Shown here piece after piece: positions 1 through 64,000 of a stretch of 64,000 bases of DNA; the stretch's first letter is position 1, and each line of letters opens with the position of its first letter. The translations under genes were made by a program, and so were the position numbers. The stretch lies in the NCBI RefSeq assembly GCF_003841465.1, contig NZ_REFZ01000004.1, forward strand, positions 62,001 through 126,000, in the 5' to 3' direction. This DNA comes from Natrarchaeobius oligotrophus. Lineage in GTDB: Archaea; Halobacteriota; Halobacteria; Halobacteriales; Natrialbaceae. The notes below the pieces were generated by a model. That model saw only the letters and a list, made by a program, of their open reading frames with translations. It did not search any database and was not told where the DNA came from.

Positions 1-2
1 GA

Positions 3-2036
3 GACAGGAACGCCCTCCGAGCGGCGCTTTCGGACGTGCTCGCACTGCGTCTCGAAACGGCGGTCGACGAACTCGAGCGAGGGGAGTACGAGGCGGCCGA
101 GGCGGTCGTCGACGACGTCTACCGGGTCCGAGTCGAGCAGTATCGGACGATCGTCGATGCGACGGGCGGGTACGATTCCGAAGACCGTCCCGTAGACGAA
201 CCGACGCCAACGGAAGCGTTCGATCGGGCCGGAATCGATCTACGTACCCTTATCACCGCGCTCGAAGCGTACGACGAAACTCAGCGCGAGTACGAACGGG
301 CGATCGAGCGCGGCGACGAAGAGACGGGACTCGACCGCGCACGCGAACTCGACGTGCTGGCGGCCGACGTCGCCGCGGCGAACGAGAGCGTTCAGAAACA
401 GGTCGCCGCGGCCGATCCCGTGACCGACGTCGATCTCGACGCCTCCTCCGATCGCCTCGAAACGGTCGATCGTCGCATCCAGCGGGAGCTGGCTGACGTT
501 CGATCGAGTCAGTTCGAGACGACCACGATGACTGCCGATGCCGACGCCGACGCGGTTTCGGTGACGGATTCGATCACGGTGTCCGGAACGGTTCGCGTCG
601 AAAACGAGAGTCGGTCGGACGACGAAACCGACCGATGGCCGGCAGACGATCCACTCGTCGTCGAAATCAACGGGAACGGACACGAACTCGACGATCACGA
701 CGACGGACGGTTTAGCGTCGAGTATCGGCCACGTCCGCTCGCACCCGCGGTCGACGAATTGCGCGTCCGGTACCGTCCGTCTCCCGGCGTCGACAACGTC
801 GGAAGCGAAGCGACCGTCCCCGTCTCGATCGAACCGATCGAACCGTCGCTCGAACTCGAGAGCACCGACGAGGTCGCGTACGGAGAGACGGCGTCGTACG
901 CGGTCCACCTCACGGCGGGCGACGACGCCGTCGACGGCGCGCCGATTACGGTGTCACTCGGCGACACCGAACTCGAGACGGTAACCACAGTCGACGGCAC
1001 GGCGACCGGTGAGGTGACGGTTCCCGCGTCAGTTCCCGCGGGTGAACGAGAACTTTCCGCGCGGGTCGCGGTCGACGAGCGAGCGATCGAACCGGCGGTG
1101 GTTCGAAACCAGGTGACCGTCCGCGAGCGTGAGACTCGACTCGGAATCGGCTCGGCGCGACTCGACGACGGAATCCGGGTCGGAGGGGTACTGACGACCG
1201 CCGACGGGACCCCCGTTCGCGACCAGCCGGTGGTGCTGTCGGTCGACGAAACCTCCGTCGTCGTCACGACGGGCGAAGACGGCCGCTTCGACGAGACCGT
1301 TTCGACGTCGACGTCGGACGAGGAACTGACGGTGAACGCGACGTACGACGGTGCCCATACCAACCTGGCGTCGACGAGCGCCGAGACGAGCGTCGGCGGT
1401 CAGCGATGGGGGACGCTCTCGTTCCTTCCCGCCGGACCGGTGATCGCACTCGTGGTTTGTCTCGTCGTCGGAGGCGTCCTCGTCGGTGTGTGGGCACTCG
1501 GAAGATTCACCCGCGGTCCCGACCCGCTCGCGCGCTTCGTTCGCTCGAGGATCGGCCCCGTCTCTCAGCAGCGACGGTCGATCGACGAGCGAGCGGTTCT
1601 GGTCGAGGAATCCGACGAACCGAACCCGGTGGACGACCGGGAACCGACCGACGCCGGCGATTCGAGTAGCGGCGACGGACGCGTTGACGATACCTCGAGG
1701 CGCGTAGACGAACTGCTCGATCGAGCGTCCGATCACGTCTCGCGGGGGCGGCCAAACGAGGGCGTCCGGTTGGCGTATACGGCGGTTCGGCTGGCGCTTC
1801 GATCGACGATCGACGACGACAGGACGAACACCCACTGGGAGTTTCGACGGCGGTACTCGGGCCCGCACGAGGACGAACTCGCGCACATTACCGAACAGTA
1901 CGAACGCGCGGCGTTCGGACGCGAAACGGTGACGGAGGAGGTTGCCTCGGACGTCCTTCTGGACGCCTACGCGCTCGTCAAACTCGTCGACGCTGACGCC
2001 TCCGACGACCTCGAGGAGATTTCCGTCGAGCGTTGA
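3..2036 (+). CDS. Membrane-anchored surface protein with Ig-like domains and DUF4129-type tail (5' partial)
   Basis: The reading frame is open to the left edge, so the true start lies outside the window; the GTG at 36 is only the first internal candidate. The visible part begins with an alpha-helical acidic region. Beta-rich segments follow, including one like a carboxypeptidase-regulatory or Ig-like fold (encoded around 1180-1370, ending in a TYDG motif). A single hydrophobic segment is encoded at about 1420-1500. The charged cytoplasmic tail ends in a helical domain containing AYTAVRLALR and HWEFRRRY, resembling the DUF4129 domain often attached to transglutaminase-like surface proteins. 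The function is not known. The next gene starts 34 bp downstream on the same strand, so the two may be co-transcribed. Confidence 0.75.
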   Translation, partial: DRNALRAALSDVLALRLETAVDELERGEYEAAEAVVDDVYRVRVEQYRTIVDATGGYDSEDRPVDEPTPTEAFDRAGIDLRTLITALEAYDETQREYERAIERGDEETGLDRARELDVLAADVAAANESVQKQVAAADPVTDVDLDASSDRLETVDRRIQRELADVRSSQFETTTMTADADADAVSVTDSITVSGTVRVENESRSDDETDRWPADDPLVVEINGNGHELDDHDDGRFSVEYRPRPLAPAVDELRVRYRPSPGVDNVGSEATVPVSIEPIEPSLELESTDEVAYGETASYAVHLTAGDDAVDGAPITVSLGDTELETVTTVDGTATGEVTVPASVPAGERELSARVAVDERAIEPAVVRNQVTVRERETRLGIGSARLDDGIRVGGVLTTADGTPVRDQPVVLSVDETSVVVTTGEDGRFDETVSTSTSDEELTVNATYDGAHTNLASTSAETSVGGQRWGTLSFLPAGPVIALVVCLVVGGVLVGVWALGRFTRGPDPLARFVRSRIGPVSQQRRSIDERAVLVEESDEPNPVDDREPTDAGDSSSGDGRVDDTSRRVDELLDRASDHVSRGRPNEGVRLAYTAVRLALRSTIDDDRTNTHWEFRRRYSGPHEDELAHITEQYERAAFGRETVTEEVASDVLLDAYALVKLVDADASDDLEEISVER

Positions 2037-2070
2037 TTCCAGTTCCGATCAGTTTATTATTACGCGAACG

Positions 2071-3150
2071 ATGCAAGAGCGTATGGGGACTGGCCTGCTG
2101 TCTCGGTTCTCGACGCCCCTCTCGAAACGGATTTTTGCTCCGGATATCGTCGCCGTCGTCTGCGTCACGGCGTTGACGAACGCCGTGATCTTCCTCCCGA
2201 TCCTGAGAGAGAGCGCGTTGCGGGTGCCGTTCGGACTCGCGTTCCTCTTTTTCGTCCCCGGGTACGCGTTCGTCGCGGCGCTGTTTCCCGAGGACGAGTC
2301 CAGGTCGACCGTCTCGGATCGCACCGCTCGAGTGACGCAAACCGAATCCGAGACGGGTGACGGGGGAATTTTCGGAGTCGCATCGAAAACGGGAATCGAC
2401 TGGGTCGAACGGCTGGCGCTTTCGTTCGGTCTGAGTGTCGTGATCGTGACGCTGCTCGGCTTGCTTGGTGATCTCTCGTCGTGGTCGGTTTCTCTCGAGA
2501 TGATCGCGTTTTCCGTCACCGGATTCGTGCTGGTCTGCAGCGGTGTCGCCGTTGTACGCCGTCAGCGCCTGGCACCAGCGGATCGGTTTCGGCTACCGTT
2601 GGGATCCCACCTTTCCGCCGGTAAGAGTGGGCGAACCGACGGCGAACTACGGATCGATACGCTCGCGAACGTCCTCTTGATCGCTTCGATCGTGTTCGCG
2701 TTCGGAATCGGTACTCTCGCCGTCGCCGCTCCGGCGGGTGGCGAACAGTTTTCGACGGTGTCGATCGTGACTGAAAACGACGACGGAGAGATGGTTGCCG
2801 ACGGATATCCCTCCGAAATCGACCACGGCGACGACTTCACGGTGTTCGTCGACCTCGGAAACCGAGAGCACAGGGAGGTGACGTACACTGTCGTCGTCCT
2901 CGAACAGCGCCTCGGTGATGGGGGATCGAACGAAACGTCCGTCTCGGAACAGCGAGAACTCGACCGATTCGAGACGACGCTGGCACACGGCGAGTCCGGC
3001 GTCTACGAACAGAACGTCGAGCCGACGACGACGGGCTACGTACGCGTCGCCTGGCTACTCTACCCGGACGACGTGCCATCGGAGCCGTCGCTCGAAAATA
3101 CGGAGTATCACGTTCACCTGTGGTTGAACGTGATCGAATCCGACGACTGA
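2071..3150 (+). CDS. DUF1616 family membrane protein
   Basis: About 359 residues. The N-terminal third carries several hydrophobic segments, including RVPFGLAFLFFVPGYAFVA, which is the hallmark of DUF1616 proteins. These are common in archaea next to surface-glycan and secretion loci; their function is unknown. The C-terminal half follows a further membrane segment and is a beta-rich extracytoplasmic domain with the DUF1616-type pattern (TVSIVTE, YTVVVLEQR, and a WLNV ending). Two in-frame ATG codons exist, at 2071 and 2083. A TATA-like TTATTATTA at about 2053-2061 would favour 2083 if the mRNA is leaderless; 2071 is given as the longer form. The 3' end overlaps the convergent gene by 37 bp. 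Confidence 0.8.
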   Translation: MQERMGTGLLSRFSTPLSKRIFAPDIVAVVCVTALTNAVIFLPILRESALRVPFGLAFLFFVPGYAFVAALFPEDESRSTVSDRTARVTQTESETGDGGIFGVASKTGIDWVERLALSFGLSVVIVTLLGLLGDLSSWSVSLEMIAFSVTGFVLVCSGVAVVRRQRLAPADRFRLPLGSHLSAGKSGRTDGELRIDTLANVLLIASIVFAFGIGTLAVAAPAGGEQFSTVSIVTENDDGEMVADGYPSEIDHGDDFTVFVDLGNREHREVTYTVVVLEQRLGDGGSNETSVSEQRELDRFETTLAHGESGVYEQNVEPTTTGYVRVAWLLYPDDVPSEPSLENTEYHVHLWLNVIESDD

Positions 3151-3638
3151 TCCGCACCTCTCGCGTTTCGATACCGCCGGAGTGCAAGCGCGAGCGTGAT
3201 CGCGACGAGTGCCGGCCACCGATCGCTACTCCGAAAGAGCCCGGCTGCGGGCGGTTGGTACCCGGAGATCGGCCAGAAGACGGCGTAGGTGTTTCCGGAC
3301 CACGTGATCAACAACGAATCGAGTACGTGGTGTGAGCCCGAACCGACCGCGAGAAGAGCCGCGACGCGTACTCTGTAGCCGGGGGGAACCATCAACGCGC
3401 CCAGCGCGATCAGAACGATCGACCCACCGAGCGTATGCAACGCAGCCCACTCCCAGGGGAGTCCGGTGACAGCGGTAACCGTCTCGTCGCTGACGAGAAG
3501 CCCGATCTTTTTGACGTCCGGTAACACCGCTCCGATCATCACCACCGTCACGTGACGCGAATCGGCCCACTCGTAACGAATGGCGATCAGTGAACCGAGA
3601 ACGTAGCCCGCCAGCACGTGCGTCAGCAGATCAGGCAT
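3114..3638 (-). CDS. Metal-dependent hydrolase-type membrane protein (DUF457/YdjM family)
   Basis: About 174 residues with four or five hydrophobic segments. The N-terminus MPDLLTHVLAGYVLG and the later GAVLPDVKK match the conserved His and Asp motifs of the DUF457 (YdjM, LexA-binding inner-membrane hydrolase-like) family. A third His-containing motif, LHTLGGSIVL, is also present. The ATG at 3638 places the first motif right at the N-terminus; a GTG three codons upstream is an alternative. The start overlaps the stop of the upstream gene by 8 bp, implying translational coupling. The substrate is unknown. Confidence 0.8.
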   Translation of the reverse strand: MPDLLTHVLAGYVLGSLIAIRYEWADSRHVTVVMIGAVLPDVKKIGLLVSDETVTAVTGLPWEWAALHTLGGSIVLIALGALMVPPGYRVRVAALLAVGSGSHHVLDSLLITWSGNTYAVFWPISGYQPPAAGLFRSSDRWPALVAITLALALRRYRNARGADQSSDSITFNHR

Positions 3639-4083
3639 CTCGCTCACCGCTCCGATCGCATCGCCGCTCCACGTCGGGTTCTTTCACCGAGGGTCCCCCA
3701 CGCTCCGTTTCCTCGGCCGTCGTTCGGCTCCGCCGTTTCGTGAACGACCGCAGTGGTCGGTGGTGCGACCGCGGAACGAACGTCCACCGCCGGAGGTCGA
3801 ACCGAAACCCCTGGACGGTTCTGACAGCCACCCAGAGGCAACCGACGACCGAGACGGCGTACATGTAGTACACCTCCCACGGCTCGCGGGAACCGGGCCA
3901 CTCGCGAAGCGGGAATACGGCCTCGAGCGCCACCGGGTTTCGAACGGTATCGCCACGGGAGATCGCCTCGAGTATTGTGGGTTTACTCGATCCGTACCAG
4001 ATCGGAAGTGCAACGAGGGCGGCGACGAGTATCGAGAGACAGAGCAGTCGTCCGCACCGACCGAGTGACTTCATTGCCGACAT
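3631..4083 (-). CDS. Small membrane protein of unknown function
   Basis: A 150-residue protein with two predicted membrane segments, one near residues 13-30 (LLCLSILVAALVALPIW) and one near 75-92 (YYMYAVSVVGCLWVAV), then a basic, low-complexity cytoplasmic tail. I do not recognise a family. It is coupled to the downstream DUF457-type gene by an 8-bp overlap and lies divergently from the lasso-peptide gene B1. Its promoter region and that of B1 share the AT-rich interval 4084-4214. Confidence 0.55.
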   Translation of the reverse strand: MSAMKSLGRCGRLLCLSILVAALVALPIWYGSSKPTILEAISRGDTVRNPVALEAVFPLREWPGSREPWEVYYMYAVSVVGCLWVAVRTVQGFRFDLRRWTFVPRSHHRPLRSFTKRRSRTTAEETERGGPSVKEPDVERRCDRSGERDA

Positions 4084-4214
4084 TATTCAACGTACAGCAA
4101 TCATAAGTATATGTGGTTCGATCGAGCAACGACTCGTCCGACCGACGGAAACGGGATTGTAATCTATAGATACATACTTATACCAGAAGGTTCTTTTGAA
4201 ATATTATTAGGAAC

Positions 4215-4523
4215 ATGGGGGAATCCAACCTCTCGGAATCGGACGAAGTCGTCGCGAGCAACGATCATCTCTCGACGAATATCGACGGTGAAACGGTGAT
4301 TTTACACCTCGATTCGGGAACGTACTACGGCCTCAACGAAGTCGCCTCCGAGATCTGGAGTCGACTTCAAGAGCCACGAACGGTCGGTGAACTATGCGAA
4401 GAGATACTCGCAACGTACGAGATCTCTCCCGATCGGTGTACGAACGACGTCGAGTCGGTGCTGGCCGATCTAGCCGACGCCGATCTCGTCGAGATCGAAA
4501 GAAACTGCGACGGCGGTTCCTGA
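4215..4523 (+). CDS. Lasso peptide biosynthesis B1 protein (PqqD-like RiPP recognition element)
   Basis: A 102-residue stand-alone PqqD/RRE-like protein. The pattern of beta-strands followed by winged-helix-like helices is visible: VILHLDSGTYYGLNEVASEIW, then the helix pair TVGELCEEILATYEI and CTNDVESVLADLADADLVEI. In lasso pathways this protein binds the leader of the precursor and presents it to the peptidase and cyclase. It is followed after 10 bp by the B2 gene and then by the cyclase, which fixes the assignment. An AT-rich stretch (about 4160-4212) immediately upstream is the likely promoter of the B1-B2-C unit. Confidence 0.9.
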   Translation: MGESNLSESDEVVASNDHLSTNIDGETVILHLDSGTYYGLNEVASEIWSRLQEPRTVGELCEEILATYEISPDRCTNDVESVLADLADADLVEIERNCDGGS

Positions 4524-4533
4524 ATCTACAGGT

Positions 4534-5019
4534 ATGGGCCGAGTATACGGGTTTCTGAGGATCTCCTCGGGAGACAAGTTCAGAGCGTTGCTGGCGGCGG
4601 CGTTACTCGTCGCTGTCCGATTCAGTTTCGTACTGGTGTCGTTCGCCTCGTGCAGACGAGTGTTGATCGGGACGACTGCACGGCTGTCACCGATCGTCCC
4701 CGGCTCACCACCACCGGCCCGCGTCGCGTGGGCCGTAGACGCGACGGATCGGAATCTTCCGGGGAGTCGAACCTGTCTGATGCGGTCGCTAACGTCAGAG
4801 GCGATTCACCGACTGTACGACCACGACGTCGTCCATCAGATCGGTGTCGATCCGATCGGTGATGAGCGTCCCGACGGTCTGGAACCTGCGGGCACACCCA
4901 ACGGCGGATTCGAAGCCCACTCTTGGATCGAGTGTGAGGGCGAGGTTATTCTCGGTGACCTGGGTGATCTCTCACGCTTCGAACCGCTACCGCCACTGAA
5001 CGGAACCGAACGATCGTGA
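4534..5019 (+). CDS. Lasso peptide biosynthesis B2 protein (transglutaminase-like leader peptidase)
   Basis: A 161-residue protein of the Transglut_core3 (PF13471) type, the cysteine protease that removes the leader from lasso precursors. A hydrophobic N-terminal helix (about residues 18-38) precedes the catalytic part. The candidate catalytic Cys is in SRTCLMRSL (Cys81), the His in FEAHSWIE (His129), and an Asp follows in LGDLG (around 142), in the order and spacing of the family. The gene lies between B1 and the cyclase. Its last codons overlap the cyclase start as GTGA, so the two should be translated together. Confidence 0.92.
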   Translation: MGRVYGFLRISSGDKFRALLAAALLVAVRFSFVLVSFASCRRVLIGTTARLSPIVPGSPPPARVAWAVDATDRNLPGSRTCLMRSLTSEAIHRLYDHDVVHQIGVDPIGDERPDGLEPAGTPNGGFEAHSWIECEGEVILGDLGDLSRFEPLPPLNGTERS

Positions 5020-6893
5020 GCGGAATTGCCGGCGTCTTCGACCGATCACGTGGCGGCGTCGATCCCGACGTGATCGAGACGATGTCCGAATCGATCGCTC
5101 ACCGTGGCCCGGACGGGGGCGGACGCTGGTGTGACGAGCGCGTGGGGCTCGGCCACCAGTTACTGGCGACGACGCCGGAGGCGTCGTTCGACGCGCAGCC
5201 GCTTCGGGACGGACAGTTCGTCGTTACAGCCGATGCCCGCATCGACAACCGGGCCGAGCTGCTCTCGACGCTCTCGATTTCGAAACCGGCCCACCGGATT
5301 CCCGACAGCGAACTGTTGTTGCGAGCCTACCGCCGGTGGGGGAAGCGGTGCGTCGAGCGACTGATCGGCTCGTTCGCGTTCGCCATCTGGGACGCGAACG
5401 AGCGCACCCTCTTTTGCGGACGCGACCGCGTCGGCGTCAAGCCGTTTTATTACCACCGGACGGACGATCTGCTGGCGTTCGCCAGCGAACCGAAGGCGTT
5501 GCTATCCCTCTCCAGTATCGATGGAGTCGTCGACGAGGCGAAAATCGGCGAGTTCCTGACCGGTGCGTTCGATGACGAAACGCGATCCTATTACGAATCG
5601 ATCGCGCGGCTTCCGCCCGCACACACGATGACGGCCGGTCCGTCCGACGTCGACGTTCGTCGCTACTGGACGCTCGATCCGACCAGAACGATCACGCTCG
5701 AGTCGGATCGAGCGTACGAACGGCGTTTTCGTGAGCTACTCGAACGGGCCGTCCGGTGTCGTCTCCGATGCGACGGCCCCGTCGGCTCCGACCTCAGCGG
5801 CGGTCTGGACTCGTCGTCGATTACGGTCGTTGCCCGCGACCTGTTGCCGTCGGATGCGCCGTTACACACGTTTTCGAACGTCTACGAAAACGCGCCCTCG
5901 AGCGACGAACGCGAGTTCATCGATACGGTGGTCGAACGCGAGGGAATCGACCCGCACTACGTCTTCGCTGGCACGGCAGCACTCCCCGATCGAGCGAGCG
6001 TACGGACGTACTTCGATCGACCGCCGCACAACACGTTACACTTCGCGAGGTGGGAGAAAACCAAGCGCGCACGAGACGTCGGCGTCGACGTGATGCTCGG
6101 GGGCGACCTCGGGGATAGCGCGGTCGGCTACGGGCTCGGACTGTTGCCCGAACTGTTTCGAACCGGCAGGCTTCGACACCTTTTCAGCGAGCTCCGCGCG
6201 ATCAGCGATCTCGTCGATACGCCAGTACGACAACTCTTCGTGAGACAGACGCTCTATCCGATGGTTCCGGAGTTCGTTCGGTATCGGTACCGACGGCTTC
6301 GGAACCGGCCCGTTCTCGAGGAGGAGGCAAACCCCACGCTGTCGCCCGAATTCGTCGATCGGACTGATCTCCGATCCCGGTACGCCGCGGCCACTGCGAC
6401 GGGAACGACGCTCACGCGCACGGACCGGGAGTGGCAGTGGCAGTCGATCACGGCGGCGACTAACGCCGCGAACTTCGAGACGACCGATCAGATCGCCGCC
6501 GCGTTCGGCATCGAGCCGCGGTATCCGTTCACCGATACGCGTCTCCTCGAGTTCTCGCTGGCGATACCGCCCACACAGCGCCTCTCGAACGGAATGACTC
6601 GATCGATCCTCCGTCGGTCGCTTTCCGATCTCCTTCCCGACCGAGTTCGCACTCGGCCCTGGAAGACCATGATGAACGAAGCGTTCTGGAACGCCCTCGC
6701 CGAGGAAGAGCCGAGACTACGAGCGCTCACTGCCGATCCCGGTCCGCTCGAGCGGTACGTCGACGTCGTCGACCTCGAAGCGGCGCTCGAGCGATTCGAC
6801 GACCGGCCGACGACCCGCGACGCCCGGGCGCTCTGGCGGGCGCTCTCGCTCGCGACGTGGCTCGAGACGACTTCGGCGTCCGATCACCCGTAG
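5016..6893 (+). CDS. Lasso peptide macrolactam synthetase (asparagine synthetase-like, McjC-type)
   Basis: A 625-residue protein with the two-domain asparagine synthetase B plan. The N-terminal Ntn-hydrolase-like domain starts MSGIAGVFDR and carries the RGPDGGG and GVKPFYYH motifs. The C-terminal ATP-pyrophosphatase domain carries SDLSGGLDSSS near residue 260. In lasso clusters this enzyme adenylates the Asp/Glu side chain and closes the isopeptide bond with the new N-terminus. Residue 2 is Ser, where glutamine-hydrolysing asparagine synthetases have the catalytic Cys, so the glutaminase half is probably inactive, as expected for a cyclase. The GTG start is set by the GTGA overlap with B2. 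The precursor gene follows after a 131-bp AT-rich gap. Confidence 0.93.
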   Translation: MSGIAGVFDRSRGGVDPDVIETMSESIAHRGPDGGGRWCDERVGLGHQLLATTPEASFDAQPLRDGQFVVTADARIDNRAELLSTLSISKPAHRIPDSELLLRAYRRWGKRCVERLIGSFAFAIWDANERTLFCGRDRVGVKPFYYHRTDDLLAFASEPKALLSLSSIDGVVDEAKIGEFLTGAFDDETRSYYESIARLPPAHTMTAGPSDVDVRRYWTLDPTRTITLESDRAYERRFRELLERAVRCRLRCDGPVGSDLSGGLDSSSITVVARDLLPSDAPLHTFSNVYENAPSSDEREFIDTVVEREGIDPHYVFAGTAALPDRASVRTYFDRPPHNTLHFARWEKTKRARDVGVDVMLGGDLGDSAVGYGLGLLPELFRTGRLRHLFSELRAISDLVDTPVRQLFVRQTLYPMVPEFVRYRYRRLRNRPVLEEEANPTLSPEFVDRTDLRSRYAAATATGTTLTRTDREWQWQSITAATNAANFETTDQIAAAFGIEPRYPFTDTRLLEFSLAIPPTQRLSNGMTRSILRRSLSDLLPDRVRTRPWKTMMNEAFWNALAEEEPRLRALTADPGPLERYVDVVDLEAALERFDDRPTTRDARALWRALSLATWLETTSASDHP

Positions 6894-6990
6894 GTCAGTT
6901 CGAAGCGTCCGCGGTCGTCTCCTCACGCAGTTCTACTGCCCTCCCGGATGGTTCGGCGAGGGTGATCTCAAGTGTATGATTGCAATGGGA

Positions 6991-6999
6991 AAATTTATG
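6991..6999 (+). promoter_or_regulatory. Candidate TATA box of the lasso precursor gene
   Basis: AAATTTATG lies about 27-30 bp before the precursor ATG at 7025, the spacing expected for a leaderless haloarchaeal transcript. The surrounding 6965-7024 interval is far more AT-rich than its flanks. This suggests the precursor has its own promoter, separate from the B1-B2-C unit, as is usual where the precursor must be made in excess. Confidence 0.55.
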
Positions 7000-7024
7000 T
7001 TAGTATAACCTGTATAACAACCTG

Positions 7025-7168
7025 ATGTCGAGAGAATCAAACGACACGTACGAGAGTCCGAAGGTAACCGAATTCGGCTCAGTGGAATCGTTAACCGAGA
7101 GCGACAAGGTCGGCACCGGCGAAGACGAGTACTCCGGAGCGACGTCGCTCACCGGCTCCGTCGTGTGA
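7025..7168 (+). CDS. Lasso peptide precursor (47 residues)
   Basis: Very short gene recognised from its context and leader. The leader has Tyr9, Pro12, a hydrophobic residue at 14, Gly18 and Thr24, which fits the YxxPxLxxxGxxxxxT pattern bound by lasso B1 proteins, with exact spacing. If Thr24 is the usual penultimate leader residue, cleavage after Glu25 gives a 22-residue core starting Ser26-Asp-Lys. The core then has Glu at core position 8 and Asp at position 9 as ring acceptors. The tail carries Tyr36 and ends Gly-Ser-Val-Val. It lies directly downstream of the cyclase, with its own TATA-like element, and converges on the kinase gene 118 bp away. The family assignment is strong; the exact cleavage site and ring size are inferred. 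Confidence 0.85.
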   Translation: MSRESNDTYESPKVTEFGSVESLTESDKVGTGEDEYSGATSLTGSVV

Positions 7169-7286
7169 GCGTCCGACGAGAACGAACGACAGTTCGAGCC
7201 GGTGAGCCCCACCGAAACGAACTCGATCTCGCTGGATAACCGTCACGATCGCACTTTTATTCGACGAAAGCGGAGCAGCGGACGCT

Positions 7287-8240
7287 TCACTGATGCGAGA
7301 GGTGAGTACGCCCGCTCGAGTGAAGATCGTCGACGACTGCCTCGACGAGAGCCGGTAACGACCGGTGATCCCTGGGTCGCCGAAGCCGCCGAAACGGACA
7401 CGTTTTCGCGATCGTCGTGCACTGGCGGAAGTTCACCGCAGTCGCGTCGGTTTCGGCGAGCATTCCACCCGTGTACGTCCGTGAAACCAGCTGGGACACC
7501 CGCTCGTGAGGATCGAGACGATCGATAGCGAGGGAATCGTCCTCCTCGAGAAGGTAACAGGCTGCGAGCGGTGCCGGTCGCCGAGCGGCGTCGAACTGCT
7601 TGTATCGCTTCTCGGAATCGGCGTCGCTGGCCGGACCGGTCGTTCCCTCGACGTCGAGCGCCTCGACCGCGTCGGGCATCAATCGAAGCTGGGGAACGCC
7701 CGGCAGTACCGCTGGATGGCTCTCGTCGACCCTGATGCCGACGACGTCGTCTTCGAGAATCGTATGGCCGGCGGCGTCGAACGCAGCAGCCGTCGTCGAC
7801 TTTCCGGCACCGCGGGGACCGAGGAAGACCGCGGCTCGTCCGTCGACGGCCACGGCGCTCGCGTGGAGAACGAGCTGTCCACGCTGGTGGAGAAGCACGC
7901 CCATCATCTCGTTCTGGAAGAGGCGACGAACGATCTTCGGCGGCACCGCTCCCGGCGTCGTCTCGAATTCGGCTACCGGATCGAACGACACGCGTCTCCC
8001 GTCCTCGACGAGGAACGTACCGATCGTGTCGTACGACAACCGACACGTATTCGGACCGGCCCGAATCCGGCGTCCGCCTTCGCCGGCGACGGACGTCGGA
8101 ACGGGATCGAGTTCGTCTCGGCGTAGTTCGACGTCGATCGCCTCGGCGGTTCCTTCCACCTGTGGAAGTTCCGGAAGCGAGAACGTCGATTCGATCGTCA
8201 GTCCGTACGCCGTATAATAGGTCAGTGCGACGTTATTCAT
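7287..8240 (-). CDS. HPr kinase-like protein of the lasso cluster (paeninodin-type kinase relative)
   Basis: A 317-residue protein with the HprK-related kinase fold. A beta-rich N-terminal half leads to LHASAV near residue 125 and the P-loop GPRGAGKST at about 141-149. An acidic LEDDVVGIR motif at 162-170 is the expected catalytic Asp region. In paeninodin-type lasso clusters, relatives of this kinase phosphorylate the precursor on its C-terminal Ser. Here the precursor ends Ser-Val-Val, so the target residue may differ. The gene is last in the minus-strand arm, after the ABC exporter, and has its own possible TATA element upstream. Confidence 0.85.
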   Translation of the reverse strand: MNNVALTYYTAYGLTIESTFSLPELPQVEGTAEAIDVELRRDELDPVPTSVAGEGGRRIRAGPNTCRLSYDTIGTFLVEDGRRVSFDPVAEFETTPGAVPPKIVRRLFQNEMMGVLLHQRGQLVLHASAVAVDGRAAVFLGPRGAGKSTTAAAFDAAGHTILEDDVVGIRVDESHPAVLPGVPQLRLMPDAVEALDVEGTTGPASDADSEKRYKQFDAARRPAPLAACYLLEEDDSLAIDRLDPHERVSQLVSRTYTGGMLAETDATAVNFRQCTTIAKTCPFRRLRRPRDHRSLPALVEAVVDDLHSSGRTHLSHQ

Positions 8241-8260
8241 ACCACACGTACGTTATCATA

Positions 8261-8270
8261 AGTATTTAGT
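8261..8270 (-). promoter_or_regulatory. Candidate TATA box of the kinase gene
   Basis: Read on the minus strand, ACTAAATACT is centred about 26 bp before the kinase ATG at 8240, in an AT-rich pocket within the 186-bp gap behind the ABC exporter. This is consistent with a leaderless transcript for the kinase in addition to read-through from the exporter. Confidence 0.4.
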
Positions 8271-8426
8271 GATTCGTAAATTTTCCCGGCGAACGTCGAT
8301 CGTTTCCGATCGTCGATTCGGACGGCGGTCGAGCGAGAGCGGCTGTACCGACGTATCGGTCCGACCGCAGGACAGGCGCGGTTGCACCGCTCCGGACGTA
8401 CGACGGACCGTCCGGACCGACGACGG

Positions 8427-10250
8427 TCACGTCGACGGCGGCGTCTCGAGTTGTGAATCGTACAGCGCCGCGTAATGGGACTGGCCGTGGACGAGTTCTC
8501 TGTGGGTACCCGATTCGACGACCTCACCCCCGACGAGCGTGTAAATTCGATCGGCGTCCCTGACGGTCGATATCCAGTGGCCGATGACGATCGTCGCGTA
8601 GTTCCGGTCCATCCCTTCGATGCCCTCGAGAATCGCGTCCTCGGTCGGTGAATCGAGTTCACTCGTTGCCTCGTCGAGAACGAGTACGTCCGCGTCCGTC
8701 AGGAGTGCTCTTGCGATCGCGACGCGCTGTCGTTGTCCGCCCGAGAGTCGGACGCCGTCGTCTCCGATCCAGCTATCGAGGCCGTTCGGGAGGTCGTCGA
8801 GGAAGGCCGACACTCGACTGATCTCGCAGACGCGATCGACCGCCGCGTCGCTCGCGTCCTGATTTCCGACGGTCAGATTGTATCGGAGTGTCCCCGTGAA
8901 AAGAAAGGGGTTCTGGGGGACGACGGCCACCCGATCCCGCCAACGCCTACGATCGATTTCGTCTAACGCGACGCCATCGACGAGGACGGATCCGTCGTCC
9001 GGCTCGTACAATCCGGCGACCAACGAAACGATCGTCGATTTACCGGCACCCGAGGGACCGACCAGCGCGATCGTCTCGCCGCGTTCGACGGACAGATCGA
9101 CGTCGCGTATGCTCCCGGAGTGAGATCCGGTAGCCGCATCATCGTATCGAAAACGAACCCCGTCGAACTCGAGCGTCGTCGCCGGGGTCGGCGGCGGATT
9201 ACCTGACGTTTGCTCGGCGTTGCGCCCGAGGTCGTCGACGAGACGCTGCGTTCGGACCAGATGCGGAAGCGCACCGTCCAGCGAGTAAATAGTATCGTTA
9301 ATTTGACTTATGAGCGGTGAGAGTCGAAACATCGCGAACAGAAAGACACCCAGTGCGGCGAACGACAACGCCAGATACTCGATAGCGAGGTACACGAGCG
9401 CGAATACGACGAACGCGTTGAGTAGCTGATTGAACTTTCCCAGCGCGATCTTGTTTCGCTCGAGTCTGACTCGCGTATCGACGAGTCGATCGTGAGCGCG
9501 ACGGTACCGCTCGTTCAGATCGCCGCGCATGGCGAACAGCTTCGTTTCGCGTCGGCCCCGAACGCCGGCGTTGATCAGCGACTGAATCTCTTCGTTGGCG
9601 GACGCGATCTCGTCACCGATCCGGTAGCCCGGCGTGAGTACGTATCGCGTGAGAAAGACGACGGCTCCCAGGACGACGACCGTCATCATCGTCAGCACGG
9701 GCGACAGTACCAGCGCGACCGAACCGTACGCGATCGCAAAGAACACCTTCTCCACCGCGCCGAGCAGGTCGGTCAGGACGCGTGCGGATCGTTGGGTTTC
9801 GGTTACGATCGTGTTCGTCACCTCGTCGGAATCGACCCCGTCGACGTACGAAATTTCGGCGGTCAACAGGGCCTCGTAACACTCCCGTCTGAGGTGTGCC
9901 ATGTATCCGGTCACGAGCGACGCCTGCAGCCACCCGACGAGAAAGCTCGCGCCGAATCGGATCGTCATCACGACGGCGAGACCCAGGATCAGCGTCTCGA
10001 GCGTCGCGGTGACGCCGATCGCATCGTAGAACTGGACGAACGTTCCGACCAGCTCCGACGGTTCGTCAGCGAGGTCGCCGTCCGTCTGTGCCGCTTCGAT
10101 GATCGGGAGCAAAAACGTCAGCCCGATCCCCTCGAAGAGAGCAGCGAACAGTTTCATCGCGAGAAGCGCCGCCGCGTGCGCCGGCCGATAGCGGACGACC
10201 CGCTCGAGCGTTCGAACCTTCTCGCGCAGATTCAATCGTGGTTCACTCAT
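8427..10250 (-). CDS. ABC transporter, fused permease-ATPase (lasso peptide exporter, McjD-like)
   Basis: A 607-residue half-transporter. The N-terminal membrane domain has six predicted helices (roughly residues 20-330). The nucleotide-binding domain carries Walker A GPSGAGKST, signature LSGGQRQR, Walker B VLVLDEATSELDS and the switch His in VIGHWIST. Such exporters are the D component of lasso clusters, providing secretion and self-immunity. It lies between the nucleotidyltransferase-like gene (18 bp upstream) and the kinase. A general peptide or lipid exporter would look the same; the assignment to the lasso peptide rests on context. Confidence 0.9.
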   Translation of the reverse strand: MSEPRLNLREKVRTLERVVRYRPAHAAALLAMKLFAALFEGIGLTFLLPIIEAAQTDGDLADEPSELVGTFVQFYDAIGVTATLETLILGLAVVMTIRFGASFLVGWLQASLVTGYMAHLRRECYEALLTAEISYVDGVDSDEVTNTIVTETQRSARVLTDLLGAVEKVFFAIAYGSVALVLSPVLTMMTVVVLGAVVFLTRYVLTPGYRIGDEIASANEEIQSLINAGVRGRRETKLFAMRGDLNERYRRAHDRLVDTRVRLERNKIALGKFNQLLNAFVVFALVYLAIEYLALSFAALGVFLFAMFRLSPLISQINDTIYSLDGALPHLVRTQRLVDDLGRNAEQTSGNPPPTPATTLEFDGVRFRYDDAATGSHSGSIRDVDLSVERGETIALVGPSGAGKSTIVSLVAGLYEPDDGSVLVDGVALDEIDRRRWRDRVAVVPQNPFLFTGTLRYNLTVGNQDASDAAVDRVCEISRVSAFLDDLPNGLDSWIGDDGVRLSGGQRQRVAIARALLTDADVLVLDEATSELDSPTEDAILEGIEGMDRNYATIVIGHWISTVRDADRIYTLVGGEVVESGTHRELVHGQSHYAALYDSQLETPPST

Positions 10251-10268
10251 CTGGTGACACTCGATAGG

Positions 10269-11480
10269 TTACTGTCGGCCGATCTTGCGGCCGGAACCGG
10301 TCAGCAATCGGGTCAGGACCGCTCGTCCGATCCGAAAGCCGCGTACGACGGCGTACAGTGGAACGAGTGGACGCGGGAGCGACACGAGCTCTATCTCCCC
10401 CCGGTCGGGCTCGACTGCGCCTTTGATCCAGAACGCGATTCTGTCCCGGCGTTTGTCGAGGGTTCGTGCCTGATACCGTTTCTCGTCCAGGTACCAGTAC
10501 GACGCGTCGTCGAACAGCCGGTCACGAACGTGAGTGGTCAGTGATTCGATCTCCGGATCGGACTCGATCGCTCGACGAACGGACGCCGGGAGCTCGAGAC
10601 CGAGAACCCGGTCGGTGACCGAAAGCCCAAGGTATAGCATTCGTTCGCGGTTGTGGCGTCTGGCTCGTTCGATCACCGTCTCCCAGTCGAACGAGTGCGA
10701 GCGAACGTACGCGCTGACGTCACAGATCCACATGAAACGTTCCCAGCGGTGGCGCGTCCCGTGAACGCAAAGCGTCAACAGCCGATCCTCGTCTGAGAGG
10801 ACGGGAACGTCGGTTCCAGCGACCGAAAGCGTCGACCGACGGTCCCAGACCGTCTCCAGACGAATTGCGGACGGGAATCGTCGCGAGACGACGCGCCAGT
10901 GCAGTTCGACCTCGAGCGGCTCGTTGCGGTGGGTAAACGCGTAGTCGCGGCTGTAACGCGCGTATGCCCACCGTTGGCGCTCGGTCAACTCGTCGGTCGT
11001 CTCGAGGACGAAGCGGTGTTCGTATCCCCTGTCGAGAAGGATCGATCTGAGCGCTGGAATCTCCTCACGCGAGACGAGAAAGTCCAGATCGCCGAACGCG
11101 CGTCGACCGACCGACCCGAGTGCGACCTCGCTGACTATCGGCCCGCGGTACGGAATCGCCCTCACGCCTTCCGCTCGAAACGCCGACGAAAGCGATGCGA
11201 CTTCCTGAAGCATCCGAAGGTTCCGTCGTGACACCTGTCGGCTACGGTCGGCGAGCGATTCGAGCGTCTTTTTCGGCATCGATCCGACGGAGTGCTCGCG
11301 TACCGCCTCGAGGACCAGCGAACTGAGCCCGTGTCGTATCGTTAGCTCTCGTACTCGGTCCCAGTCCACGCGGTCGTCCGTCCAGTCGAACCGCGCCGGT
11401 CGTTCGCCGGCGGCGGCTCTGGCGCACTCGGTGACGAACCGTTCCGCCGTCCGCTGTGTTTCGTTTCCCCTACAATTCAT
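10269..11480 (-). CDS. Nucleotidyltransferase family protein of the lasso cluster (NTP_transf_5-like)
   Basis: About 403 residues. The diagnostic segment is AFGDLDFLVSREE, a GD-x-D-type nucleotidyltransferase motif, followed by EVELHWRV and the DRLLTLCVHG/RWERFMWICDV region typical of PF14907 proteins. Members of this family recur in lasso clusters that also contain a HprK-like kinase and an ABC exporter; their reaction there is unclear. The ATG at 11480 is preferred over a GTG five codons upstream. It is followed 18 bp later by the exporter gene, so they likely form one operon. Confidence 0.85.
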   Translation of the reverse strand: MNCRGNETQRTAERFVTECARAAAGERPARFDWTDDRVDWDRVRELTIRHGLSSLVLEAVREHSVGSMPKKTLESLADRSRQVSRRNLRMLQEVASLSSAFRAEGVRAIPYRGPIVSEVALGSVGRRAFGDLDFLVSREEIPALRSILLDRGYEHRFVLETTDELTERQRWAYARYSRDYAFTHRNEPLEVELHWRVVSRRFPSAIRLETVWDRRSTLSVAGTDVPVLSDEDRLLTLCVHGTRHRWERFMWICDVSAYVRSHSFDWETVIERARRHNRERMLYLGLSVTDRVLGLELPASVRRAIESDPEIESLTTHVRDRLFDDASYWYLDEKRYQARTLDKRRDRIAFWIKGAVEPDRGEIELVSLPRPLVPLYAVVRGFRIGRAVLTRLLTGSGRKIGRQ

Positions 11481-11556
11481 GATATGGTAAGACACACCAT
11501 CATTTCAGTACGCTACTGGTCGGTGAGACGAAGTCCCTCTACGTGTTTCGACCGCA

Positions 11557-11706
11557 TCACGACGAATCCGACGTAACGCAGGCGACGATCTGTGGGATTT
11601 CACACTCTCGACAGATGAGTGCGGGTCGACTTTTGTGAGTGCCTCGCTCCAGCGCCAACCCGCAGTTCGGACAGACAGTCTCGTCCGGAATTTCGTCTAG
11701 ATCCAT
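11557..11706 (-). CDS. Small zinc-ribbon protein (49 residues) heading the minus-strand lasso arm
   Basis: Short gene starting at the ATG complementary to 11704-11706. It carries two Cys-x-x-Cys knuckles, CPNC at residues 12-15 and CREC at 32-35, the pattern of a four-Cys zinc ribbon, plus a further Cys at 43. A well-placed TATA element (11727-11737) sits about 26 bp upstream of the ATG. The nucleotidyltransferase gene begins 76 bp downstream on the same strand. It could be a regulator or an accessory factor of the lasso cluster. Small zinc-ribbon proteins are abundant in haloarchaea, so a link to the pathway is inferred from position only. Confidence 0.65.
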   Translation of the reverse strand: MDLDEIPDETVCPNCGLALERGTHKSRPALICRECEIPQIVACVTSDSS

Positions 11707-11726
11707 ACCAGACTCCTGTTCCTCTA

Positions 11727-11737
11727 TATAATAAATT
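11727..11737 (-). promoter_or_regulatory. Candidate TATA box for the zinc-ribbon / nucleotidyltransferase / exporter arm
   Basis: AATTTATTATA on the minus strand is centred about 26-27 bp upstream of the zinc-ribbon ATG at 11706, ideal for leaderless transcription. It is the strongest promoter-like element ahead of the minus-strand lasso genes. Confidence 0.6.
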
Positions 11738-11823
11738 TAGTGATTTAATCCGTATTTTTATTACCACTGTCGATACAATATCAACGATCATATAATAATG
11801 TACTCGTGGAAGAGATTCAATCG

Positions 11824-11834
11824 AAATATAAATA
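11824..11834 (+). promoter_or_regulatory. Candidate TATA box of the epimerase gene
   Basis: AAATATAAATA is centred about 28 bp before the ATG at 11858. This spacing supports 11858, not the in-frame ATG at 11798, as the real start. Confidence 0.55.
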
Positions 11835-11857
11835 GTGGAAACAAACAATCGGCTGGT

Positions 11858-12793
11858 ATGGAACTTTCCGATCGGAGCGTCCTCGTGACCGGCGGCGCGG
11901 GACTCGTTGGATCAGCACTGGCCCGCCGACTCGCCACCGAGAACGACGTTCTGGTAGTCGACGACCTCTCGAACGGTGTCAGGGAGTCCGTTCCAGAGGC
12001 GGCCGAGTTCGTCGAGGGAGACGTCGCTTCGGACGAGACCCTAGAACGCGTCGTCACGTCGGATCTCGACATCGTCGTCCACTGTGCCGCAGCCGATAAG
12101 TACGTCAACAGCGACGAACCGCGCTCACAGTTCGAGTCGAACGTCGCGATGACGCACTCGCTGCTCGAGCGCGTGAGCACCGTCGGCGTTTCGGACGTCG
12201 TGTTCACCTCGTCGTCGACCGTATACGGCGAAGCACCTCGGCCGACGCCGGAAGATTACGCACCGCTCGAGCCGATCAGCGTCTACGGAGCGGCGAAACT
12301 CGCCGAGGAATCGATACTCTCGGTGTACGCACACACCCGTGACGTAACCGTCTGGAACTTTCGGTTTGCAAACGTCGTCGCGCCTCGCGTCGGCGCAGGG
12401 GTGATTCCGGACTTCGTCGAGAAACTCGAACGCGATCCGGAGACGCTGACGATTCTCGGCAACGGTCGACAGGAAAAATCGTACATGCACGTCGAAGACT
12501 GCGTCGATGCGATCCATCACGTCGTCGAACGCGCGCCATCGTCGGCGGGACCGATGCAGACGTACAACCTTGGAACGAAAACGACGACGTCGGTCGATCG
12601 GATCGCCGACATCGTTAGCGAGGAGATGACGCTCGACCCGGCCTACGAGTACACGGGAGGTGATCGCGGCTGGACCGGCGACGTCCCCAAAATGCGTCTC
12701 TCCATCGAGAAACTCGCGGCACTCGGGTGGGAACCAGAACACAGTAGCGACGAAGCGGTACGGAAGGTTGCGAGAGAACTGGTTCGACGCTGA
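11858..12793 (+). CDS. NAD-dependent epimerase/dehydratase (extended SDR, GalE-like)
   Basis: A 311-residue extended short-chain dehydrogenase. The nucleotide-binding motif GGAGLVGS lies at residues 12-19. SSSTVYGE and the catalytic Tyr-x3-Lys in SVYGAAKLAEE follow. The C-terminal part has GNGRQEKSYMHVEDC and YNLGT, typical of UDP-sugar 4-epimerases and related sugar-nucleotide enzymes. The start is chosen by the TATA box and by the SDR fold beginning at once. It opens the surface-glycan island, followed 59 bp later by a flippase; the product probably supplies an activated sugar for that glycan. The exact substrate cannot be read from sequence. Confidence 0.88.
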   Translation: MELSDRSVLVTGGAGLVGSALARRLATENDVLVVDDLSNGVRESVPEAAEFVEGDVASDETLERVVTSDLDIVVHCAAADKYVNSDEPRSQFESNVAMTHSLLERVSTVGVSDVVFTSSSTVYGEAPRPTPEDYAPLEPISVYGAAKLAEESILSVYAHTRDVTVWNFRFANVVAPRVGAGVIPDFVEKLERDPETLTILGNGRQEKSYMHVEDCVDAIHHVVERAPSSAGPMQTYNLGTKTTTSVDRIADIVSEEMTLDPAYEYTGGDRGWTGDVPKMRLSIEKLAALGWEPEHSSDEAVRKVARELVRR

Positions 12794-12852
12794 GCCCGAA
12801 CAACTCTACCTATCATGATACGCACAACAGTACGGTTACACCGATCCGCCCG

Positions 12853-14319
12853 ATGACCGGGACGGATACGCTCGTTTCGCGGTTCAAAATCGAGTTGGGG
12901 GGTCAGCTGGTCGCGGCGATCTCGGGCGCGTGTTTGATCGTCGCACTCGCTCGCTTTCTCGAACCCGAAGCGTACGGACTCCTGTTCTTTGCGATCTCGA
13001 TTCTGTCCGTCCTGATGGTGGCGACGAAGCTCGGAATCGGGCGGTCTGCCGGACGCTATCTCTCCGAATACAAGGAAACGGATCCCACGCAGATCCCACA
13101 CATCGTTCGGACGTCGCTTCTGTTGAATCTCGGGACGATTATCGTCGTTGGCGTCGGTCTCTTGGTCGGACACCGGTTGCTCGCGGACCTGGTAGGAGAG
13201 CCCGAGCTCGCTCCACTTCTGGCTCTCGGCGTCGCGTACGTCGCGTTCGGAACGCTCACCAAGTACGTTCGGCTGGTTCTCCAGGGCTTCGAAGCCATCG
13301 AACTGGCGGCAATTGTTCACGCGATCGACCGCGGCGGACGACTGCTGTTTGCGATTGCGCTCGTCGTCTCAGGGTTCGGTGCGGCCGGTGCGCTGGGCGG
13401 ATATATTCTGGGGTACGTGTTCGCTACCGGAGTCGGACTCGGGTTGATTTACACCCGGTACTATCGAACCGTTCGAGAAGTCGGCCCTGTCGAGCCGAAC
13501 CTCCGTCGTCGAATCGCGGAGTATACAGTTCCGCTAACGGCGACGAGCACGGCGAACGTCGTCGAAAAGCAGATCGATACGGTACTGGTCGGATTCTTTC
13601 TTACGCCGGTTGCGGTGAGCTTCTACGTCATCAGTAAACAGGTCGTCGAGTTCGTCGAAAAGCCGGCGACTGCGCTCGGGTTTACGCTCTCGCCAACGCT
13701 CGGAGCCGAGAAGGCCAGTGACAATCTGGATCACGCTCGCGAGATCATCGAGCTGGCGCTCGTCAAATCGCTCCTGTTGTACGTGCCCGCTGCCGTCGGC
13801 CTGATACTCGTCGCCGAGCCGACCATCCACCTCGTTTTCGGCGTCGAGTACGCCGGTGCGGTTCCCGTCCTCCAGATACTGGGAGTGTACGCCGTCTTTC
13901 GCACCGTGACGAAGGTCGTCGGCCACGGCCTCGATTTCATGGGCCGAGCCCGCGACCGTGCGATCGTCAAAGGGGTGACTGCTGCGCTCAACGTTCTGTT
14001 AAACGTCGTGTTAATTCCGCGAATCGGCGTTACCGGAGCCGCGATCGCGACGGTCACGACGTACGGAATCTTCACCGCCGCGAACCTGTACTTCGTCCAC
14101 GCCGAACTCGGGCTTCGCACCGGATACCTCCTCAGACAGATCTCGCTCGTCGCGGGGGTAACCGTGGGTATGGCGGCCGTCGTCTCGTTTTTCCTGACGT
14201 ACGTCTCGAGCGCGCTGTCGCTCGTGGTCGTCGTCGCGATCGGAGCGTTCGTCTGGGGAGTACTTTCAGTCTCCACGGGTCTCCTCGATCCGAACGCTCT
14301 GATCTCGCGTGTGACGTGA
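12853..14319 (+). CDS. Oligosaccharide flippase (Wzx-like, polysaccharide biosynthesis family)
   Basis: A 488-residue polytopic membrane protein with about 12-14 predicted helices. The N-terminus FKIELGGQLVAAISGACLIVALARFLEPEAYG is characteristic of the PF01943/RfbX-type flippases. These translocate lipid-linked oligosaccharides across the membrane for protein glycosylation or exopolysaccharide export. The central TSTANVVEKQIDTVLVGFFL segment is also typical. It stands between the epimerase and a large membrane protein in the same direction and fits the glycan island. Confidence 0.9.
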   Translation: MTGTDTLVSRFKIELGGQLVAAISGACLIVALARFLEPEAYGLLFFAISILSVLMVATKLGIGRSAGRYLSEYKETDPTQIPHIVRTSLLLNLGTIIVVGVGLLVGHRLLADLVGEPELAPLLALGVAYVAFGTLTKYVRLVLQGFEAIELAAIVHAIDRGGRLLFAIALVVSGFGAAGALGGYILGYVFATGVGLGLIYTRYYRTVREVGPVEPNLRRRIAEYTVPLTATSTANVVEKQIDTVLVGFFLTPVAVSFYVISKQVVEFVEKPATALGFTLSPTLGAEKASDNLDHAREIIELALVKSLLLYVPAAVGLILVAEPTIHLVFGVEYAGAVPVLQILGVYAVFRTVTKVVGHGLDFMGRARDRAIVKGVTAALNVLLNVVLIPRIGVTGAAIATVTTYGIFTAANLYFVHAELGLRTGYLLRQISLVAGVTVGMAAVVSFFLTYVSSALSLVVVVAIGAFVWGVLSVSTGLLDPNALISRVT

Positions 14320-14442
14320 CGTTCGCACCCACTCTCGAAGGGGAGACGGTTCCGAGCGATAGATTGACTGGCCGCGTTCGAGTAATCATACAACCGTATT
14401 TTCACAAAATTTATCACCGGTAGATGCGGCAACTCTACACGA

Positions 14443-16284
14443 ATGGGAATCGTAGCTACCGACTGGTCCTACAAAATATCGGTCGCGATGTGCTTCGTTC
14501 TCAGCGGCACCGCAGCCGCGATCGCCGTTCGAAACGGCGCGATCGGCTACGAAATCGACGTCTATCGGTCGACCCCGCGTTCGTTCTGGCTCGTGCTCGC
14601 GTCTTCCATCTGTGCGTCGACTCTCATCGCATTTTCTCGCGTCGAAGCGAACGAACCGAACCGCCTAGCGCTCGTCGCGACCGCGTACTCCGTGCTTCTG
14701 GTGGTTTCGTTACCGCTCCTTCGACGGTACTATTTTGTAGGTGAAGGTGACATGTTGACACATCTCGGGTGGACTCGTGAGCTACTAGCCGGGACGAGAT
14801 CGGCAACCGACCTGCTCTATCCGGCAGTTCACCTCCTTGGGAGTGCACTCGCACAGACCACGGCGTTGTCCGTTCGCCGATCGCTGATGCTGCTCCCGGT
14901 GATTTTCGTCGGCTTGTTCGTCGTGTTCGTTGCGCTCGTCGTTCGACGGATCGATTCCACGACGGGAGCGACGACGTTGGGCGTGTTTTTCGCGCTCTTT
15001 TTGTTGCCGGTCAACCACGTTACGATACACGTAGAGCCGTCTCCTCGAAATTTCGCGCTGTTTTCGATCCCGTTCGTTCTGTTCGCCGTCCTTCTCGTTC
15101 TGATCGAGCGGACGATCCGGACCCGCCTGATCGCGCTGTTGCTGTTCGCCGGATTACTCGTGTTCCATCCGATGTATACGGTCGTTCTGACGGTCTTTCT
15201 CGTAGCCGTCGCCGTCGTGCTCTGGCTGTATCAGTCTCTCGGACCGGTAGACGGTGGCAGCGTCGGAACGCTGTTCCGCCAATCGCTACTACTAGGCGGC
15301 TGTACGTGGGTCTGGATCCGATTCGAAAACGTGTTCGCGAATTTCTTTTCCGGATTACTCTTTTACGTCGTCGAAGGCGCAGAAGTTGCGGGTGACGTCT
15401 CCCAACGGGGTTCCTCGGTCGCCGAAGTCGGTGGCACACTCGCCACGCTGTTTCTGAAACTGTTTTCCGTCAGCCTCGTCGTGGGGCTCGTCGTCGCGGT
15501 GTTCACACTCGAGCGAACACTCGCGTTGGTTCGTCGCCCGAGCTCACGTACGACGCCCGACGGTGAGCGCGATCTGCTGTTGTCGAGTTTCGTGTTCGGT
15601 CTCGTCCCGATTGGAGGGATGATGTTGCTTTTTCTCGTCACCAATCGGACGACTATGTTCTTCCGATTTGCCGGTTTCGTGATGGTGATCTTCACGATCG
15701 TCGGTGCCGTAGCCACGGGTCGGTACGTCGTTTCGAGCGTGTCGCTGGACACTCGATTCGTACTCGTTCCCTGCCTTCTGGTTCTCGTGGGACTGTCGCT
15801 GCTCATCGTTCACCCGTCCGGCTACATCCATCAGGACACGGAACACGTAACCGAAGCGGACACGACCGGATACGAACTGGTGTTCCAGTACGAACAGCCG
15901 ACCGTTAGACACGATCACGTTCGTTCGCACGTGAGTCGGTACGGACACGCCATCAACGGCCCTGCCCACCGTGACCGGCGAGACTACTATCACGACGGAT
16001 GGCGACGCGGTGGGTCACCGGATAACTTCGCATCCCAGGATCTTCCGACGGTGTATCCCTCGAAAACGTATCTAACGATAAGTAGTGCCGACGAGAAACG
16101 CGAGAGCGAACTCTACGACGGATTCCGATTTACGGAGGACGACTTCGCCTATCTCGAGCGGGAGACGGTCGCCCACCGGGTGCACACGACGGGTGACTTC
16201 AGAACGTACTACGTCGCTCCCGATCGAGCTGACGATCAAGAAGAGATATTCTCGGCCACGACCACATCGTCCAGATCAGGATGA
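14443..16284 (+). CDS. Polytopic membrane protein, possible GT-C-type glycosyltransferase
   Basis: A 613-residue protein with about a dozen predicted membrane helices in its first 470 residues and a soluble C-terminal domain of about 140 residues. An acidic first-loop motif, GEGDMLTHLGW near residue 102, resembles the first external loop motif of GT-C glycosyltransferases, but no decisive family signature is visible. Its position after the flippase suggests a role in polymerising or transferring the glycan. An AAAATTTATC element lies about 30 bp upstream of the ATG. The 3' end overlaps the convergent ParB-like gene by 49 bp. Confidence 0.65.
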   Translation: MGIVATDWSYKISVAMCFVLSGTAAAIAVRNGAIGYEIDVYRSTPRSFWLVLASSICASTLIAFSRVEANEPNRLALVATAYSVLLVVSLPLLRRYYFVGEGDMLTHLGWTRELLAGTRSATDLLYPAVHLLGSALAQTTALSVRRSLMLLPVIFVGLFVVFVALVVRRIDSTTGATTLGVFFALFLLPVNHVTIHVEPSPRNFALFSIPFVLFAVLLVLIERTIRTRLIALLLFAGLLVFHPMYTVVLTVFLVAVAVVLWLYQSLGPVDGGSVGTLFRQSLLLGGCTWVWIRFENVFANFFSGLLFYVVEGAEVAGDVSQRGSSVAEVGGTLATLFLKLFSVSLVVGLVVAVFTLERTLALVRRPSSRTTPDGERDLLLSSFVFGLVPIGGMMLLFLVTNRTTMFFRFAGFVMVIFTIVGAVATGRYVVSSVSLDTRFVLVPCLLVLVGLSLLIVHPSGYIHQDTEHVTEADTTGYELVFQYEQPTVRHDHVRSHVSRYGHAINGPAHRDRRDYYHDGWRRGGSPDNFASQDLPTVYPSKTYLTISSADEKRESELYDGFRFTEDDFAYLERETVAHRVHTTGDFRTYYVAPDRADDQEEIFSATTTSSRSG

Positions 16285-16991
16285 TCCGTCCCCCACTTCG
16301 TATCGGCGGGCGGCGTTCCGTCGAATTCACCCTCTACAAGTTTCCGCCGTCGCGTCATCCAATCCTCGTGTCTCACGAGCACGCGGACCGGTATCTCGTC
16401 CAGACCGAGAACCTTCGCGATGAACAGCCGATGGTTTCCGTTTCCGTTGAAGATCACGTCTCCGTTTCGTCCAATATTCACGCAGACCTGATCGAGTCCG
16501 TCGTCGGTTCTGTATCCGTCGTCGCGTATCTGCTGGTAGAGTTCGTCGATCTCCCGATACCGGCGCACGACATCCGCTTTCGTCGTACATCCGTCGTAAC
16601 TTCCCTTTCGCTCGGCGAGTTCGAGAATGTGTTCGTATATGTTCGTTTCCTCCCACGGGATTCCGCGTTCGTACCGATCGACGACCGCGCTGTACTTTCG
16701 AAGTTCGTTCACGGGTACCGTCTCGAGATCCCAGTCGCCACCGCGGACTGTTGCACCCGCGTAGTATGCGAGGCTGAACGTCCCTCCGTACCGAAACGGA
16801 TTGTTCGTAAACCGTCCCCCGTACCACTCGATCACGGACGGATCGACGTCGATCGTTTTGTACGGATGGGGGTAGTGATCTCTCCGACGAGCGAGTCCCA
16901 GGCGAACGTACCGAAGGGTGTACGTCGCCAGGATGGCGGCGATGGCGGTCGCGATTCGGAGCGCTTCATTCCACAACGTCCTGATAAACAT
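16236..16991 (-). CDS. ParB/sulfiredoxin-fold-like protein with N-terminal membrane segment
   Basis: A 251-residue protein. A hydrophobic N-terminal segment (about residues 9-24) may anchor it. Near residues 165-205 the run GRNGDVIFNGNGNHRLFIAK and VPVRVLVRH has the shape of a ParB N-terminal-like fold, where a GNHRL motif takes the place of the GxxR-type nucleotide-binding loop. Proteins of this kind occur in haloarchaeal glycan clusters, with no established role. It is the last gene of the operon from 21.6 kb downward and overlaps the upstream glycosyltransferase stop by 26 bp. A plasmid-partition role is unlikely, since no ParA or plasmid genes are nearby. Confidence 0.65.
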   Translation of the reverse strand: MFIRTLWNEALRIATAIAAILATYTLRYVRLGLARRRDHYPHPYKTIDVDPSVIEWYGGRFTNNPFRYGGTFSLAYYAGATVRGGDWDLETVPVNELRKYSAVVDRYERGIPWEETNIYEHILELAERKGSYDGCTTKADVVRRYREIDELYQQIRDDGYRTDDGLDQVCVNIGRNGDVIFNGNGNHRLFIAKVLGLDEIPVRVLVRHEDWMTRRRKLVEGEFDGTPPADTKWGTDHPDLDDVVVAENISS

Positions 16992-18186
16992 CGTACACCT
17001 CGTCGGCGATCTCGTTCCAGGTAAACCGGGTCCCGTACTCCAGGATCGTCTCTCGGTTCCAGGACCTGGAGAGCCCGCGTTGAAGCACCTCGGTGAGCGC
17101 GTCCGTGTCGTTGGGAGGACAGAGTAATCCGTACTCGTCGGTCGTGATTATTTCGTCGACCCCCCCGACGTTGGTTCCGACGTAGGGCTTTCCACAGCCC
17201 AGCGCCTCGAACATCACCGTCGGGTTCCCTTCCGATTCGCTCGCGAGTGCGAATATGTCACACGCGTTGAGCCAGTTTGCGAGCTCTTCGTTGGGGATGA
17301 ATCCGAGAACGCGCACGTCGAGCGTCTCGTTGCTGTATCTTTGTGCCAACCGCTCGAGGTTTCGGCGTTCTTTTCCTCGCCCGCCGATGGCACAGACGAC
17401 GGGTTCGTCGTGTTCGACGGCCGCCACCGCTTCGATCAACAGGTCGAACCGTTTTCTCGGGATCAACCCTCCAAGCGAAAACACGACCGTTTCGTCTCGG
17501 GAGATACCGAGTCGCTCTCGAGCGGTCGCCGTCTCTTTCAGCGGTAACCGCTCACGATCGTACCCGTTTGGAATCGCGTGGACGGTATCGTTGTACTCCG
17601 AGAGCCGTTCGCAGTCCTTTTCGTTCACTCGAATAATCGCATCGGCGTTTTTCCACGTCCAGTACAGATCGTCGTTTCCGGACTGGAGTTCGTCAGCCAG
17701 TCGGTCTTCGTTCTCGTGAACGGTGATTACGCTGGGTATCCCGAACTCCTCCCCTAACCGCGTTGCGACGTATCCTGCGGTCCAGCTAAAGTGTGCGTGA
17801 ACGAGATCGAACGACTCGATCCGCCCGCGGAGTTCGGTTTTCACCGCCCAGTAGTGGTGTTTTCCGAGGCTTCTGTACCAGCGATCGATCGGCGCGTACG
17901 TCAGCGCCAACGGGACGACTTCCACGTTCTCGGGAGACGAGTCCGCGATTTTGAAATCGCGGCCGTACTTTTTCAGCGTGTCGAACTCGAGTATCCCCGA
18001 GAGATCGGTGAACCGATTGTAGCGAACGAGTACGACCACTTCCTCGAATCGATCCGCGATCGCGTCGATCTGACCTTTCGTGAAATTGCTGTAGTTGTGT
18101 GCGATAACGAGGAGCTTGCGTCCACCGTGACGATCACCGGCCGTCGTCGAGCTGTGGCTCGAGGCGGCTACCGTCGCGTCATCCAT
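16966..18186 (-). CDS. Glycosyltransferase family 4 (GT-B fold)
   Basis: A 406-residue GT-B protein. The N-terminal domain contains HAHFSWTAGYVAT and the donor-binding C-terminal domain contains VFSLGGLIPRKRFDLLIEA. The family motif SESEGNPTVMFEALGCGKPY includes the conserved E-x7-E arrangement of GT4 enzymes. It transfers a sugar from a nucleotide donor to a lipid-linked or peptide acceptor on the cytoplasmic face. The start overlaps the DUF354 stop by 8 bp and its end overlaps the ParB-like start by 26 bp, showing a tightly coupled operon. Confidence 0.92.
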   Translation of the reverse strand: MDDATVAASSHSSTTAGDRHGGRKLLVIAHNYSNFTKGQIDAIADRFEEVVVLVRYNRFTDLSGILEFDTLKKYGRDFKIADSSPENVEVVPLALTYAPIDRWYRSLGKHHYWAVKTELRGRIESFDLVHAHFSWTAGYVATRLGEEFGIPSVITVHENEDRLADELQSGNDDLYWTWKNADAIIRVNEKDCERLSEYNDTVHAIPNGYDRERLPLKETATARERLGISRDETVVFSLGGLIPRKRFDLLIEAVAAVEHDEPVVCAIGGRGKERRNLERLAQRYSNETLDVRVLGFIPNEELANWLNACDIFALASESEGNPTVMFEALGCGKPYVGTNVGGVDEIITTDEYGLLCPPNDTDALTEVLQRGLSRSWNRETILEYGTRFTWNEIADEVYDVYQDVVE

Positions 18187-19201
18187 GACGCAACACCTCC
18201 TGAATAACGTACTCCGACGTGTCGATCTTATCGGAGAGGAGCCGTTCTCGACGACGACTCCACGTCGTTTCGGACGTCGAATTCAGAATCTCGGTCGCTT
18301 TTTCGACGCTTCGCTCCTGTCGGTCCGGACCGGTGTATTCGAATATCAAACCGTATCGTTCGCTGAGTTCGGTGACGTATCCGAGTTCGATAGACGACGC
18401 GTATATCGCCGGTGTGCCGAGAACGGCGCTTTCGGTGGCCATCGTCGGACTCTCGCCGATGAACAGATCGGAGTAGTACAAGAGATCGTGTATCCGGTGC
18501 GGTGGGATGTCGATCCGCCGTCGCTCGAGCGAGGCCGGGAGCGGGCTCTCCGACGAGATCACCACCTGTGCGCCTTCCCGTTCTAGTCGCGAGACGACCG
18601 ATTCCGTCCGATCGAAGCCGCTTTTTCCGACGTCGTGGGCGGCGTCCCACGAAACGAGTCGCAAGACGACGAGGGGGTCGTCTTCCGAAACGCCGACGGC
18701 CGCCAGTACGTCCGGATTCGGCTCGAATCGATCGGGATGCAGGTACGCGAGTTCGTGATATCCGGGATACCGGACCTGTTTGGATCCGATCTCGTTTCGA
18801 TAACAGGTTGGCGTGTAGATGACGTCACAGAACGGGAACGCCAGTCTGTTCTGTACCGTTGCGTGCTCCGTATCGGTGAAGATTAGTCCCGTACTGCCGA
18901 CGAGTCTGGCGGCGTGGGCGACACCGGGTTCAGCAATCGCGGCCATCACGTCCGGTTCGATTCGACGCGCCTTTCGGATCAGGCGACTCTCGTAGCGCAG
19001 TTGCGTCAGTGCTAACTCTGTAACGGAGTTCGTCGGCCCGGCCAGAACTTCGTACGGGATTTCGTACTCGTCGAGCAGATCGACCGCGACGTCTTTTTCC
19101 CGCACGAAGACGGTAACCCGGTGATCGTTCGAGAGACGCTTCACCGGATGTTTGAAGAAGTGGACGTGGGCCGGATGCTGGATCGTGAAGACGATTTTCA
19201 T
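18179..19201 (-). CDS. DUF354 family glycosyltransferase-like protein
   Basis: A 340-residue protein beginning MKIVFTIQHPAHVHFFKH, the signature N-terminus of DUF354, a GT-B-like family related to UDP-GlcNAc 2-epimerases and MurG-like enzymes. The later GESPTMATESAVLGTPAIY is the typical nucleotide-sugar-binding C-terminal motif. The ATG at 19201 overlaps the upstream GT2 stop as ATGA and is preferred over an upstream in-frame start that would add 51 arginine-rich residues. The donor and acceptor are unknown. Confidence 0.9.
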   Translation of the reverse strand: MKIVFTIQHPAHVHFFKHPVKRLSNDHRVTVFVREKDVAVDLLDEYEIPYEVLAGPTNSVTELALTQLRYESRLIRKARRIEPDVMAAIAEPGVAHAARLVGSTGLIFTDTEHATVQNRLAFPFCDVIYTPTCYRNEIGSKQVRYPGYHELAYLHPDRFEPNPDVLAAVGVSEDDPLVVLRLVSWDAAHDVGKSGFDRTESVVSRLEREGAQVVISSESPLPASLERRRIDIPPHRIHDLLYYSDLFIGESPTMATESAVLGTPAIYASSIELGYVTELSERYGLIFEYTGPDRQERSVEKATEILNSTSETTWSRRRERLLSDKIDTSEYVIQEVLRHG

Positions 19202-20268
19202 TCGAAAACCGTCACCTCGTACGACTCGTTTTCTTTCACGTCGAAGGTCATCGCCAACAGCGTGGACACGATTCCGACCGAAACGAGGAGCAAACAGGAC
19301 ACGAATCGAACGAACCACGGGTCGTCCAGCGCAAACGCGGCGTAGAACGACCACGCCGAGCCTAGCGTGCCGACCCCGATCGTTCCCGCGCCGAACAGAT
19401 AGAACAGAGCGAGCGGGTGGAAATCCATGACGAGGTATCTCGTCTTCAATCGCCAGAGGAAGTTCCTGAGTAACATCACGGAAACGTTTCGGACGTATTT
19501 CGTGTAGGTGATGCTCGACTCCTCGTCACCGTACACGGCCGGCATCGCGACGTCTGCGACCCGCATTCCGTTCGCGTTCAACTTCACGAGAATATCGTTG
19601 CAGTAACCGTAGTACTCGTAGAGCCCTTCCACGTCGATCGCCTCGAGGGATTCCCGAGAGATGGCCGTATACCCGTTCTGGGGATCCATCATCTTCCAGT
19701 AGCCGCTGGCGATTTTGGTCAGTACCGTCAGGATCGCGTTTCCGAAAAACCGGAACTTCGGCATCGATTTCCGATACTCGCGGTACAAAAGGCGATTGCC
19801 TTTCGCGTAATCCGCGTCGCCGCCGACGACCGGATCCAGTAGGCGTGGCATCTGCGAAAGGTCCATCTGTCCGTCGCCGTCGACGGTGACCGCGACGTCG
19901 AGCCCGTCCTCGAGCGCAGCGAGGTATCCCGTCTTGATCGCACCGCCCGCGCCGAGGTTCTCGCGGTGTTGGATCGGCGTAACCCGTCCGATCGGATCGT
20001 GTACGGTCGCTCGCCGTGCGAGCGGGCACGAGCCACCGTCCGTTACGAGCCGTCGTTCGACCGCGTCGTCGCGCTGGGGCGAGTCGTCGCCGCTTCGTTC
20101 GTCCGCTCGAGCCGCCTCGAGAATCTCGTCCCAGGTACCGTCGGTCGAACAGTCGTCGACGACGAAGATCGAATCGACGTACGCCGGCATTCCGCGGATG
20201 ACGTCCCCGATGAAGCCTGCTTCGTCGTACGCCGGCACGACGACGCCGATCGAGTGATCCCTGTACAT
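19198..20268 (-). CDS. Glycosyltransferase family 2 (polyprenyl-phosphate sugar transferase-like)
   Basis: A 356-residue GT-A enzyme. VVVPAYDEAGFIGDVI, FVVDDCSTDGTW, TVDGDGQMD (the DxD metal/nucleotide site) and the DPQNGYTAISRE acceptor region match dolichol-phosphate mannosyl/glucosyltransferase-like proteins. Two C-terminal membrane segments (about residues 280-345) suggest membrane attachment. An Arg/Asp-rich insert near residues 55-85 separates the first two motifs and is longer than usual. Its start overlaps the sugar dehydrogenase stop by one base (TGATG) and its stop overlaps DUF354 by four. Confidence 0.92.
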   Translation of the reverse strand: MYRDHSIGVVVPAYDEAGFIGDVIRGMPAYVDSIFVVDDCSTDGTWDEILEAARADERSGDDSPQRDDAVERRLVTDGGSCPLARRATVHDPIGRVTPIQHRENLGAGGAIKTGYLAALEDGLDVAVTVDGDGQMDLSQMPRLLDPVVGGDADYAKGNRLLYREYRKSMPKFRFFGNAILTVLTKIASGYWKMMDPQNGYTAISRESLEAIDVEGLYEYYGYCNDILVKLNANGMRVADVAMPAVYGDEESSITYTKYVRNVSVMLLRNFLWRLKTRYLVMDFHPLALFYLFGAGTIGVGTLGSAWSFYAAFALDDPWFVRFVSCLLLVSVGIVSTLLAMTFDVKENESYEVTVFE

Positions 20269-21611
20269 CAGAGCCTCCGGTAGACGAACCCGTTTTCGTT
20301 CGCCTCCGCTTCGAACGCGCCGTCAACGTCGACCAGCACGGGATCGTCGTTCATTTCGTACGCGAGATCCCCGAGACTCAGCCCGTAGAACTCGTCGTGT
20401 ACCGTCCCGATTACGATCGCGTCGATTCCGCTCGCCGAGAGATCCGTCTGGACGTCGATTCCGAACTCCGCGCGAACGAGTTCGGGATCCGCGTGCGGAT
20501 CGAAGCCGACGACCGACACGTCGTACTCCCGCAACGCTTCGATCACGTTCCCGATTTTGGACGTTCTAATGTCGGCGACGTTCGGCTTGTACGTCAACCC
20601 CAACACGAGCACACGGCTGTCTCGCAACACGTTCCCGGTCTCGTTGAGCGCTCGAACAGTCATGTCTGCGACGTGGTCGGGCACGTACTCGTTGACCTCG
20701 CGTGCTTTTCGGATCAGTTCGGGAGAGAAGTCGTTTCGTTCGCTCTCGTAAATCAGGTAAAACGGATCCACGGGGATGCAGTGTCCGCCGACCAGACCCG
20801 GACGGTACTCGTGGAAGTTCCACTTCGTTCCCGCGGCCTCGAGGACCTCCCGCGTGTCTAGCCCGAGGTGCGTACACGCAACGGCGAGTTCGTTGACCAA
20901 CGCGATGTTGAGGTCGCGCTGAGTATTCTCGACGCACTTTGCGGCCTCGGCCGTTTCGATCGTCGGCGCCCGATGGACGCCCGCGTCCACGACGCTCTCG
21001 TACAGCGCCGCGACGTCCTCGAGCGTCTCGTCGGTCATTGCGCTGACGATCTTGACGACGTTTTCCAGTCCGTGCTCGTCGTCGCCGGGAACCATTCGTT
21101 CGGGGGAGTAGCCGACGCCGATTTCTTCGCCGGCGGTGAGGCCGCTCGCATCTTCGATCGCCGGCACGAACACTTCCCGAGTCGCACCGGGATAGACGGT
21201 CGATTCGAGAACGGCCGTCGCGCCGGCTTCGATGTGCTCGCCCACCGTTCGTCCCGCACTATCGACGAGTTCGAGGTTCGGTTTCTCGAGGTCGTCGACC
21301 GGCGTCGGCACGGCGACGATCACGTACTCGGCGTTCGAGATCACCGACGGATCCGACGAAAACTCGATCGAACACCGTTCGATCGCCTCATCTCCGACGT
21401 CACCGGTCGGATCGACGCCGTTTTCGAGGGCGTCTATCTTTCCGGGATCGACGTCGTACCCGTCGACGTCGTGTCCGATTCGGCTGAATTCGTACGCTAG
21501 CGGCAAACCGACGTAGCCGAGACCGACGACGCAGATACTGGCGTCATCGACGGGGCGCTCCGATTCGGACTCGAGTCCAGATTCGCGATGTAGTTGTTCG
21601 TGTTCTTTCAT
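20268..21611 (-). CDS. Nucleotide sugar dehydrogenase (UDP-glucose / UDP-ManNAc dehydrogenase family)
   Basis: About 447 residues. The Rossmann motif CVVGLGYVGLPLA lies near residue 30. The middle contains VESTVYPGAT and the central dimerisation region SPERMVPGDDEH. The catalytic Cys is in GLVGGHCIPVDPFYL, and the C-terminal UDP-binding domain has VLGLTYKPNVADIR. It oxidises UDP-sugars to uronic acids for the glycan. GGHCIPVDP favours the WecC-like UDP-ManNAc/UDP-GlcNAc branch, but the substrate is not certain. Possible starts are ATG 21611 and 21623. It is the first gene of a five-gene, fully overlapping operon. Confidence 0.92.
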   Translation of the reverse strand: MKEHEQLHRESGLESESERPVDDASICVVGLGYVGLPLAYEFSRIGHDVDGYDVDPGKIDALENGVDPTGDVGDEAIERCSIEFSSDPSVISNAEYVIVAVPTPVDDLEKPNLELVDSAGRTVGEHIEAGATAVLESTVYPGATREVFVPAIEDASGLTAGEEIGVGYSPERMVPGDDEHGLENVVKIVSAMTDETLEDVAALYESVVDAGVHRAPTIETAEAAKCVENTQRDLNIALVNELAVACTHLGLDTREVLEAAGTKWNFHEYRPGLVGGHCIPVDPFYLIYESERNDFSPELIRKAREVNEYVPDHVADMTVRALNETGNVLRDSRVLVLGLTYKPNVADIRTSKIGNVIEALREYDVSVVGFDPHADPELVRAEFGIDVQTDLSASGIDAIVIGTVHDEFYGLSLGDLAYEMNDDPVLVDVDGAFEAEANENGFVYRRL

Positions 21612-21907
21612 ACTGATTCTCATTGGGGGTTGATTGATCGGGTGACGACCTCCGAGGGGCGAACGCCGTCGCTCAAACACCTGCGGAAGATCCTGCTTAT
21701 TTTACACCCGAACAGGTAGAACATTATTCGAACACTCCATTCATATATCTATCGAACCATCATTATTACTGTAGAAACAATATTGTTTTATCGAGTATCC
21801 GGGGGAGTTCTGTCGTGGCGTGTACGATACCTGTCTCGACCGTTCCCGCAGATATCGCGGGCTACCGAATCGATCGAGAATCTCGGCTCCCTGGGTGCGA
21901 GGAAACG

Positions 21908-22083
21908 GAGAGACGTCTCTCTCGGATCGTATCTCCGCGGAAGAAGCCGGCCGGAACGTCCAAGGTGTTCACCCCCTACAGTGATTACACGCGGTTCGGT
22001 GGGGCCGGCTTGTCGCTTCGGCGAGGGTACTCTGCTCGAGAGGGACAGTTGGCGTGGCAACGACAGCGGTCCCTTCCTCGCCG
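21908..22083. other. Cluster of stem-loops, candidate structured RNA
   Basis: Successive inverted repeats: the perfect palindrome GAGAGACGTCTCTC (21908-21921); AAGCCGGCC (21944-21952) with GGCCGGCTT (22003-22011); and CGGCGAGG (22019-22026) with CCTCGCCG (22076-22083), which encloses AGGGAC (22041-22046) with GTCCCT (22069-22074). Together they could fold into a multi-branched RNA. A TATA-like, nearly palindromic AT element just to the right (22101-22118) could drive transcription leftward through them. I could not match it to RNase P RNA, SRP RNA or a known riboswitch. Confidence 0.35.
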
Positions 22084-22588
22084 GTTCGCGTGTACGAGAG
22101 ACAAATATAAATATTTTGGCCGGACGTCCCTGGGTGAAGCGATTCGTCTCCTCGCAGTGATCGTTTTTCCGCTGAATTTTCGTCGGGCGGACGGCGTCAC
22201 GCAGCTCGAACGCGACCGTGACCGCCGGCAGTTGCTCGCTCGTTTCGTTCGCGCTGGTTCCGGAGCGTTCTCGGGTGTACGCCCGAGCCACCGCGAACCC
22301 CCACGCTTTCCACTCACGTCCGTCACTACCGTCGTCGGCCTCTCGAGGCGAATCGCGGAGACCGCCCCGCCCCCGATCAGCGCCGTATTCGCTCTCTCCC
22401 GACCTCGGCACGCTCTTCTGGCCCGTACGAGGTGTGCCTCTCGTGAACACCGTTCGACCGTCGGCCCGCGCCGGCGCGCGACAATCGAAGTCGGGAACTC
22501 GAGCGACGGTGCACTCTCGACGGGCGACTCTCGGCCGATGGTGCGCTCTCGACGGATCCGTGAAGGCGGGGACTCACAGCCGTGGAAA

Positions 22589-22610
22589 CGGGTCGGGCGC
22601 GATTGTGAAC
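22589..22610 (-). repeat. Degenerate partial copy of the tRNA-Lys 3' end (copy 1)
   Basis: CGGGTCGGGCGCGATTGTGAAC differs at a few positions from the acceptor/T-arm end of the tRNA-Lys at 22823. It is preceded by CGTGGAAA, much like the GTGAAAA before copy 2. It lies 113 bp left of copy 2. Best read as an eroded attachment-site-like remnant. Confidence 0.5.
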
Positions 22611-22701
22611 GACGCCCAGAAATGCTCGCTTCGCTGCGCCTTTCTGGTCTACTTCAAATCGCGGCGGCCGTTGCACTCCTCACGTCCGTTCGTCGTGAAA
22701 A

Positions 22702-22724
22702 CGGGCCGGGCGCGATTTGAACAC
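22702..22724 (-). repeat. Perfect 23-bp copy of the tRNA-Lys 3' end (copy 2, att-like)
   Basis: The 23 bases from 22702 to 22724 are identical to 22823-22845, the acceptor-stem and T-arm end of the intact tRNA-Lys. The identity stops abruptly beyond that. Such a duplicated tRNA 3' end is the usual footprint of tyrosine-recombinase integration. Between copies 2 and 3 lies another tRNA-like T-arm motif, GTTCAAATCCCGCCGG (about 22767-22782), in opposite orientation. No integrase gene is present in the window. Confidence 0.6.
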
Positions 22725-22822
22725 ACGGTCGGACGTGCTCACTCCGTTGCGCGCGACCTCCCTGCGTTCAAATCCCGCCGGTTCCGATGCTCGCCGCTCG
22801 CGGATTTGCTCGCGGCGAGAAG

Positions 22823-22896
<74 letters not shown>

Positions 22897-22987
22897 CGTG
22901 TCCGTCACTATCGGCGAGTAGTGGTTAAACGTTTTCTTTCTGTCGCCGTGAATGCGGCCGGTCAGCAACGTACGCGGTGTGACTGGG

Positions 22988-23689
22988 TTACTCCGACTCG
23001 AAATACTGCTCGAGCGCTTCGGTGACGATCTCGCCGGGGTCGACGCCGTCGATGGACGCCCGCCGTCGCAGATCCCGATAGGTTTCGGCCGAGAGCGTGA
23101 CCTCGACTCGACCGAGTCGGACGTCGTACTCCGCGAGCGCCTGACGGATAGGAACGCCGTCGTTGACGGCGCTTGCGACGCTTCGAACCTCGCGAACGGT
23201 GAGATCGCCGTCGATCGCCGCCCACGCGAGCAGGAGCCGCGCCTCGCCAGCGACGCGCGCAATGTGCTTTGCCGCGGTCGGCGCGATGATCCCAAGCGCG
23301 ACCTGTTTGCGAACCGAACGGGGGAGATCGTGAACGCGGGCCCACTTTCTGATGAACGAAACCGTGACGTCGCTGCCGGCGCGCTCGGCCGCCGCTTTGT
23401 ACGATCCCTCGCCGCGAACCAGCGCGGCGCAGGCGGCCGCCCCGCGGAGCATGTAGAGGTGGTCGTCCTCGATCGCCCCGCGTGCGAACTGTCGAACCGT
23501 TTCGGCGGCGTTCTCGAGGCTGTCCGGATCGTCGGGGTCGAACTGGACGGCCTCGCGGGCTCGGGTCCCGGTGACCGATTCGTCGCCGCGGATGACTGGC
23601 GCACCGACGGGTGATTCTCGATCCGTCGGGATCGATCGATTGCCCTCGCCGCGACCACGCGAGCGATCGCCGGGCCGATTGTCGGTCAT
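22988..23689 (-). CDS. Conserved haloarchaeal protein with C-terminal ribbon-helix-helix-like segment
   Basis: A 233-residue protein starting MTDNRPGDRSRG. A charged N-terminal tail leads to a helical central domain (TAREAVQF, MLRGAAACAALVRGEGSYKAAAERAG, then VRKQVALGIIAPTAAKHIARVAG) that looks helix-turn-helix-like. The last 45 residues, VEVTLSAETYRDLRRRA and PGEIVTEALEQYF, have the strand-helix-helix pattern of CopG/RHH DNA-binding domains. It resembles a haloarchaeal family annotated as DUF7119, from memory. A role as a DNA-binding regulator is inferred. The ATG at 23689 is preferred over one nine codons upstream. Confidence 0.75.
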   Translation of the reverse strand: MTDNRPGDRSRGRGEGNRSIPTDRESPVGAPVIRGDESVTGTRAREAVQFDPDDPDSLENAAETVRQFARGAIEDDHLYMLRGAAACAALVRGEGSYKAAAERAGSDVTVSFIRKWARVHDLPRSVRKQVALGIIAPTAAKHIARVAGEARLLLAWAAIDGDLTVREVRSVASAVNDGVPIRQALAEYDVRLGRVEVTLSAETYRDLRRRASIDGVDPGEIVTEALEQYFESE

Positions 23690-23740
23690 GCTATCCAGTA
23701 CGGACCTCGGTATCAAAAAAGGCGCTACCTCGGATTGGAC

Positions 23741-23878
23741 TCACTCCTCGCGCTTCTCCGCGAGGTGTTCCCAGATCTCCGTACAGCCGGCCCCTTCCTC
23801 GATATCGTCGAGGTGAGCGTCGTCCCGTTGTTCGTCCTGCTCCGTTGTCGTCGCTTTACACTCGGCCGAGTCGGTCAT
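23741..23878 (-). CDS. Small acidic conserved haloarchaeal protein (45 residues)
   Basis: Short gene from the ATG complementary to 23876-23878. It encodes an acidic peptide with two Cys residues and the segment GAGCTEIWEHLAEKREE at its C-terminus, a motif I recognise as recurring in small haloarchaeal proteins of unknown function. It ends 51 bp before the start of the RHH-like gene on the same strand and may be co-transcribed with it. Confidence 0.6.
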   Translation of the reverse strand: MTDSAECKATTTEQDEQRDDAHLDDIEEGAGCTEIWEHLAEKREE

Positions 23879-24512
23879 TACCCTCCGTTCGAACCCAGCC
23901 ACTATAAGTAGCGCTTCGGCTGCAAGCGATACCCGTGCTCTGCTCTAGAGGAATATATTACCGGCTTTCCCGACGGTCACTTTCGGCCGATTCCGCTGCC
24001 ATCGGCCGATTTCGTTCAGGAGCGGCGTCACGGGATCGACGCCGATTTCCCCGCGCGAAACCGATCGATCCGACCGTCGCCCGATCGTGCGTCAGCCGGT
24101 TTGTCGGCCACCCTGAGGCGGTTCCCCCGGCTCGGAACCTCGAGTCCGGAGCGAAACCGATGACGTGTCAGTTGAATCGTTCGGATCGTTGATTCGTCGT
24201 CTGTGTGCCCCCTGGGATCAGTTTCGGCGGTCTCTCCGCCGAGTGCATCGGTCGTCGCAAAAACGGCCGGTAGTTGAGGCGCGACGGTCGAGTCGTACGG
24301 TCGAACGTCGCCGTCCGCTCGGTGATACTGGTCTCGGAAACCCCGTCGATCAACAGTGCGAGCCCGCCGTTTCGGTCGCGAGCGATCCATCACCGAACAG
24401 TGACGATCGAACGGGGTGAGTACGCCGTTGCAGGCGGTCGCCAGATCGCTGATCTCGCCTGCCGTCGCAGGCTCTCGACTTTTTCACTGCGCCGGTGAAG
24501 TCGGCGTGACGT
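23879..24512. other. Intergenic region with terminator-like hairpin
   Basis: About 630 bp with no convincing gene; the open frames present are arginine-rich and lack any recognisable motif. A compact hairpin, GCCTGC (24457-24462) and GCAGGC (24467-24472) around a CGTC loop, is followed by a run of five T (24480-24484) just before the ferritin-like gene. It may be a terminator or a 5' regulatory element. Confidence 0.4.
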
Positions 24513-25007
24513 ATGAGCTTGGAAACGATTCACGACCTGTTCGAACACGGACTCGAGGACATTTACCACGCCGAACACGAACTGCTCGACGCGCTGGATG
24601 ACCTGGAGCAACACACCGAACGCGAGGAGATCGCGACCGCGTTCGCGGACCACCGCGAGGAGACGCGGGATCAGATCGACCGGCTCGAAGAGGTGTTCGA
24701 TATGTTCGGCGAGCCGCCGGAGAAAGAGGAGTGCGAGGGCATCGAGGGCCTGATTCGGGAGTACGAGGGGTTCACGTCGGAAGAGCCCGACCAGGAGGTG
24801 CTCGATTACCACAACATGGCCGCCGCGGAGAAGACGGAACACTACGAGATCGCCGCCTACGGCAATCTGATCCCCCTCGCCGACCAGCTCGGCATGAGCG
24901 ACGCGGCGGACCTCCTCGAGGAGAACCTCCGCGAGGAGCAGGACGCCCTCGAGCGGTTGAAGGAGCTGACCGAGGAGTTCGAGATCGAGGCGATTCCGGC
25001 GGAGTGA
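24513..25007 (+). CDS. DUF892 ferritin-like protein (YciE/YciF family)
   Basis: A 164-residue four-helix protein. It begins with the family pattern LFEHGLEDIYHAEHELLDAL. Conserved Glu/His residues suited to a di-iron site recur in EEIATAFADHREETRDQIDRLEEVF and in MAAAEKTEHYEIAAYGNL. The C-terminal helix EENLREEQDALERL completes the fold. The family is stress-associated in bacteria and archaea; the precise reaction is unknown. It has the usual family length. Confidence 0.9.
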   Translation: MSLETIHDLFEHGLEDIYHAEHELLDALDDLEQHTEREEIATAFADHREETRDQIDRLEEVFDMFGEPPEKEECEGIEGLIREYEGFTSEEPDQEVLDYHNMAAAEKTEHYEIAAYGNLIPLADQLGMSDAADLLEENLREEQDALERLKELTEEFEIEAIPAE

Positions 25008-25012
25008 TCGCC

Positions 25013-25240
25013 GTGTCCGACGACTCCCACGACGACGAACCGGACGACAATCAGACGCAGTACGGCGGGACGGAGGACGCCGAACCGACGACCACCGTCG
25101 ACGACTCCGAGGAGCAAACCGACGAAGAGTACTCGGTACCGACTGGCCGGTCGACTCGAACGCGTCCGACTGACGGTATCCCTTTTATCCCTGGACGACC
25201 TATCGGAACCCGTGACGACGCGCGCTTCGGCGGAGCGTGA
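25013..25240 (+). CDS. Possible small acidic protein (75 residues), uncertain
   Basis: GTG-initiated frame 5 bp after the ferritin-like gene. It encodes a very acidic, Thr/Asp/Glu-rich N-terminal half with typical haloarchaeal codon use, then a basic, less convincing C-terminus that overlaps the RimI start by 29 bp. The apparent RimI promoter (CCTTTTATCCC around 25178) lies inside it. It could be a short real protein or coincidence. Confidence 0.3.
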   Translation: MSDDSHDDEPDDNQTQYGGTEDAEPTTTVDDSEEQTDEEYSVPTGRSTRTRPTDGIPFIPGRPIGTRDDARFGGA

Positions 25241-25688
25241 CGGCGACGTATCGATCCGACCCGCAGAGCGCGTTGACCTGCTCGCCGTCGTTCGCATCGA
25301 AAACGCGTCCTTCTCTCAGCCCTGGCCCTACGAGGCGTTCGAGGGATTTCTCGGGGAACCGGGGTTTTTAGTCGCCCACAACGACGACGAGATCGCCGGC
25401 TACGTCGTCGCCGACGCCACCCAACAGTTCGGCCGCCGACTCGGCCACGTCAAGGACATCGCGGTCCACCCCGACAGGCGGGAAGCCGGCGTCGGCTCCG
25501 CGTTACTCTCGCGGACGCTCGCCGTCCTCGCCGCTCAGGGATCCGGGACGGTCAAACTCGAGGTTCGGCACTCGAACGACGGTGCAAAGCGTCTCTACCG
25601 GCAGTTCGGCTTCGAGCCGCTCCGTCGTGTGCCCGGCTACTACGACGACGGCGAAGACGCGATCGTGATGATCCGGAAACTCGAGTGA
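25212..25688 (+). CDS. rimI: Ribosomal protein S18-alanine N-acetyltransferase type GNAT enzyme
   Basis: A 158-residue GNAT acetyltransferase. The start of the fold, IRPAERVDLLAVVRIENASFSQPWPYEAF, is typical of RimI. The acetyl-CoA-binding motif VHPDRREAGVGSALLSR follows, and the C-terminus LEVRHSNDGAKRLYRQFGFE also matches. It acetylates protein N-termini; archaeal RimI/Ard1-like enzymes have broad substrates. The GTG at 25212 is the likely start, with a TATA-like TTTTAT about 30 bp upstream. Confidence 0.88.
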   Translation: MTTRASAERDGDVSIRPAERVDLLAVVRIENASFSQPWPYEAFEGFLGEPGFLVAHNDDEIAGYVVADATQQFGRRLGHVKDIAVHPDRREAGVGSALLSRTLAVLAAQGSGTVKLEVRHSNDGAKRLYRQFGFEPLRRVPGYYDDGEDAIVMIRKLE

Positions 25689-25772
25689 CCGCGCCAGCGG
25701 TTACCGCCATCCCTCGAGCGCGGCCGGCGCGGTTGCGTGGCCGTTTTACCGCCCCCAGCCGTAGGCGACGGC

Positions 25773-26216
25773 ATGGGATACGCCTGTCCAGTGTGCGACG
25801 CCGAACAACACGACGCCGTCCATCTGGCGAACCACCTGGCGGTCACCGCCTCGATCGGCAGGCAGGACCACCGCGAGTGGCTCGCGGAGTACGCGCCGAA
25901 CTGGGAGCGCTGCGGTCCGGAGGAACTGGGCGAGATCGTCAGCGAGTACGCCCGCGAGATCGAGACGCCCGAGTTCGAGGGGACGAGCCACGGCCACGAC
26001 GCCGGTCGACCGGCCGGGTTCGAGGACGCGCTGGCGGCTCAGAGCCGCCGTCCCGGTCGGGGTGCGGTGTCCGACGACGCCGCGGGCGTCCTCGAGGAGG
26101 CGCGGGAACTGACGCGACAGATGCAGGAGTCGAGCGCGTCCGGTCACGCGGAATCGGACGGCGACGAGTCGGACCACGACGACTCGGCGGGCGAAAGCGC
26201 GAACGAAAACGCGTAA
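25773..26216 (+). CDS. DUF5810-type haloarchaeal protein with N-terminal zinc knuckle
   Basis: A 147-residue protein starting MGYACPVCD, with a Cys-x-x-Cys knuckle followed by HDAVHLANHLAVTA, which could give a C2H2-like metal site. The rest is acidic and predicted helical, with a low-complexity Asp/Ser/Glu tail. It matches from memory the family named DUF5810, usually found next to DUF5809, which is indeed the next gene (25 bp downstream). The ATG at 25773 is preferred over one 12 codons upstream because the metal motif then sits at the N-terminus. Confidence 0.75.
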   Translation: MGYACPVCDAEQHDAVHLANHLAVTASIGRQDHREWLAEYAPNWERCGPEELGEIVSEYAREIETPEFEGTSHGHDAGRPAGFEDALAAQSRRPGRGAVSDDAAGVLEEARELTRQMQESSASGHAESDGDESDHDDSAGESANENA

Positions 26217-26241
26217 CTACCCACGAGCCGAGCCAACGCAC

Positions 26242-26652
26242 ATGCACACGGTGGGGACGTTCGACTTCGAATCGCCGGAAGACGCACGCGCCGCGTACGA
26301 ATCGGTCGGGCCCGCAGCACGGACGGTCGTCCGCGAGGTCGCGCGAGCGATGGAGTTCGATCGCGAGGAGTACGACGACCGGGTCACCACGGACGTCGTC
26401 GAGACGGCCCGGGACGCGCTCTTTGCGAGCCTGCTCGAGGTCTCCGTCGGAACGCGCGAGGAGTACGACTCGTGGCTCGAATCCAGCGACGAGGAGGTCG
26501 TCGAGGTCGGCAACGAGAACGTCGACAACGTCGTCTGGCACGCCGGTCCCGACGGAACGGCGGTCGCGGCGACGTTCCAGGACGAAGCGGACGCCGCGAT
26601 CGCGACGCTTCGCCGACAGGCGTTCGGCCGGATCTACCGCGAGCTCCTCTAG
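26242..26652 (+). CDS. DUF5809-type haloarchaeal protein
   Basis: A 136-residue acidic protein. MHTVGTFDFESPEDARAAY at the N-terminus and NVDNVVWHAGPDGTAVAATF later are features of DUF5809, known mainly from haloarchaea and of unknown function. It is paired with the DUF5810-type gene upstream, probably in one transcript. Its stop codon falls in the left arm of the long inverted repeat at 26649-26736. Confidence 0.75.
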   Translation: MHTVGTFDFESPEDARAAYESVGPAARTVVREVARAMEFDREEYDDRVTTDVVETARDALFASLLEVSVGTREEYDSWLESSDEEVVEVGNENVDNVVWHAGPDGTAVAATFQDEADAAIATLRRQAFGRIYRELL

Positions 26653-26736
26653 TGGCGTCCCAAGCCTGAACTGCTGAGCGAAATCATTCGGTGTGGTTCG
26701 ATTTCGCTCAGCAGTCGACGCTTGGGAGGGTACTAG
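26649..26736. repeat. Long imperfect hairpin with a perfect 15-bp inner stem
   Basis: Three nested arms: CTAGT (26649-26653) with ACTAG (26732-26736); TCCCAAGC (26658-26665) with GCTTGGGA (26720-26727); and a perfect 15-bp arm, CTGCTGAGCGAAATC (26671-26685), with its complement at 26700-26714 around a 14-nt loop. It sits between two same-strand genes. It may act as a terminator/processing hairpin, or be a small palindromic mobile element such as a MITE or an IS200/IS605-type end remnant. Confidence 0.6.
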
Positions 26737-26775
26737 AACCGCAGCTATTACTCGATCGGGGCCCACCGCTTTTGC

Positions 26776-27378
26776 ATGACCGCACCCGAAGCGTGGACGC
26801 ACCTCGAGGAAGTGACGGAGTACGAGACGGGCTGGTACGACGGCGGCTACGACCTGCTCGAACAGCCCGACGGGACGAACAAACGCTACTACTGGGCGGA
26901 GTTACCGCCAGCGGTGGTCGTGGTCGCCCGGATAGACGCCCGATCGGTCCCGACCGTCGAGGGCGGCGGTTCCGACGCCGAAACCGCAGACGACGAGGAT
27001 CGGCTCCTCTTCGTGAAACAATACCGTCCTGCGATCGGGGAGACGCATCTCGAGCTTCCCGCCGGCATCGTCGAGGACGGCGAGTCGTACACCGCGGCGG
27101 CCGCACGCGAACTCGAGGAGGAGACCGGCTTTCGGCCCGCGAGTACGACGCTCCTCCAGGAGTACGCCGTCGCAACCGGCGTGTTGCGCCACGACCGCGG
27201 CGTCGTCTACGCCGAGGGGCTCGAGCCCGGCGAGCGCGCCCTCGATTCGAACGAGTTCCTCGAGGTGACGACCGTCCCGATCGGCCGCGCGATCGACCGC
27301 GCCCGCGAGCAGCCGGCCAACGACTCGACGCTGTCGGCGCTGTTGCTCGCGCGCGAGGACGGATTGGTCGACCGGTGA
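26776..27378 (+). CDS. Nudix hydrolase (ADP-ribose pyrophosphatase-like)
   Basis: A 200-residue protein with a complete Nudix box at residues 97-119. It starts GIVEDGE, and the Arg-Glu-x-x-Glu-Glu core is RELEEETGF. The preceding [21 protein letters not shown] is typical of ADP-sugar pyrophosphatases, which hydrolyse nucleoside diphosphate sugars to the NMP and a sugar phosphate. An acidic insert at residues 56-75 is a halophilic embellishment. The gene stands alone after the long hairpin. Confidence 0.88.
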
Positions 27379-27430
27379 CGATTTCGTCCGCGTCGAGCCG
27401 TTGACGATCCGTCGGCCGACGCTTCGGTTG

Positions 27431-27961
27431 TCACGCCGAATCGCGATCGGCCAGCAGCTCGCTCGCCGTGACGAGCGATTCCATCTCCACGCCGGCGTCC
27501 TCGACGTTCTCGCGGCCGCCCTCCTCGCGGTCGACGACGACCAGCGCGCGCTCGACGGTCGCGCCGGCGTCCCGGAGCGCCTCGACGGCGTCGACGAGGC
27601 TCGTTCCGGTGGTGACGATGTCCTCGAGCACGACGACCTCCTCGCCGTCCTCGAGTCGTCCTTCGACGAGGTTTCCGGTGCCGTACTCCTTGCGCTGCTT
27701 GCGCGCGATGACGTAGGGGACGCCGGCCGCGACGCTCGTCGCCGCCGCGAGCGGAACGCCGCCGAGAGCGACGCCGCCGAGTTTCTCGTCGTCGATCCGG
27801 CCGGCGAACGCCCCGGCGATCGCCTCGAGACACCGGGGATCGGTCTCGAAGAGGTACTTGTCGACGTAGTACTCGCTGGTTCCGCCGTGGGAGAGTTCGA
27901 ACTCGCCGAACTTGACGGCTTCCGCCGCTCGCAGGGCGTCGATGAGCTCCTGGTTGGTCAT
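27431..27961 (-). CDS. pyrE: Orotate phosphoribosyltransferase
   Basis: A 176-residue enzyme of pyrimidine synthesis, converting orotate and PRPP to orotidine 5'-phosphate. The PRPP-binding motif [18 protein letters not shown] is clear, as are [16 protein letters not shown] at the N-terminus and [14 protein letters not shown], the family's catalytic lysine loop. The ATG complementary to 27959-27961 gives the normal length. A much longer upstream open frame is arginine-rich and not genuine. Confidence 0.95.
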
Positions 27962-28168
27962 CGCTCGAAGGGCCGTCCCGAACCGAAATAAGCGCGCCGA
28001 AGACGTCCGACCGGACGATCGGAGGCGACGACGCGAGCCCGCCGAACGGCCGCTCGAGCGCGCGCCCCTTCGGGCCGGTCGCGTCACGTGCCGTCCTACC
28101 CCCTCCTGGGCGCGTTCACGACCTTCCGATTCCGGACCTTTTTGGCCGACCGCGGAGATCATCCGGCG

Positions 28169-29143
28169 ATGGACCCGACGCGCACGGACGAACCTCATCC
28201 CGACGCACGGGCGTTTCTCCGACGGTACGAGGCGGCCGACGTACCGCCGTTCGAGGAGGTGACGCCTCGGGAGGCTCGCGAGTTGATGGAGCGGATGCAA
28301 CCGCCCGCGGAGTCGACCGTTTCCCTCGAGTCGGTCGAAGACCGGACGATCGACGGTCCGCGAGACGACTTGCGCGTCCGAATCTACGACCCCGGAACCG
28401 GCGGCGAGCGTGAAGCCGCCGCGAGCAGACCCGGGATCCTCTACTTCCACGGCGGCGGCTGGGTACTCGGCAGCGTCGAGACCCACGACGGGACGTGTCG
28501 GACGCTCGCGGCCGAATCCGGCTACCCGGTCGTCAGCGTCGACTACGCGCTCGCGCCGGAACACCCGTTTCCCGCGGGATTGTGCGACTGCTATGCGGCC
28601 CTCGAGTGGCTCGCCGACGCCGCGTCCGAACTCGGAATCGACCCCGACCGAATCGCCCTCGCAGGCGACAGCGCGGGCGGTAACCTGGCGGCGGCGACCG
28701 CGTTGCTCGCGCGCGATCGCGACGGCCCGTCGATCGCGTACCAGGTGCTGGTCTACCCCGTGACCGGCGACCCCACCGACACCGACGCCTACGAGGAAAA
28801 CGCCGACGGCTACCTGCTGACGGCCGACGAAATCGCGTGGTTTCGCCGCCACTACTTCGAGGATCCCATCGACGAGGGTAACGTGTACGCGTTCCCGAGG
28901 CGGGCGGCCGATCTCTCCGCACTCCCGCCGGCGACGATCGTCACCGCCGGCTTCGATCCGGTTCGTGACGACGGTGCGGCCTACGCCGACCGCCTCGAGG
29001 AAGCCGGCGTTGCGGTCACCTACCGGAACTACGAGGACATGATCCACGGCTTCTTCGGGATGACCGCCGACCCCGTCGCGTTCGATCGCGCCCACGAAGC
29101 GGTCGCGGCCGTCGTCGACGATCTCGAGTCGGCCCTCGAGTGA
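28169..29143 (+). CDS. Alpha/beta hydrolase, hormone-sensitive lipase family esterase
   Basis: A 324-residue esterase of the HSL (family IV) type. The oxyanion-hole motif HGGGW is at about residue 94 and the nucleophile Ser168 is in GDSAGG. The acid is in FDPVRDDG (around 263-267) and the catalytic His293 is in [16 protein letters not shown] is also typical of the family. It hydrolyses short-chain esters. The ATG at 28169 is chosen because the 27 codons upstream encode a poorly conserved, basic extension. Confidence 0.92.
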
Positions 29144-29319
29144 GATCCCGTGCCGTCCGTGCAGTGACGGTCGTCGAGCCGATCCACGAGTGAGATCCCG
29201 GTCGACGGTCCGCGTGACCCCTTCGATCGCCGCCTCGAGCGCCGACCGGTTGGTTGCCGTCGACCCACCGCTTCCGACGGATCGCAGCCCACTTACCACC
29301 GCCCCGTGAACGGACGACC

Positions 29320-30387
29320 ATGCAGATCACCGACCGGGAGCAACTCGAGGGCGGTCGCGAACGGGTGACGGTCGTTCCCGAGAGCGTCGACGACCTCTGG
29401 CACCTGCAGTACGTCCTCGAACCCGGCGACCGCGTCGCGGGCGATACGACGAGGCGCATCCAGCGCAACGACGAGCAGATGCGCGATACGGGCGGCGAGC
29501 GAGAGCACATGTGGGTCGCCATCGCCGTCGACGACATCGAGTTCCACAAGTTCGCGAACCGACTGCGCGTCGGCGGCGAGATCGTCGCCTGCTCGCGCGA
29601 GGATCAACTCGGCTTTCACCACACGCTGAACGTCGAGGCGCGGGACGAAATCTCGATCGACAAGCGGTTCAAACCGGACCAGGAGGCCCGCCTCGAGGAG
29701 GCCGAGGAGGCGACCGAGAATCCAGACGTCGCCATCGCGACCGTCGAGGAGGGACAGGCCCACGTCCACACGGTCGCCCAGTACGGAACCGAAGAGCGAG
29801 CGACGATCACCGGTCCGACGGGGAAAGGCGAGTACGCTCGCGAGCGATCCGAACTGTTCGCGGAACTCGGGGCCGTCCTGAAACGACAGGACGCGGACGC
29901 GATCATCCTCGCCGGCCCCGGCTTCACGAAACAGGACGCCTACAAGTATCTCGAGAAGAACGAACCCGACGTCACGGAGCGGGTCACGATGGTCGACACG
30001 GCGAGCGTCGGCGACCGGGGGGTCCACGAGGTGCTCAAACGCGGCGCGGTCGCGGACGTCCAGGAGGAAACCCGGATCGAACGCGAGGCCGAGTACATCG
30101 ACGAACTCACCCGGCGCATCGCGGAGGGTGCCAAAGCCGCCTACGGCCCGGAAGCGGTCCAGCAGGCCGCCGAGTACGGCGCGATCGAGACGCTGCTGGT
30201 TCTCGACGATCGGTTGCGGACCGAGCGCGGTCCCGACGGCGAGTGGGCCGTCGACGTCGATCGGATCGTCCGCACGACCGAGCAGAAAGGCGGCGACGTC
30301 ACGGTCTTTTCGAGCGAGTTTCCGCCGGGCCAGCAGCTCTCCAATCTCGGCGGAATCGCGGCGCTGTTGCGCTATCGCCTCGAATGA
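29320..30387 (+). CDS. pelA: mRNA surveillance protein pelota
   Basis: A 355-residue protein, the standard archaeal length. It starts [12 protein letters not shown] and shows the pelota N-terminal domain ([22 protein letters not shown]), the central [22 protein letters not shown] region and the eRF1-like C-terminal domain ([35 protein letters not shown]). With aEF1A or ABCE1 it rescues stalled ribosomes. The start is set by the conserved N-terminus. Its stop overlaps the next gene as ATGA. Confidence 0.97.
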
Positions 30388-30698
30388 GCGCGCCGCTGGC
30401 GTGGTCGCTGTGGGCGCTCGCGGTGCTCTCGTACGGTATCGGCGACCTCGTCACGACGGTCGTCGGACTCCGCTACGACGAACTCGAGGAGGCTCACTCG
30501 GGTGCTCGCGCCGTCCTCGGCGATCCGCCGTCGGCGGTGCGGTTCGGCCTGTTCAAGCTCGTGCTCTTCGGCTGTTTTTCCGCCGGGTACGTCCTGCTCG
30601 AAGGAACGCGACTTCGACTCGCGATTCCCGCCGGGATCTCTGCGGTGGGGCTGTACGCCGTCGCCACCAACGTGCGGGCGATCCTCGCCGTCCGATAA
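30384..30698 (+). CDS. Small three- to four-helix membrane protein (DUF5658-like)
   Basis: A 104-residue protein with hydrophobic segments at about residues 7-27, 52-70 and 78-97. [11 protein letters not shown] resembles the polar-hydrophobic motif in DUF5658-type membrane proteins, but the assignment is tentative. It is translationally coupled to pelA by an ATGA overlap. Its function is unknown. Confidence 0.65.
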
Positions 30699-30758
30699 GG
30701 CGGTCGGACGCGCGCACCCGATCGCTCGAGGGTCACGCGCGAAAACCGCGAGCGATCG

Positions 30759-31604
30759 TCACCCCGTCTCGGAGCGCTGGACCGACCAGTATCCGATCGC
30801 GACCGGGCCCACCAACCACGCGAGGAGGACGCCCAGGCCGAACAAATTCGGCGGGTGAGGTGCGACCGTCGACTCCCCGAGCAGGATCGCCTCGAGCACG
30901 CGCGGAAGGTAGTACGTCGCGCCCTCGAACGCGTCGAACGGGTTCAACCGGGTCAGGTACGCGTACCAGGCCGGTTCCTCGAGGCTCGCGAGGACGACCG
31001 GCTCCTCGAGGTCCGGCGACGTCTGCCCGGTGAATACGAACGACGCGAGCGCGACGACGGTTTCCCGCCAGAGGATCCCGAACAGGAGGTAAAGTCCGAG
31101 CACGACGGCGAGCGCCCGCCGTTTCGTCTCGAGTACGCTCGCGACGCCGACGGTCGTTCCCAGCCAGGCGAGACCGAACAGCGAGACGGCGGCCACGCCG
31201 CCGACGAACGAGAGCGGGCGCATCGCGTGAAACCGGGCGAAAGCGGCCATGAGAGCGACGACGATCGCGACCGTGGCGACCAGAACGACCGAACGCGCGC
31301 CGATCGCTCCGAACGTTCGAACAGCACTCGAATCGGTGCGAGTCGCGTCCGACGCCGACGCCGGCTCCCGTTCGGTTCGAATCGCCGCGAGTCCGAGGGC
31401 GATCGCGAACAGCGGAATCCACGGGGTCGTGCCGGAGACGGCGAGCAACAGCGGCCGGTCGTCCGCCAGGAGGTAGTCGGATCCGATCCAGGGTATCCAG
31501 CTCGCCAGGGCGACGGCCGCAAAGAGCGTCGCCGCGAGCCACGCCGTCCGCGATCGGACGAGGCGGGCGAGATCCCGCCGCGTCGATGCTCGAGTCGCGC
31601 TCAT
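30759..31604 (-). CDS. Membrane protein resembling an ABC-2 type permease
   Basis: A 281-residue protein with about six predicted membrane helices. The arrangement (a long first external loop, LAWLGTTVGVASVLETKRRALAVVLGLYLLFG, and TRLNPFDAFEGATYY near the C-terminus) is typical of haloarchaeal ABC-2 permease subunits. No ATPase gene is adjacent; upstream is an unlinked TrmB regulator on the same strand. Its role as a transporter is an inference. Confidence 0.7.
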   Translation of the reverse strand: MSATRASTRRDLARLVRSRTAWLAATLFAAVALASWIPWIGSDYLLADDRPLLLAVSGTTPWIPLFAIALGLAAIRTEREPASASDATRTDSSAVRTFGAIGARSVVLVATVAIVVALMAAFARFHAMRPLSFVGGVAAVSLFGLAWLGTTVGVASVLETKRRALAVVLGLYLLFGILWRETVVALASFVFTGQTSPDLEEPVVLASLEEPAWYAYLTRLNPFDAFEGATYYLPRVLEAILLGESTVAPHPPNLFGLGVLLAWLVGPVAIGYWSVQRSETG

Positions 31605-31739
31605 CCGCCCTCACCGCGCGAATAACGTTCGATAACTGTCATGTCGGAGACCGATTTCGGAGTTGCGCCGCCGCCGTATCGTTCTATCGATTTTCCGTCA
31701 GGAAACGCGGCGGGTCGCACGTCGGTCGAACCGTCCCGC

Positions 31740-32492
31740 TCACGCCGGCGTCTCCGAGCTGGATTCGATCAACTGGATCAGGACGGAGGCGAACAGCGAG
31801 CCTGAGCTCCAGATGGCCGTCTCGGTCCCGTCGTCGTCGACGACGCTCAACAGGATGCCGTCGTCGTCCACGATGACGATCCGTCCGGATCGGTGGTCGC
31901 TCTCGTGATGGCTGGGCGGCGCGTCGGTGCGGACGCCCTCGAGCGACGCCAATCCCTCCCGAACCGCCGCCGTTTTGCTGACCCCGAGCACCGAGACGTC
32001 CGCGCTCGCCTTGCGCTCGAGCGTTCGCTCGATCGACTCCGTGACGAGTTCCGGCAGTCTCGTCCCGAAGACGATCCGCGACTCGGCGCTCGAGAGCAAG
32101 TCGACGACCCGGCCGTCGACCCGGTCGCGACCGCGGACCGTCCAGATGTCCTCCTGGGTCTCCTCGCCGGCCGACTCGCGTCTGACCTCCTCGACGTAGT
32201 CGAACGCCCGGTCCTGTTCGCGCTCGAATCGATCCCGCACGGTGTTTCGTGCCTCCTCGAGGTCGACCGGCCGGTAGCGGATCGGGCTCGACTGCTGGAT
32301 CTCGAGGAGGCCGCGATCGGCCAGGCTCTCCGCGACGCTGTAGACCTGCGACCGCGGTACGTCGGCGATGCGAGCCACGTCTCGTGCGGTTCCGGAGCCC
32401 AGTTGCTGCAGCGCGATGAACACCTTCGCCTGGTAGCTCGTGAGGCCCAGCCGTTCGAACGCCTCGACCGCCTCGTTCTCGTCGGGCGTCAC
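31740..32492 (-). CDS. TrmB-like transcriptional regulator
   Basis: A 250-residue regulator. The N-terminal winged helix-turn-helix, LGLTSYQAKVFIALQQLGSGTARDVARIADVPRSQVYSVAESL, is the TrmB signature. A short coiled linker and a C-terminal effector domain (VRGRDRVDGRVVDLLSSAESRIVFGT) follow. Its start overlaps the stop of the RND exporter gene as ATGA, so it is the downstream partner in that operon and probably controls it. Confidence 0.9.
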   Translation of the reverse strand: MTPDENEAVEAFERLGLTSYQAKVFIALQQLGSGTARDVARIADVPRSQVYSVAESLADRGLLEIQQSSPIRYRPVDLEEARNTVRDRFEREQDRAFDYVEEVRRESAGEETQEDIWTVRGRDRVDGRVVDLLSSAESRIVFGTRLPELVTESIERTLERKASADVSVLGVSKTAAVREGLASLEGVRTDAPPSHHESDHRSGRIVIVDDDGILLSVVDDDGTETAIWSSGSLFASVLIQLIESSSETPA

Positions 32493-35400
32493 TCGTCGTC
32501 ACCACCGGTATCGTCCGGGCGGTCGTCGGCCGATCGAATATCTCGTTCACCGTCGATCACCGTCGCCGATCCCGCCGAGTCGTCCGGAACGCCGCCGTCG
32601 CTGGCGGCCGGCGCGGTTCGCCGCGTTCGCCGCGGATCGAAGGAGACGTCCGGCCCGAAGTACCGCGTCCAGAGCACCAGCAACGTCGGGAGGACGACGA
32701 CGCTGGCGAGGAAGGCGTACGTGATCGTCAGCGCGGTGATGATGCCGAACTGCCGGAGTACGGGAAGGATGGCGAACGCGAGGGTCCCGAACCCGCCGAC
32801 GGTCGTCGCGGCGCTGCCGAGCAGCGCGCCCCCGGTGCCGGTGACCGTCGTCTCGAGGGCCGACCAGACGTTCCCCTGGCGCTCGAGTTCGAGCGTGTAG
32901 CGGGCGCTGACGTGGATGCTGTAGGCCACGCCGAGCCCGATCGTGAGGCTGGTGATCATCCCTGTCAGCACGTTGAACGGCATCCCGATGAGATACATCG
33001 TCCCGAGGATCCAGCTGACGGCGAGCGCGACGGGTAACAGCGTCACGAACCCGAGCGTCGCACTGCTTCCGGTCGCCCGGTAGGCGAGCGAGAGGAAGCC
33101 GAAGACGGCGACGAGCGTGATCAGCAGGCTCTGGAAGACCGTTTCGAGCAGATCCTGTTCGACGATGTAGTTGACGATCGGGTCGCCGGTGGCGATGGCG
33201 CTGACGCCGCCGTCGTCGACGGCCGTCGTCTCGCCGTCGTCATCGAGCGTTCGCTCGGCACCCGCGCCCTCGTCGTCGATCGTCGCCGCGACGGCGCGCA
33301 TCTCGCTCGTCGCATCTCCCAGCGGCGCGTCTCCCCGGACGGCGACGATCAGCCGAACCGACTCGTAGCCGTCGTCGGTTCGGTGGACGACCTCGCTCGC
33401 GCGGTCCTCGTTCGCGTCGAACAGTTCGTCGAACAGCTCGGACACGTTCTCGTCGGGAACGCCGTCGCCGGTCGTGTCGGCGGCCTCGAACGACTCGTTG
33501 AACGATTCGTTCTGAGCGGCGGTTTCCTCCATCACCGACAGCGGCCCCTCGACGTCCGCCTCTCCGCTGGGGAGCGTGTACGCGACGGAGCTTGCGGCGG
33601 TTTCGTTCTCCGCTATCTCGAGTCGTTCGAGCACGTCGCCGTCCGCCACGTCTCCTTCAACGAGGATCTGCGCCTGCAGGTCGTCGCGCTGGAAGTTTTC
33701 GTTGACGTAGTCGAGGTCGTCGGCGGCCCGGTACTCGCCGGGGCTCATCGGGCCTGGCAGGTTCTGGGTCCACTCCGGCGGGCTCTCGGCGAGGAAGTCC
33801 TCCTCGTCGAAGCTGGTGTCGACCTGGCTCGCGCCGTAGACGCCGCCGGCCGTGATCAGGAGGACGACGACGAGCAGGATCAACGGGGCCTTCCTCGCGG
33901 CGACTGCGCCGGCGGAGAGCACGTCGCTGAACCGGCCACCACCGGTTCCGAACGCCCGTCGGCGGCGATCGAATCCCCGCGACTCGAGCAGCGAATCGAG
34001 TTCGACTTTGATCGCGGGAATCAGCCCGCCGAAGACGACCAACGCGGCGAGGATACCGAAGGCGCTCACGACGCCGAACTCCCGGATCGGCGCGATCGGG
34101 CTGATCAGGTTCGCGAGAAAGCCGATCGCGGTCGTCGCGGTCACCCAGACGAGCGCGACGCCGACGCCGGCGAGCGCGACCGCCATCGATCCCCGGACGG
34201 TGCTTCGAACGCCGTCACGCTCTCGCTGCTCGCGATGGCGCATGAAGACGTGAATCGCGTAGTCGATCGATAGCCCGATCAACAACACGGGGATGGCGAT
34301 CATCATCTGGTTGAACGCGATTCCGGTCCATCCCATGAAGCCGAACGTCCAGATCAACACGGTGACGATGCCGGCGACGCCGAGAACGATGTCGAGCGGA
34401 TCGCGGTAGGCGACCAGCAGCGCGGCGACGACGAACGCGAGCGCGAGGGGGCCGACGATCGCCAGGCTGTCGGCCATCGATCGGTCGATCTCGTCGGTAA
34501 TCACGCCGACGCCGAAGACGATCTGGTCGCGCTCGTGGTCGGCCGCGAGTTCGCGCAGATCGAGTTGCGCATCGAGCACTCCCTCGTCGACGGCACCCAT
34601 CTCCGCGTCGCCGTCGTCGATCTCCTGGGTGACGAACGTCATCCGCGCGTCCGCCTCGGCCGAACCGGGCTCGTAGTCCGAGGGCATGAACCCGAGGGCC
34701 CCGCCCTGGTTCTCGTCGTCGTCCGACAGCGTATCCTCGAGCGCCTCCTCGAACTCGTCGTCGTCGATCTCGGAAAGCGCCTCGATCTGCTCTTCGAGCG
34801 TCGGCCCCTCGTCGTCCTCCAGCTCCTCCTGTAACTCGTCGAGCTCCTCGGCGTCGGCCGCGAGTTGCTCGTACTCCGCTTCGAGCGCTTCGGAATCCGC
34901 TTCGAGCGCTTCGGAATCCGCTTCGAGTTCCTCGGCGTCCGCCTCGAGTTGCTCGTACTCCTCCTCGAGTACGCCCATCGTCGCGCCGAGGTAGACGTCC
35001 TCGAGCGCGTCGGTGAGCTCCTGGTACTCCGGAACCTCCTCGGGGTCGTCGGTCGTCTGCTCGATCGCGAACCGATCGGACTCGATCGCTCGCGCCTGCA
35101 GGGCCAGTTCCTCGTACTCGGCGGACTGGTCGTCGTCGAGTTCGGCGGTCGCTTCCTCGACCGTCGCGTCGAACTCCGCCTCGAGTTCGGCCGTACCCTC
35201 CTGATACTCGGGGTCGTCCTCGTCGTACGCCGCCGCCAGCTCCTCGTACTCGCGCTGGATCCCGATCGACGCGTCGATCCCGTCCTCGAGTTGCTCGCTG
35301 GTCCCTTCGAGTTCCGCCTCGCGTTCTTCGAGTTCGTCGCCGCGTTCCTCGAGCTCCTCGCCGCGTTCTTCCAGTTGCTCGCTGGTCTCTTCGAGTTCCG

Positions 35401-35842
35401 TCTCGCGCTCTTCGAGCTCCTCGCCGCGTTCTTCGAGTTCCTCGACCTGCTCGTTCGTGATCGCCGTGATCGCGACGACGTTCTCGACGCCGCTGATCGC
35501 ATCGTCGTCGACGAGCGTCTCGTTGATCGACTCGTTCGCTCTGATCTCCTCCTGGAACGCGAGGGACTCGAGTAACGATTCCCGCGTGAGCACGTTGTCG
35601 CCGTCGCCTCTGGTGATCAACTGCACGCTGGTCGTTTCTTCGGCGTCGTCCGCGCCGAAGTTCTCGTCGATCTCCTCGATCGCCTCGGCTTCGGGGGAGT
35701 CGCTCTCGAACTGCTCGAGCGAGGAGTCGTCGTCGACCATTCCCATTCCCGCTCCCACGACTGCGGTCGTCAACAGGAGCGTGACGAGGACGATTCGGGA
35801 GCGTTGGGTGACGAACCTCGCGATACGGTCGGCCGCACTCAT
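32489..35842 (-). CDS. RND superfamily exporter (MMPL-like) with long coiled-coil insert
   Basis: A 1117-residue protein with an N-terminal helix and two blocks of membrane helices (about residues 445-640 and 930-1080). The blocks contain the RND-type IGLSIDYAIHVFMRHRE and GLGVAYSIHVSARY motifs. The first large external loop (about residues 100-340) is unusually long and dominated by Glu/Leu heptads such as ELEERGEELEERE and EELEADSEALEAD, predicting an extended coiled coil. The family exports lipids or other hydrophobic compounds using ion gradients. The gene is followed by the coupled TrmB regulator. An AT-rich promoter region lies upstream (about 35930-35960). Confidence 0.92.
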   Translation of the reverse strand: MSAADRIARFVTQRSRIVLVTLLLTTAVVGAGMGMVDDDSSLEQFESDSPEAEAIEEIDENFGADDAEETTSVQLITRGDGDNVLTRESLLESLAFQEEIRANESINETLVDDDAISGVENVVAITAITNEQVEELEERGEELEERETELEETSEQLEERGEELEERGDELEEREAELEGTSEQLEDGIDASIGIQREYEELAAAYDEDDPEYQEGTAELEAEFDATVEEATAELDDDQSAEYEELALQARAIESDRFAIEQTTDDPEEVPEYQELTDALEDVYLGATMGVLEEEYEQLEADAEELEADSEALEADSEALEAEYEQLAADAEELDELQEELEDDEGPTLEEQIEALSEIDDDEFEEALEDTLSDDDENQGGALGFMPSDYEPGSAEADARMTFVTQEIDDGDAEMGAVDEGVLDAQLDLRELAADHERDQIVFGVGVITDEIDRSMADSLAIVGPLALAFVVAALLVAYRDPLDIVLGVAGIVTVLIWTFGFMGWTGIAFNQMMIAIPVLLIGLSIDYAIHVFMRHREQRERDGVRSTVRGSMAVALAGVGVALVWVTATTAIGFLANLISPIAPIREFGVVSAFGILAALVVFGGLIPAIKVELDSLLESRGFDRRRRAFGTGGGRFSDVLSAGAVAARKAPLILLVVVLLITAGGVYGASQVDTSFDEEDFLAESPPEWTQNLPGPMSPGEYRAADDLDYVNENFQRDDLQAQILVEGDVADGDVLERLEIAENETAASSVAYTLPSGEADVEGPLSVMEETAAQNESFNESFEAADTTGDGVPDENVSELFDELFDANEDRASEVVHRTDDGYESVRLIVAVRGDAPLGDATSEMRAVAATIDDEGAGAERTLDDDGETTAVDDGGVSAIATGDPIVNYIVEQDLLETVFQSLLITLVAVFGFLSLAYRATGSSATLGFVTLLPVALAVSWILGTMYLIGMPFNVLTGMITSLTIGLGVAYSIHVSARYTLELERQGNVWSALETTVTGTGGALLGSAATTVGGFGTLAFAILPVLRQFGIITALTITYAFLASVVVLPTLLVLWTRYFGPDVSFDPRRTRRTAPAASDGGVPDDSAGSATVIDGERDIRSADDRPDDTGGDDE
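34878..34919. repeat. Perfect 21-bp tandem duplication inside the RND coiled coil
   Basis: Two identical 21-bp units, 34878-34898 and 34899-34919, encode a duplicated seven-residue heptad (LEADSEA). They lie within a longer array of near-heptad repeats. In-frame duplication suggests that the coiled-coil length changes by slippage or recombination. Confidence 0.85.
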
Positions 35843-36352
35843 CGCACCGCCTCCGTCGCTCGGGGGGACGTGGTGACGGGCTGTCGGTCGGGGACCATGC
35901 TGTTGTTACGATCCTACAAAACGTGCACCAATACGTGTTTGGATAGTTATACTTTTGAGAACGTGATCGGGGTTGATACGTACCGCTTCGGTTCGATCGG
36001 CCGGGTTCGATCTTCGGTCCAGCTCGGTTGATTCTCACGATCGCGCCGGTATACTCGAGATCGTTCGACGACCGGCGTGGCCATCGGCGCTCTCGATCGA
36101 CCGTGAGAATACGTCTAAGGAATCTGTCCGGTCTGGCGAAACACGCGTTCGGAGGGGGGCGACCCCCACCGATCCGGTGGAGTCGTCGGGTCCCGATTCG
36201 CCGCCCATCGCTGTCGGAAGCGACCGCGACCGTTCCGTTCTCGAGTCGACGCGAAGCCGCCGCCGAGGCGATCGAACGCGAAGTGTGCGACGGACGAGCG
36301 AGAGACGGTCGGTCGTGAACCGGCCGAACCGGAAGCGACGGAACCGGCGCCG
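35843..36352. other. Intergenic region upstream of the RND gene
   Basis: About 510 bp. The part near the RND start holds AT-rich DNA (AGTTATACTTTTGAG around 35945-35960) that may contain its promoter. The remainder is GC-rich with only arginine-rich chance frames. No gene or RNA was recognised. Confidence 0.4.
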
Positions 36353-37543
36353 TTAGACGCCCTGGCTCATCAGGTGGCTCCGGAGCACGTCCGCTTCCTT
36401 GTTGGCGCTGGCGGTGTTGAGCACGACGACCGTCTCGTCGCCGTCGAACTCGCCCCGTTCCGCGAGGTTCCAGGCGGCGCTCGCCGCCGTCGCGGCCGTC
36501 GGCGTCATCTCGAGGCCCTCGTGAGCGGCGATCTGCACGCCGGCCTCGAGGATCTCCCCGTCGTCGGACGCGACCGCCCCGCCGTCGGTTTCGCGGATCG
36601 CCTCGAGTATCCACGATCCTGCGATCGGGTCGGGAATCTCGACTCCGCCGCAGATGGTGTCGGGCGTCTCGACGGGGCCGTGGACGTCGCGGCCGGCTTC
36701 GACCGCGTCGACGATGGGCGCACAGCCCGCCGCCTGAGCGGCGTACAGCGCCGGACGCTCGTCGACGAGCCCGAGTCGCCGAAGCTCCGTTGCGCCCTTG
36801 TACGCGCCAACCAGCCCGACGCCCTGTCCGGTCGGACAGCAGACGACGTCCGGAACCTCCCACTCGAGCTGTTCGACGATCTCGTACAGCACCGTCTTCG
36901 CGCCCTCGTGGCGAAAGGGCGTGTCGAACGCCCGGAGCGAGTGCCACTCGTCGTGGTTCTCGAGGCCCTCCTCGAAGGCGGCTTCGGCGTCGTCGAACCG
37001 ACCGCCGACGACGTTCATGTCGCCGCCGTGGACGTTCACCATCGCCTTACTCGTAAAGCCGGACCGCGACGGGAGGTAGACGTGGGACTCGAGCCCCGCG
37101 CGGCCGGCGTAGGCGGCGATCGACTGCCCCGTCTCTCCTGGCGAGACGACCGCGACGTCGTTGGCGCCCCGCTCTTTCGCCGCGGTAACGGCGACCGATC
37201 CGCCGCGGTCGCCCGTCGTCCCGGTTGGATTCCGCGCTTCGTCTTTGATCAGCACGCGCTCGACGCCGAGTTCGTCGGCCAGCGTCGGGCACTCGACGAG
37301 CGCCGTCGCGCCCTCGCTCGTCGTGACCGCCGCCTCGCGGGCGAACGGCAACACCTCCTCGTAGCGCCACAGAGAGTCGAACCGACGCGACTCGAGCGTC
37401 TCGCGATCGAGGTCGATGTCGTCGTACTCGTACTGCGTATCGAACAAGCCGCCGCAATCCCGACACCGACCCCGCTCGCCGACGTCGGCGCTCGCGCCAC
37501 AGTCGACGCACTCGAGGCCGAGACAGGCGTCAGTCGTCTCCAT
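36353..37543 (-). CDS. Threonine synthase-like protein lacking the usual PLP lysine
   Basis: A 396-residue fold-type II PLP-enzyme-like protein. The N-terminal zinc ribbon has Cys-x-x-Cys twice (CVDC, CRDC), as in archaeal threonine synthases. VLIKDEARNPTG, VVSPGETGQSIAAYAGRAG, CPTGQGVGLVGAYKG and the C-terminal TPTAATAASAAWNL follow the family order. Where threonine synthase has NPTGSFKDRG with the Schiff-base Lys, this protein reads NPTGTTGDRGG, so the Lys is replaced. It may be a paralogue with another activity, or a non-catalytic form. The gene stands alone, with no other threonine gene nearby. Confidence 0.75.
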   Translation of the reverse strand: METTDACLGLECVDCGASADVGERGRCRDCGGLFDTQYEYDDIDLDRETLESRRFDSLWRYEEVLPFAREAAVTTSEGATALVECPTLADELGVERVLIKDEARNPTGTTGDRGGSVAVTAAKERGANDVAVVSPGETGQSIAAYAGRAGLESHVYLPSRSGFTSKAMVNVHGGDMNVVGGRFDDAEAAFEEGLENHDEWHSLRAFDTPFRHEGAKTVLYEIVEQLEWEVPDVVCCPTGQGVGLVGAYKGATELRRLGLVDERPALYAAQAAGCAPIVDAVEAGRDVHGPVETPDTICGGVEIPDPIAGSWILEAIRETDGGAVASDDGEILEAGVQIAAHEGLEMTPTAATAASAAWNLAERGEFDGDETVVVLNTASANKEADVLRSHLMSQGV

Positions 37544-37606
37544 ACCGGTGTGTTCGTGGCCCCGGACTAATGGCTGTCCATCGCCGGTTCGCGAAACGGA
37601 AAGCGT

Positions 37607-38305
37607 TCAGACCGCCGGCCGTTCGGTCGTCGAATCGCCGGCACCGTCGTCGATCGTGACGGGGTGGAGATCGTGCCACGCGTGGCCGATGACGTAGTAC
37701 GCCGCGACCAGGGCGTAGAACGTCACGATCGCGCCGAGGGCGGTCCCGAGGAACGGAACCGCGTTGAGCGCCGCCGCGACGACCGAGCCGCCGATCACGA
37801 TTCCGAACGCCAGCAGCCAGCTGGTGGCGTACGTGCCGCTCGTGAGGACCGGTCGGAGTGTCTCGAGGTCGAACCCGGCTCCGAGTCGTCGTTCCGCGGT
37901 GAAGTTCGCGAGCGCCGCCGGCGTGACGTACGCCGCCGCCAGCCCGAGCCCGAGGGTGACCACTCCGACCATCACGAGCGTGACGGCGGCGGCCGCGCCG
38001 ATTTCGCCGCCACCGACGAAGGCGGCAGCGCCGACCCCCACGACGCCGACGATCACCGGCACGAGCGAATACGCGAGGACGACCGCGAACGCCTTCGCTC
38101 CCTCGACCGTCAGCTCGCCCCACTCCTCGAAGGTCGGTGCCTCGTCGTCGTCCCGGGAGGTGCGATCCAGCACGCGAACGACGTATCCCCACACCAGAAA
38201 GAGGGGGATGATCAGGAAGCCGAACAGCAGGAGCACCCCGCCGATGATGGTCGTCTTCCAGGCGTCGTCGCTGTTTTTCACGTAGGTCAATGATTCAGTT
38301 AGCAT
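37607..38305 (-). CDS. DUF4013 family membrane protein
   Basis: A 232-residue protein with about five or six membrane helices. The N-terminus (SLTYVKNSDDAWKTTIIGG) and the following LLFGFLIIPLFLVWGYVVRVL are the recognisable DUF4013 pattern, as is FEEWGELTVEGAKAF. The function is unknown. Transcription likely starts at or near the ATG from the TATA element at 38329-38336, with an upstream palindrome that may be an operator. Confidence 0.85.
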   Translation of the reverse strand: MLTESLTYVKNSDDAWKTTIIGGVLLLFGFLIIPLFLVWGYVVRVLDRTSRDDDEAPTFEEWGELTVEGAKAFAVVLAYSLVPVIVGVVGVGAAAFVGGGEIGAAAAVTLVMVGVVTLGLGLAAAYVTPAALANFTAERRLGAGFDLETLRPVLTSGTYATSWLLAFGIVIGGSVVAAALNAVPFLGTALGAIVTFYALVAAYYVIGHAWHDLHPVTIDDGAGDSTTERPAV

Positions 38306-38614
38306 CTAACGTATTACACTGCCGATAGCTATATAACAGTTCTCTACACCCCAGAACTGGGAAATACTGGAATATCTGATATAGACATGATTTAGGTGAT
38401 AATTTATTTCGGTCGGTGATCGAGTCGGTCTTCCCCGCCCGTCGACCTCCGCGCTTCCGACCTCGAGCGTGAGCGTGAACGCGAGCGTGAGGGGAAGAAA
38501 ACCTGCCGTTTTCCCGTCGATTTCGTCCTCGGATTCGGCGAGAACGCGCATCCGGACGGCTATCGCGGCCGCGACGCTCGAGGGACGCGAGAGGAAACGA
38601 GAGAACGTCGTCCG
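38306..38614. other. Intergenic region between eL37 and DUF4013 genes
   Basis: About 310 bp. The left half holds the DUF4013 promoter and the palindrome described separately, plus an AT-rich tract up to about 38410. The right half is GC-rich, with a short direct repeat (GAGCGTGA recurring around 38464-38490). No gene was recognised. Confidence 0.45.
38329..38359 (-). promoter_or_regulatory. TATA box and adjoining palindrome upstream of the DUF4013 gene
   Basis: On the minus strand TTATATAG (38336-38329) is centred about 27 bp upstream of the ATG at 38305. Directly upstream lies CAGTTCT (38337-38343) with AGAACTG (38353-38359), a perfect 7-bp inverted repeat with a 9-bp spacer, placed where archaeal activators or repressors bind. 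Confidence 0.5.
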
Positions 38615-38791
38615 TCAGTGGTCGCCGGCTTTCGACTGCCACTCGTAGTCGCGTCGTTTGGCCGACGTGCCGAAGCCACACGACGAACATTCCTTCTTTT
38701 TCACGTGGTAGGATTTCTCTCCGCAGCGACGACACTTCACGTGGGTCGTCTTGTTCTTCTTTCCTTGGCTCGGGGTTCCTGCACCAGTCAT
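38615..38791 (-). CDS. rpl37e: Ribosomal protein eL37
   Basis: A 58-residue basic zinc-ribbon protein of the large ribosomal subunit. It starts [17 protein letters not shown] and carries the two knuckles CRRCG and CSSCGFG with the conserved spacing, then the basic tail [11 protein letters not shown]. Its start overlaps the Lsm stop as ATGA. The Lsm-eL37 pair is a conserved archaeal arrangement. Confidence 0.97.
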
Positions 38792-39006
38792 GGAGTGATC
38801 GAAACGACGTTATCGCCGCGTATAATCGTTGTGTCTTCGATCGATTCGTCGTCCGGATCGGCCGGGTCCGCCGCGTCTTCCAGCACGAGGTTCATGTGCT
38901 GGTCGTAGCCGGCGAGGTCGCCGACGTACTCCTCTCCGCTCTTGAGTCGGACCGTGACGCGTTCACCCAGCGACGCCTCGAGGACGTCCAGCGGTCGTCC
39001 ACTCAT
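38788..39006 (-). CDS. Sm-like (Lsm) RNA-binding protein
   Basis: A 72-residue Sm-fold protein. [41 protein letters not shown] is the Sm1 motif and [10 protein letters not shown] is the Sm2 motif with the RG-x-N core that contacts RNA. An acidic insert between them is typical of haloarchaea. It forms heptameric rings that bind U-rich RNA. It is coupled to eL37 downstream. Confidence 0.96.
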
Positions 39007-39151
39007 ACGAAAGAGCGCAGGTGACGGACACTTAACCGTACCGGTCCCGGCGCCAGATCGACGGCACCGCCGGGGCGGCGTTCAGGTCGCGAACGCCGGT
39101 TCGGGTGCGTGCAACCAAACGGCTAAGTGCGTACTCGTTGACCTCCGGAGC

Positions 39152-39457
39152 ATGGGAGAAAAGAAGTTCACCTTCATCGAGTTGCATCTGGACGGCGACA
39201 CGCAGTTCGGTCCGCGCGCGATCGACGACGCGCTTCCGTTTGGCGAAAAAACCGAGACCACCGAGCTCGAGGAGAAAGCGGACGAAGAGGAGGACGAAGC
39301 GGCTGGTGCATCCGACGACGGCGGCGCTGGCAAGGCCGTCGGTGCGCTGGTCGCGCTGTCGGTGCTCGTCGCGATCGCCGTCGCCGCCAAGAAGTTCCGC
39401 GACGACGACGAGGCCGAGATCGAAGAGGAAGAACAGCCCGACGTCATCGTCACCTGA
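39152..39457 (+). CDS. Small conserved haloarchaeal membrane protein
   Basis: A 101-residue protein. MGEKKFTFIELHLDGDTQFGPR opens a short conserved domain, followed by an acidic linker, one membrane segment (about residues 61-77, AVGALVALSVLVAIAVAA) and an acidic tail. The function is unknown; the N-terminal pattern recurs in haloarchaea. The ATG at 39152 is chosen because the in-frame upstream extension would run into the promoter and has no conserved character. Confidence 0.7.
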   Translation: MGEKKFTFIELHLDGDTQFGPRAIDDALPFGEKTETTELEEKADEEEDEAAGASDDGGAGKAVGALVALSVLVAIAVAAKKFRDDDEAEIEEEEQPDVIVT

Positions 39458-39577
39458 GACGGTTTACTGTCCGTCAGTTCCGGCGCACCCGCGACACGGG
39501 CGGCGGGTGCACCGGTACATCGGTACAGTACTTCGTATGAGACGATCAGCCGTCCGCCGGTTTCTGACGGGGAATCT

Positions 39578-39665
39578 CGTCGGAGTGCGTGGTTTTCCGG
39601 CACTGAACCGAGACGCGGCGTCGAAAGACGGGCTTCGAAACAGCCGGTTGGCTACGAGAATCCCG
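39578..39665 (+). repeat. Dispersed intergenic repeat, copy A
   Basis: An approximately 85-bp segment that aligns without gaps with 60420-60507, matching at about four of five positions by eye. Shared blocks include AACCGAGAC, CGGCGTCGA and CGGTTGGCTACGA. It contains a hairpin, GGCTTCGAAACAGCC, corresponding to GGGTTTCGAAACCC in the other copy. It lies between two plus-strand genes. Confidence 0.65.
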
Positions 39666-39765
39666 ACGAAGCCACCGGTGCGCCTGCGGTCGTCCCGGTA
39701 CCCAGTTACCGCAGGCCGTAAGAGCGAGCCGAACCCTTTTGCGTCCCCCGGTCGTACTCGAACGC

Positions 39766-40722
39766 GTGAATCTCTACCGTAGCGCTCGGGCCGTCGCCGG
39801 CGCGTCCGGCACCGACGCCATCGACTGGGAGTCGGCCGCCGAAGCCGCGAAGGCGGCGACCGATCCCGGTTCGATCTCGCTCGAACCCGGCGAGCGCGAG
39901 GGATACGCACGCGACGTTCGGGAGGCTCGAGCGGCCGTCCGAGAGGTCTCGGGCGTCGAGTTCGACGTTCCCGAAGTCGTCGAGATTCAGAACCGACACC
40001 ACTGGATCGACGCCAACGTCGAGACGTTCGAACGCGTGATGGGGGCGATCGAACCCCACACGGAGACGTTTCCGGGCGTCGCTCGAACGATAAACACCGG
40101 GACGATGACCGTGTTGCTCGCCTTCCTCGGGCGGAACGTCCTCGGCCAGTACGACCCGCTGTTGCTGGCGGAGACCCCCGACGACGAGCACGCGCTGTAT
40201 TTCGTCCGTCCGAACATCCTGAAGGCCGCGGACGCACTCGAGGTCGACTCCGATCGGTTCCGTCGGTGGATCGCCTTCCACGAGGTGACCCACGCCGCGG
40301 AGTTCGGCGCGGCACCGTGGCTTTCGACGCACCTCGAAACTCGCATGGAAGACGGTATCGCGGCGCTGTCGGAGGGATCGTTCGATCGGAACGCCTTCCG
40401 CGAACTCGACGCGGCGATGACCGTCGTCGAGGGGTACGCGGAACTGCTCATGGACCACGCGTTCGACGACGAGTACGAGGATCTCCGGCGCAAACTCGAC
40501 GCGCGCCGGGCGGGGCGTGGCCCCCTCCAGCGACTGTTTCGTCGTCTCCTCGGCCTCGGCCTCAAGCAGCGCCAGTACGAACGCGGAAAGAACTTCTTCG
40601 AGCACGTCGTCGCCGCTCGCGACCTCGAGACGGCGAGTCTGGTCTGGCGACACCCCGATACGTTGCCGACCAGCGAGGAACTCGACACGCCGGGGCTGTG
40701 GATCCGTCGAATCGAACGGTGA
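39766..40722 (+). CDS. Zinc-dependent metalloprotease, zincin_2 / F420-biosynthesis-associated family
   Basis: A 318-residue protein. AFHEVTHAAEF (about residues 170-180) is the zinc-binding HExxH helix. QNRHHWIDANVETFERVMG and the later EGYAELLMDHAF and QYERGKNFFEHVVA are the conserved blocks of the PF10103 family, often labelled coenzyme F420 biosynthesis-associated. The physiological substrate is unknown. The GTG at 39766 places the family N-terminus LYRSARAVAG correctly; an upstream ATG would read through the promoter. Confidence 0.88.
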   Translation: MNLYRSARAVAGASGTDAIDWESAAEAAKAATDPGSISLEPGEREGYARDVREARAAVREVSGVEFDVPEVVEIQNRHHWIDANVETFERVMGAIEPHTETFPGVARTINTGTMTVLLAFLGRNVLGQYDPLLLAETPDDEHALYFVRPNILKAADALEVDSDRFRRWIAFHEVTHAAEFGAAPWLSTHLETRMEDGIAALSEGSFDRNAFRELDAAMTVVEGYAELLMDHAFDDEYEDLRRKLDARRAGRGPLQRLFRRLLGLGLKQRQYERGKNFFEHVVAARDLETASLVWRHPDTLPTSEELDTPGLWIRRIER

Positions 40723-40744
40723 CCGATACGAGCGGCGGTCCGCG

Positions 40745-40888
40745 TTAGGACCCCATCCAGAGCAGGTACCACAGCAACGCTCCGCCAGCGAGCAGGCCGC
40801 CGTCGCCGGCGTCGGACCTCGATTCCCGGCGTCCGCGTCGCCTCGATCCGCGCCGCGTTCTCCGCTTCGGATCGCGGCCGCGGCTCAT
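40745..40888 (-). CDS. Tiny arginine-rich, single-helix membrane protein (47 residues)
   Basis: Starts at the ATG complementary to 40886-40888, overlapping the stop of the NTF2-like gene as ATGA. The first 27 residues are Arg-rich (MSRGRDPKRRTRRG at the start). A short acidic stretch and a hydrophobic C-terminus (LLAGGALLWYLLWMGS) follow. I do not recognise a family. Translational coupling is the main argument that it is expressed. Confidence 0.5.
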   Translation of the reverse strand: MSRGRDPKRRTRRGSRRRGRRESRSDAGDGGLLAGGALLWYLLWMGS

Positions 40889-41289
40889 CGCTCCGGCGGG
40901 GCGCTGACGTGCATCGTCGCGAACGCCCAGGGTATTCCGTCGTCTCGATCCCCTTCGGTAGCGACCAGCGTCCCGCTCCAGCGCGAGTCGAACTCGTACT
41001 CCTGATCGCGTTCTGTGTCGATCCAGGCCATCGTCACCTCGTCTGCGTACGTCGCGAACGTCTCACGCTCGTCGACCGAGAGGGTGTGGCTCTCGACCCG
41101 CCAGTCGGTCGTCGTCTCCGTCTGCTTTCGTAGCGCCGTCGCGACGTCGTCGTATCCGAACAGCGCCTCCGTGATTCCGAACTTGACCGTGGACTCGCTT
41201 CGGCGGAAAAACGGCTCGAGCGGCTCCCCGTCGCGAAGGGCGTCGTAGTACCGCCGGACGACGTCCGCCGCGTGCACACTCTCGTTCAT
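40885..41289 (-). CDS. NTF2/SnoaL-like fold protein
   Basis: A 134-residue cone-shaped alpha+beta protein. HAADVVRRYYDALRDGEPLEPFFRRSESTVKFGITEALFGYDDVATALRKQ matches the helices of the SnoaL_3-like family, and WSGTLVATEGDRDDGIPWAFATMHVS forms the closing sheet. The family includes enzymes and ligand-binding proteins; no catalytic assignment is possible here. The ATG at 41289 is preferred over one 12 codons upstream. Confidence 0.8.
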   Translation of the reverse strand: MNESVHAADVVRRYYDALRDGEPLEPFFRRSESTVKFGITEALFGYDDVATALRKQTETTTDWRVESHTLSVDERETFATYADEVTMAWIDTERDQEYEFDSRWSGTLVATEGDRDDGIPWAFATMHVSAPPER

Positions 41290-41372
41290 ACTCGTCGTGT
41301 CACAACCCGTCGTCAAAGAACGCACGGACGCAAACGCAGGCCCGATGCGGCGGTCGCCACGCGACCCTCACA

Positions 41373-41924
41373 TCACATGAAGCCGCGGTCGACTTCGTCC
41401 GTCTCGATCAAATCGTCGAGTTCGGCGTTCAACAACTCCTCCGTCTCCTCGAAGCGGTCGGAGAGTTCCTCGAGTTCGTCCGGACGGTCGTACTGATCGT
41501 AGTCCATCGGCCCGAACGCGGGACTCTCGAGGGCGTCCATCACGTCGTCGAAGAAGTCCTGCGGGGTCGTCGGCGCGTCGGCGTGCGTCTCCACGACCGT
41601 CTCGAGTCGTTTCGCGACGGTTTCGGCGTGGTCCGCGTCCTCCGGCGGAGACTGGACCGCGAACCGTCCGCCCGAGTCGCGCTCGGGTAGAAACGAGCCG
41701 ATCTCGTCGTCGAGGTTCCGGGCGACCTGCGTGCCGACGCCCCGGACCTCGAACGGGTTTTTCGCGTAGGTCTTCAGGACGAAGACGCCCGCCCGTGGAT
41801 GCGCGAGGTACATGTCCTCGCCGACGCCGCTCGAACGATCGCCGGCGACCGCCCGCCAGCCCTCGGGGTCGACGTTCCGCTCGGTGACGTCCTCGAGTAC
41901 GTCCTGCCACTCGCGAATCCGCAT
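41373..41924 (-). CDS. Conserved haloarchaeal protein of unknown function
   Basis: A 183-residue acidic protein. The N-terminal part (MRIREWQDVLEDVTE, VDPEGWRAVAGDR, YLAHPRAGVFVLKTYAKNPFEVRGVGTQVARNLDDEIGSFLP) looks like a compact alpha+beta domain. The C-terminal 60 residues are helical and acidic. I do not recognise the family. It is divergent from the small membrane protein at 42061. Confidence 0.6.
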   Translation of the reverse strand: MRIREWQDVLEDVTERNVDPEGWRAVAGDRSSGVGEDMYLAHPRAGVFVLKTYAKNPFEVRGVGTQVARNLDDEIGSFLPERDSGGRFAVQSPPEDADHAETVAKRLETVVETHADAPTTPQDFFDDVMDALESPAFGPMDYDQYDRPDELEELSDRFEETEELLNAELDDLIETDEVDRGFM

Positions 41925-42060
41925 GTTCGGGAGTAGTGATCCGGACGGAAAGAACGTATCGGTTGGCTCGAACGTCGCCGTCGGCCGATCGATCGGACCG
42001 GCGCGGAACCAAAAGGGCTACGATGGCTCACTCGACAGAACGCGTAACAACCGATTTCCA

Positions 42061-42354
42061 ATGTCCGTCCGACAGTCGGTCTCGCTCGTCGAACTGTTTC
42101 GCGCCGCGCCTGCCAAGAGCGCGCTCCTGGCGATCGGTCCGATCGGACTGGCGCTCGGACAGTTGCTCAACAGCTACGTCAACGACTTTTCGCCGCTCGT
42201 CGCGGTCGGTTTCGCGGCCGTTATGGTCGCGTTTGCCACCGTGGCGACGTCACACCACGCTACCGAAGTCCGCCTCCGGCAGCTCGAGGCCGACCTCGAG
42301 ACCGGAACGGAACGCGACGCACACGCCGACGCGAGCGCCAGCGCGCCGAAGTAA
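42061..42354 (+). CDS. Small membrane protein, two helices
   Basis: A 97-residue protein with hydrophobic segments at about residues 19-36 and 43-62, and a charged, helical C-terminal tail (ATEVRLRQLEADLETGTERD). No family recognised. It converges on the SPW-repeat-like gene. Confidence 0.6.
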   Translation: MSVRQSVSLVELFRAAPAKSALLAIGPIGLALGQLLNSYVNDFSPLVAVGFAAVMVAFATVATSHHATEVRLRQLEADLETGTERDAHADASASAPK

Positions 42355-42381
42355 GCACAGTTTTGCGGTTTTGCGTCTCCA

Positions 42382-42939
42382 TCAGACGCCGGTTTCCGGC
42401 TCCGTTGCGACCGTTCGTGCCTCTCGCGCCTCGTAGGCGTTGTACCCCGAGAGTCCGGCGACGAGTAGCCCCGAGACGAGCGTACTCCAGAACAGGCTTC
42501 CGAGCATGCCAAGCAGTGCGGACGAAACGATCAACCAGATGCCGAGCACCGCCACCAGCGACGCGATGCCGACGCTGAGGGGGATGTCGTTCGAGAGCCG
42601 GTAGACGTTGTAGCCGGCTGCGAAAAAGACGACGGCGCCGACGAGAACGTTGTTCCACAGCGACGCCTCGCCGACCTCGAAGAGCAGCACGGAGAGGGCG
42701 ACCCACGCGCCGATCGCCGCGACGATCGCGCTGACGAGGGCCGTGTTTCGACGGCGCTCTTCGTTCGCGATCTGGGTCGAGTCCCCGCGCGGATCCCGGC
42801 CGCGATCGTCTCGATCACCGGCCCCGGTTCCGGAGTCGACCTCGCTCGGAACGCGCTCGGCTGGCTCGTCGTCGGCCGTCCCGTCGTCGGTCCCGGGACT
42901 CCCGTCGGTCGGATAGTCGTCGCTGTTGGGGTCGCTCAT
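42382..42939 (-). CDS. SPW repeat-like membrane protein
   Basis: A 185-residue protein. An acidic, disordered N-terminal 60 residues lead to four membrane helices in two similar halves (WVALSVLLF...LWNNVLVGAVVFFAAGYNVYR and GIWLIVSSALLG...FWSTLVSGLLVAGLSGYNAYEA). Each half ends in the trp-containing loop and GYN motif typical of SPW-repeat proteins. The function is unknown. Confidence 0.75.
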   Translation of the reverse strand: MSDPNSDDYPTDGSPGTDDGTADDEPAERVPSEVDSGTGAGDRDDRGRDPRGDSTQIANEERRRNTALVSAIVAAIGAWVALSVLLFEVGEASLWNNVLVGAVVFFAAGYNVYRLSNDIPLSVGIASLVAVLGIWLIVSSALLGMLGSLFWSTLVSGLLVAGLSGYNAYEAREARTVATEPETGV

Positions 42940-43153
42940 GGAACGCGGATTCGCCGCGCGTTCCCAAAAGCGACCTCGACCGTTTCGACCATTGTCGCGA
43001 GTGATCGATCGTCAACAGTCGATTACGACGCCTCGCCCGCCCGTGAACTCGTTGTTACGGGACTGAAACTGTTCCGCGAGCGAACCGGTCGAGCCCGATC
43101 AACGTAGGCCGCGATCGATAGCGTTTTTGATCGTTCGCTCGTGACCAGTAGGC

Positions 43154-45940
43154 GTGTACGTACGCGGAACCGTCGCGGGCGAGATCGACGTTCGATCGGT
43201 GTCGACGACCTACGGAGAAACCGACCTCGCAGAGGTCCCGCTGGTGCTCGAGGAGGTCGGCGACGGCGAGCGGGCGGACGGCGTCGTGACGGAGACGCCG
43301 ACCGACGCGGAACGAAATCCGACGACGGTTACGCTCTGGAACAAGTGGACGGAGTCGGCGGCGCTGCTCGAGCCGGGGATGGAGCTACTCGTGACCGACG
43401 TCGGCGAGGAGGAGTACCGCGGCGAAACCCGGTACGCGACGACGGGCGACTCCTACGTCGTCGTCGAACCGACCTTTCTCGTGAACGTGACGTCGATCCG
43501 CAACTGGGTGGAGTGTCCCCGCCTGTACTACCTGAACAAGCTCTCGGGCGTGCCGCTGAACTACCCCGTCGTGAAAGGGACGATCGTCCACGAGGTGTTC
43601 GGCGATCTGCTTCGGGGGCGCGACCTCGAGGACGCGATCGACGCGCGGATCGAAGAACGGGGCCTCGAACTCGGTCTGCTCGGGGAATCGTCCGAAGCCG
43701 TCGCCGAGGACGTCCGTGAGAACGCCGCCGCGATCGAGGGCTGGCTCGAGCAGGGACGGCTGACGGAGACGGACGGAGCGAACCGGACGACAGCCGACGA
43801 CGATCCCGAGCGACCGTTCGCGCCCGCAGAGAGCAGCTGGCGTTCGGAACAGCTGCTCATCAGCGAGACGTTCGGTATCCGGGGTCGAGCCGACGCGATC
43901 CGCCGCGGCGCGCCGGTCGAACTCAAGACGGGAAAGAACCTGCGGAAAGAGCCGCGGTTCAAGGACAAGGTCCAGGCCGCCTGCTACGCGCTGTTGCTCG
44001 AGGAACACGGCGGCGACGTCGACACCGGCACCCTGCTCTATACGAAGAACTCGGCGCTCGATCGCAACGAGGAAACCGGCGATCTCACGCCGGCGAAGGA
44101 GTTTTCGATGGGCAACGGCCTGCTACAGTTCGTCGTCAGGCTGCGCAACGAGATCGCCGCGATGGAGATCGACGGCGGCGTGCCGACCGGCTACGAGGGC
44201 GACGCGAAGTGCGAGTACTGCTTCGAGCAGGACACCTGTATGGTGGTCTCGGGCCGGCTCGATCAGGAGTCGAAAGCCGGCCAGATCGGGCGGCCGTTAC
44301 CCCCCGAGGAACGGGAGTACTTCGAGCGCACGTACCGGGCGATCGAGGAGGAACGTCGGGAGGTCCACCGCGAGTACGCCAAACTCTGGGAGCAAGACGC
44401 CGAGGAACGCGCCGACGACGACCGCGCGCTGGTCGACCTCGAGTTCGTCGGGAAGCGACCGCTCGACGGCGGTCGGTGGGAGCTTCGAGCCCGGCGGCGG
44501 ACGGGCGCGACCTCGAAGCTCCGTGAGGGCGATCTCGTCCTCGCGAGCGACGGTCACCCGGTCCGCGGACAGTCGGAGCTTGCGCGGATCGAACGGTTAG
44601 ACGACGACGCGGTCGTCCTGACCGCCGACGAAGCCGTCGAGGTCACGCGGATGGACGTCTACCCCTCCGAACTGACCACGGATCGGCTTCTCTCGGCGCT
44701 CCACGACTTCCTCCTGAAAGGCGACGATCGGCGCAAGGACGTGCTGTTCGGCCGCGCCGATCCCGAGTTCGACCCCGTCGAGGAGACGTTCGTCGACAAC
44801 AACGACGCCCAGAACGAGGCCGTGTCGAACGCCGTCGGCGCGAGCGACTTCGCGCTGATCCACGGGCCGCCCGGGACCGGAAAGACCTACACGATCGCCC
44901 GGACCGTCCGCGCGCTGGTCGACCGCGGCGAGCGCGTCCTGCTGTCGGCGTTTACGAACCGCGCCGTCGACAACGCCCTCGAGGCCGTCCTCGAGCAACT
45001 GAACGGTGCCGTCGAGGACGACCGGGTGGTCCGCGTCGGCTCCGAGAGCGGCGTCCGCGACGACATGGAGCCCTACCGGCTCGAGCGGGCGGGCGAGCCG
45101 GCGACGCGGGCGGCCGCACTCGAGGACGCCCGGATCGTCGCGGCGACGACGGCCACCTGCGGCTCGCGAGTGATGAAAGAGCAGTCGTTCGACGTCGCGC
45201 TGGTCGACGAGGCGGCCCAGCTCACCGAACCCGGCACCTTCGCGGCGGTCACGCTCGCCGACCGGTTCGTGCTCGTCGGCGACCACGAACAACTGCCGCC
45301 GGTCGTCCGGGCCGAAAACGACCTCACCGAGTCGCTGTTCGAACGTCTCGTAGAGCGCTACCCCGACGCCGGCGTCATGCTCGATCGCCAGTACCGGATG
45401 AACCAGCGCATCCAGGCGTTCGCGTCGACGGAGTTCTACGACGGCCGACTGCGACCGGCGACGCCCGAGGTCGCGGGCCGCACGCTCGACGACCTCGAGG
45501 GCGTCTCCCGCGACGACCTCCCCGAGTCGATCCGTGATCCGGTCGCCTTCGTGGACGTCGAGGGCGACGAGAGCAGGTACACCGACACCGCCGAGGCCGA
45601 ACGGATCGCCGATCTCGTCCGGGCGTACGAGGAGGCCGGTCTCGACCGGTCGCGGATCGGCGTCATCGCTCCGTTCCGAGCGCAGGTCTCGGAGATCTCG
45701 ACGCACGTCCCCTCCGACGTCGCGGTCGACACCGTCGATCGCTTCCAGGGCTCGAGCCAGGAGGTCATCGTCGTCTCGTTCACCGCGACGGGAACGCTCG
45801 AGGGCCCGATCTTCGAGGATTACCGGCGGATCAACGTCGCGCTCACGCGACCCAAACGCGCGCTCGTCCTGGTCGGCGATCCGCGCGCGCTGAAGTCGGA
45901 TCCGGTCTACCGACGAATGCTCGAGTGGGCCGGACGCTGA
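43154..45940 (+). CDS. Dna2/Cas4-like nuclease fused to a superfamily 1 helicase
   Basis: A 928-residue protein of the DNA2/NAM7 type. The N-terminal region contains a Cas4-like RecB nuclease core: ECPRLYYLN (first Cys, about residue 121), VKGTIVHEVF, PVELKTGK and the Cys cluster CEYCFEQDTC around residues 353-362, which suits a 4Fe-4S centre. The helicase follows, with Walker A GPPGTGKT (about 572), DEAAQ, GDHEQLPPVV, DRQYRMN, VDRFQGSSQEVIVVS and NVALTRPKRALVLVGD. It is expected to process DNA flaps and ends in replication and repair. The GTG start is supported by the immediate conserved N-terminus. Confidence 0.93.
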   Translation: MYVRGTVAGEIDVRSVSTTYGETDLAEVPLVLEEVGDGERADGVVTETPTDAERNPTTVTLWNKWTESAALLEPGMELLVTDVGEEEYRGETRYATTGDSYVVVEPTFLVNVTSIRNWVECPRLYYLNKLSGVPLNYPVVKGTIVHEVFGDLLRGRDLEDAIDARIEERGLELGLLGESSEAVAEDVRENAAAIEGWLEQGRLTETDGANRTTADDDPERPFAPAESSWRSEQLLISETFGIRGRADAIRRGAPVELKTGKNLRKEPRFKDKVQAACYALLLEEHGGDVDTGTLLYTKNSALDRNEETGDLTPAKEFSMGNGLLQFVVRLRNEIAAMEIDGGVPTGYEGDAKCEYCFEQDTCMVVSGRLDQESKAGQIGRPLPPEEREYFERTYRAIEEERREVHREYAKLWEQDAEERADDDRALVDLEFVGKRPLDGGRWELRARRRTGATSKLREGDLVLASDGHPVRGQSELARIERLDDDAVVLTADEAVEVTRMDVYPSELTTDRLLSALHDFLLKGDDRRKDVLFGRADPEFDPVEETFVDNNDAQNEAVSNAVGASDFALIHGPPGTGKTYTIARTVRALVDRGERVLLSAFTNRAVDNALEAVLEQLNGAVEDDRVVRVGSESGVRDDMEPYRLERAGEPATRAAALEDARIVAATTATCGSRVMKEQSFDVALVDEAAQLTEPGTFAAVTLADRFVLVGDHEQLPPVVRAENDLTESLFERLVERYPDAGVMLDRQYRMNQRIQAFASTEFYDGRLRPATPEVAGRTLDDLEGVSRDDLPESIRDPVAFVDVEGDESRYTDTAEAERIADLVRAYEEAGLDRSRIGVIAPFRAQVSEISTHVPSDVAVDTVDRFQGSSQEVIVVSFTATGTLEGPIFEDYRRINVALTRPKRALVLVGDPRALKSDPVYRRMLEWAGR

Positions 45941-46038
45941 CCGACGTCCCCTCCGATTTTGCAGGTACCGCCGGTTGACGGCACACTGCTGCGTCGAAGC
46001 GAACGTTTACGTCGTCCGAACGTTCACGGCAAACCGAC

Positions 46039-46878
46039 ATGCGACTCGAGGACGAAAGCGTCGTCGTGCGGGAGGCGTATCCGGCCGAGTACGCCGAACT
46101 CGTACTCGCGGTGACGGAACTGGGCGGAACGACGGTTCCGATGGTACTCCTCGCCGTCCTCTTCTGGCTCTCGAGTCGCCGCCGAACCGCTCTCGTCATC
46201 AGCTACGCGGTCGCCGGCGTCGCGTTCCTGCTCGCGATCAAGGCGGCGCTCGCCCTGCCCCGTCCGCCGGAATCGGCCCTGCTCGTCCCGCTCTCGGTCG
46301 ACGGCTACGGCTTTCCGAGCGGCCACGCCTTCGCGGCGGTCGTCGTCTACGGCGGGCTCTGCTTTGCGTTCGAACGAACGCAGGATCGGCGCTGGCTCGC
46401 TGCGATCGGCGCGATCGTCGTTCTGGTGTCGCTCTCGCGCGTGATCCTCGGCGTCCACTACCTCGGCGACGTGCTCGCCGGTGCCGTGCTGGGAGTCGCC
46501 TTCCTGCTCGCCGCGAACCGGCTGATACGCGGCGATCCCGAGATCGGGTTCGCGGTCGCGGTCGCGCTCGCCGCGCCGGCCGTCGTCGTTACCGGCGGCG
46601 TCGACGACGCGCTCCTCGCGCTCGGGGGCGGACTCGGCGGCCTCGCCGCTACGCTCTCCGTCGACGGGTTTCCGGAGACGCCGTCCCGGACCGAGGGCGC
46701 GTTGCTCGTCGCCGTCGGGCTGGCTGGGCTCGCGGCGATTCGAACCGCCGCCGATGCCGTTACCGTCGCTCCGATTCAGGTCGGCGCGTACGCCGTACTC
46801 GTCGCGTGGGTGCTCTTCGTTCCCGTCGGCGCGGCTCGACTCTCGCCTGCGATGCGTCGGCCGTTCGATTCCTCGTAA
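46039..46878 (+). CDS. PAP2 family phosphatase
   Basis: A 279-residue membrane protein with all three PAP2 motifs: KAALALPRP, FPSGHAFA and SRVILGVHYLGD, on the external face between helices. The family dephosphorylates lipid phosphates such as polyprenyl pyrophosphates or phosphatidate. About seven or eight membrane segments follow one another to the C-terminus. Confidence 0.9.
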   Translation: MRLEDESVVVREAYPAEYAELVLAVTELGGTTVPMVLLAVLFWLSSRRRTALVISYAVAGVAFLLAIKAALALPRPPESALLVPLSVDGYGFPSGHAFAAVVVYGGLCFAFERTQDRRWLAAIGAIVVLVSLSRVILGVHYLGDVLAGAVLGVAFLLAANRLIRGDPEIGFAVAVALAAPAVVVTGGVDDALLALGGGLGGLAATLSVDGFPETPSRTEGALLVAVGLAGLAAIRTAADAVTVAPIQVGAYAVLVAWVLFVPVGAARLSPAMRRPFDSS

Positions 46879-46988
46879 TCTTCTCGTGGTGCTCTTCGTC
46901 GTTTTTCCCTCGTCGGTCGGACGACGACGATTCCGACGCCCTCCTCCCGGACGTGTGACTCGAGGGGTGGGTGGGTGGGCGCTGGCGA

Positions 46989-47393
46989 TTATTGCACTAC
47001 CGAACCGAATCCGCCCTCGAGGTACCGAATGCACCACTCGAGATCGGTCACGCTCGCGGCGTCGCCGTTTCGATCGATCGACACGAGAACCCCCGACTTC
47101 CGCGCGACCGTCTCGGGACACGAGACGATCCACGCGTCCTCGAACACTCTGACGACGGCGTTCAGTCGGCCGACGTCGAACGCGCTCTCCTGACGACGGT
47201 CGTTCAACTGGCTGACGATCGTCTGGTCGACGATCGCTCGCGTTCCGTCGGGCTCGTACTGGGACCGAACGTCGTCCCGCATCACCGATTCGGAGTTCGT
47301 CGGTTCGTATCGGATGACGGCACGGAGATCCTCCCCAACCCGCTCGTAGATGGTATCCCAGATCGTTCGCGCCTGGGATCTGATATCGGACAT
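46989..47393 (-). CDS. Haloarchaeal protein of unknown function
   Basis: A 134-residue protein with alternating helices and strands (ARTIWDTIYERVGEDLRAVIRYEP, FDVGRLNAVVRVFEDAWIVSCPE, SGVLVSIDRNGD). It resembles a set of short haloarchaeal proteins of unknown role, possibly sensing partners. The ATG at 47393 is followed by normal haloarchaeal codon use throughout. Confidence 0.6.
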   Translation of the reverse strand: MSDIRSQARTIWDTIYERVGEDLRAVIRYEPTNSESVMRDDVRSQYEPDGTRAIVDQTIVSQLNDRRQESAFDVGRLNAVVRVFEDAWIVSCPETVARKSGVLVSIDRNGDAASVTDLEWCIRYLEGGFGSVVQ

Positions 47394-47523
47394 ACCTGTT
47401 CCCGAATGATAACGGCCAACACTAATAGATATAGCCTTTGGTGCAGGGCGATCTACCGGCCGCTGAGTCCGTCGATTCGAGGTGGGTCGCGGGACCGAAA
47501 CGAGGCTCTCTGTTTTCGTCTCT

Positions 47524-48498
47524 CTACTGACCGTCAGCCGACTCCCACAGCGGATAGAGGTCGTCGCGAACGGGATCCGTGATCACCTCCTCATCGAGCG
47601 CCAGTTCGGGCGATCCGGACCGAACCGTTCCGATCTCGCCGGCCTCGATACCGGCGCCGTTGAGCGCCGCGAGACAGTCGGCGCAATCGTCGGCCGGAAC
47701 TGTCGCGAGCAACGCCCCCGAGCCGAAAATTCGGAGGGGATCGACGTCGGCGGCCGCACACAGCGTTTCGGTTTCGGGTCGAACCGCCACCGAATCGCGG
47801 TCGACCTCGAGGCGCACGTTCGACGCCCGAGCGAGTTCGAGCAGTCCGGCGACCACGCCACCCTCGGTCGGGTCGTGCATCGCCGTCGCGTACTCGCGGA
47901 CGATCCGCGCCGCGGGAACGACGCTGATCTCCTCGAGAAAACCGGTCGCGCGATCGATCGTCGACTCGTCGACGTCGAGATCGTCTCCGAAGTCGGCTGC
48001 GAGGATGGCCGTTCCCTCGATCCCGGCGGCGTTCGTGAGAACGACCCGATCGCCGGGTTCGCATCCGCCGGTCGGGACGAACGTCTCCGTCGCGCCCATG
48101 GCCGTCAGCGAGACCAGCGGTCGCTCGAGCTGGTCGACGTACTCCGAGTGGCCGCCGACGATCGTCGCCCCGACGTCGCTGGCGGCCGCGTCGAGATCGG
48201 CCGTGATCGTCTCGAGCGAGACGTCCTCGTCGGGCAACAGGACGACGACGGTGAGCCACCGCGGATCGGCTCCCGACGCGGCGACGTCGTTGCAGGCGAC
48301 GTAAACGCCGAGCGTACCGACCTGCGACGCCGCGAGCGAGATCGGATCGGAGCTGACGACGAGCGTGCCGCCGGGCCAGTCGATGGCCGCCGCGTCTTCG
48401 CCGTCCGCCGGCCCCTGAAGCACCGTCTCGTCGACGTCGTCACCCGTCCGATCGAACACGTGCTCGAGCAACTCCTCGGGCGGAACCTTCCCGGGCAT
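47524..48498 (-). CDS. AIR synthase-related protein (HypE/PurM superfamily)
   Basis: A 324-residue ATP-binding protein. The N-terminal half has VVSSDPISLAASQVGTLGVYVACNDVAASGADPRWLTVVV, the conserved PurM-fold strand-helix region, and ATIVGGHSEY. The C-terminal half carries HDPTEGGVVAGLLELARAS and IFGSGALLATVP. It is closest to the HypE-like branch, but no hydrogenase genes are nearby, so a specific maturation role is not supported. The substrate is unknown. Confidence 0.88.
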   Translation of the reverse strand: MPGKVPPEELLEHVFDRTGDDVDETVLQGPADGEDAAAIDWPGGTLVVSSDPISLAASQVGTLGVYVACNDVAASGADPRWLTVVVLLPDEDVSLETITADLDAAASDVGATIVGGHSEYVDQLERPLVSLTAMGATETFVPTGGCEPGDRVVLTNAAGIEGTAILAADFGDDLDVDESTIDRATGFLEEISVVPAARIVREYATAMHDPTEGGVVAGLLELARASNVRLEVDRDSVAVRPETETLCAAADVDPLRIFGSGALLATVPADDCADCLAALNGAGIEAGEIGTVRSGSPELALDEEVITDPVRDDLYPLWESADGQ

Positions 48499-48745
48499 AC
48501 CACTACTGTCGAACGTGATCCATTGAAGCCTTTCGACCGGTCTTCTGCTCGGGAGCCGCCCACGCCCTCACGCAGGCGTTTCGAGGAGTGAACCAGAGCC
48601 TCCATACGACGGGGCGTCCACTAGCTCGTGGGTCGACGAACGATCCCGGTGCTCGTCGCGGCTGTCCCCGCTGACTTCTCGGCCCCGTCGCCGGAGATGC
48701 GAACCGTCCGGTGACGCTCTTTCGACGTTCGTCTCGAGTTCAGAC

Positions 48746-49750
48746 TCACCGACCGTTCGGAGCCAGTGCGTCCATCGTCTCGCGGATCTCGCTTTCGCCG
48801 GCACCGCGCGGAAAGCCGACCGCGACGGCGTCGACCCCGTCGATCGCTTCGAATCGCTCGAGCGACGCGCGAGCCGATTCGGGATCGCCCGCGGCACACA
48901 GTTCGTCGAGTAACTCGTCTCCAACCGCGGCCATTGCACGCTTTCGGTCGCCGTCCTGCCAGGCGTCGTGGATCGACTCGGCTTCGTCGTACCCCTGACG
49001 GATCAACGAGTCGCGGTAGAACGTCCCCATGCCGCCGACGTAGAACGCTGCGTGCTGGCGAGCGAGTTCCCTGGCCCGTCGATCGTCCGCGAGCGCACAG
49101 CAGGTGACGCCGACCGTCACCCGAACCTCCTCGGAATCCCGGCCGGCGAGAGCCGCTCCGCTGGAGACGTCCTCGAGACGATCCCTGACGCCGTCGGGCG
49201 TGAGCACGATACCGTGCCAGCCGTCCGCGAAACGGCCGGCGAGTTCGACGGCCTTCGGCCCCATCCCCGTCACGTCGACGGGAGGCGTCGGTTCCGGCGG
49301 CTCGGACCGGAGCCGAAAGCCCGAAAGCGAGAAGTACTCGCCGTCGTACTCGACCGTCTCTCCGGCGAGCACCCGTCGGACGATTTCGACGGTTTCGCGC
49401 GTTCGCCTGAGCGGGTTTCCGTACTCGAGGCCGTGCCAGTTCTCGATCACCGCGGGTCCGCTCGGCCCGATGCCGAGGCGGAACCGCCCGCCGGCGACTT
49501 CCTGGAGCGTCGCCGCCGTCTGGCCGAGCAACGCCGGCGACCGCGAGTAGGTGTTGAGGATGCTCGAGGCGAGCCCGATCGTCTCGGTTCGCTCGGCGAT
49601 GACCGTCAGCGCGGTCACGGCGTCGCGACCCCACGTCTCTGGCAGCGAGACGCGCTCGTAGCCCGCTTTTTCGGCCCGCCGTGCGTACCCGACGAGCGAT
49701 TCGACCGACGGCTGTGCGGCGACCGGAAGGTGAAGTTCTCTGTCCGTCAT
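48746..49750 (-). CDS. LLM-class F420-dependent oxidoreductase
   Basis: A 334-residue TIM-barrel enzyme of the luciferase-like monooxygenase class. SVESLVGYARRAEKAGYERVSLPETWGRDAVTAL, LASSILNTYSRSPALLGQTAATLQEVAGGRFRLGIGPSGP and PPVDVTGMGPKAVELAGRFADGW are family blocks. It is expected to use coenzyme F420; the substrate is unknown. The ATG at 49750 lies next to the first conserved block and is preferred over one 13 codons upstream. It is divergent from the TetR gene with a 124-bp shared promoter region. Confidence 0.9.
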   Translation of the reverse strand: MTDRELHLPVAAQPSVESLVGYARRAEKAGYERVSLPETWGRDAVTALTVIAERTETIGLASSILNTYSRSPALLGQTAATLQEVAGGRFRLGIGPSGPAVIENWHGLEYGNPLRRTRETVEIVRRVLAGETVEYDGEYFSLSGFRLRSEPPEPTPPVDVTGMGPKAVELAGRFADGWHGIVLTPDGVRDRLEDVSSGAALAGRDSEEVRVTVGVTCCALADDRRARELARQHAAFYVGGMGTFYRDSLIRQGYDEAESIHDAWQDGDRKRAMAAVGDELLDELCAAGDPESARASLERFEAIDGVDAVAVGFPRGAGESEIRETMDALAPNGR

Positions 49751-49874
49751 CGTGATCGTCCGATGGCTGTACTCCCCGGCGGACGTCATTGAACCTTTCC
49801 GCCCGCCGCGGCGAGCGACGGTCCGCTTACGGTATCCAAACGCTTTTGCCCGTATTTTACGTCGATCGTGTTAC

Positions 49875-50504
49875 ATGGGGCCCGCAAGCGACGGGGAGGA
49901 CGTCGACACGCAGGAGGCGATCATGCGAGCCACGTACAGCGCGCTCTGTAAACACGGCTACGCGAACCTCACGATGCAGGCGATCGCCGACGAGTTCGAC
50001 AAGACGAAAGGCGTTATTCACTACCACTACGACACGAAAGAGGCGTTGCTCGTCGCGTTCCTCGAGTACCTGCTCGACGCGTTCAACCGCAACATCGCCG
50101 TCGACGAGGACGAAGCGCCCGACGAACGGCTGCTGACGCTGTTCGAGACGCTGCTGTTCGGCCCGCCCGAGCGCGGCGAGTTCGACCACTGGGAGCTGAT
50201 GATCGCGCTGCTCGAGATCCGCACCGAAGCGCCGTACGACGAGGAGTTTCGCCGACAGCTCACCCACAACTACGAGACGGTCGAAGCCACGCTGGTCGCG
50301 ATCGTCGAGGACGGCGTCGAACGCGGGCTCTTTCGCGACGTCGATCCGGAGCTCGCGGCGACGCTGTTTCTCACCTGCCTGAACGGCGCGCGAATCTACC
50401 AGGTGACGCTCCGACGAGACGACGTCGCCCAGCTGACGAGCGACGCGCTCGAGACGATCGTCCGTGACTGGCTGTGTCACCCGGAGGGGCCGGAGGATCG
50501 GTAA
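49875..50504 (+). CDS. TetR/AcrR family transcriptional regulator
   Basis: A 209-residue regulator. The N-terminal helix-turn-helix, TYSALCKHGYANLTMQAIADEFDKTKGVIHYHYDTKEALL, is canonical TetR, followed by an all-helical ligand-binding domain. It ends one base before the MFS gene on the opposite strand, an unusually tight convergent arrangement. The regulator probably controls that transporter; a palindrome upstream of the MFS gene is a plausible operator. Confidence 0.92.
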   Translation: MGPASDGEDVDTQEAIMRATYSALCKHGYANLTMQAIADEFDKTKGVIHYHYDTKEALLVAFLEYLLDAFNRNIAVDEDEAPDERLLTLFETLLFGPPERGEFDHWELMIALLEIRTEAPYDEEFRRQLTHNYETVEATLVAIVEDGVERGLFRDVDPELAATLFLTCLNGARIYQVTLRRDDVAQLTSDALETIVRDWLCHPEGPEDR

Positions 50505-51818
50505 TCAGTCGGCGTGTTCCGACGTTCGGTCCGAGCCGCGGGAGGAGGCCTCGCTCGTTCCGACGTTCGGCAGGAACTGCCCCGTTTCGACGTGAACCCC
50601 TGCGACGAGAACCAGCCCCGCCGCGACGGGGAGTATCGCACACACGACGTAGATCGGCCAGAAACCGACCACCCCGACGAGCGGGAGCGAGACGATCGGA
50701 CCGAGCCCGCCGCCGACGTCGCCGAGGACGTTGTTCGTCCCGACCGCACGGCCCATTCGTTCGTCCGGCGTCAGATCGGCGAGCAGCGCCATCAGCGGTC
50801 CGCTCGTGCCCCCCTGTCCCGCACCGATGAACAGGCACGCGACGGCCAGCGTCGCCACGGAATCCGAACGCGCCAGCAGGACGAAACCGATGGCCGTCGT
50901 ACAGAGGAACGCGACGAGGATCGGGATCCGCGATTCTCGTCGGTCGCTCACGTAACCGCCGACGAACATGAACGCCCCGGCGGCGATCACCGTCAGCGCC
51001 ATGAAAATCCCGGACGACGCCTGTGCGTCGAATCCGAAGACGCCGAGGTCGTTGTGGCCCAGAAACAGAACTAGCGTGGCGAACAGCGCCCCGATGTACG
51101 CGAAGAGAACGGCGAAGTTCACCAGTCCGATCGTCAACGCCGGCACGCTCAGGTCGACCTCCCAGGGTTTGATCGATCTGTGTCCGTCGCCCTCCACGTG
51201 AGTCTCGGGAATCGTCGCGTAGGCGACCGCACTCGCGACGAAGGCGAACGCCGTCGCCACCGCGAATGCGACGACGGTTCCCGAAACCTCGCTGATGATT
51301 CCGCCGATCACGACGCCGCAGGGGAACCCGAAGAGAACGCCACCCCTGATGAGACCCATGTTCGTCCCGCGAGAGCCTCCGTCGCTGACGTCGGCGGCGA
51401 TCGTGTACGCGGTCGCGAACACGAGTGCGCTGCCGACTCCCCACACGATCCGCGAACCGAGGAACCACCCCTCGGGAAACGGGGCGAGGACGGCGATCAC
51501 GTAGCCCGCCGTGGCGGCTCCCTGGACGACCATCCCGACGACGAACGGCGTCCGCGTTCCGACGCGATCGACGAGGACGCCGGCGGGTGCGTTCGCGACG
51601 AGCCGCGAAAACCGATTTGCGCTCAAGATCGCACCGACCAGAAACGGGGAAATGCCCAGGAGCACGCCGAGGTTCGGAAGGATCGGAAAGATCACGCCGC
51701 CGCCGAATCCGACGAAAAACGTGCTCACGATCACGGCACCGATCACGACGTACTGACTGCGTGCCCCGGAGACCGCGTCTCGATCTCGGCGCTCGCTCGA
51801 GCCGTCGCTCGAGCTCAC
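50505..51818 (-). CDS. Major facilitator superfamily transporter
   Basis: A 437-residue protein with 12 predicted helices. The MFS loop motif between helices 2 and 3 appears as GVLVDRVGTRTPFVVG and again in the second half as GGYVSDRRESRIP. It is likely a drug or metabolite exporter. The convergent TetR gene and the palindrome at 51923-51936 suggest ligand-controlled expression. Confidence 0.9.
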   Translation of the reverse strand: MSSSDGSSERRDRDAVSGARSQYVVIGAVIVSTFFVGFGGGVIFPILPNLGVLLGISPFLVGAILSANRFSRLVANAPAGVLVDRVGTRTPFVVGMVVQGAATAGYVIAVLAPFPEGWFLGSRIVWGVGSALVFATAYTIAADVSDGGSRGTNMGLIRGGVLFGFPCGVVIGGIISEVSGTVVAFAVATAFAFVASAVAYATIPETHVEGDGHRSIKPWEVDLSVPALTIGLVNFAVLFAYIGALFATLVLFLGHNDLGVFGFDAQASSGIFMALTVIAAGAFMFVGGYVSDRRESRIPILVAFLCTTAIGFVLLARSDSVATLAVACLFIGAGQGGTSGPLMALLADLTPDERMGRAVGTNNVLGDVGGGLGPIVSLPLVGVVGFWPIYVVCAILPVAAGLVLVAGVHVETGQFLPNVGTSEASSRGSDRTSEHAD

Positions 51819-51922
51819 GGATCCTTCCTCCGGTGGCGAGCTCGGAGACGGTTCCGATCGCTCGAGAGGCCGGCGACGCTCACCGCCGACGCTCTACGAT
51901 TCGTGATCGATCCACCCATCTA

Positions 51923-51936
51923 ACTAACCAGTTAGT
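51923..51936. promoter_or_regulatory. Candidate operator palindrome upstream of the MFS gene
   Basis: ACTAAC-CA-GTTAGT, a perfect 6-bp inverted repeat with a 2-bp centre, lies about 105 bp upstream of the MFS ATG. Its AT-rich, short-spaced dyad form suits a TetR-type dimer; the neighbouring TetR is the obvious candidate. The half-site ACTAAC also occurs at 53135-53140 upstream of the PQQ gene. Confidence 0.45.
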
Positions 51937-52231
51937 CAACAACGCAGAAAAGGGTTCGGATGTCCAGGGCCTGTCACTGTGATACTCACGCAATACAACG
52001 ACGGGACGGAATACGTATCGAAGGTGATCGTTCGCGGTGTGCGACGCCGGCGTCAGCATCTCGAACTGATCGAACCCCTCCCCGCTGTGGTGCTGGACGG
52101 AACGACTCGACGACCGATCGCCCGTACGCGGCCGTCACCGACAGAGACGGCCGCCAACTCCCGATCGGGGTCGTACTACCCGCTGTCCGACAGTCCGTCC
52201 TCCCGGCGTCCCTCCGTTCGTCCTCTCCGTC
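51937..52231. other. Intergenic region between MFS and Lrp-like genes
   Basis: About 295 bp with no convincing gene on either strand; the open frames lack conserved motifs. It includes the downstream side of the Lrp-like gene and the far-upstream region of the MFS gene. Confidence 0.35.
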
Positions 52232-52753
52232 TCATCGATCGTCCATACCTCGCCTGAGATCCTCGTAGATCTGCGGATCGGTCCGGAACTTCAACACGTT
52301 GTGAACCGCGGAGCTTCGGATGTTCGCGATGACGCTTCCGTGCGTTTTGTAGCAGTCGTGAATCCACCGGGAGATCTGTTCCGTATTCCGGAACATCATC
52401 ACCGACTTCCACTGATACTCCCCATCCGAGAGGAAGAAAAAGAGCGTGTGTTTGTCGTCGCGAACGTGTTCCATCGCCTCACGCCAGTCGTCCGCGAAAT
52501 TTTCCGGATTGAACTTGAACTCGAACAGCGCGAACGTGTAGTACTCCTCGTTGGGGACGATCGCCTCCCGAAAGACCCCCTCGTCTCGCATTCTCCTGAT
52601 CGACTCGCTGACGGTGACGTGCGAGACGTCGATGTCGTAGCGCTCTTCGAGGACGTCGGTCAGCTCTCGAGACGACAGCTGGGGATCGTTCGAAAGCTCA
52701 CAGAGGATCGCGATATCCCGATCCTTGAACGTCCAGTTCGGTGCGTCCGTCAT
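52232..52753 (-). CDS. Lrp/AsnC-like winged helix regulator
   Basis: A 173-residue protein. The N-terminal winged helix, WTFKDRDIAILCELSNDPQLSSRELTDVLEERYDIDVSHVTVSESIRRMRDEGVF, is Lrp-like. The C-terminal ligand-sensing part, with YTFALFEFKFNPENFADDWREAMEHVRDDKHTLFFFLSDGEYQW, replaces the usual RAM domain. Such halobacterial regulators control metabolic genes; the target is unknown. Its start codon overlaps the stop of a short upstream frame as ATGA. Confidence 0.82.
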   Translation of the reverse strand: MTDAPNWTFKDRDIAILCELSNDPQLSSRELTDVLEERYDIDVSHVTVSESIRRMRDEGVFREAIVPNEEYYTFALFEFKFNPENFADDWREAMEHVRDDKHTLFFFLSDGEYQWKSVMMFRNTEQISRWIHDCYKTHGSVIANIRSSAVHNVLKFRTDPQIYEDLRRGMDDR

Positions 52754-52983
52754 CGATCCAGGCCGCCCGCGCGCTGTGCGCTCACGCGTTCGATTCGAAA
52801 CTTGCCGTTCGGGTGCGTCTCCTGGGCGGTCCGCTGGCCCTCCTGTCGGCGTCCCGAGTCACGACTCGCGGTCGGCCCACCGCCCCGTCTCGAGGGACGG
52901 GTTCGCACGCGCTCCCGATCGAACTGTACATCGAGCGGATTGGTTGCGTCCCACATCATCACACGGGGCCGTTCGCTTTCCAT
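52750..52983 (-). CDS. Small basic protein coupled to the Lrp-like regulator (77 residues)
   Basis: Starts at the ATG complementary to 52981-52983 and ends in a TGA that overlaps the regulator's ATG. The N-terminal half (RVMMWDATNPLDVQFDRERVRTRP) looks like a short conserved haloarchaeal motif; the rest is Arg/Gln/Gly-rich. The family is not recognised. The four-base coupling is the main support. Confidence 0.45.
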   Translation of the reverse strand: MESERPRVMMWDATNPLDVQFDRERVRTRPSRRGGGPTASRDSGRRQEGQRTAQETHPNGKFRIERVSAQRAGGLDR

Positions 52984-53121
52984 TGTAAAGGGAGTTCGGT
53001 CTATTCCGGTGGGATGGGACGTAATTCGTGTACGGGATTCGACGAACAATCCTGGTCCGCACCCACGACTCCGTTCGCAACTGGTATCGCTGTGATCTCG
53101 CCCACCAGTTCCGATAGACAC

Positions 53122-53148
53122 TTTTATTATTTTAACTAACTAATAAAA
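53122..53148. promoter_or_regulatory. AT-rich inverted repeat upstream of the PQQ-repeat gene
   Basis: TTTTATTA (53122-53129) and TAATAAAA (53141-53148) form a perfect 8-bp inverted repeat around an 11-bp spacer containing ACTAAC. It lies 11 bp before the ATG at 53159 and overlaps the expected TATA position, so a protein bound here would block or shape transcription. Confidence 0.45.
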
Positions 53149-53158
53149 CGTATATTAA

Positions 53159-54355
53159 ATGGGAGACAACGGCAGGAACCGACGAGGAACTCGACGCGAG
53201 TGGCTGACCCTCTGTGGCAGTGTGACGGCCGGAACGGCGGTACTCGCAGGCTGTGCGGACGAGGACGAACACGCCGCAGACGAAGCCGACGGGGCGACCG
53301 ACGGAACGTCGCGTTCGTCCGGCGATTGGCCGATGTTCGGTGCAGACCGCCAGAACACCGGCTATCAACCCCACGCGAACGGTCCAACCGACGACGTCAG
53401 CGTCCGCTGGCGACTCGAGGGTGGCGATCAGTTTAATTCAAGCCCTGCAGTTATTGATGGGACTGTTTATGCAGCGTGCTGGGACGAAAACTTGTATGCG
53501 GTTAATAGCTTGACTGGCGAAATTGAATGGGAAGAAGAAGTTGGTCTTGTTTCATCACCACCTTGTGTTTCCAAGAATATTATTTACGTATCTACATCTG
53601 ATGGGGAGTTATGTGGTTTTAATACGAAGAATGGGGAGCACATGTGGGAAGAAGAATTAAATTATACAATAAAGCATCCTGTCCCAGTAGATGAAACGAT
53701 CTACATACTTGCTTCTGGACGACTTATAAGCAGTGCACGTCACTCTGACGAGTCGACAATTCTCTTAGAAGACCTAGGGGGTGTACCAGAAGCTCCTGCA
53801 ATCAGGGGAAGCAACCTTTTTACGGGCGATCGTGAATCAGCTCTTATTTACAACATTAAAAGCGATGAGATTGAATATCGGTTTGAAAATGAAAGTGGAG
53901 AACGTATGTATGACCACTCTCCTACCGTAGTTGACGATTCAATTTATATCTCTGGTTCTGATTCTGCAGTCTACGCTTTTGACATACTAAATAAACAAAT
54001 CAAGTGGAAATATGTCGTGGATGGTCGTACACCAACTGCACCGTCTGTAGCAAACGGATCTGTTTATTTTGGCAGTTGGAACAATTACCTGTACTCGGTT
54101 GACACTGAATCTGGTAAAATGAACTGGAAATTTGATGCTAAGACTATCTTATCAGAAAAACCTACTGTAACAGATACAACAGTTTACATAACTGCAGAAG
54201 ATACTCTTTATGCTGTTGACGTAGATTCCGGCCAAGAACAATGGTCGTTTGTTACTACTGGAGAATCAACTATTACAGACAGCCCAGTTGTGGCTGAAGA
54301 TGTTGTTTACATATCTTCTCGAAACAATACCCTCTATGCACTTGAGGGGGCCTAA
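53159..54355 (+). CDS. PQQ-like beta-propeller lipoprotein (base composition changes inside the gene)
   Basis: A 398-residue protein. The N-terminus has a twin-arginine lipoprotein signal: RRGTRREWLTLCGSV and the lipobox LAGC at about residues 33-36. An acidic linker and WPMFGADRQNTGYQPHANGP lead into a repeated beta-propeller (units such as GTVYAACWDENLYAVNSLTGEIEWEEEVG), typical of PQQ/YrvV-like repeat proteins anchored outside the cell. Up to about 53430 the gene is GC-rich like its neighbours; beyond this it is AT-rich with A/T third positions to the stop. The protein frame is intact, so the gene is a mosaic, not broken. Confidence 0.88.
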   Translation: MGDNGRNRRGTRREWLTLCGSVTAGTAVLAGCADEDEHAADEADGATDGTSRSSGDWPMFGADRQNTGYQPHANGPTDDVSVRWRLEGGDQFNSSPAVIDGTVYAACWDENLYAVNSLTGEIEWEEEVGLVSSPPCVSKNIIYVSTSDGELCGFNTKNGEHMWEEELNYTIKHPVPVDETIYILASGRLISSARHSDESTILLEDLGGVPEAPAIRGSNLFTGDRESALIYNIKSDEIEYRFENESGERMYDHSPTVVDDSIYISGSDSAVYAFDILNKQIKWKYVVDGRTPTAPSVANGSVYFGSWNNYLYSVDTESGKMNWKFDAKTILSEKPTVTDTTVYITAEDTLYAVDVDSGQEQWSFVTTGESTITDSPVVAEDVVYISSRNNTLYALEGA

Positions 54356-54383
54356 ATATCAACGAAATTGTGTTAATTAGCAC

Positions 54384-57300
54384 TCAATTAGTTGCATATT
54401 CTGGTCCTGCCTCGGGCCATCCCTGGGATTCCTCCGCCCAGTCTCCCGTTCGGTCACCGACGCCGAGTCGCTGCGGCGGGACGACGACGATCACGAGCGT
54501 CTGAGACTCGAACGAGATCGGCCGCGTGGAACCGAGACGATTCCCCTCGAGCGAGACCGCTCCAGCTTCGCGAACGTACCGTTCTCCCGCAGTTGCTGTC
54601 GGCGTTCCCGCGTTCGACTCGAGTTCGAATCTCGCGTACTCGCCTTTGACCTCGACGTCCCAGACGTTCGTCGTGGCAACCCACCCGCTCGGAAGCGGAA
54701 CGAGTGGCATCCCTGCCGGAATGCGGTTCGGAGACAGGTCGAACTCTCCACCTTCGTCGAGCATCCCGCTTTCGTTATTTCGCAGCCACTCGTGTTCGAG
54801 ATCGCTTTCGTCGATCGTTTCGTTCACTCGCTGGGCGACGATCTCTTCGGTCCGTTCCTCGAGTTCGTCTCGAAGACTCTCGTTCAAATAATCAACGTAA
54901 TCTGGATCGAAATCATCAACAGTCGATTCATTTACTGCTTCACTCAGCGCGTAACGGACACTAACGGCAGCAGATTGTTTGAATATGTCCTCATTCATAT
55001 ATGGCTGTTTTCCATGATTCTCTACTTTGATCTCTTCATACACATACTGCTCGACATAATCAATACCATCGCCACTTCCCAGCATTGCTGCCTGCTGTCC
55101 AGATGTTCCATCTCCAATATTGTTTATTCCTTCATTTATGAGTGATTCAATTTCCCCTTCATCAAGATTCAAATCATTATTTGGTTCATTGACTCTACTA
55201 GCTGTTTCACCGTCCAAATTATTGATTCTTTGATTAACAGCATCCTCGAGATCCTCGTACACCGCATCGGAGTCGACCAGTTGCTCGCCTTCTTCCTCGA
55301 GTAGGACGTCCGCTAACCGCGCGGCCTCGAGGAGTTCGCCCGCCATTCGCAACGTGAGCACGTGATCGTCGCTGGCGTCGAACAGCCAGCTGAGTACGTC
55401 TCCGAGAATGCCGACGTCGAGTTCGCCGTAGGGGATCGCAAACCAGTTGTTGTTCCGTGCGACCATCGGCGTATGCGTCGCGTTGCCGGTCGCCGGCACC
55501 TCCTCCGCTTCGACCGACTCGAGCGAGAGGTAAGTCGGCGATCCGGACGGTGTAACCTCGACTTCGTCGCTATAGGGCGTTTCGATCTCGGCCTGCTGGT
55601 AGTCGGCTCGCCCGCCGGCGACTTCACGGGTGAAGTCGGTCAGCCCCTCGAGAGCGCCGTCGACGTCGTCCGTAACGCCGAGTTCGACGTCGATGCGGTC
55701 GTCGAGTTCGTCCTGTACCAGCCTGGTGGTCTCGCTGGTCGTCTCGAGCTGTCCGTTCACGTTGTCGATGTAGTTCTGACGCGCCTCCACGCGAGCTTTG
55801 TCCGCCGCGGTCGGATACCGATCGGACACGCCGTAGTAGACGAGCTGTTCGTCAACTTCCTCGTTCAACTCCCCGAACGGATCTCCCGTCAGCAACTCCC
55901 CGTCGTCGAAGGTAACGTCGTCGGCCTCCTCCTGTAACTGCGTGCGGACGAAGTAGAGATCGAGCGCGATCGCTGCTGCGATCAACTCGTTCGGCGGATC
56001 CGTCTCGAGCGTCGCCCGGTCTTCGTCGGCGACGGCGAGTTGACGCCGAAGCTGCCGTTCGCTAGTGACGTCCTCGGGAGCCGTTATCTGACGCTCGAGC
56101 TGTGTTTCGACGTCGCCATCGGGATCGACCGCGAGCAAGCGTTCGACGCTCTCGTCCGGGAACTGCGCGTAGGTGTCGAGGGGAAGGGGGTCCTCGAGGA
56201 GGCCGTCCCAGGCGTCGTCACCGTCGAAAAATTCGTCGGGTAAGCTGGTTGGCCACTCGTCGTCGACCGCCTCGTCGTAGCCGCCGTCGATTCCCCGGTA
56301 TTCGATTGCGTCTCGATCCGTATGACGTGCGTTCACTTCGATTTCGGTTTCGTACGTCGACGCCGACCGACGCGTTCGGGTAACCGGCGAACTCACGTCC
56401 TCCGGACCGTCGTAGCTCCAGCGAAGACTGCGCTCGTGATCGTGGCGGACCGTCGCAGTTGCAGAGAGGTACGTCGTCTCCCGCTCGGCCGTATCCGGAT
56501 CGTCCTCATCGACCGACACGTCGACGGTCGTCTCGGTGTGCAGGTCGTTTCTCGTTCTCGTCCAGTTACTCGAATCACGGAGTCCGGACGGTTGCCTGCT
56601 ACTGGGTCTGTTCGTTCGATCCGTGCCGCGCTCGAGCGTCGCTCGCGTCTCGACGCTGTGGACGTCGTCGATGACGTCGTGAACGTCCAACTCCGTGAGC
56701 GTTTGCGCGTACGCGAGGTCGGCGAACTCGTCGACGGAGATCGTCCGCTCGCTTCCCATTCCCGCTTCCGTTCCCACGGCATCTGCGGCCGACTCCATGA
56801 CGTCCGCCGTATCGACCGGCTCGTCCAGATTCGCGTTCTGGTCGCCGTAGACGTACTCGAGACCGGAGCAGAACGCTTCGGCGTCCGCAACCGCGGGTTC
56901 GTCGCCCGTCTGTCCGTCGTACAGCTCTTCGGCATCCTGTGCGGCGAGACACCCCCACGCGTTTCGCATCACGGCTCGACTGTTCGGATCGGTCGTTCCG
57001 AAGACGGAGTCCTGAACCGAGAAGACGGCGTCGTTCGCCATCACTTCTGCGTGGCGATTCGCGATCACCTCCGAAAGTGGCGCACCACCCCACTGTGCGA
57101 TGCCGCGGGCCCAGGCGAGCGGATAGATTCGTGCCGCGTACTGCTGTCCGAGTCCGTTCACACTCGTCGGATCGTCCAGCCCGCCCTCGACGATCCCGGT
57201 GTTCAGCTGCCGTTCGTACTCGCGAGTCAGCTGGTGAAGGACGAAGACGTTGGTTCCGACCGTCACCGTCACGTCGTCGGTCCGGGAAGCGATTTCCCGA

Positions 57301-57941
57301 CCGTTCCGTCTGACCGTCAACTCGACGTTTTCGATCGTCACCTCGAGCTGTCCGGGCTCGAGGTCGTTCGTCGGATCGATCCCTGGTCGCAGACGAACGC
57401 GGTCGATCGCGTCGGTCGCCGACGTCGTATTCTCTTCGAGCGGCGGAACGGAAACGTTCGTCGTCGTGTCCTCTCGGAAGGGACCGTCTAGATGACCGAG
57501 GTCCGTTTCGACTGCCGCGTAGATACGCAGTTTCAGATACCGTTCGAACGCCCTGTCCGGGTCGACGTCTGCGTCGTCGGCTTCCGGAAGCTCGCGAGTC
57601 CAGGCGGGGTCCTCGGTCTCGTCGACGTTCGCCACCGCAACGCCCCACGGATGGTCCGCGTCGGCTACCAGTAGCGGCTCTCGTGCTGCCTCCGCCGCCG
57701 CGTCGGCGACGGCGTTTCGGACGACCGTTTGCGTCGTCGCGGCGGTCCGATCCATCGCGAGCGAGGCGTCGACGGTTGGTTCGGGGGCCACTCTCGACTG
57801 GAGAAGTGTAACGGACGTGATGCTCGTCACGAGCAACAGAACGCCGACGAGGGCGAACGGTATTCGCGCTCGCTCGTCGAGCGACACCGACACCGTCGAT
57901 GGTCGAGACGCCAACGTTCGTTTGTTCGCCGGGCGCGTCAT
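54384..57941 (-). CDS. Large pilus-operon protein (DUF7286-like), membrane-anchored
   Basis: About 1185 residues. A short basic N-terminus is followed by one membrane segment (RIPFALVGVLLLVTSITSVTLLQ, about residues 29-50) and a very large extracytoplasmic region with long acidic helices and repeated R-L/Y-A pairs. It matches from memory the large protein of haloarchaeal pilus/Tad-like operons annotated DUF7286. The ATG at 57941 overlaps the upstream stop as ATGA. Roughly residues 900-1018 are encoded by a markedly AT-rich patch (54886-55245). The gene is the last of the operon and converges on the PQQ gene with a 28-bp gap. Confidence 0.75.
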   Translation of the reverse strand: MTRPANKRTLASRPSTVSVSLDERARIPFALVGVLLLVTSITSVTLLQSRVAPEPTVDASLAMDRTAATTQTVVRNAVADAAAEAAREPLLVADADHPWGVAVANVDETEDPAWTRELPEADDADVDPDRAFERYLKLRIYAAVETDLGHLDGPFREDTTTNVSVPPLEENTTSATDAIDRVRLRPGIDPTNDLEPGQLEVTIENVELTVRRNGREIASRTDDVTVTVGTNVFVLHQLTREYERQLNTGIVEGGLDDPTSVNGLGQQYAARIYPLAWARGIAQWGGAPLSEVIANRHAEVMANDAVFSVQDSVFGTTDPNSRAVMRNAWGCLAAQDAEELYDGQTGDEPAVADAEAFCSGLEYVYGDQNANLDEPVDTADVMESAADAVGTEAGMGSERTISVDEFADLAYAQTLTELDVHDVIDDVHSVETRATLERGTDRTNRPSSRQPSGLRDSSNWTRTRNDLHTETTVDVSVDEDDPDTAERETTYLSATATVRHDHERSLRWSYDGPEDVSSPVTRTRRSASTYETEIEVNARHTDRDAIEYRGIDGGYDEAVDDEWPTSLPDEFFDGDDAWDGLLEDPLPLDTYAQFPDESVERLLAVDPDGDVETQLERQITAPEDVTSERQLRRQLAVADEDRATLETDPPNELIAAAIALDLYFVRTQLQEEADDVTFDDGELLTGDPFGELNEEVDEQLVYYGVSDRYPTAADKARVEARQNYIDNVNGQLETTSETTRLVQDELDDRIDVELGVTDDVDGALEGLTDFTREVAGGRADYQQAEIETPYSDEVEVTPSGSPTYLSLESVEAEEVPATGNATHTPMVARNNNWFAIPYGELDVGILGDVLSWLFDASDDHVLTLRMAGELLEAARLADVLLEEEGEQLVDSDAVYEDLEDAVNQRINNLDGETASRVNEPNNDLNLDEGEIESLINEGINNIGDGTSGQQAAMLGSGDGIDYVEQYVYEEIKVENHGKQPYMNEDIFKQSAAVSVRYALSEAVNESTVDDFDPDYVDYLNESLRDELEERTEEIVAQRVNETIDESDLEHEWLRNNESGMLDEGGEFDLSPNRIPAGMPLVPLPSGWVATTNVWDVEVKGEYARFELESNAGTPTATAGERYVREAGAVSLEGNRLGSTRPISFESQTLVIVVVPPQRLGVGDRTGDWAEESQGWPEAGPEYATN
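54886..55245. other. AT-rich patch inside the DUF7286-like gene
   Basis: About 360 bp in which the coding sequence switches to A/T-ending codons and Asn/Ile/Lys-rich protein (for example NEPNNDLNLDEGEIESLI), with a return to GC-rich sequence on both sides. The reading frame is unbroken. It lies about 0.5 kb from the AT-rich two-thirds of the PQQ gene. Confidence 0.7.
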
Positions 57942-58987
57942 TCGTCCCACACCCGGACGGTAATCGTTACTTCGTCCGTCGCGACGGTCGACGTGAGCCA
58001 CTCGTCGGCGGTGGCCGAGATGGCCGCTTCGCCGGTCGTATCCTCACTCTCGAGTTCGGCGTCGGTCGTCTCGTCGAACGTCTCCTCGAGATCCGCGGCA
58101 ATCACGTCGCTCACGTTCTCGGACAGAATTTCGTTGGCTCCATCGACGTCGACGGCCGTCCTGTTCAGGTACTCGCGTTCGACCTCCGCGTCGACGCCGA
58201 GAACGTCGCTCCACCGGCGGTACTCGTACAGGATCAGCGATCTGTCGAGCCCGTCTCCCTGCAGCGCCATCGTCGTCGATTCCGTCGGGAACTGTCCGTC
58301 GAGGATCGCCTCGGCGATCGGATCTGCCGCCCGATCGAAACTCCCGTTTTCGACGTCGTACGTGCCCTCGAGCTCGTCGTCCGGGGTTTCCGGAAACCCG
58401 CTCGCGACCGTGAACGTGACGGTGCTCACGTCCGCGTCCGCCGGTGGTCGATCGCCGGCGGCGGTTTCTCCCCGAATCGACGCGGATTCGTACGGCTCCC
58501 AGCGTGCGATGACGTGAATGTGGTCGTGGGCACCGATCAGCTCGCTCCGGACGTTCGCGTCGACAGCCTCTCGAAACTCGACGCCGACTTCGGAGAACGG
58601 ATCACCGTCGATTCCGGCGTCGCTGATCGCGGCCGCTCCCAGAAGTTGTGCAAGCGGACCGTGATGGACGCGATCGTATCGATCGGCATCGTACGTCGCG
58701 TCGTCGAAGACGCCAGTGTCGTCTCGACGCTCGACGGATTGGATCGAGTACTCGACCGTCGTCGTCGACGTCGCGAGCGTCTGTGCGGTTTCGTCGGCGA
58801 TCGTCGGATCGTGTCGATCCAGATCTGCGGCGAGAAAGACGGTGATCACCGCGATCGACGCGGTGATCAGGAGCAAACAGAGCGAGACGTCGACGACGGT
58901 ACTGATACCACGGCGATCTGGTCCCCGAATCGACGGTTCCCGCGTGGCGGTCGCCTTCGCAGAATCGGCCGTTCCCGATCCGATCAT
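57938..58987 (-). CDS. Pilus-operon membrane protein (DUF7284-like)
   Basis: A 349-residue protein. DRRGISTVVDVSLCLLLITASIAVITVFLAADLDRHD near residues 24-60 is a single N-terminal hydrophobic helix after a basic stretch, like a type IV pilin or TadE-type anchor. The rest is an external acidic domain. ATGA overlaps join it to the genes on both sides. The family match is from memory; a pilus-assembly or minor-pilin role is inferred. Confidence 0.75.
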   Translation of the reverse strand: MIGSGTADSAKATATREPSIRGPDRRGISTVVDVSLCLLLITASIAVITVFLAADLDRHDPTIADETAQTLATSTTTVEYSIQSVERRDDTGVFDDATYDADRYDRVHHGPLAQLLGAAAISDAGIDGDPFSEVGVEFREAVDANVRSELIGAHDHIHVIARWEPYESASIRGETAAGDRPPADADVSTVTFTVASGFPETPDDELEGTYDVENGSFDRAADPIAEAILDGQFPTESTTMALQGDGLDRSLILYEYRRWSDVLGVDAEVEREYLNRTAVDVDGANEILSENVSDVIAADLEETFDETTDAELESEDTTGEAAISATADEWLTSTVATDEVTITVRVWDE

Positions 58988-59457
58988 TCCCGCCAGACCT
59001 CCACGTGAAGCGTTCCGCCCCGGACCTCGCCGGCGGGATCCCGATCGAGCTGGACGCCGATCGACCGGCTCGCCGTCGCGGTTCGATCGGGTCGATCCAC
59101 GTCCGACCCGTCGTACCGAACGTCGTTCGAGGGATCGACGAGGACGCTGTCGACCGTGATCTCTCGCCCGTCGTCCGTCACCGTCGTGACCGCGACGACG
59201 GTAGTGTACCCCTCCGGAGATCGGACGCCGTCGTGGAGGTCGCGTCGATCACGGTTTTCGTGGTAGACGCCGTCGCTTCCGGCACCGTTCCAGACCCGCT
59301 CGAGCGTCGCGTCCGCGGGATCGCGATCGGTGACGCCCGGATAGAGGTCCGAGAGGACGCCCACGTAGAGGACGACGGCCGAACAGACGAGTGCCACTGC
59401 GACGAGCGCCGCGAGCGGCTCCGTCTGACACCTACTGCGCGACCACGAGCGTGACAC
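58984..59457 (-). CDS. Pilus-operon membrane protein (DUF7285-like, TadE-type anchor)
   Basis: A 157-residue protein from the GTG complementary to 59455-59457. The N-terminal segment QTEPLAALVAVALVCSAVVLYVGVLSDLYPG has the pilin/TadE-like helix with its conserved Glu. The external domain follows, ending RGGTLHVEVWRE. Its start lies 26 bp inside the end of the DUF7283-like gene, and its stop overlaps the DUF7284-like start. A longer upstream frame is Ser/Arg-rich and not genuine. Confidence 0.72.
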   Translation of the reverse strand: MSRSWSRSRCQTEPLAALVAVALVCSAVVLYVGVLSDLYPGVTDRDPADATLERVWNGAGSDGVYHENRDRRDLHDGVRSPEGYTTVVAVTTVTDDGREITVDSVLVDPSNDVRYDGSDVDRPDRTATASRSIGVQLDRDPAGEVRGGTLHVEVWRE

Positions 59458-60373
59458 GGTACTCCCCCGTTTTCGGATCAGTTTCGATCTGACGACTGTT
59501 CTCGGCCAGTTCGACACTGTCACGGCTATCCCGGCCATCACAGAGGACGACCCGTTCGCGATACTCGGTGACGTTTTCGACGGCACAGGTCGGCCCGTCG
59601 TCGACGCCGACGTCGACGGAGATCGGCAGCTGGAGCGCCTCGCGTCCGTCGAACTCGAGTTCGGCAGAGTCGGTTCCGTGGCGGAACCGGGTTTCCGCTT
59701 CGTGTGTCGTCTCCGCCGGGAGACCGTACGAGACGCCGCGTGCTGAAACCACCGCGTCGACGTCATGTTCGTCTCCGTCGTACTCGATGCGCACCGAGGT
59801 CGCGTGGTGTTCGGTCGGCTCCTCGTGGTCTTCCCAGTCACCGAGGACGTCCGTCACTTCGGCCGTGATTCGCGGCCCTGGCTCCGACCTCTCGGGAGCG
59901 ATCCGGAGCGTGCGAACGACCAGTCGATCGCCGGCGGGGTGCCATTCGCCATCGGCGGTAGCGTGTGCGTCCGTGATGCGGTCGACGAACTCGGCGGTCG
60001 CGTCAACGTTCTCTCGGTCTAGTTCCGCCCGGAACGCTTCGTCGAACGGCTTCCCGAGCGCGACGTTCTCGAGACGCTCGTCGTCCGTGACCAACACGAC
60101 CGATCCGTGGGTTAGACTCGAGTGGGTGTGGCCGTGCTCGTTTCGCAACTCGAGCGTTTTTCCATCCCGGAAGCGGAGTTCCTCGGCGTCGTGCTGGTGG
60201 CTGGCGCTTGCTTCGGAGGGACTCCCCGCGACCCTGTCGATCGTGTTTATCGCGCCAGTCGCGTCGGGCGGCGGTCCAGTCGGAAGTCCGAGAACGACGC
60301 CCGCAACGACGATGCTGACCGCCGAGACGCCGATCCAGACGTACCACGCGTCGATCGGGGCTTCCAGATCCAT
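59432..60373 (-). CDS. Pilus-operon membrane protein (DUF7283-like)
   Basis: A 313-residue protein starting MDLEAPIDAWYVWIGVSAVSIVVAGVVLGLP, a single N-terminal membrane helix after a very short cytoplasmic tail. An acidic external domain of beta character follows, ending EYRVTLVVAQ. It matches from memory the DUF7283 proteins of haloarchaeal pilus operons. It follows the TadC-like gene after 134 bp containing repeat copy B. Confidence 0.75.
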   Translation of the reverse strand: MDLEAPIDAWYVWIGVSAVSIVVAGVVLGLPTGPPPDATGAINTIDRVAGSPSEASASHQHDAEELRFRDGKTLELRNEHGHTHSSLTHGSVVLVTDDERLENVALGKPFDEAFRAELDRENVDATAEFVDRITDAHATADGEWHPAGDRLVVRTLRIAPERSEPGPRITAEVTDVLGDWEDHEEPTEHHATSVRIEYDGDEHDVDAVVSARGVSYGLPAETTHEAETRFRHGTDSAELEFDGREALQLPISVDVGVDDGPTCAVENVTEYRERVVLCDGRDSRDSVELAENSRQIETDPKTGEYRVTLVVAQ

Positions 60374-60419
60374 GCCCGCGGTTGCCTCGTCATGGTATTT
60401 AAACGGTGGAACGGGTTTT

Positions 60420-60507
60420 CGCCGGAGTCCGTAGTTTTCCCGCGACGAACCGAGACACGGCGTCGAGGGACGGGTTTCGAAACCCTCGGTTGGCTACGAT
60501 AATTCCA
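60420..60507 (+). repeat. Dispersed intergenic repeat, copy B
   Basis: Partner of the repeat at 39578-39665, same orientation relative to the window. It occupies most of the gap between the DUF7283-like gene and the TadC-like gene, ending at the TadC-like stop codon. It carries the palindrome GGGTTTCGAAACCC, where copy A has a matching hairpin with compensating changes. Confidence 0.65.
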
Positions 60508-62214
60508 TCAGTGAACGGTCCCGACGAGCGAAACGGCGACGACGTACAGCGTCGTGCTCGAGAGGAGCGCGCGTCCGACGTGATAGCCGACGAGCGCCCT
60601 GTCGAGTCCGTACCGCAGCGCGATCGAAAGCGGAGTCAGGATGAAACACAGCGTCGCGACGTAGACGCCGACGACGATTCCCAGCTGATCCGGCGGAAGC
60701 GTCGAGGCGTCGGTGACGGCGAGCAGATCGTCGGTCATCATCCCGGCGAGCCCGACGGTCGAGCCGGCGACGAGCGGGCCGAAGTACGCCGCTGTACTGT
60801 CGAGCGTGTCCGTGACGGAGGCCAGTTCGCGCCTGGTTTCGGCTTCGACGTCTTCGAGTTCCTCGAGGTGGGCGGCCATCGAAACGATCGCTCGTCCGGC
60901 GGGTTGGCCCTCGCTGGCGGCGATCGCCAACAGGGAGGCGGTTCCGCGTGCTCGAGCACTCGGAACGTGTCTGAGTGCGCCGAACCGTCCGAGGAAGGCA
61001 TCTTCGACGCTGACCGCCAGTCGACGCTGCAGTCCTGCGGCGTTCGTAAACACCGCACCAGTTTCCCCCGGGACGCGGTCTCCGGCCAGATCGATCGCCG
61101 ATTCGACGGATTCGCCCTCCGCGACCTGGCGGCCGACGAGATACAGCGCGTCGGTCAGGTGCGCTTCGACGTCTCTTACGTGGTGTCTAACGGCAAGAAC
61201 CGGACGGTAGAGCGAAATTAACCCACTCCCGATTCCGACGCCCACTGCGGCGAGGGGTGCGAGAAACGACGGCCCGAACGATGAGACGAGCGCGTACGCG
61301 CAGATGCCCGCACCGATTCCCCACAGGCTACGGAGCCGGAGTCGATCCGGAATTTCCGGATGGTTCCCGTCGACGGTCGGCGGGGGAAAGGCGACGGGGC
61401 GACGGACGAGGAGCCGAAGGCTCGCTGCGAGGAGTGCAACCGGGAGGAGGAGATTGTACACGAGGACGAACGGCCAGACGCCGACGGAGATGCCGGCCAT
61501 GGGTACAGCGGGAATCAGCGCGACGAGTGCGAGCGGAAGCATCACTCCGAAGGCGAAGAGTCCGGTCGCGGGTCCCCGGATCGACGACGTAAACTCCGCC
61601 ATTCGAGCGTGCGTCCCGTCGAGAATCGCCGACAGGGCTCGATCGAGCGTGCGTCCACGCTCGGCTTCCGGTGCGTCCTGGGCCGTCGCGAGCAGGTGCG
61701 CTGACCGACGTAAGGCTGGAAATCGTTCGGCCCACTCGTCGGCAAACGTCAGCAGACCAGTCCGTGGGGTCCCCCTCGAGCGATCGACGTGCGTTCCGAG
61801 ACTGTCAGACAGCGGTCCACGACCGGTTTTCGCTGCGAACCTGACCGCCCCTTCGAGCGAGGGTTGAACTTGCATTCGGAGCACGGCTCGCCCGACGAGA
61901 TTCGGCGCGTCGCCGAGCGCCTCGGTCCGTTTCAGCGCCGCAGCCAGCCGTGGCGCGGCGTGGACGCCGTGGACGACGGCGATCGAGACCGCGGCGACGA
62001 AAACGGCGGCGAGGAATCCCGGAACCGGCGTCAACACCGATGGGAGTAACAGAACGGCCGTGACCGCGCCGGCTCCGTTCCCCGCACGAATCACCGTCTC
62101 CGGTCGAACGTTCGCCTCGAGAAACGCGACCGACTCGACGAGTTCGTCGCTCGGGTTCACCGGCCAGGGGTACAGCGCCGCAACCGTTCGACACAGCTCT
62201 GCCGCGCTCGTCAT
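60508..62214 (-). CDS. Type II secretion system F family platform protein (TadC-like)
   Basis: A 568-residue membrane protein with two GspF-like halves. Each half holds a cytoplasmic helical domain followed by membrane helices (MAEFTSSIRGPATGLFAFGVMLPLALVALIP and MTDDLLAVTDASTLPPDQLGIVVGVYVATLCFILTPLS). It is the inner-membrane platform that works with the secretion ATPase to assemble pili. The ATG at 62214 overlaps the ATPase stop as ATGA and is preferred over a GTG two codons upstream. Confidence 0.9.
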   Translation of the reverse strand: MTSAAELCRTVAALYPWPVNPSDELVESVAFLEANVRPETVIRAGNGAGAVTAVLLLPSVLTPVPGFLAAVFVAAVSIAVVHGVHAAPRLAAALKRTEALGDAPNLVGRAVLRMQVQPSLEGAVRFAAKTGRGPLSDSLGTHVDRSRGTPRTGLLTFADEWAERFPALRRSAHLLATAQDAPEAERGRTLDRALSAILDGTHARMAEFTSSIRGPATGLFAFGVMLPLALVALIPAVPMAGISVGVWPFVLVYNLLLPVALLAASLRLLVRRPVAFPPPTVDGNHPEIPDRLRLRSLWGIGAGICAYALVSSFGPSFLAPLAAVGVGIGSGLISLYRPVLAVRHHVRDVEAHLTDALYLVGRQVAEGESVESAIDLAGDRVPGETGAVFTNAAGLQRRLAVSVEDAFLGRFGALRHVPSARARGTASLLAIAASEGQPAGRAIVSMAAHLEELEDVEAETRRELASVTDTLDSTAAYFGPLVAGSTVGLAGMMTDDLLAVTDASTLPPDQLGIVVGVYVATLCFILTPLSIALRYGLDRALVGYHVGRALLSSTTLYVVAVSLVGTVH

Positions 62215-63998
62215 GTCCACGTGACGCGACCACGGTCTGCGTAGGCCGCCGCCACCTCGGGCGGGCTCGTCCGTCGATCGTTCGCCAGTTGCTCGAGCAG
62301 CTCTTCTCGTTCCGCGATCGCGGCGCGAACGTCCGCGTACGTTTCGCTCGGCCCTGCCAGCCTGTCGACGAGACGGCTTTCACCGCGCCCGATTCGACCG
62401 GTCGACGTCGCCCGGTCGCCGCCGAGGTCGAACAGCGACTCGAACCGAACGTCGGCTCCGCGTCCGACCACCTCTTCGATCCGCGCGATTCGTCGGCTTC
62501 GCCCTCTGGGAGTGCGATAGGACTGGACGGTGACGACGAAGTCGGTTGCAGCGAACGCGGACGGCTCGACCGAGAGATCAGAGACGACCCGCTCGTACAC
62601 GTCGTCCGCTCCGTCCCCGTGGATCGTTCCGAGGACGGCGTTGGCGTTGGCACCGACGCGCATCGCCTCGTAGAGCACTTGCGCCTCCTCGCCGCGAACC
62701 TCGCCGACGACGAGCGCCCCGTCACCGAGCCGGAGAGCCGTCCTGAGCGAATCCGCCGGCGAAATCTCCGGACCGTCCCCGGTCCCCGCCCGAAGCGCCT
62801 GGACGTCTCGATCGACCGACTGCAGCGCCCCGACCGGTAGTTCCGGCGTGTCTTCGATGACGACGGTTCTCGTATCGGGACGAAGTTCGTACAACAGCGT
62901 TCCGAGGAGTGTGGTCTTTCCCGATCCCCGGGTCCCCGCGATCAGTCCGGCACCGTTTCGCTCGACTGCGATCGAAAGAACAGCTGCAGTTTCGGCCGAC
63001 GTCGTTCCGTTCTCGACCAGCGCCGGGAGCGTGAATCTGTCGTCGGCCCGCTCTCTGAACGCGAACGCCGTTCCGTTCGCGACGGGATCGGTAACCCCGG
63101 CGATCCGAACGCTCGTTCCGACGTTCAGCTCGGCCGTCGCGTCGACCGTCGGCGTCGCCCGAGAAAACGCGCGACCGCTGGTTCGTCGGACGCGGGAGGC
63201 GAGCGACTCGACGCCGGTCTGGGTCAGCTCGACGTTCGTCGTCGCCGACTGCCCGTCTACGACGACGCGGAGCGGATTTCGCGCCACAGGCGAGGTGGCG
63301 TAGACGTCCGTAATCCGCGGGTCCGAAAACAGATCCTCGAGAACGCCGTAGCCGTCGGTGTGTTTCGACAGTATCGCCGTCAACAGCGGTTCGACCGCGC
63401 CGTCACTGACGCGTTCGATCGCTCTCGAGGCGGCTCGTTCACCGTCGACGACGCCGGTCGCGATCGCTTCGTATCCGTCGACGAGCAGGTGACGCTCCTC
63501 CGTCGACAGCGAGAGGTCGACGGTGTCGAGTACGTACAGCGGTACGCTGTCCGGTCGATCGTAGATTCGGGCGACAGTTCCCGTCTCGAGTTCCGTGACG
63601 TCGCTCAGCGTCCCGTTCGCCGGGGACCGTCGGTCGAGGTAGTAGTCCCCGATCCCCGGACCGACGTTCGGTCTGAGCTCGTCGTAGCTGTCGATCTCGC
63701 TGGCGATTTGCGATAATCCGGACTCGTAACCGACGTCCGCGACCGGTCCGACGCGGTTTTTCAGTTCGGTTCCGACCGCGAGCGGATCGCGTTTTGCCTC
63801 CCGCGTGAGCCGTTCGTTGCGATCGCCGAGCAGGTCGACGAACCGTCCGGCGCTGGCCAGCAATCGCACGGCTGCATCGTCGTATCGGTGCTCGAGGCCA
63901 CGAGACCGAACGCAGATTCCGTCTGCGCCGCGGTCGGCCAGTCGTTCGACGACCGTTCGTCGACACGAGGGAGAGTCAAAAAGTGTCTCACCGTCGTC
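62211..63998 (-). CDS. Type II/IV secretion system ATPase (TadA/VirB11-like), 5' partial
   Basis: The frame continues upstream off the right edge. Within the window the GTG complementary to 63867-63869 is only an internal candidate, because the preceding codons (DDGETL, CRRTVVERLADRGADG and HRYDDAAVRL) match the N-terminal domain of haloarchaeal secretion ATPases. The ATPase core has Walker A GTRGSGKTT, the Asp box VVIEDTPELP, Walker B ALVVGEVRGEEA and the His box LGTIHGDG. It powers pilus assembly or secretion with the TadC-like protein, whose start overlaps its stop. Confidence 0.93.
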   Translation of the reverse strand, partial: DDGETLFDSPSCRRTVVERLADRGADGICVRSRGLEHRYDDAAVRLLASAGRFVDLLGDRNERLTREAKRDPLAVGTELKNRVGPVADVGYESGLSQIASEIDSYDELRPNVGPGIGDYYLDRRSPANGTLSDVTELETGTVARIYDRPDSVPLYVLDTVDLSLSTEERHLLVDGYEAIATGVVDGERAASRAIERVSDGAVEPLLTAILSKHTDGYGVLEDLFSDPRITDVYATSPVARNPLRVVVDGQSATTNVELTQTGVESLASRVRRTSGRAFSRATPTVDATAELNVGTSVRIAGVTDPVANGTAFAFRERADDRFTLPALVENGTTSAETAAVLSIAVERNGAGLIAGTRGSGKTTLLGTLLYELRPDTRTVVIEDTPELPVGALQSVDRDVQALRAGTGDGPEISPADSLRTALRLGDGALVVGEVRGEEAQVLYEAMRVGANANAVLGTIHGDGADDVYERVVSDLSVEPSAFAATDFVVTVQSYRTPRGRSRRIARIEEVVGRGADVRFESLFDLGGDRATSTGRIGRGESRLVDRLAGPSETYADVRAAIAEREELLEQLANDRRTSPPEVAAAYADRGRVTWT

Positions 63999-64000
63999 AC

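Follow-up and report, generated by a model that had tools for sequence, protein, structure and literature searches.

Related gene clusters in bacteria and archaea

The paeninodin and pseudomycoidin gene clusters of Bacillota contain split B1 and B2 genes together with genes for a cyclase, a precursor, an HprK-like kinase and an ABC exporter, and the pseudomycoidin cluster also includes a nucleotidyltransferase gene. These clusters often adjoin polysaccharide genes, and both paeninodin clusters and those for linear polyphosphorylated peptides (LPPs) have been found in capsule loci (PMC13381572). The LPP clusters likewise encode an RRE protein, an HprK-like kinase, a nucleotidyltransferase and an MsbA-like exporter, but they use a SipW-like peptidase and have no cyclase (PMC13381572). 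Four catalytic residues, His-Lys-Asp-Asp, were shown to be necessary in lasso kinases (PMC9266682). In the Bsf lasso system of Bradymonas, the kinase acts on a precursor with a YxxPxL leader that has Tyr at -17, and the experimentally established leader cut places Ile at -2, with a Gly1-Asp8 ring and phosphorylated Ser3 in the product (PMC10368454). Ring closure in lasso peptides is described for positions 7-9 (PMC10368454), and Asn has been reported as the ring-forming first residue in metanodin (PMC12670498).

In archaea, the validated RiPPs described are lanthipeptides, though archaeal lassopeptides also appear in published antiSMASH genome-mining surveys (PMC12144867). The searchable literature yielded no archaeal lasso peptide that has been characterised. 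Lasso B1, B2 and kinase genes were detected by antiSMASH in the RRE-RiPP cluster of the haloarchaeon Haloarcula hispanica Boch-4, for which the text of the paper mentions no cyclase (PMC10093198), and this cluster probably belongs to the cyclase-less type described below. The B2 protein of Halopiger xanaduensis is already annotated as a lasso protein in RefSeq.

Gene content of the cluster

The genetic context was examined in the window, the 64,000-nucleotide stretch of DNA analysed here, which covers positions 62001-126000 of one contig in a 4.61-Mb haloarchaeal genome. ORF calls and profile searches located all of the genes named in the original prediction, and they are arranged, as it proposed, in two arms converging on the precursor and the kinase. 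The forward arm begins with B1 (4215-4523, + strand), an RRE protein of the PqqD fold (PF05402, 7.8e-22) predicted to bind the YxxP motif of the leader. It is followed by B2 (4534-5019, +), a transglutaminase-like cysteine leader peptidase, by C (5016-6893, +), a lasso macrolactam cyclase of the asparagine-synthetase fold with a 4-base overlap between its start and the B2 stop, and by the gene for the 47 amino acid (aa) precursor, A (7025-7168, +). The opposite arm consists of N (10269-11495, - strand), a PF14907 nucleotidyltransferase (202.9 bits, cut-off 31.2), D (8427-10250, -), an MsbA-like ABC exporter in which a single chain carries both the membrane and the ATPase domain, and K (7287-8240, -), an HprK-like precursor kinase. 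A and K lie tail to tail, 118 bp apart.

The original prediction depended on B2 and the cyclase being members of lasso families, and profile searches placed both over the lasso cut-offs. B2 scored 73.5 bits against NF033537 (lasso_biosyn_B2; cut-off 33) and 4e-14 against PF13471, and its residues Cys81, His129 and Trp131 are invariant in 50 of 50 homologues. The cyclase scored 606 bits against NF033535 (cut-off 525) and has the SGGLDSS ATP motif. It has Ser where a glutaminase Cys would be ('MSGIAG'), a substitution shared with the bacterial lasso cyclases used for comparison but not with two AsnB-type proteins, and identity as a plain asparagine synthetase is ruled out by the lasso model score and the absence of this Cys. 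With the precursor leader also above its curated NCBIfam cut-off (NF033521, 19.8 bits, cut-off 19), the claim that this haloarchaeon carries a complete cluster of the lasso RiPP type is supported.

B1 scored 68.5 bits against NF033536 (lasso_PqqD_Bac), under the cut-off of 80, and matches the solved lasso B1 structures TbiB1 (5.4e-13) and 9x90_B (7.3e-13). It is also a weak match to TIGR04353 (HPr-rel-A PqqD), and an EPS-type HPr-rel-A system was ruled out by lower scores. As a single sequence, the kinase gave weak matches to HprK-related models (TIGR04352 at 1.5e-8, under cut-off), but a profile of 17 homologues matched HprK structures at 2.2e-8. His126, Lys147, Asp164 and Asp165 are invariant in the alignment of these homologues, giving the window kinase the His-Lys-Asp-Asp set of a lasso-peptide HprK-like kinase. 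A second copy of the kinase was not found in its own genome. The exporter matches PF00664 (2.2e-10) and PF00005 (2.9e-33), with MsbA as its best NCBIfam match (9.4e-97, under cut-off), and N, a PsmN/LppN-like protein, is a candidate for a second tailoring step. Neither B2, nor the kinase as a single sequence, nor the precursor had a convincing match in the PDB. No signal peptidase was matched among ten window proteins scanned, and with its lasso B2 and cyclase the cluster is not of the LPP type.

The combination of kinase, nucleotidyltransferase and exporter is that of paeninodin-like clusters, as had been proposed, and of pseudomycoidin clusters, and the kinase is homologous to a gene beside an annotated 'paeninodin family lasso peptide' in Priestia (tblastn, 2e-19), where the same core genes accompany the precursor and no annotated N is nearby. 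However, membership of the paeninodin family proper did not hold up. In addition to the low B1 score, the leader has Tyr where the leaders of that family have Trp (WxxP), and the C-terminal residue is Val rather than Ser, with a conserved Ser third from the end. In a scan of 28 sequences, the paeninodin precursor model NF033524 (lasso_PadeA_fam) recognised a single one, and the window precursor was not among its matches. The window cluster also differs from the paeninodin and pseudomycoidin clusters in its convergent two-arm order and in its kinase, as the haloarchaeal kinases form a separate group in a tree with six bacterial ones (98/95). The cluster is therefore classed here, from its protein and precursor sequences, as lasso by gene-level tests but not as paeninodin by family tests, and an unusual ring geometry is predicted for the family to which it belongs.

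Distribution and subtypes in haloarchaea

Lasso B2 genes (NF033537 over cut-off) were identified in 12/125, 7/170 and 23/146 genomes of three haloarchaeal families, or 42 of 441 in total; weak PF13471 matches, found across the class in long frames of mostly 700-1200 aa, were not counted as B2. These family-wide searches rule out rarity, and as archaeal lassopeptides appear in published surveys and the Halopiger B2 is labelled in RefSeq, the suggestion that a haloarchaeal version would be an outlier fails. For 43 such B2 genes, surrounding DNA of at most 20 kb was searched with window-protein profiles, and the window was added to give 44 loci. The cyclase is present in 24 and absent from 20 of the 44 loci, a divergent fragment in locus L100 not being counted, and the gene set recurs whole or nearly whole in about 24 cyclase-bearing loci.

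Three subtypes were delimited using precursor sequence and gene content, and the trees were read against these limits afterwards. Type 1, to which the window belongs, comprises 28 precursors in 21 loci, window included. Its cyclases form their own clade (22 rows; 99/96), as do its kinases (21 rows; 96/86), and a precursor with the K-x5-D motif is found in every locus with a type-1 cyclase. The type-1 cluster on a plasmid of Halopiger xanaduensis SH-6 (NC_015658) has the same genes as the window and the core NKEGVASD...LLGSI, but its kinase region is annotated as two hypothetical proteins and the precursor is absent from the gene table used. Type 2 has the gene order B1-B2-A-K-N-D without a cyclase and differs from LPP clusters in having B2, and no lasso cyclase over cut-off was detected in the cyclase-less genomes tested, except for a match in G404 that lies in the other, cyclase-bearing locus of that genome. 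Nine loci of one genus share one and the same type-2 precursor, and in a tenth the final Ser is replaced by Asp.

Type 3 was found in loci L037, L044 and L093, where G-x-H-F-S-x-V-D-GNSGTTGNRG follows T-x in the precursor, predicting a textbook Gly1-Asp8 lasso. The type-3 cyclases form a separate clade of three (100/99), and the type-3 kinases together with that of L050 form a separate clade of four (99/93). In these three loci, one B1 and one B2 gene accompany both type-1 and type-3 precursors. The lasso set recognised in the original prediction stands, but the cyclase-less sister clusters, and the odd spacing of the core described below, were missed.

Precursor sequence and position of the ring

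The window precursor, with the slash marking the cut expected from Thr(-2), is MSRESNDTYESPKVTEFGSVESLTE / SDKVGTGEDEYSGATSLTGSVV. Its leader has Y(-17), P(-14), V(-12) and T(-2). Type 1 keeps this Tyr, Pro and Thr at constant positions, and residue -12 is always aliphatic. The type-1 core reads [N/D/E]-K-x-G-x3-D; in most cases x-[YWF]-[ST] comes next and G-S-[V/I] lies towards the C-terminus. Judged by these sequences and the trees, type 1 is newly described here as a precursor subtype with its own cyclase and kinase clades, an invariant K-x5-D and G-S-[V/I] near the C-terminus. The leader resembles that of Bsf, but the family has Thr rather than Ile at -2, lacks Gly1, has its Asp at a variable distance from the leader and has a conserved Ser near the C-terminus rather than at position 3.

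The Lys-to-Asp distance is fixed in 28/28 type-1 precursors, although the motif also served as a listing criterion, whereas 3-7 residues separate Thr from Lys. As the leader spacing is constant, a textbook cut after T-x puts the invariant Asp anywhere from position 9 to 13, outside positions 7-9 in half of the family: it falls at 9 in 13 precursors and at 10-13 in the other 15, only one of which has any acid at 7-9. Overall, 14 of the 28 have an acid at core 7-9 with this cut and 14 do not. The window core itself fits the usual ring rule, as a cut at T-E/S would leave Glu8 and Asp9 as candidates for ring closure, whereas in Halopiger SH-6 the Asp would be at core 10 instead of 9. Because half of the subtype breaks the rule, the cut may lie further downstream. 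A precursor in L091, outside the type-1 cyclase clade, reads T-Q/K1RGRGQD7, which hints that Lys can be residue 1.

Selection, promoter and integrity of the cluster

In comparisons of three type-1 pairs, some of them near synonymous saturation, dN/dS was 0.05-0.24 for A and 0.10-0.31 for the other cluster genes, the cyclase among them at 0.10-0.22, values that indicate purifying selection on the cluster genes, including the precursor. A TATA-like box (TTTATG, 6994-6999, +) is located 31 bases 5' of the precursor ATG. Matches of 5/6 or 6/6 to TTTATA were found at -36 to -24, most commonly at -31, in 20 of 23 type-1 precursors, against a mean of 3.3 and a maximum of 9 in 1000 shuffles, though the 23 upstream stretches are from related genomes and are not fully independent. 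The precursor thus probably has its own promoter and a leaderless transcript. No Rfam match to an RNA element was found in 3000-13000. Taken together, the recurrent gene set, the purifying selection and the conserved precursor promoter argue that the cluster is not a chance assembly.

In Natrarchaeobius chitinivorans, A-C-B2-B1 lie on one contig and K-D-N on another, and the frames of both parts are open. The retention of both halves suggests that both modules are needed.

Predicted pathway and alternative explanations

It is likely that the genes form an intact lasso-type RiPP cluster with a pathway to make, modify and export a peptide. A would be transcribed from its own promoter, and B1 would bind the leader motif Y(-17)xxPxV. 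K would phosphorylate a serine, for which the conserved one in the G-S-V tail is the best candidate, and B2 would remove the leader. C would then activate the core acid, predicted to be the invariant Asp (precursor residue 34), and close a macrolactam around the tail, which would be threaded through it. N may extend the phosphate with another group, which could be a sugar provided by the neighbouring polysaccharide genes, and D would export the product. Counting against this explanation are the distance of the single kinase sequence from curated models, the lack of the terminal Ser found in paeninodin-type kinase substrates, and the half of the type-1 precursors left with no acid at 7-9 by a uniform cut after T-x.

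The last of these can be read in three ways. The rings may be larger than usual; the cut may be displaced downstream of T-x (before SDK, DK or K in the case of the window), so that a ring of 7, 8 or 9 residues starts at K, [N/D] or the preceding residue and always has the Asp at +6 from the conserved Lys as its last member; or the amine used by the type-1 cyclases may be the side chain of the invariant Lys and not an N-terminus, so that the Lys is linked to the invariant Asp (i, i+6), 2-6 residues stay free ahead of the Lys and the product is a ring with tails at both ends. This last arrangement would account for a fixed Lys-to-Asp distance beside a varying Thr-to-Lys distance and for a leader spacing to T(-2) that matches the cut Bsf leader with its Y at -17 (PMC10368454). 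It would also suit the loci in which one B1/B2 pair accompanies type-1 and canonical T-x/G1..D8 precursors while the cyclases fall in separate clades. However, no lasso cyclase is known to work on a Lys side chain. The Lys of L091 may simply be residue 1, and the [N/D] preceding Lys in type 1 is almost as conserved as Lys itself and could provide a first residue of the kind known from metanodin (PMC12670498), so a side-chain ring is unlikely. The broader proposal, that in type-1 cyclases Lys-x5-Asp sets the macrolactam regardless of leader distance, by closure on the Lys side chain or on an N-terminus that a shifted cut has produced, and hence outside the Thr(-2)/7-9 rule of bacterial lasso peptides, is put forward tentatively, with a chance somewhat short of even.

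The neighbourhood raises further alternatives. The cluster is directly followed by an epimerase gene (identified by family search) and by flippase-, membrane-protein-, glycosyltransferase- and UDP-sugar-dehydrogenase-like genes, which were named from sequence and not by family search. Together with the weak TIGR04353 match of B1, this could mean that the genes are part of a polysaccharide locus, with an Asn-synthetase-like amidotransferase, an ABC flippase and HprK and PqqD proteins of the EPS kind, and that no peptide is made. Yet B2 and the cyclase exceed the lasso cut-offs, the XrtA/PEP-CTERM amidotransferase score was 226.9 against 816.9, and a conserved precursor with lasso leader and promoter occurs in every type-1-cyclase locus, making this reading highly improbable. 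Homologues of the window polysaccharide genes were found near 19/24 cyclase-bearing and 3/20 cyclase-less loci, counts that are descriptive only as the loci are related. The former figure, the B1-B2-A-K-N-D sister clusters in genomes without a lasso cyclase over cut-off, and the sharing of K, N and D by cyclase-less bacterial LPP clusters (PMC13381572) are all compatible with what is at heart an LPP-like phosphopeptide exporter, in which the phosphate and an N-dependent group are functional, the cyclase is optional and the peptide acts on the surface or polysaccharide rather than as an antibiotic. However, the polysaccharide surroundings go with the cyclase-bearing loci, and the cyclase is under constraint and is retained in N. 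chitinivorans with K-D-N elsewhere. An exporter of this kind is thus improbable. Because of the polysaccharide neighbourhood and the kin in capsule loci, a surface- or biofilm-related role for the lasso-type peptide is weakly favoured over an antibiotic one.

The lasso family is widespread in haloarchaea, and its ring layout is predicted not to obey the bacterial rules fully. It supplies a defined set of 28 precursors and three subtypes with matching kinase or cyclase clades, and natural cyclase-less relatives and a split cluster are also available for comparison. Ring choice by lasso cyclases, the phosphorylated serine and the role of the peptide beside polysaccharide loci could be tested in Haloferax volcanii, which has served successfully as a host for archaeal lanthipeptides (PMC12144867).

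Flanking genes and salt adaptation

The only tRNA in the window is at 22822, ruling out tRNA-borne integration at the cluster. The B1 protein has a net acid excess of 19.6% versus 6-9% in three bacterial B1 proteins; adaptation to high salt, part of the original prediction, is thus evident in B1 and otherwise modest. The end point given for the cluster in that prediction, 11706, is the start of a small zinc-ribbon ORF (11557-11706, -; 49 aa), a putative accessory gene with homologues in four related loci (L057, 5.6e-16; L060; L037; L061). At the other end, genes for a YdjM-like membrane protein (3114-3647, -; PF04307, 5.5e-10) and a 150-aa membrane ORF (3631-4083, -) diverge from B1. Their membership of the cluster is uncertain, and the same pair adjoins B1 in L057, L058, L059, L060, L061 and L093.

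Clusters without a cyclase

The arrangement B1-B2-A-K-N-D (RRE/PqqD protein, lasso leader peptidase, precursor, HprK-like kinase, PF14907 nucleotidyltransferase and ABC exporter) without a cyclase gene was found at haloarchaeal loci L031, L032, L034 (D not in the stretch read), L035, L036, L039, L043, L045, L046, L048, L049, L051, L053, L054, L055 and L056. These clusters are a haloarchaeal counterpart of the bacterial linear polyphosphorylated peptide clusters, from which they differ in retaining the lasso peptidase B2.

No precursor was recognised in L036 and L039. The precursor MKEYETPSVETYGTVEEKTNWWDHDDGYGKWS is encoded in L043 (9780-9878), L045 (9375-9473) and like loci, and was identical across nine genomes, all of one genus, an invariance unusual for an antibiotic-like peptide; a related form in L056 (9302-9400) has Asp replacing the final Ser. 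The single cluster in L031 includes six precursor genes (14726-18429) with near-identical leaders, and the cores of most copies share G-S-E-P or S-E-P.

At another haloarchaeal locus, L100, a divergent and apparently broken asparagine-synthetase-like gene (around 10928), possibly a decaying cyclase, lies between three precursors and an exporter.

Genes flanking the window cluster

Next to B1, positions 36-4083 contain a large ORF of surface type, one that is DUF1616-like, a YdjM-like protein and a membrane ORF of 150 aa. Of these, the surface-type ORF, the YdjM-like protein and the membrane ORF also accompany B1 in L057, L058, L059, L060 and L061, and the last two do so in L093. Upstream of N, a 49-aa zinc-ribbon ORF (11557-11706) has homologues in L057, L037, L060 and L061.

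In Natrarchaeobius chitinivorans, the cluster is divided over two contigs with neither half missing, A-C-B2-B1 (C, lasso cyclase) in L058 and K-D-N in L105 (10080-14167).

Follow-up and report, generated by a model that had tools for sequence, protein, structure and literature searches.

Phosphorylated lasso peptides of the paeninodin type are described from Bacillota, and bacterial kinases of a similar sort to the one reported here modify the C-terminal Ser in the case of paeninodin and an internal Ser in the case of Bsf and LPP (PMC9266682, PMC10368454, PMC13381572). The paeninodin and LPP clusters of Bacillota sit in capsule loci (PMC13381572), and the published range of lasso rings is seven to nine residues (PMC8498205). 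In archaea, haloarchaeal lasso clusters are already known as predictions, for example on pHALXA01 of Halopiger xanaduensis, and a lasso cluster has been named on a plasmid of the same strain (PMC10093198). A 2025 survey merely lists lassopeptides among archaeal RiPP clusters, and our searches of open-access text turned up no archaeal lasso peptide that has been characterised.

A complete lasso-type cluster in the window

The window, by which we mean the whole stretch of 64,000 nucleotides of Natrarchaeobius oligotrophus DNA analysed here, contains a complete lasso-type cluster at 4215-11495, with B1, B2, C and A on the + strand and the kinase, ABC exporter and nucleotidyltransferase genes on the - strand:

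4215-4523, + strand: B1, stand-alone RiPP recognition element (PqqD fold); Pfam PqqD 77.8 bits
4534-5019, + strand: B2, leader peptidase, transglutaminase-like; NCBIfam lasso_biosyn_B2 73.5 bits, cut-off 33
5016-6893, + strand: C, asparagine-synthetase-like lasso cyclase; NCBIfam lass_lactam_cya 606 bits, cut-off 525
6994-6998, + strand: TATA-like TTTAT box, at -31 from the precursor ATG
7025-7168, + strand: A, precursor peptide; leader through Glu25, predicted core Ser26-Val47
7287-8240, - strand: K, HprK-like peptide kinase; HprK_rel_A E 1.5e-8, under its cut-off
8427-10250, - strand: D, MsbA-type ABC exporter; Pfam ABC_tran and ABC_membrane
10269-11495, - strand: N, nucleotidyltransferase (NTP_transf_5); Pfam PF14907 202.9 bits

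The lasso set, namely a B1 recognition element (RRE), a B2 cysteine peptidase and an ATP-dependent cyclase, is thus present together. B1 scored 68.5 bits against NCBIfam lasso_PqqD_Bac, under the cut-off of 80; lasso RREs are among its closest structures, and the closest solved one is TbiB1 5v1u (E 5e-13). B2 is the sole B2 match of the source genome, and its Cys81 and His129 are conserved in all 32 aligned B2 proteins. The cyclase gene starts with GTG, its 5' end overlapping the 3' end of B2, and the protein retains S261-G-G-x-D265-S; AlphaFold2 predicts its fold with confidence (pLDDT 91.3), and its top PDB matches are asparagine-synthetase-fold enzymes. The kinase has His126, Lys147, Asp164 and Asp165 in 38 of 38 aligned copies, the H-K-D-D residues named for lasso kinases (PMC9266682), and Asp136 and Asp138 of N are conserved in 30/30. 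PHROGs gave no match for A, K or N.

The precursor gene begins 131 bp past the cyclase and is a 47-codon ATG open reading frame with the translation MSRESNDTYESPKVTEFGSVESLTESDKVGTGEDEYSGATSLTGSVV. Pfam gave no match for it, and the lasso leader model NF033521 of NCBIfam scored 19.8 bits, barely above the cut-off of 19. Residues Y9, P12, V14, G18 and T24 sit at the positions that the initial annotation gave them, and the leader shows [Y/W]xxPx[L/V/I] with Thr at -2. Under the strict leader pattern A is the single fitting ORF in the window, and 40 simulated windows of 64 kb gave two such ORFs in all. A TATA-like box lies within -48 to -20 in 24 of the 33 related precursors described below, whereas 500 shuffles gave 3.4 on average and 9 at most. 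A chance ORF was ruled out by the NF033521 score, the rarity of the leader pattern in the simulations and the excess of TATA-like boxes; the 47-codon gene at the side of this cluster is genuine. Its initial reading as a lasso-type precursor is borne out by the leader score and by the adjoining B1, B2 and cyclase. That reading had been made dependent on conservation of the gene beside other haloarchaeal lasso cyclases, and relatives indeed adjoin related cyclases in 20 other genomes.

Of 21 further loci of the family, 20 have the kinase, 18 the exporter and 12 the nucleotidyltransferase. Absence of the kinase from N. chitinivorans (L031), the one exception, was ruled out, since a kinase gene is present on another contig. 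Beyond N, the region 11798-21680 includes genes for an epimerase, glycosyltransferases, a UDP-glucose dehydrogenase and a flippase; the epimerase was matched in 9 of the 21 family loci, with at least 58% identity in six. By analogy with the capsule loci of Bacillota, a surface role of the product is possible. Upstream of B1, the genes at 36-4083 (DUF4129, DUF1616, YdjM-type and one further, at 3631-4083) could be accessory or immunity genes, and each of the four was matched in 5 to 7 of 21 family loci. Beside the nucleotidyltransferase, 11557-11706 holds a 49-aa zinc-ribbon ORF that resembles the HVO_A0556 family (29 bits, under the cut-off of 65) and recurs in 2 of 21 family loci.

Relatives of the precursor and their cyclases

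Of 391 genomes sampled from the class, 33 contain B2, and in 31 of these the match is above the cut-off. A profile of 21 precursors gave full-length matches in 14 of the 391, exactly those supplying it, and matched only the leader elsewhere; full-length matches came from 5 of 170 genomes in a first further family (G421 new) and from 6 of 146 in a second (five new). Within the window's own family, 11 of 125 genomes have a cyclase that passes the model's cut-off; two precursors came from G410, one of a different kind (L099) from G404, and one additional precursor was read at L159. The leader pattern and the profile together yielded 33 precursors from 21 genomes (the window's and 20 other haloarchaeal ones), which become 20 when cores at least 70% identical are collapsed. 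Excluded from the 33 are L065 (same genome as L031), L051 (chance K-x5-D, no cyclase) and L099 (sister cyclase); alignment A2 omits L161. Because the set was chosen by the K-x5-D pattern, its Lys-Asp spacing is partly due to selection, and the independent statement is therefore that all 22 loci with a clade-type cyclase hold at least one K-x5-D precursor. A leader-only scan of those loci returned three canonical precursors beside second cyclases, several noise-like ORFs and one possibly real linear-type precursor (L043 5935-5801).

Cyclases beside Lys-Asp precursors form one clade (24 rows; SH-aLRT 99-100 in quick trees without bootstrap), apart from the canonical ones, and have Arg274, His338, His342, Ser477 and Thr528 as clade-specific residues. 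Restriction of K-x5-D to Halobacteria was ruled out by precursors of other archaea of the phylum, adjoining cyclases 34-39% identical to C of the window: Lys and Asp are six apart in three precursors of L178, one of L179 (with a copy in L180) and one of L221. The Asp would be residue 10 in the L178 precursors, and the L178 and L179 cyclases, those placed in the tree, branch outside the haloarchaeal groups. At L197, also from an archaeon outside Halobacteria, the core has no Lys and would form a plain nine-residue ring; no precursor was found at L199 (second cyclase), L220 or L198. The L099 precursor, beside its sister cyclase, has Lys exactly at Thr+2. As a bacterial control, the leader pattern applied to 11 Sphingobacteriaceae loci gave only three believable precursors (L242, L243, L244), a number that does not allow a base rate to be estimated. 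K-x5-D is absent from all three; an acid occurs at 7-9 in two of them, and Ser is the final residue in two.

Several other small precursors were seen in the same material. A second, canonical type with Gly1 and Asp8 and the core GxHFSxVDGNSGTTGNRG occurs at L038 14838-14692, L044 4278-4412 and L100 8028-8159, with its own cyclase alongside, in genomes that also carry the Lys-Asp type, and L162 9238-9116 (genome G002) encodes a short lasso-like precursor with the core GTGGGDFDAFATGSP, again with Gly1 and Asp8. Loci L045 to L058, apart from L047, L051 and L055, hold near-identical precursors of the form MKEYETPSVETYGTVEEKT-N-WWDHDDGYGKWS (e.g. L045 9098-9196; the L050 form is slightly different), which adjoin B1, B2, kinase, exporter and nucleotidyltransferase; a cyclase match was obtained in 0 of 18 cyclase-less loci tested. 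This type is perhaps a haloarchaeal linear counterpart in which B2 replaces the SipW-type peptidase of the Bacillota LPPs. L036 14726-18429 encodes six or more short precursors whose leaders are near-identical and whose short tails mostly carry GSEP; there is no cyclase at this locus. The ORF at L051 12034-12177, a leader followed by a core of about 20 glycines, adjoins B1, B2, kinase and nucleotidyltransferase and is likewise without a cyclase.

Predicted cleavage, ring and phosphorylation of the core

Four codons of the precursor bear on its processing:

7097-7099, + strand: Glu25 codon; predicted cleavage after Glu25 by the Thr(-2) rule
7106-7108, + strand: Lys28 codon; Lys invariant, 33/33
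7124-7126, + strand: Asp34 codon, predicted ring acceptor; Asp invariant, 33/33
7157-7159, + strand: Ser45 codon, candidate phosphorylation site in a Gly-Ser close to the C-terminus; GS in 31/33

The register of Tyr(-17), Pro(-14) and Thr(-2) is fixed in all 33 precursors, with Gly also at a constant distance from Thr, and matches the Tyr -17 to Leu -12 register reported for a lasso leader (PMC10368454). The residue after the leader Thr is Glu in 16 and Gln in 13 of the 33. In each of genomes G344 and G104 one B2 was found, and the locus holds a canonical Thr(-2)/Gly1/Asp8 precursor as well as the Lys-Asp type; this points to cleavage of both at Thr(-2) by one and the same peptidase. The fixed register favours the cleavage initially predicted, and the alignment supports a putative 22-residue core Ser26-Val47 cut by the Thr(-2) rule.

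Within the core, the distance from Lys to Asp is six residues in 33 of 33 precursors, with a Gly two after the Lys in 31; no report of this Lys-Asp pattern was found in the open-access text. The residue preceding the Lys is Asn in 18, Asp in 12, Glu in 2 and Leu in 1. The stretch between Thr and Lys is free in both length and sequence (3 residues in 14 precursors, 4 in 9, 5 in 3, 6 in 5 and 7 in 2). Numbering by Thr(-2) cleavage places the invariant Asp at core residue 9 in the window's precursor, while 19 of the 33 have it at 10 to 13. At the position of Glu33, just before this Asp, E occurs in 11, T in 9, D in 4, S in 4 and other residues in 5. Glu8 and Asp9 had initially been named as two candidate acceptors; Asp9, i.e. 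Asp34, holds up, and Glu8 is not its equal because the Glu33 position varies while Asp34 is invariant. Glu33 as an equal acceptor was thus ruled out (E in only 11/33), and conservation points to Asp34, at core position 9, as the acceptor common to all three ring readings weighed below. The predicted ring size fits the precursor of the window, where Glu8 and Asp9 both fall within 7-9, but cannot be adopted as it stands, since Asp and Glu are absent from core residues 7-9 in 17 of the 33 when Thr(-2) cleavage is assumed. Both this misfit and the invariant Lys28 were absent from the initial annotation. Its suggestion that a very polar core would suit a hypersaline medium is a generic one.

The cluster encodes a kinase that has the H-K-D-D residues, which makes the +80 Da forms proposed at the outset plausible; the peptide is probably phosphorylated. 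From its conservation, Ser45 of the Gly-Ser would be the best candidate site. The two G080 precursors lack Gly-Ser though the G080 locus has a kinase, which counts against Gly-Ser as the target.

We consider it likely that the product of the cluster is a lasso-type RiPP with one macrolactam on Asp34, phosphorylated and exported; we infer its chemistry, including any threading, from gene content, conservation, register and cyclase clade. B1 would bind the leader motif YESPKV and B2 would cut past Glu25, with Thr24 as -2, to free the 22-residue core Ser26-Val47. Using ATP, the cyclase would then activate the Asp34 side chain and form a single macrolactam on it, and the HprK-like kinase would phosphorylate the peptide, most likely on Ser45. 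The phosphate might be decorated by the nucleotidyltransferase, and the product would leave through the ABC transporter.

The invariance of the Lys-Asp pair, together with the 17 relatives without an acid at 7-9, implies either rings of 9 to 13 residues closed from the N-terminus, or cleavage elsewhere than at Thr(-2), or a ring between Lys and Asp. Our tentative preference, to which we give a little less than an even chance, is a plain lasso in which the alpha-amine of Ser26 would be joined to Asp34 in a nine-residue ring around a threaded tail, the same enzymes making rings of 10 to 13 in relatives with longer spacers. The N-terminal amine is the one used by characterised lasso cyclases (PMC8498205, PMC11212047), a nine-residue ring suits 14 of the 33 relatives, the window's precursor among them, and the caulosegnins show that one enzyme set can make rings of both 8 and 9 residues (PMC13352647). 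However, the 17 relatives would fall outside the published range (PMC8498205), the invariant Lys is left unexplained, and the tail of A, lacking Arg, Trp, Phe and His, offers no bulky plug residue. Moreover, paralogues of unequal spacer are served by one clade cyclase and one B2 in four loci (L037, L038, L047, L156); the two paralogues of G344 have spacers of 3 and 4 residues, those of G275 of 4 and 5. A side-chain macrolactam would account jointly for the fixed cleavage register, the constant Lys-Asp spacing and the free variation between Thr and Lys: B2 would again cut at Thr(-2), but the epsilon-amine of Lys28 would be joined to Asp34 in a seven-residue ring, leaving a free N-terminal tail, short and variable in length. 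By our own count this ring, which would be identical across the family, has 26 atoms, the same as an eight-residue lasso ring closed by Glu, so that the C-terminal tail could thread it, and K-x5-D recurs beside more distant cyclases in five archaeal precursors from outside Halobacteria (L178 x3, L179, L221) and in L099. We hold this arrangement to be possible but somewhat less likely, since the open-access text yielded no lasso cyclase that uses a side-chain amine, invariance of the Lys could instead mean substrate recognition, and the archaeal relative at L197 has no core Lys. If true, a Lys-Asp side-chain ring would be new for lasso cyclases.

Cleavage away from Thr(-2) appears unlikely. The core would then start at Asp27, where Asn or Asp occurs in 30 of 33 precursors (Asn 18, Asp 12), and all rings would have eight residues; a start at Lys28 itself would make them seven residues. 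Either way the distance to the acceptor becomes constant, and L099, with its Lys at Thr+2, has Asp at 7. Seven-residue lasso rings do exist, as in the xanthomonins. Yet B2 would have to cut at a shifting distance from the invariant Thr, despite the Glu or Gln that follows Thr in 29 of 33, none of the positions counted varies more than the alternative P1 (entropy 3.06 bits), and in G344 and G104 the same single B2 apparently serves canonical Thr(-2) precursors. Far less probable still is a linear phosphopeptide with no ring, the cyclase acting on another precursor. Kinase, nucleotidyltransferase and exporter do make up the LPP set (PMC13381572), and haloarchaeal loci of similar make-up lack a cyclase match (18 of 18 cyclase-less loci tested), but the precursor lies only 131 bp behind the cyclase and the core type goes with the clade of this cyclase in every one of the 22 loci. 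The choice between a plain lasso and a ring on Lys28 bears on how these enzymes work, as the 33 natural precursors, with their invariant Lys-Asp pair and varying N-terminal spacer, constitute a natural test of ring-size control and amine choice, and the four loci in which paralogues of unequal spacer share one clade cyclase make the question directly testable.

Comparison with known systems

The paeninodin-like phosphorylated lassos of Bacillota (PadeK/ThcoK) share with the window A, B1, B2, C, kinase, nucleotidyltransferase and ABC exporter. The H-K-D-D residues of the kinase are common to both, and both clusters adjoin surface-polysaccharide genes. The paeninodin RREs favour WxxP (PMC13381572), whereas the Lys-Asp family has YxxP, with Tyr in 33 of 33; the paeninodin-like peptides have a final Ser, whereas the precursor of the window ends in Val and a C-terminal Ser occurs in only 5 of 33 family members. 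Those systems are bacterial, while this one is archaeal with a core of the form K-x-G-x3-D. Bsf of Bradymonas has the Tyr-17 to Leu-12 leader register and the separate B1 and B2 in common with the window, and its kinase acts on an internal Ser, but its ring is Gly1-Asp8 after Ile(-2) (PMC10368454), in contrast to Thr(-2) and an Asp at core 9-13 in the Lys-Asp family. The LPP systems share the kinase, the nucleotidyltransferase, an MsbA-like exporter, a discrete RRE and a YxxP leader; they have no cyclase and use a SipW-type peptidase (PMC13381572), whereas B2 and a cyclase of 606 bits stand beside the precursor in the window.

Closer to home, the canonical haloarchaeal precursors with GxHFSxVDGNSGTTG (L038, L044, L100) come from the same organisms and share the leader register, and their cyclases are sisters to those of the Lys-Asp clade but lie outside it; Thr(-2) is followed there by Gly1 and Asp8, with no ring Lys. 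As to Halopiger xanaduensis pHALXA01, its precursor (L042 11642-11803) is absent from the gene table of PLSDB, a table known to have gaps. At L182 8211-9053 PLSDB gives the kinase region as two opposite-strand hypothetical proteins and no precursor, unlike L042, where the kinase ORF is continuous and 299 aa long. The cluster on this plasmid (NC_015658) is itself a member of the Lys-Asp family, with a B2 annotated as lasso and a cyclase 55.6% identical to that of the window.
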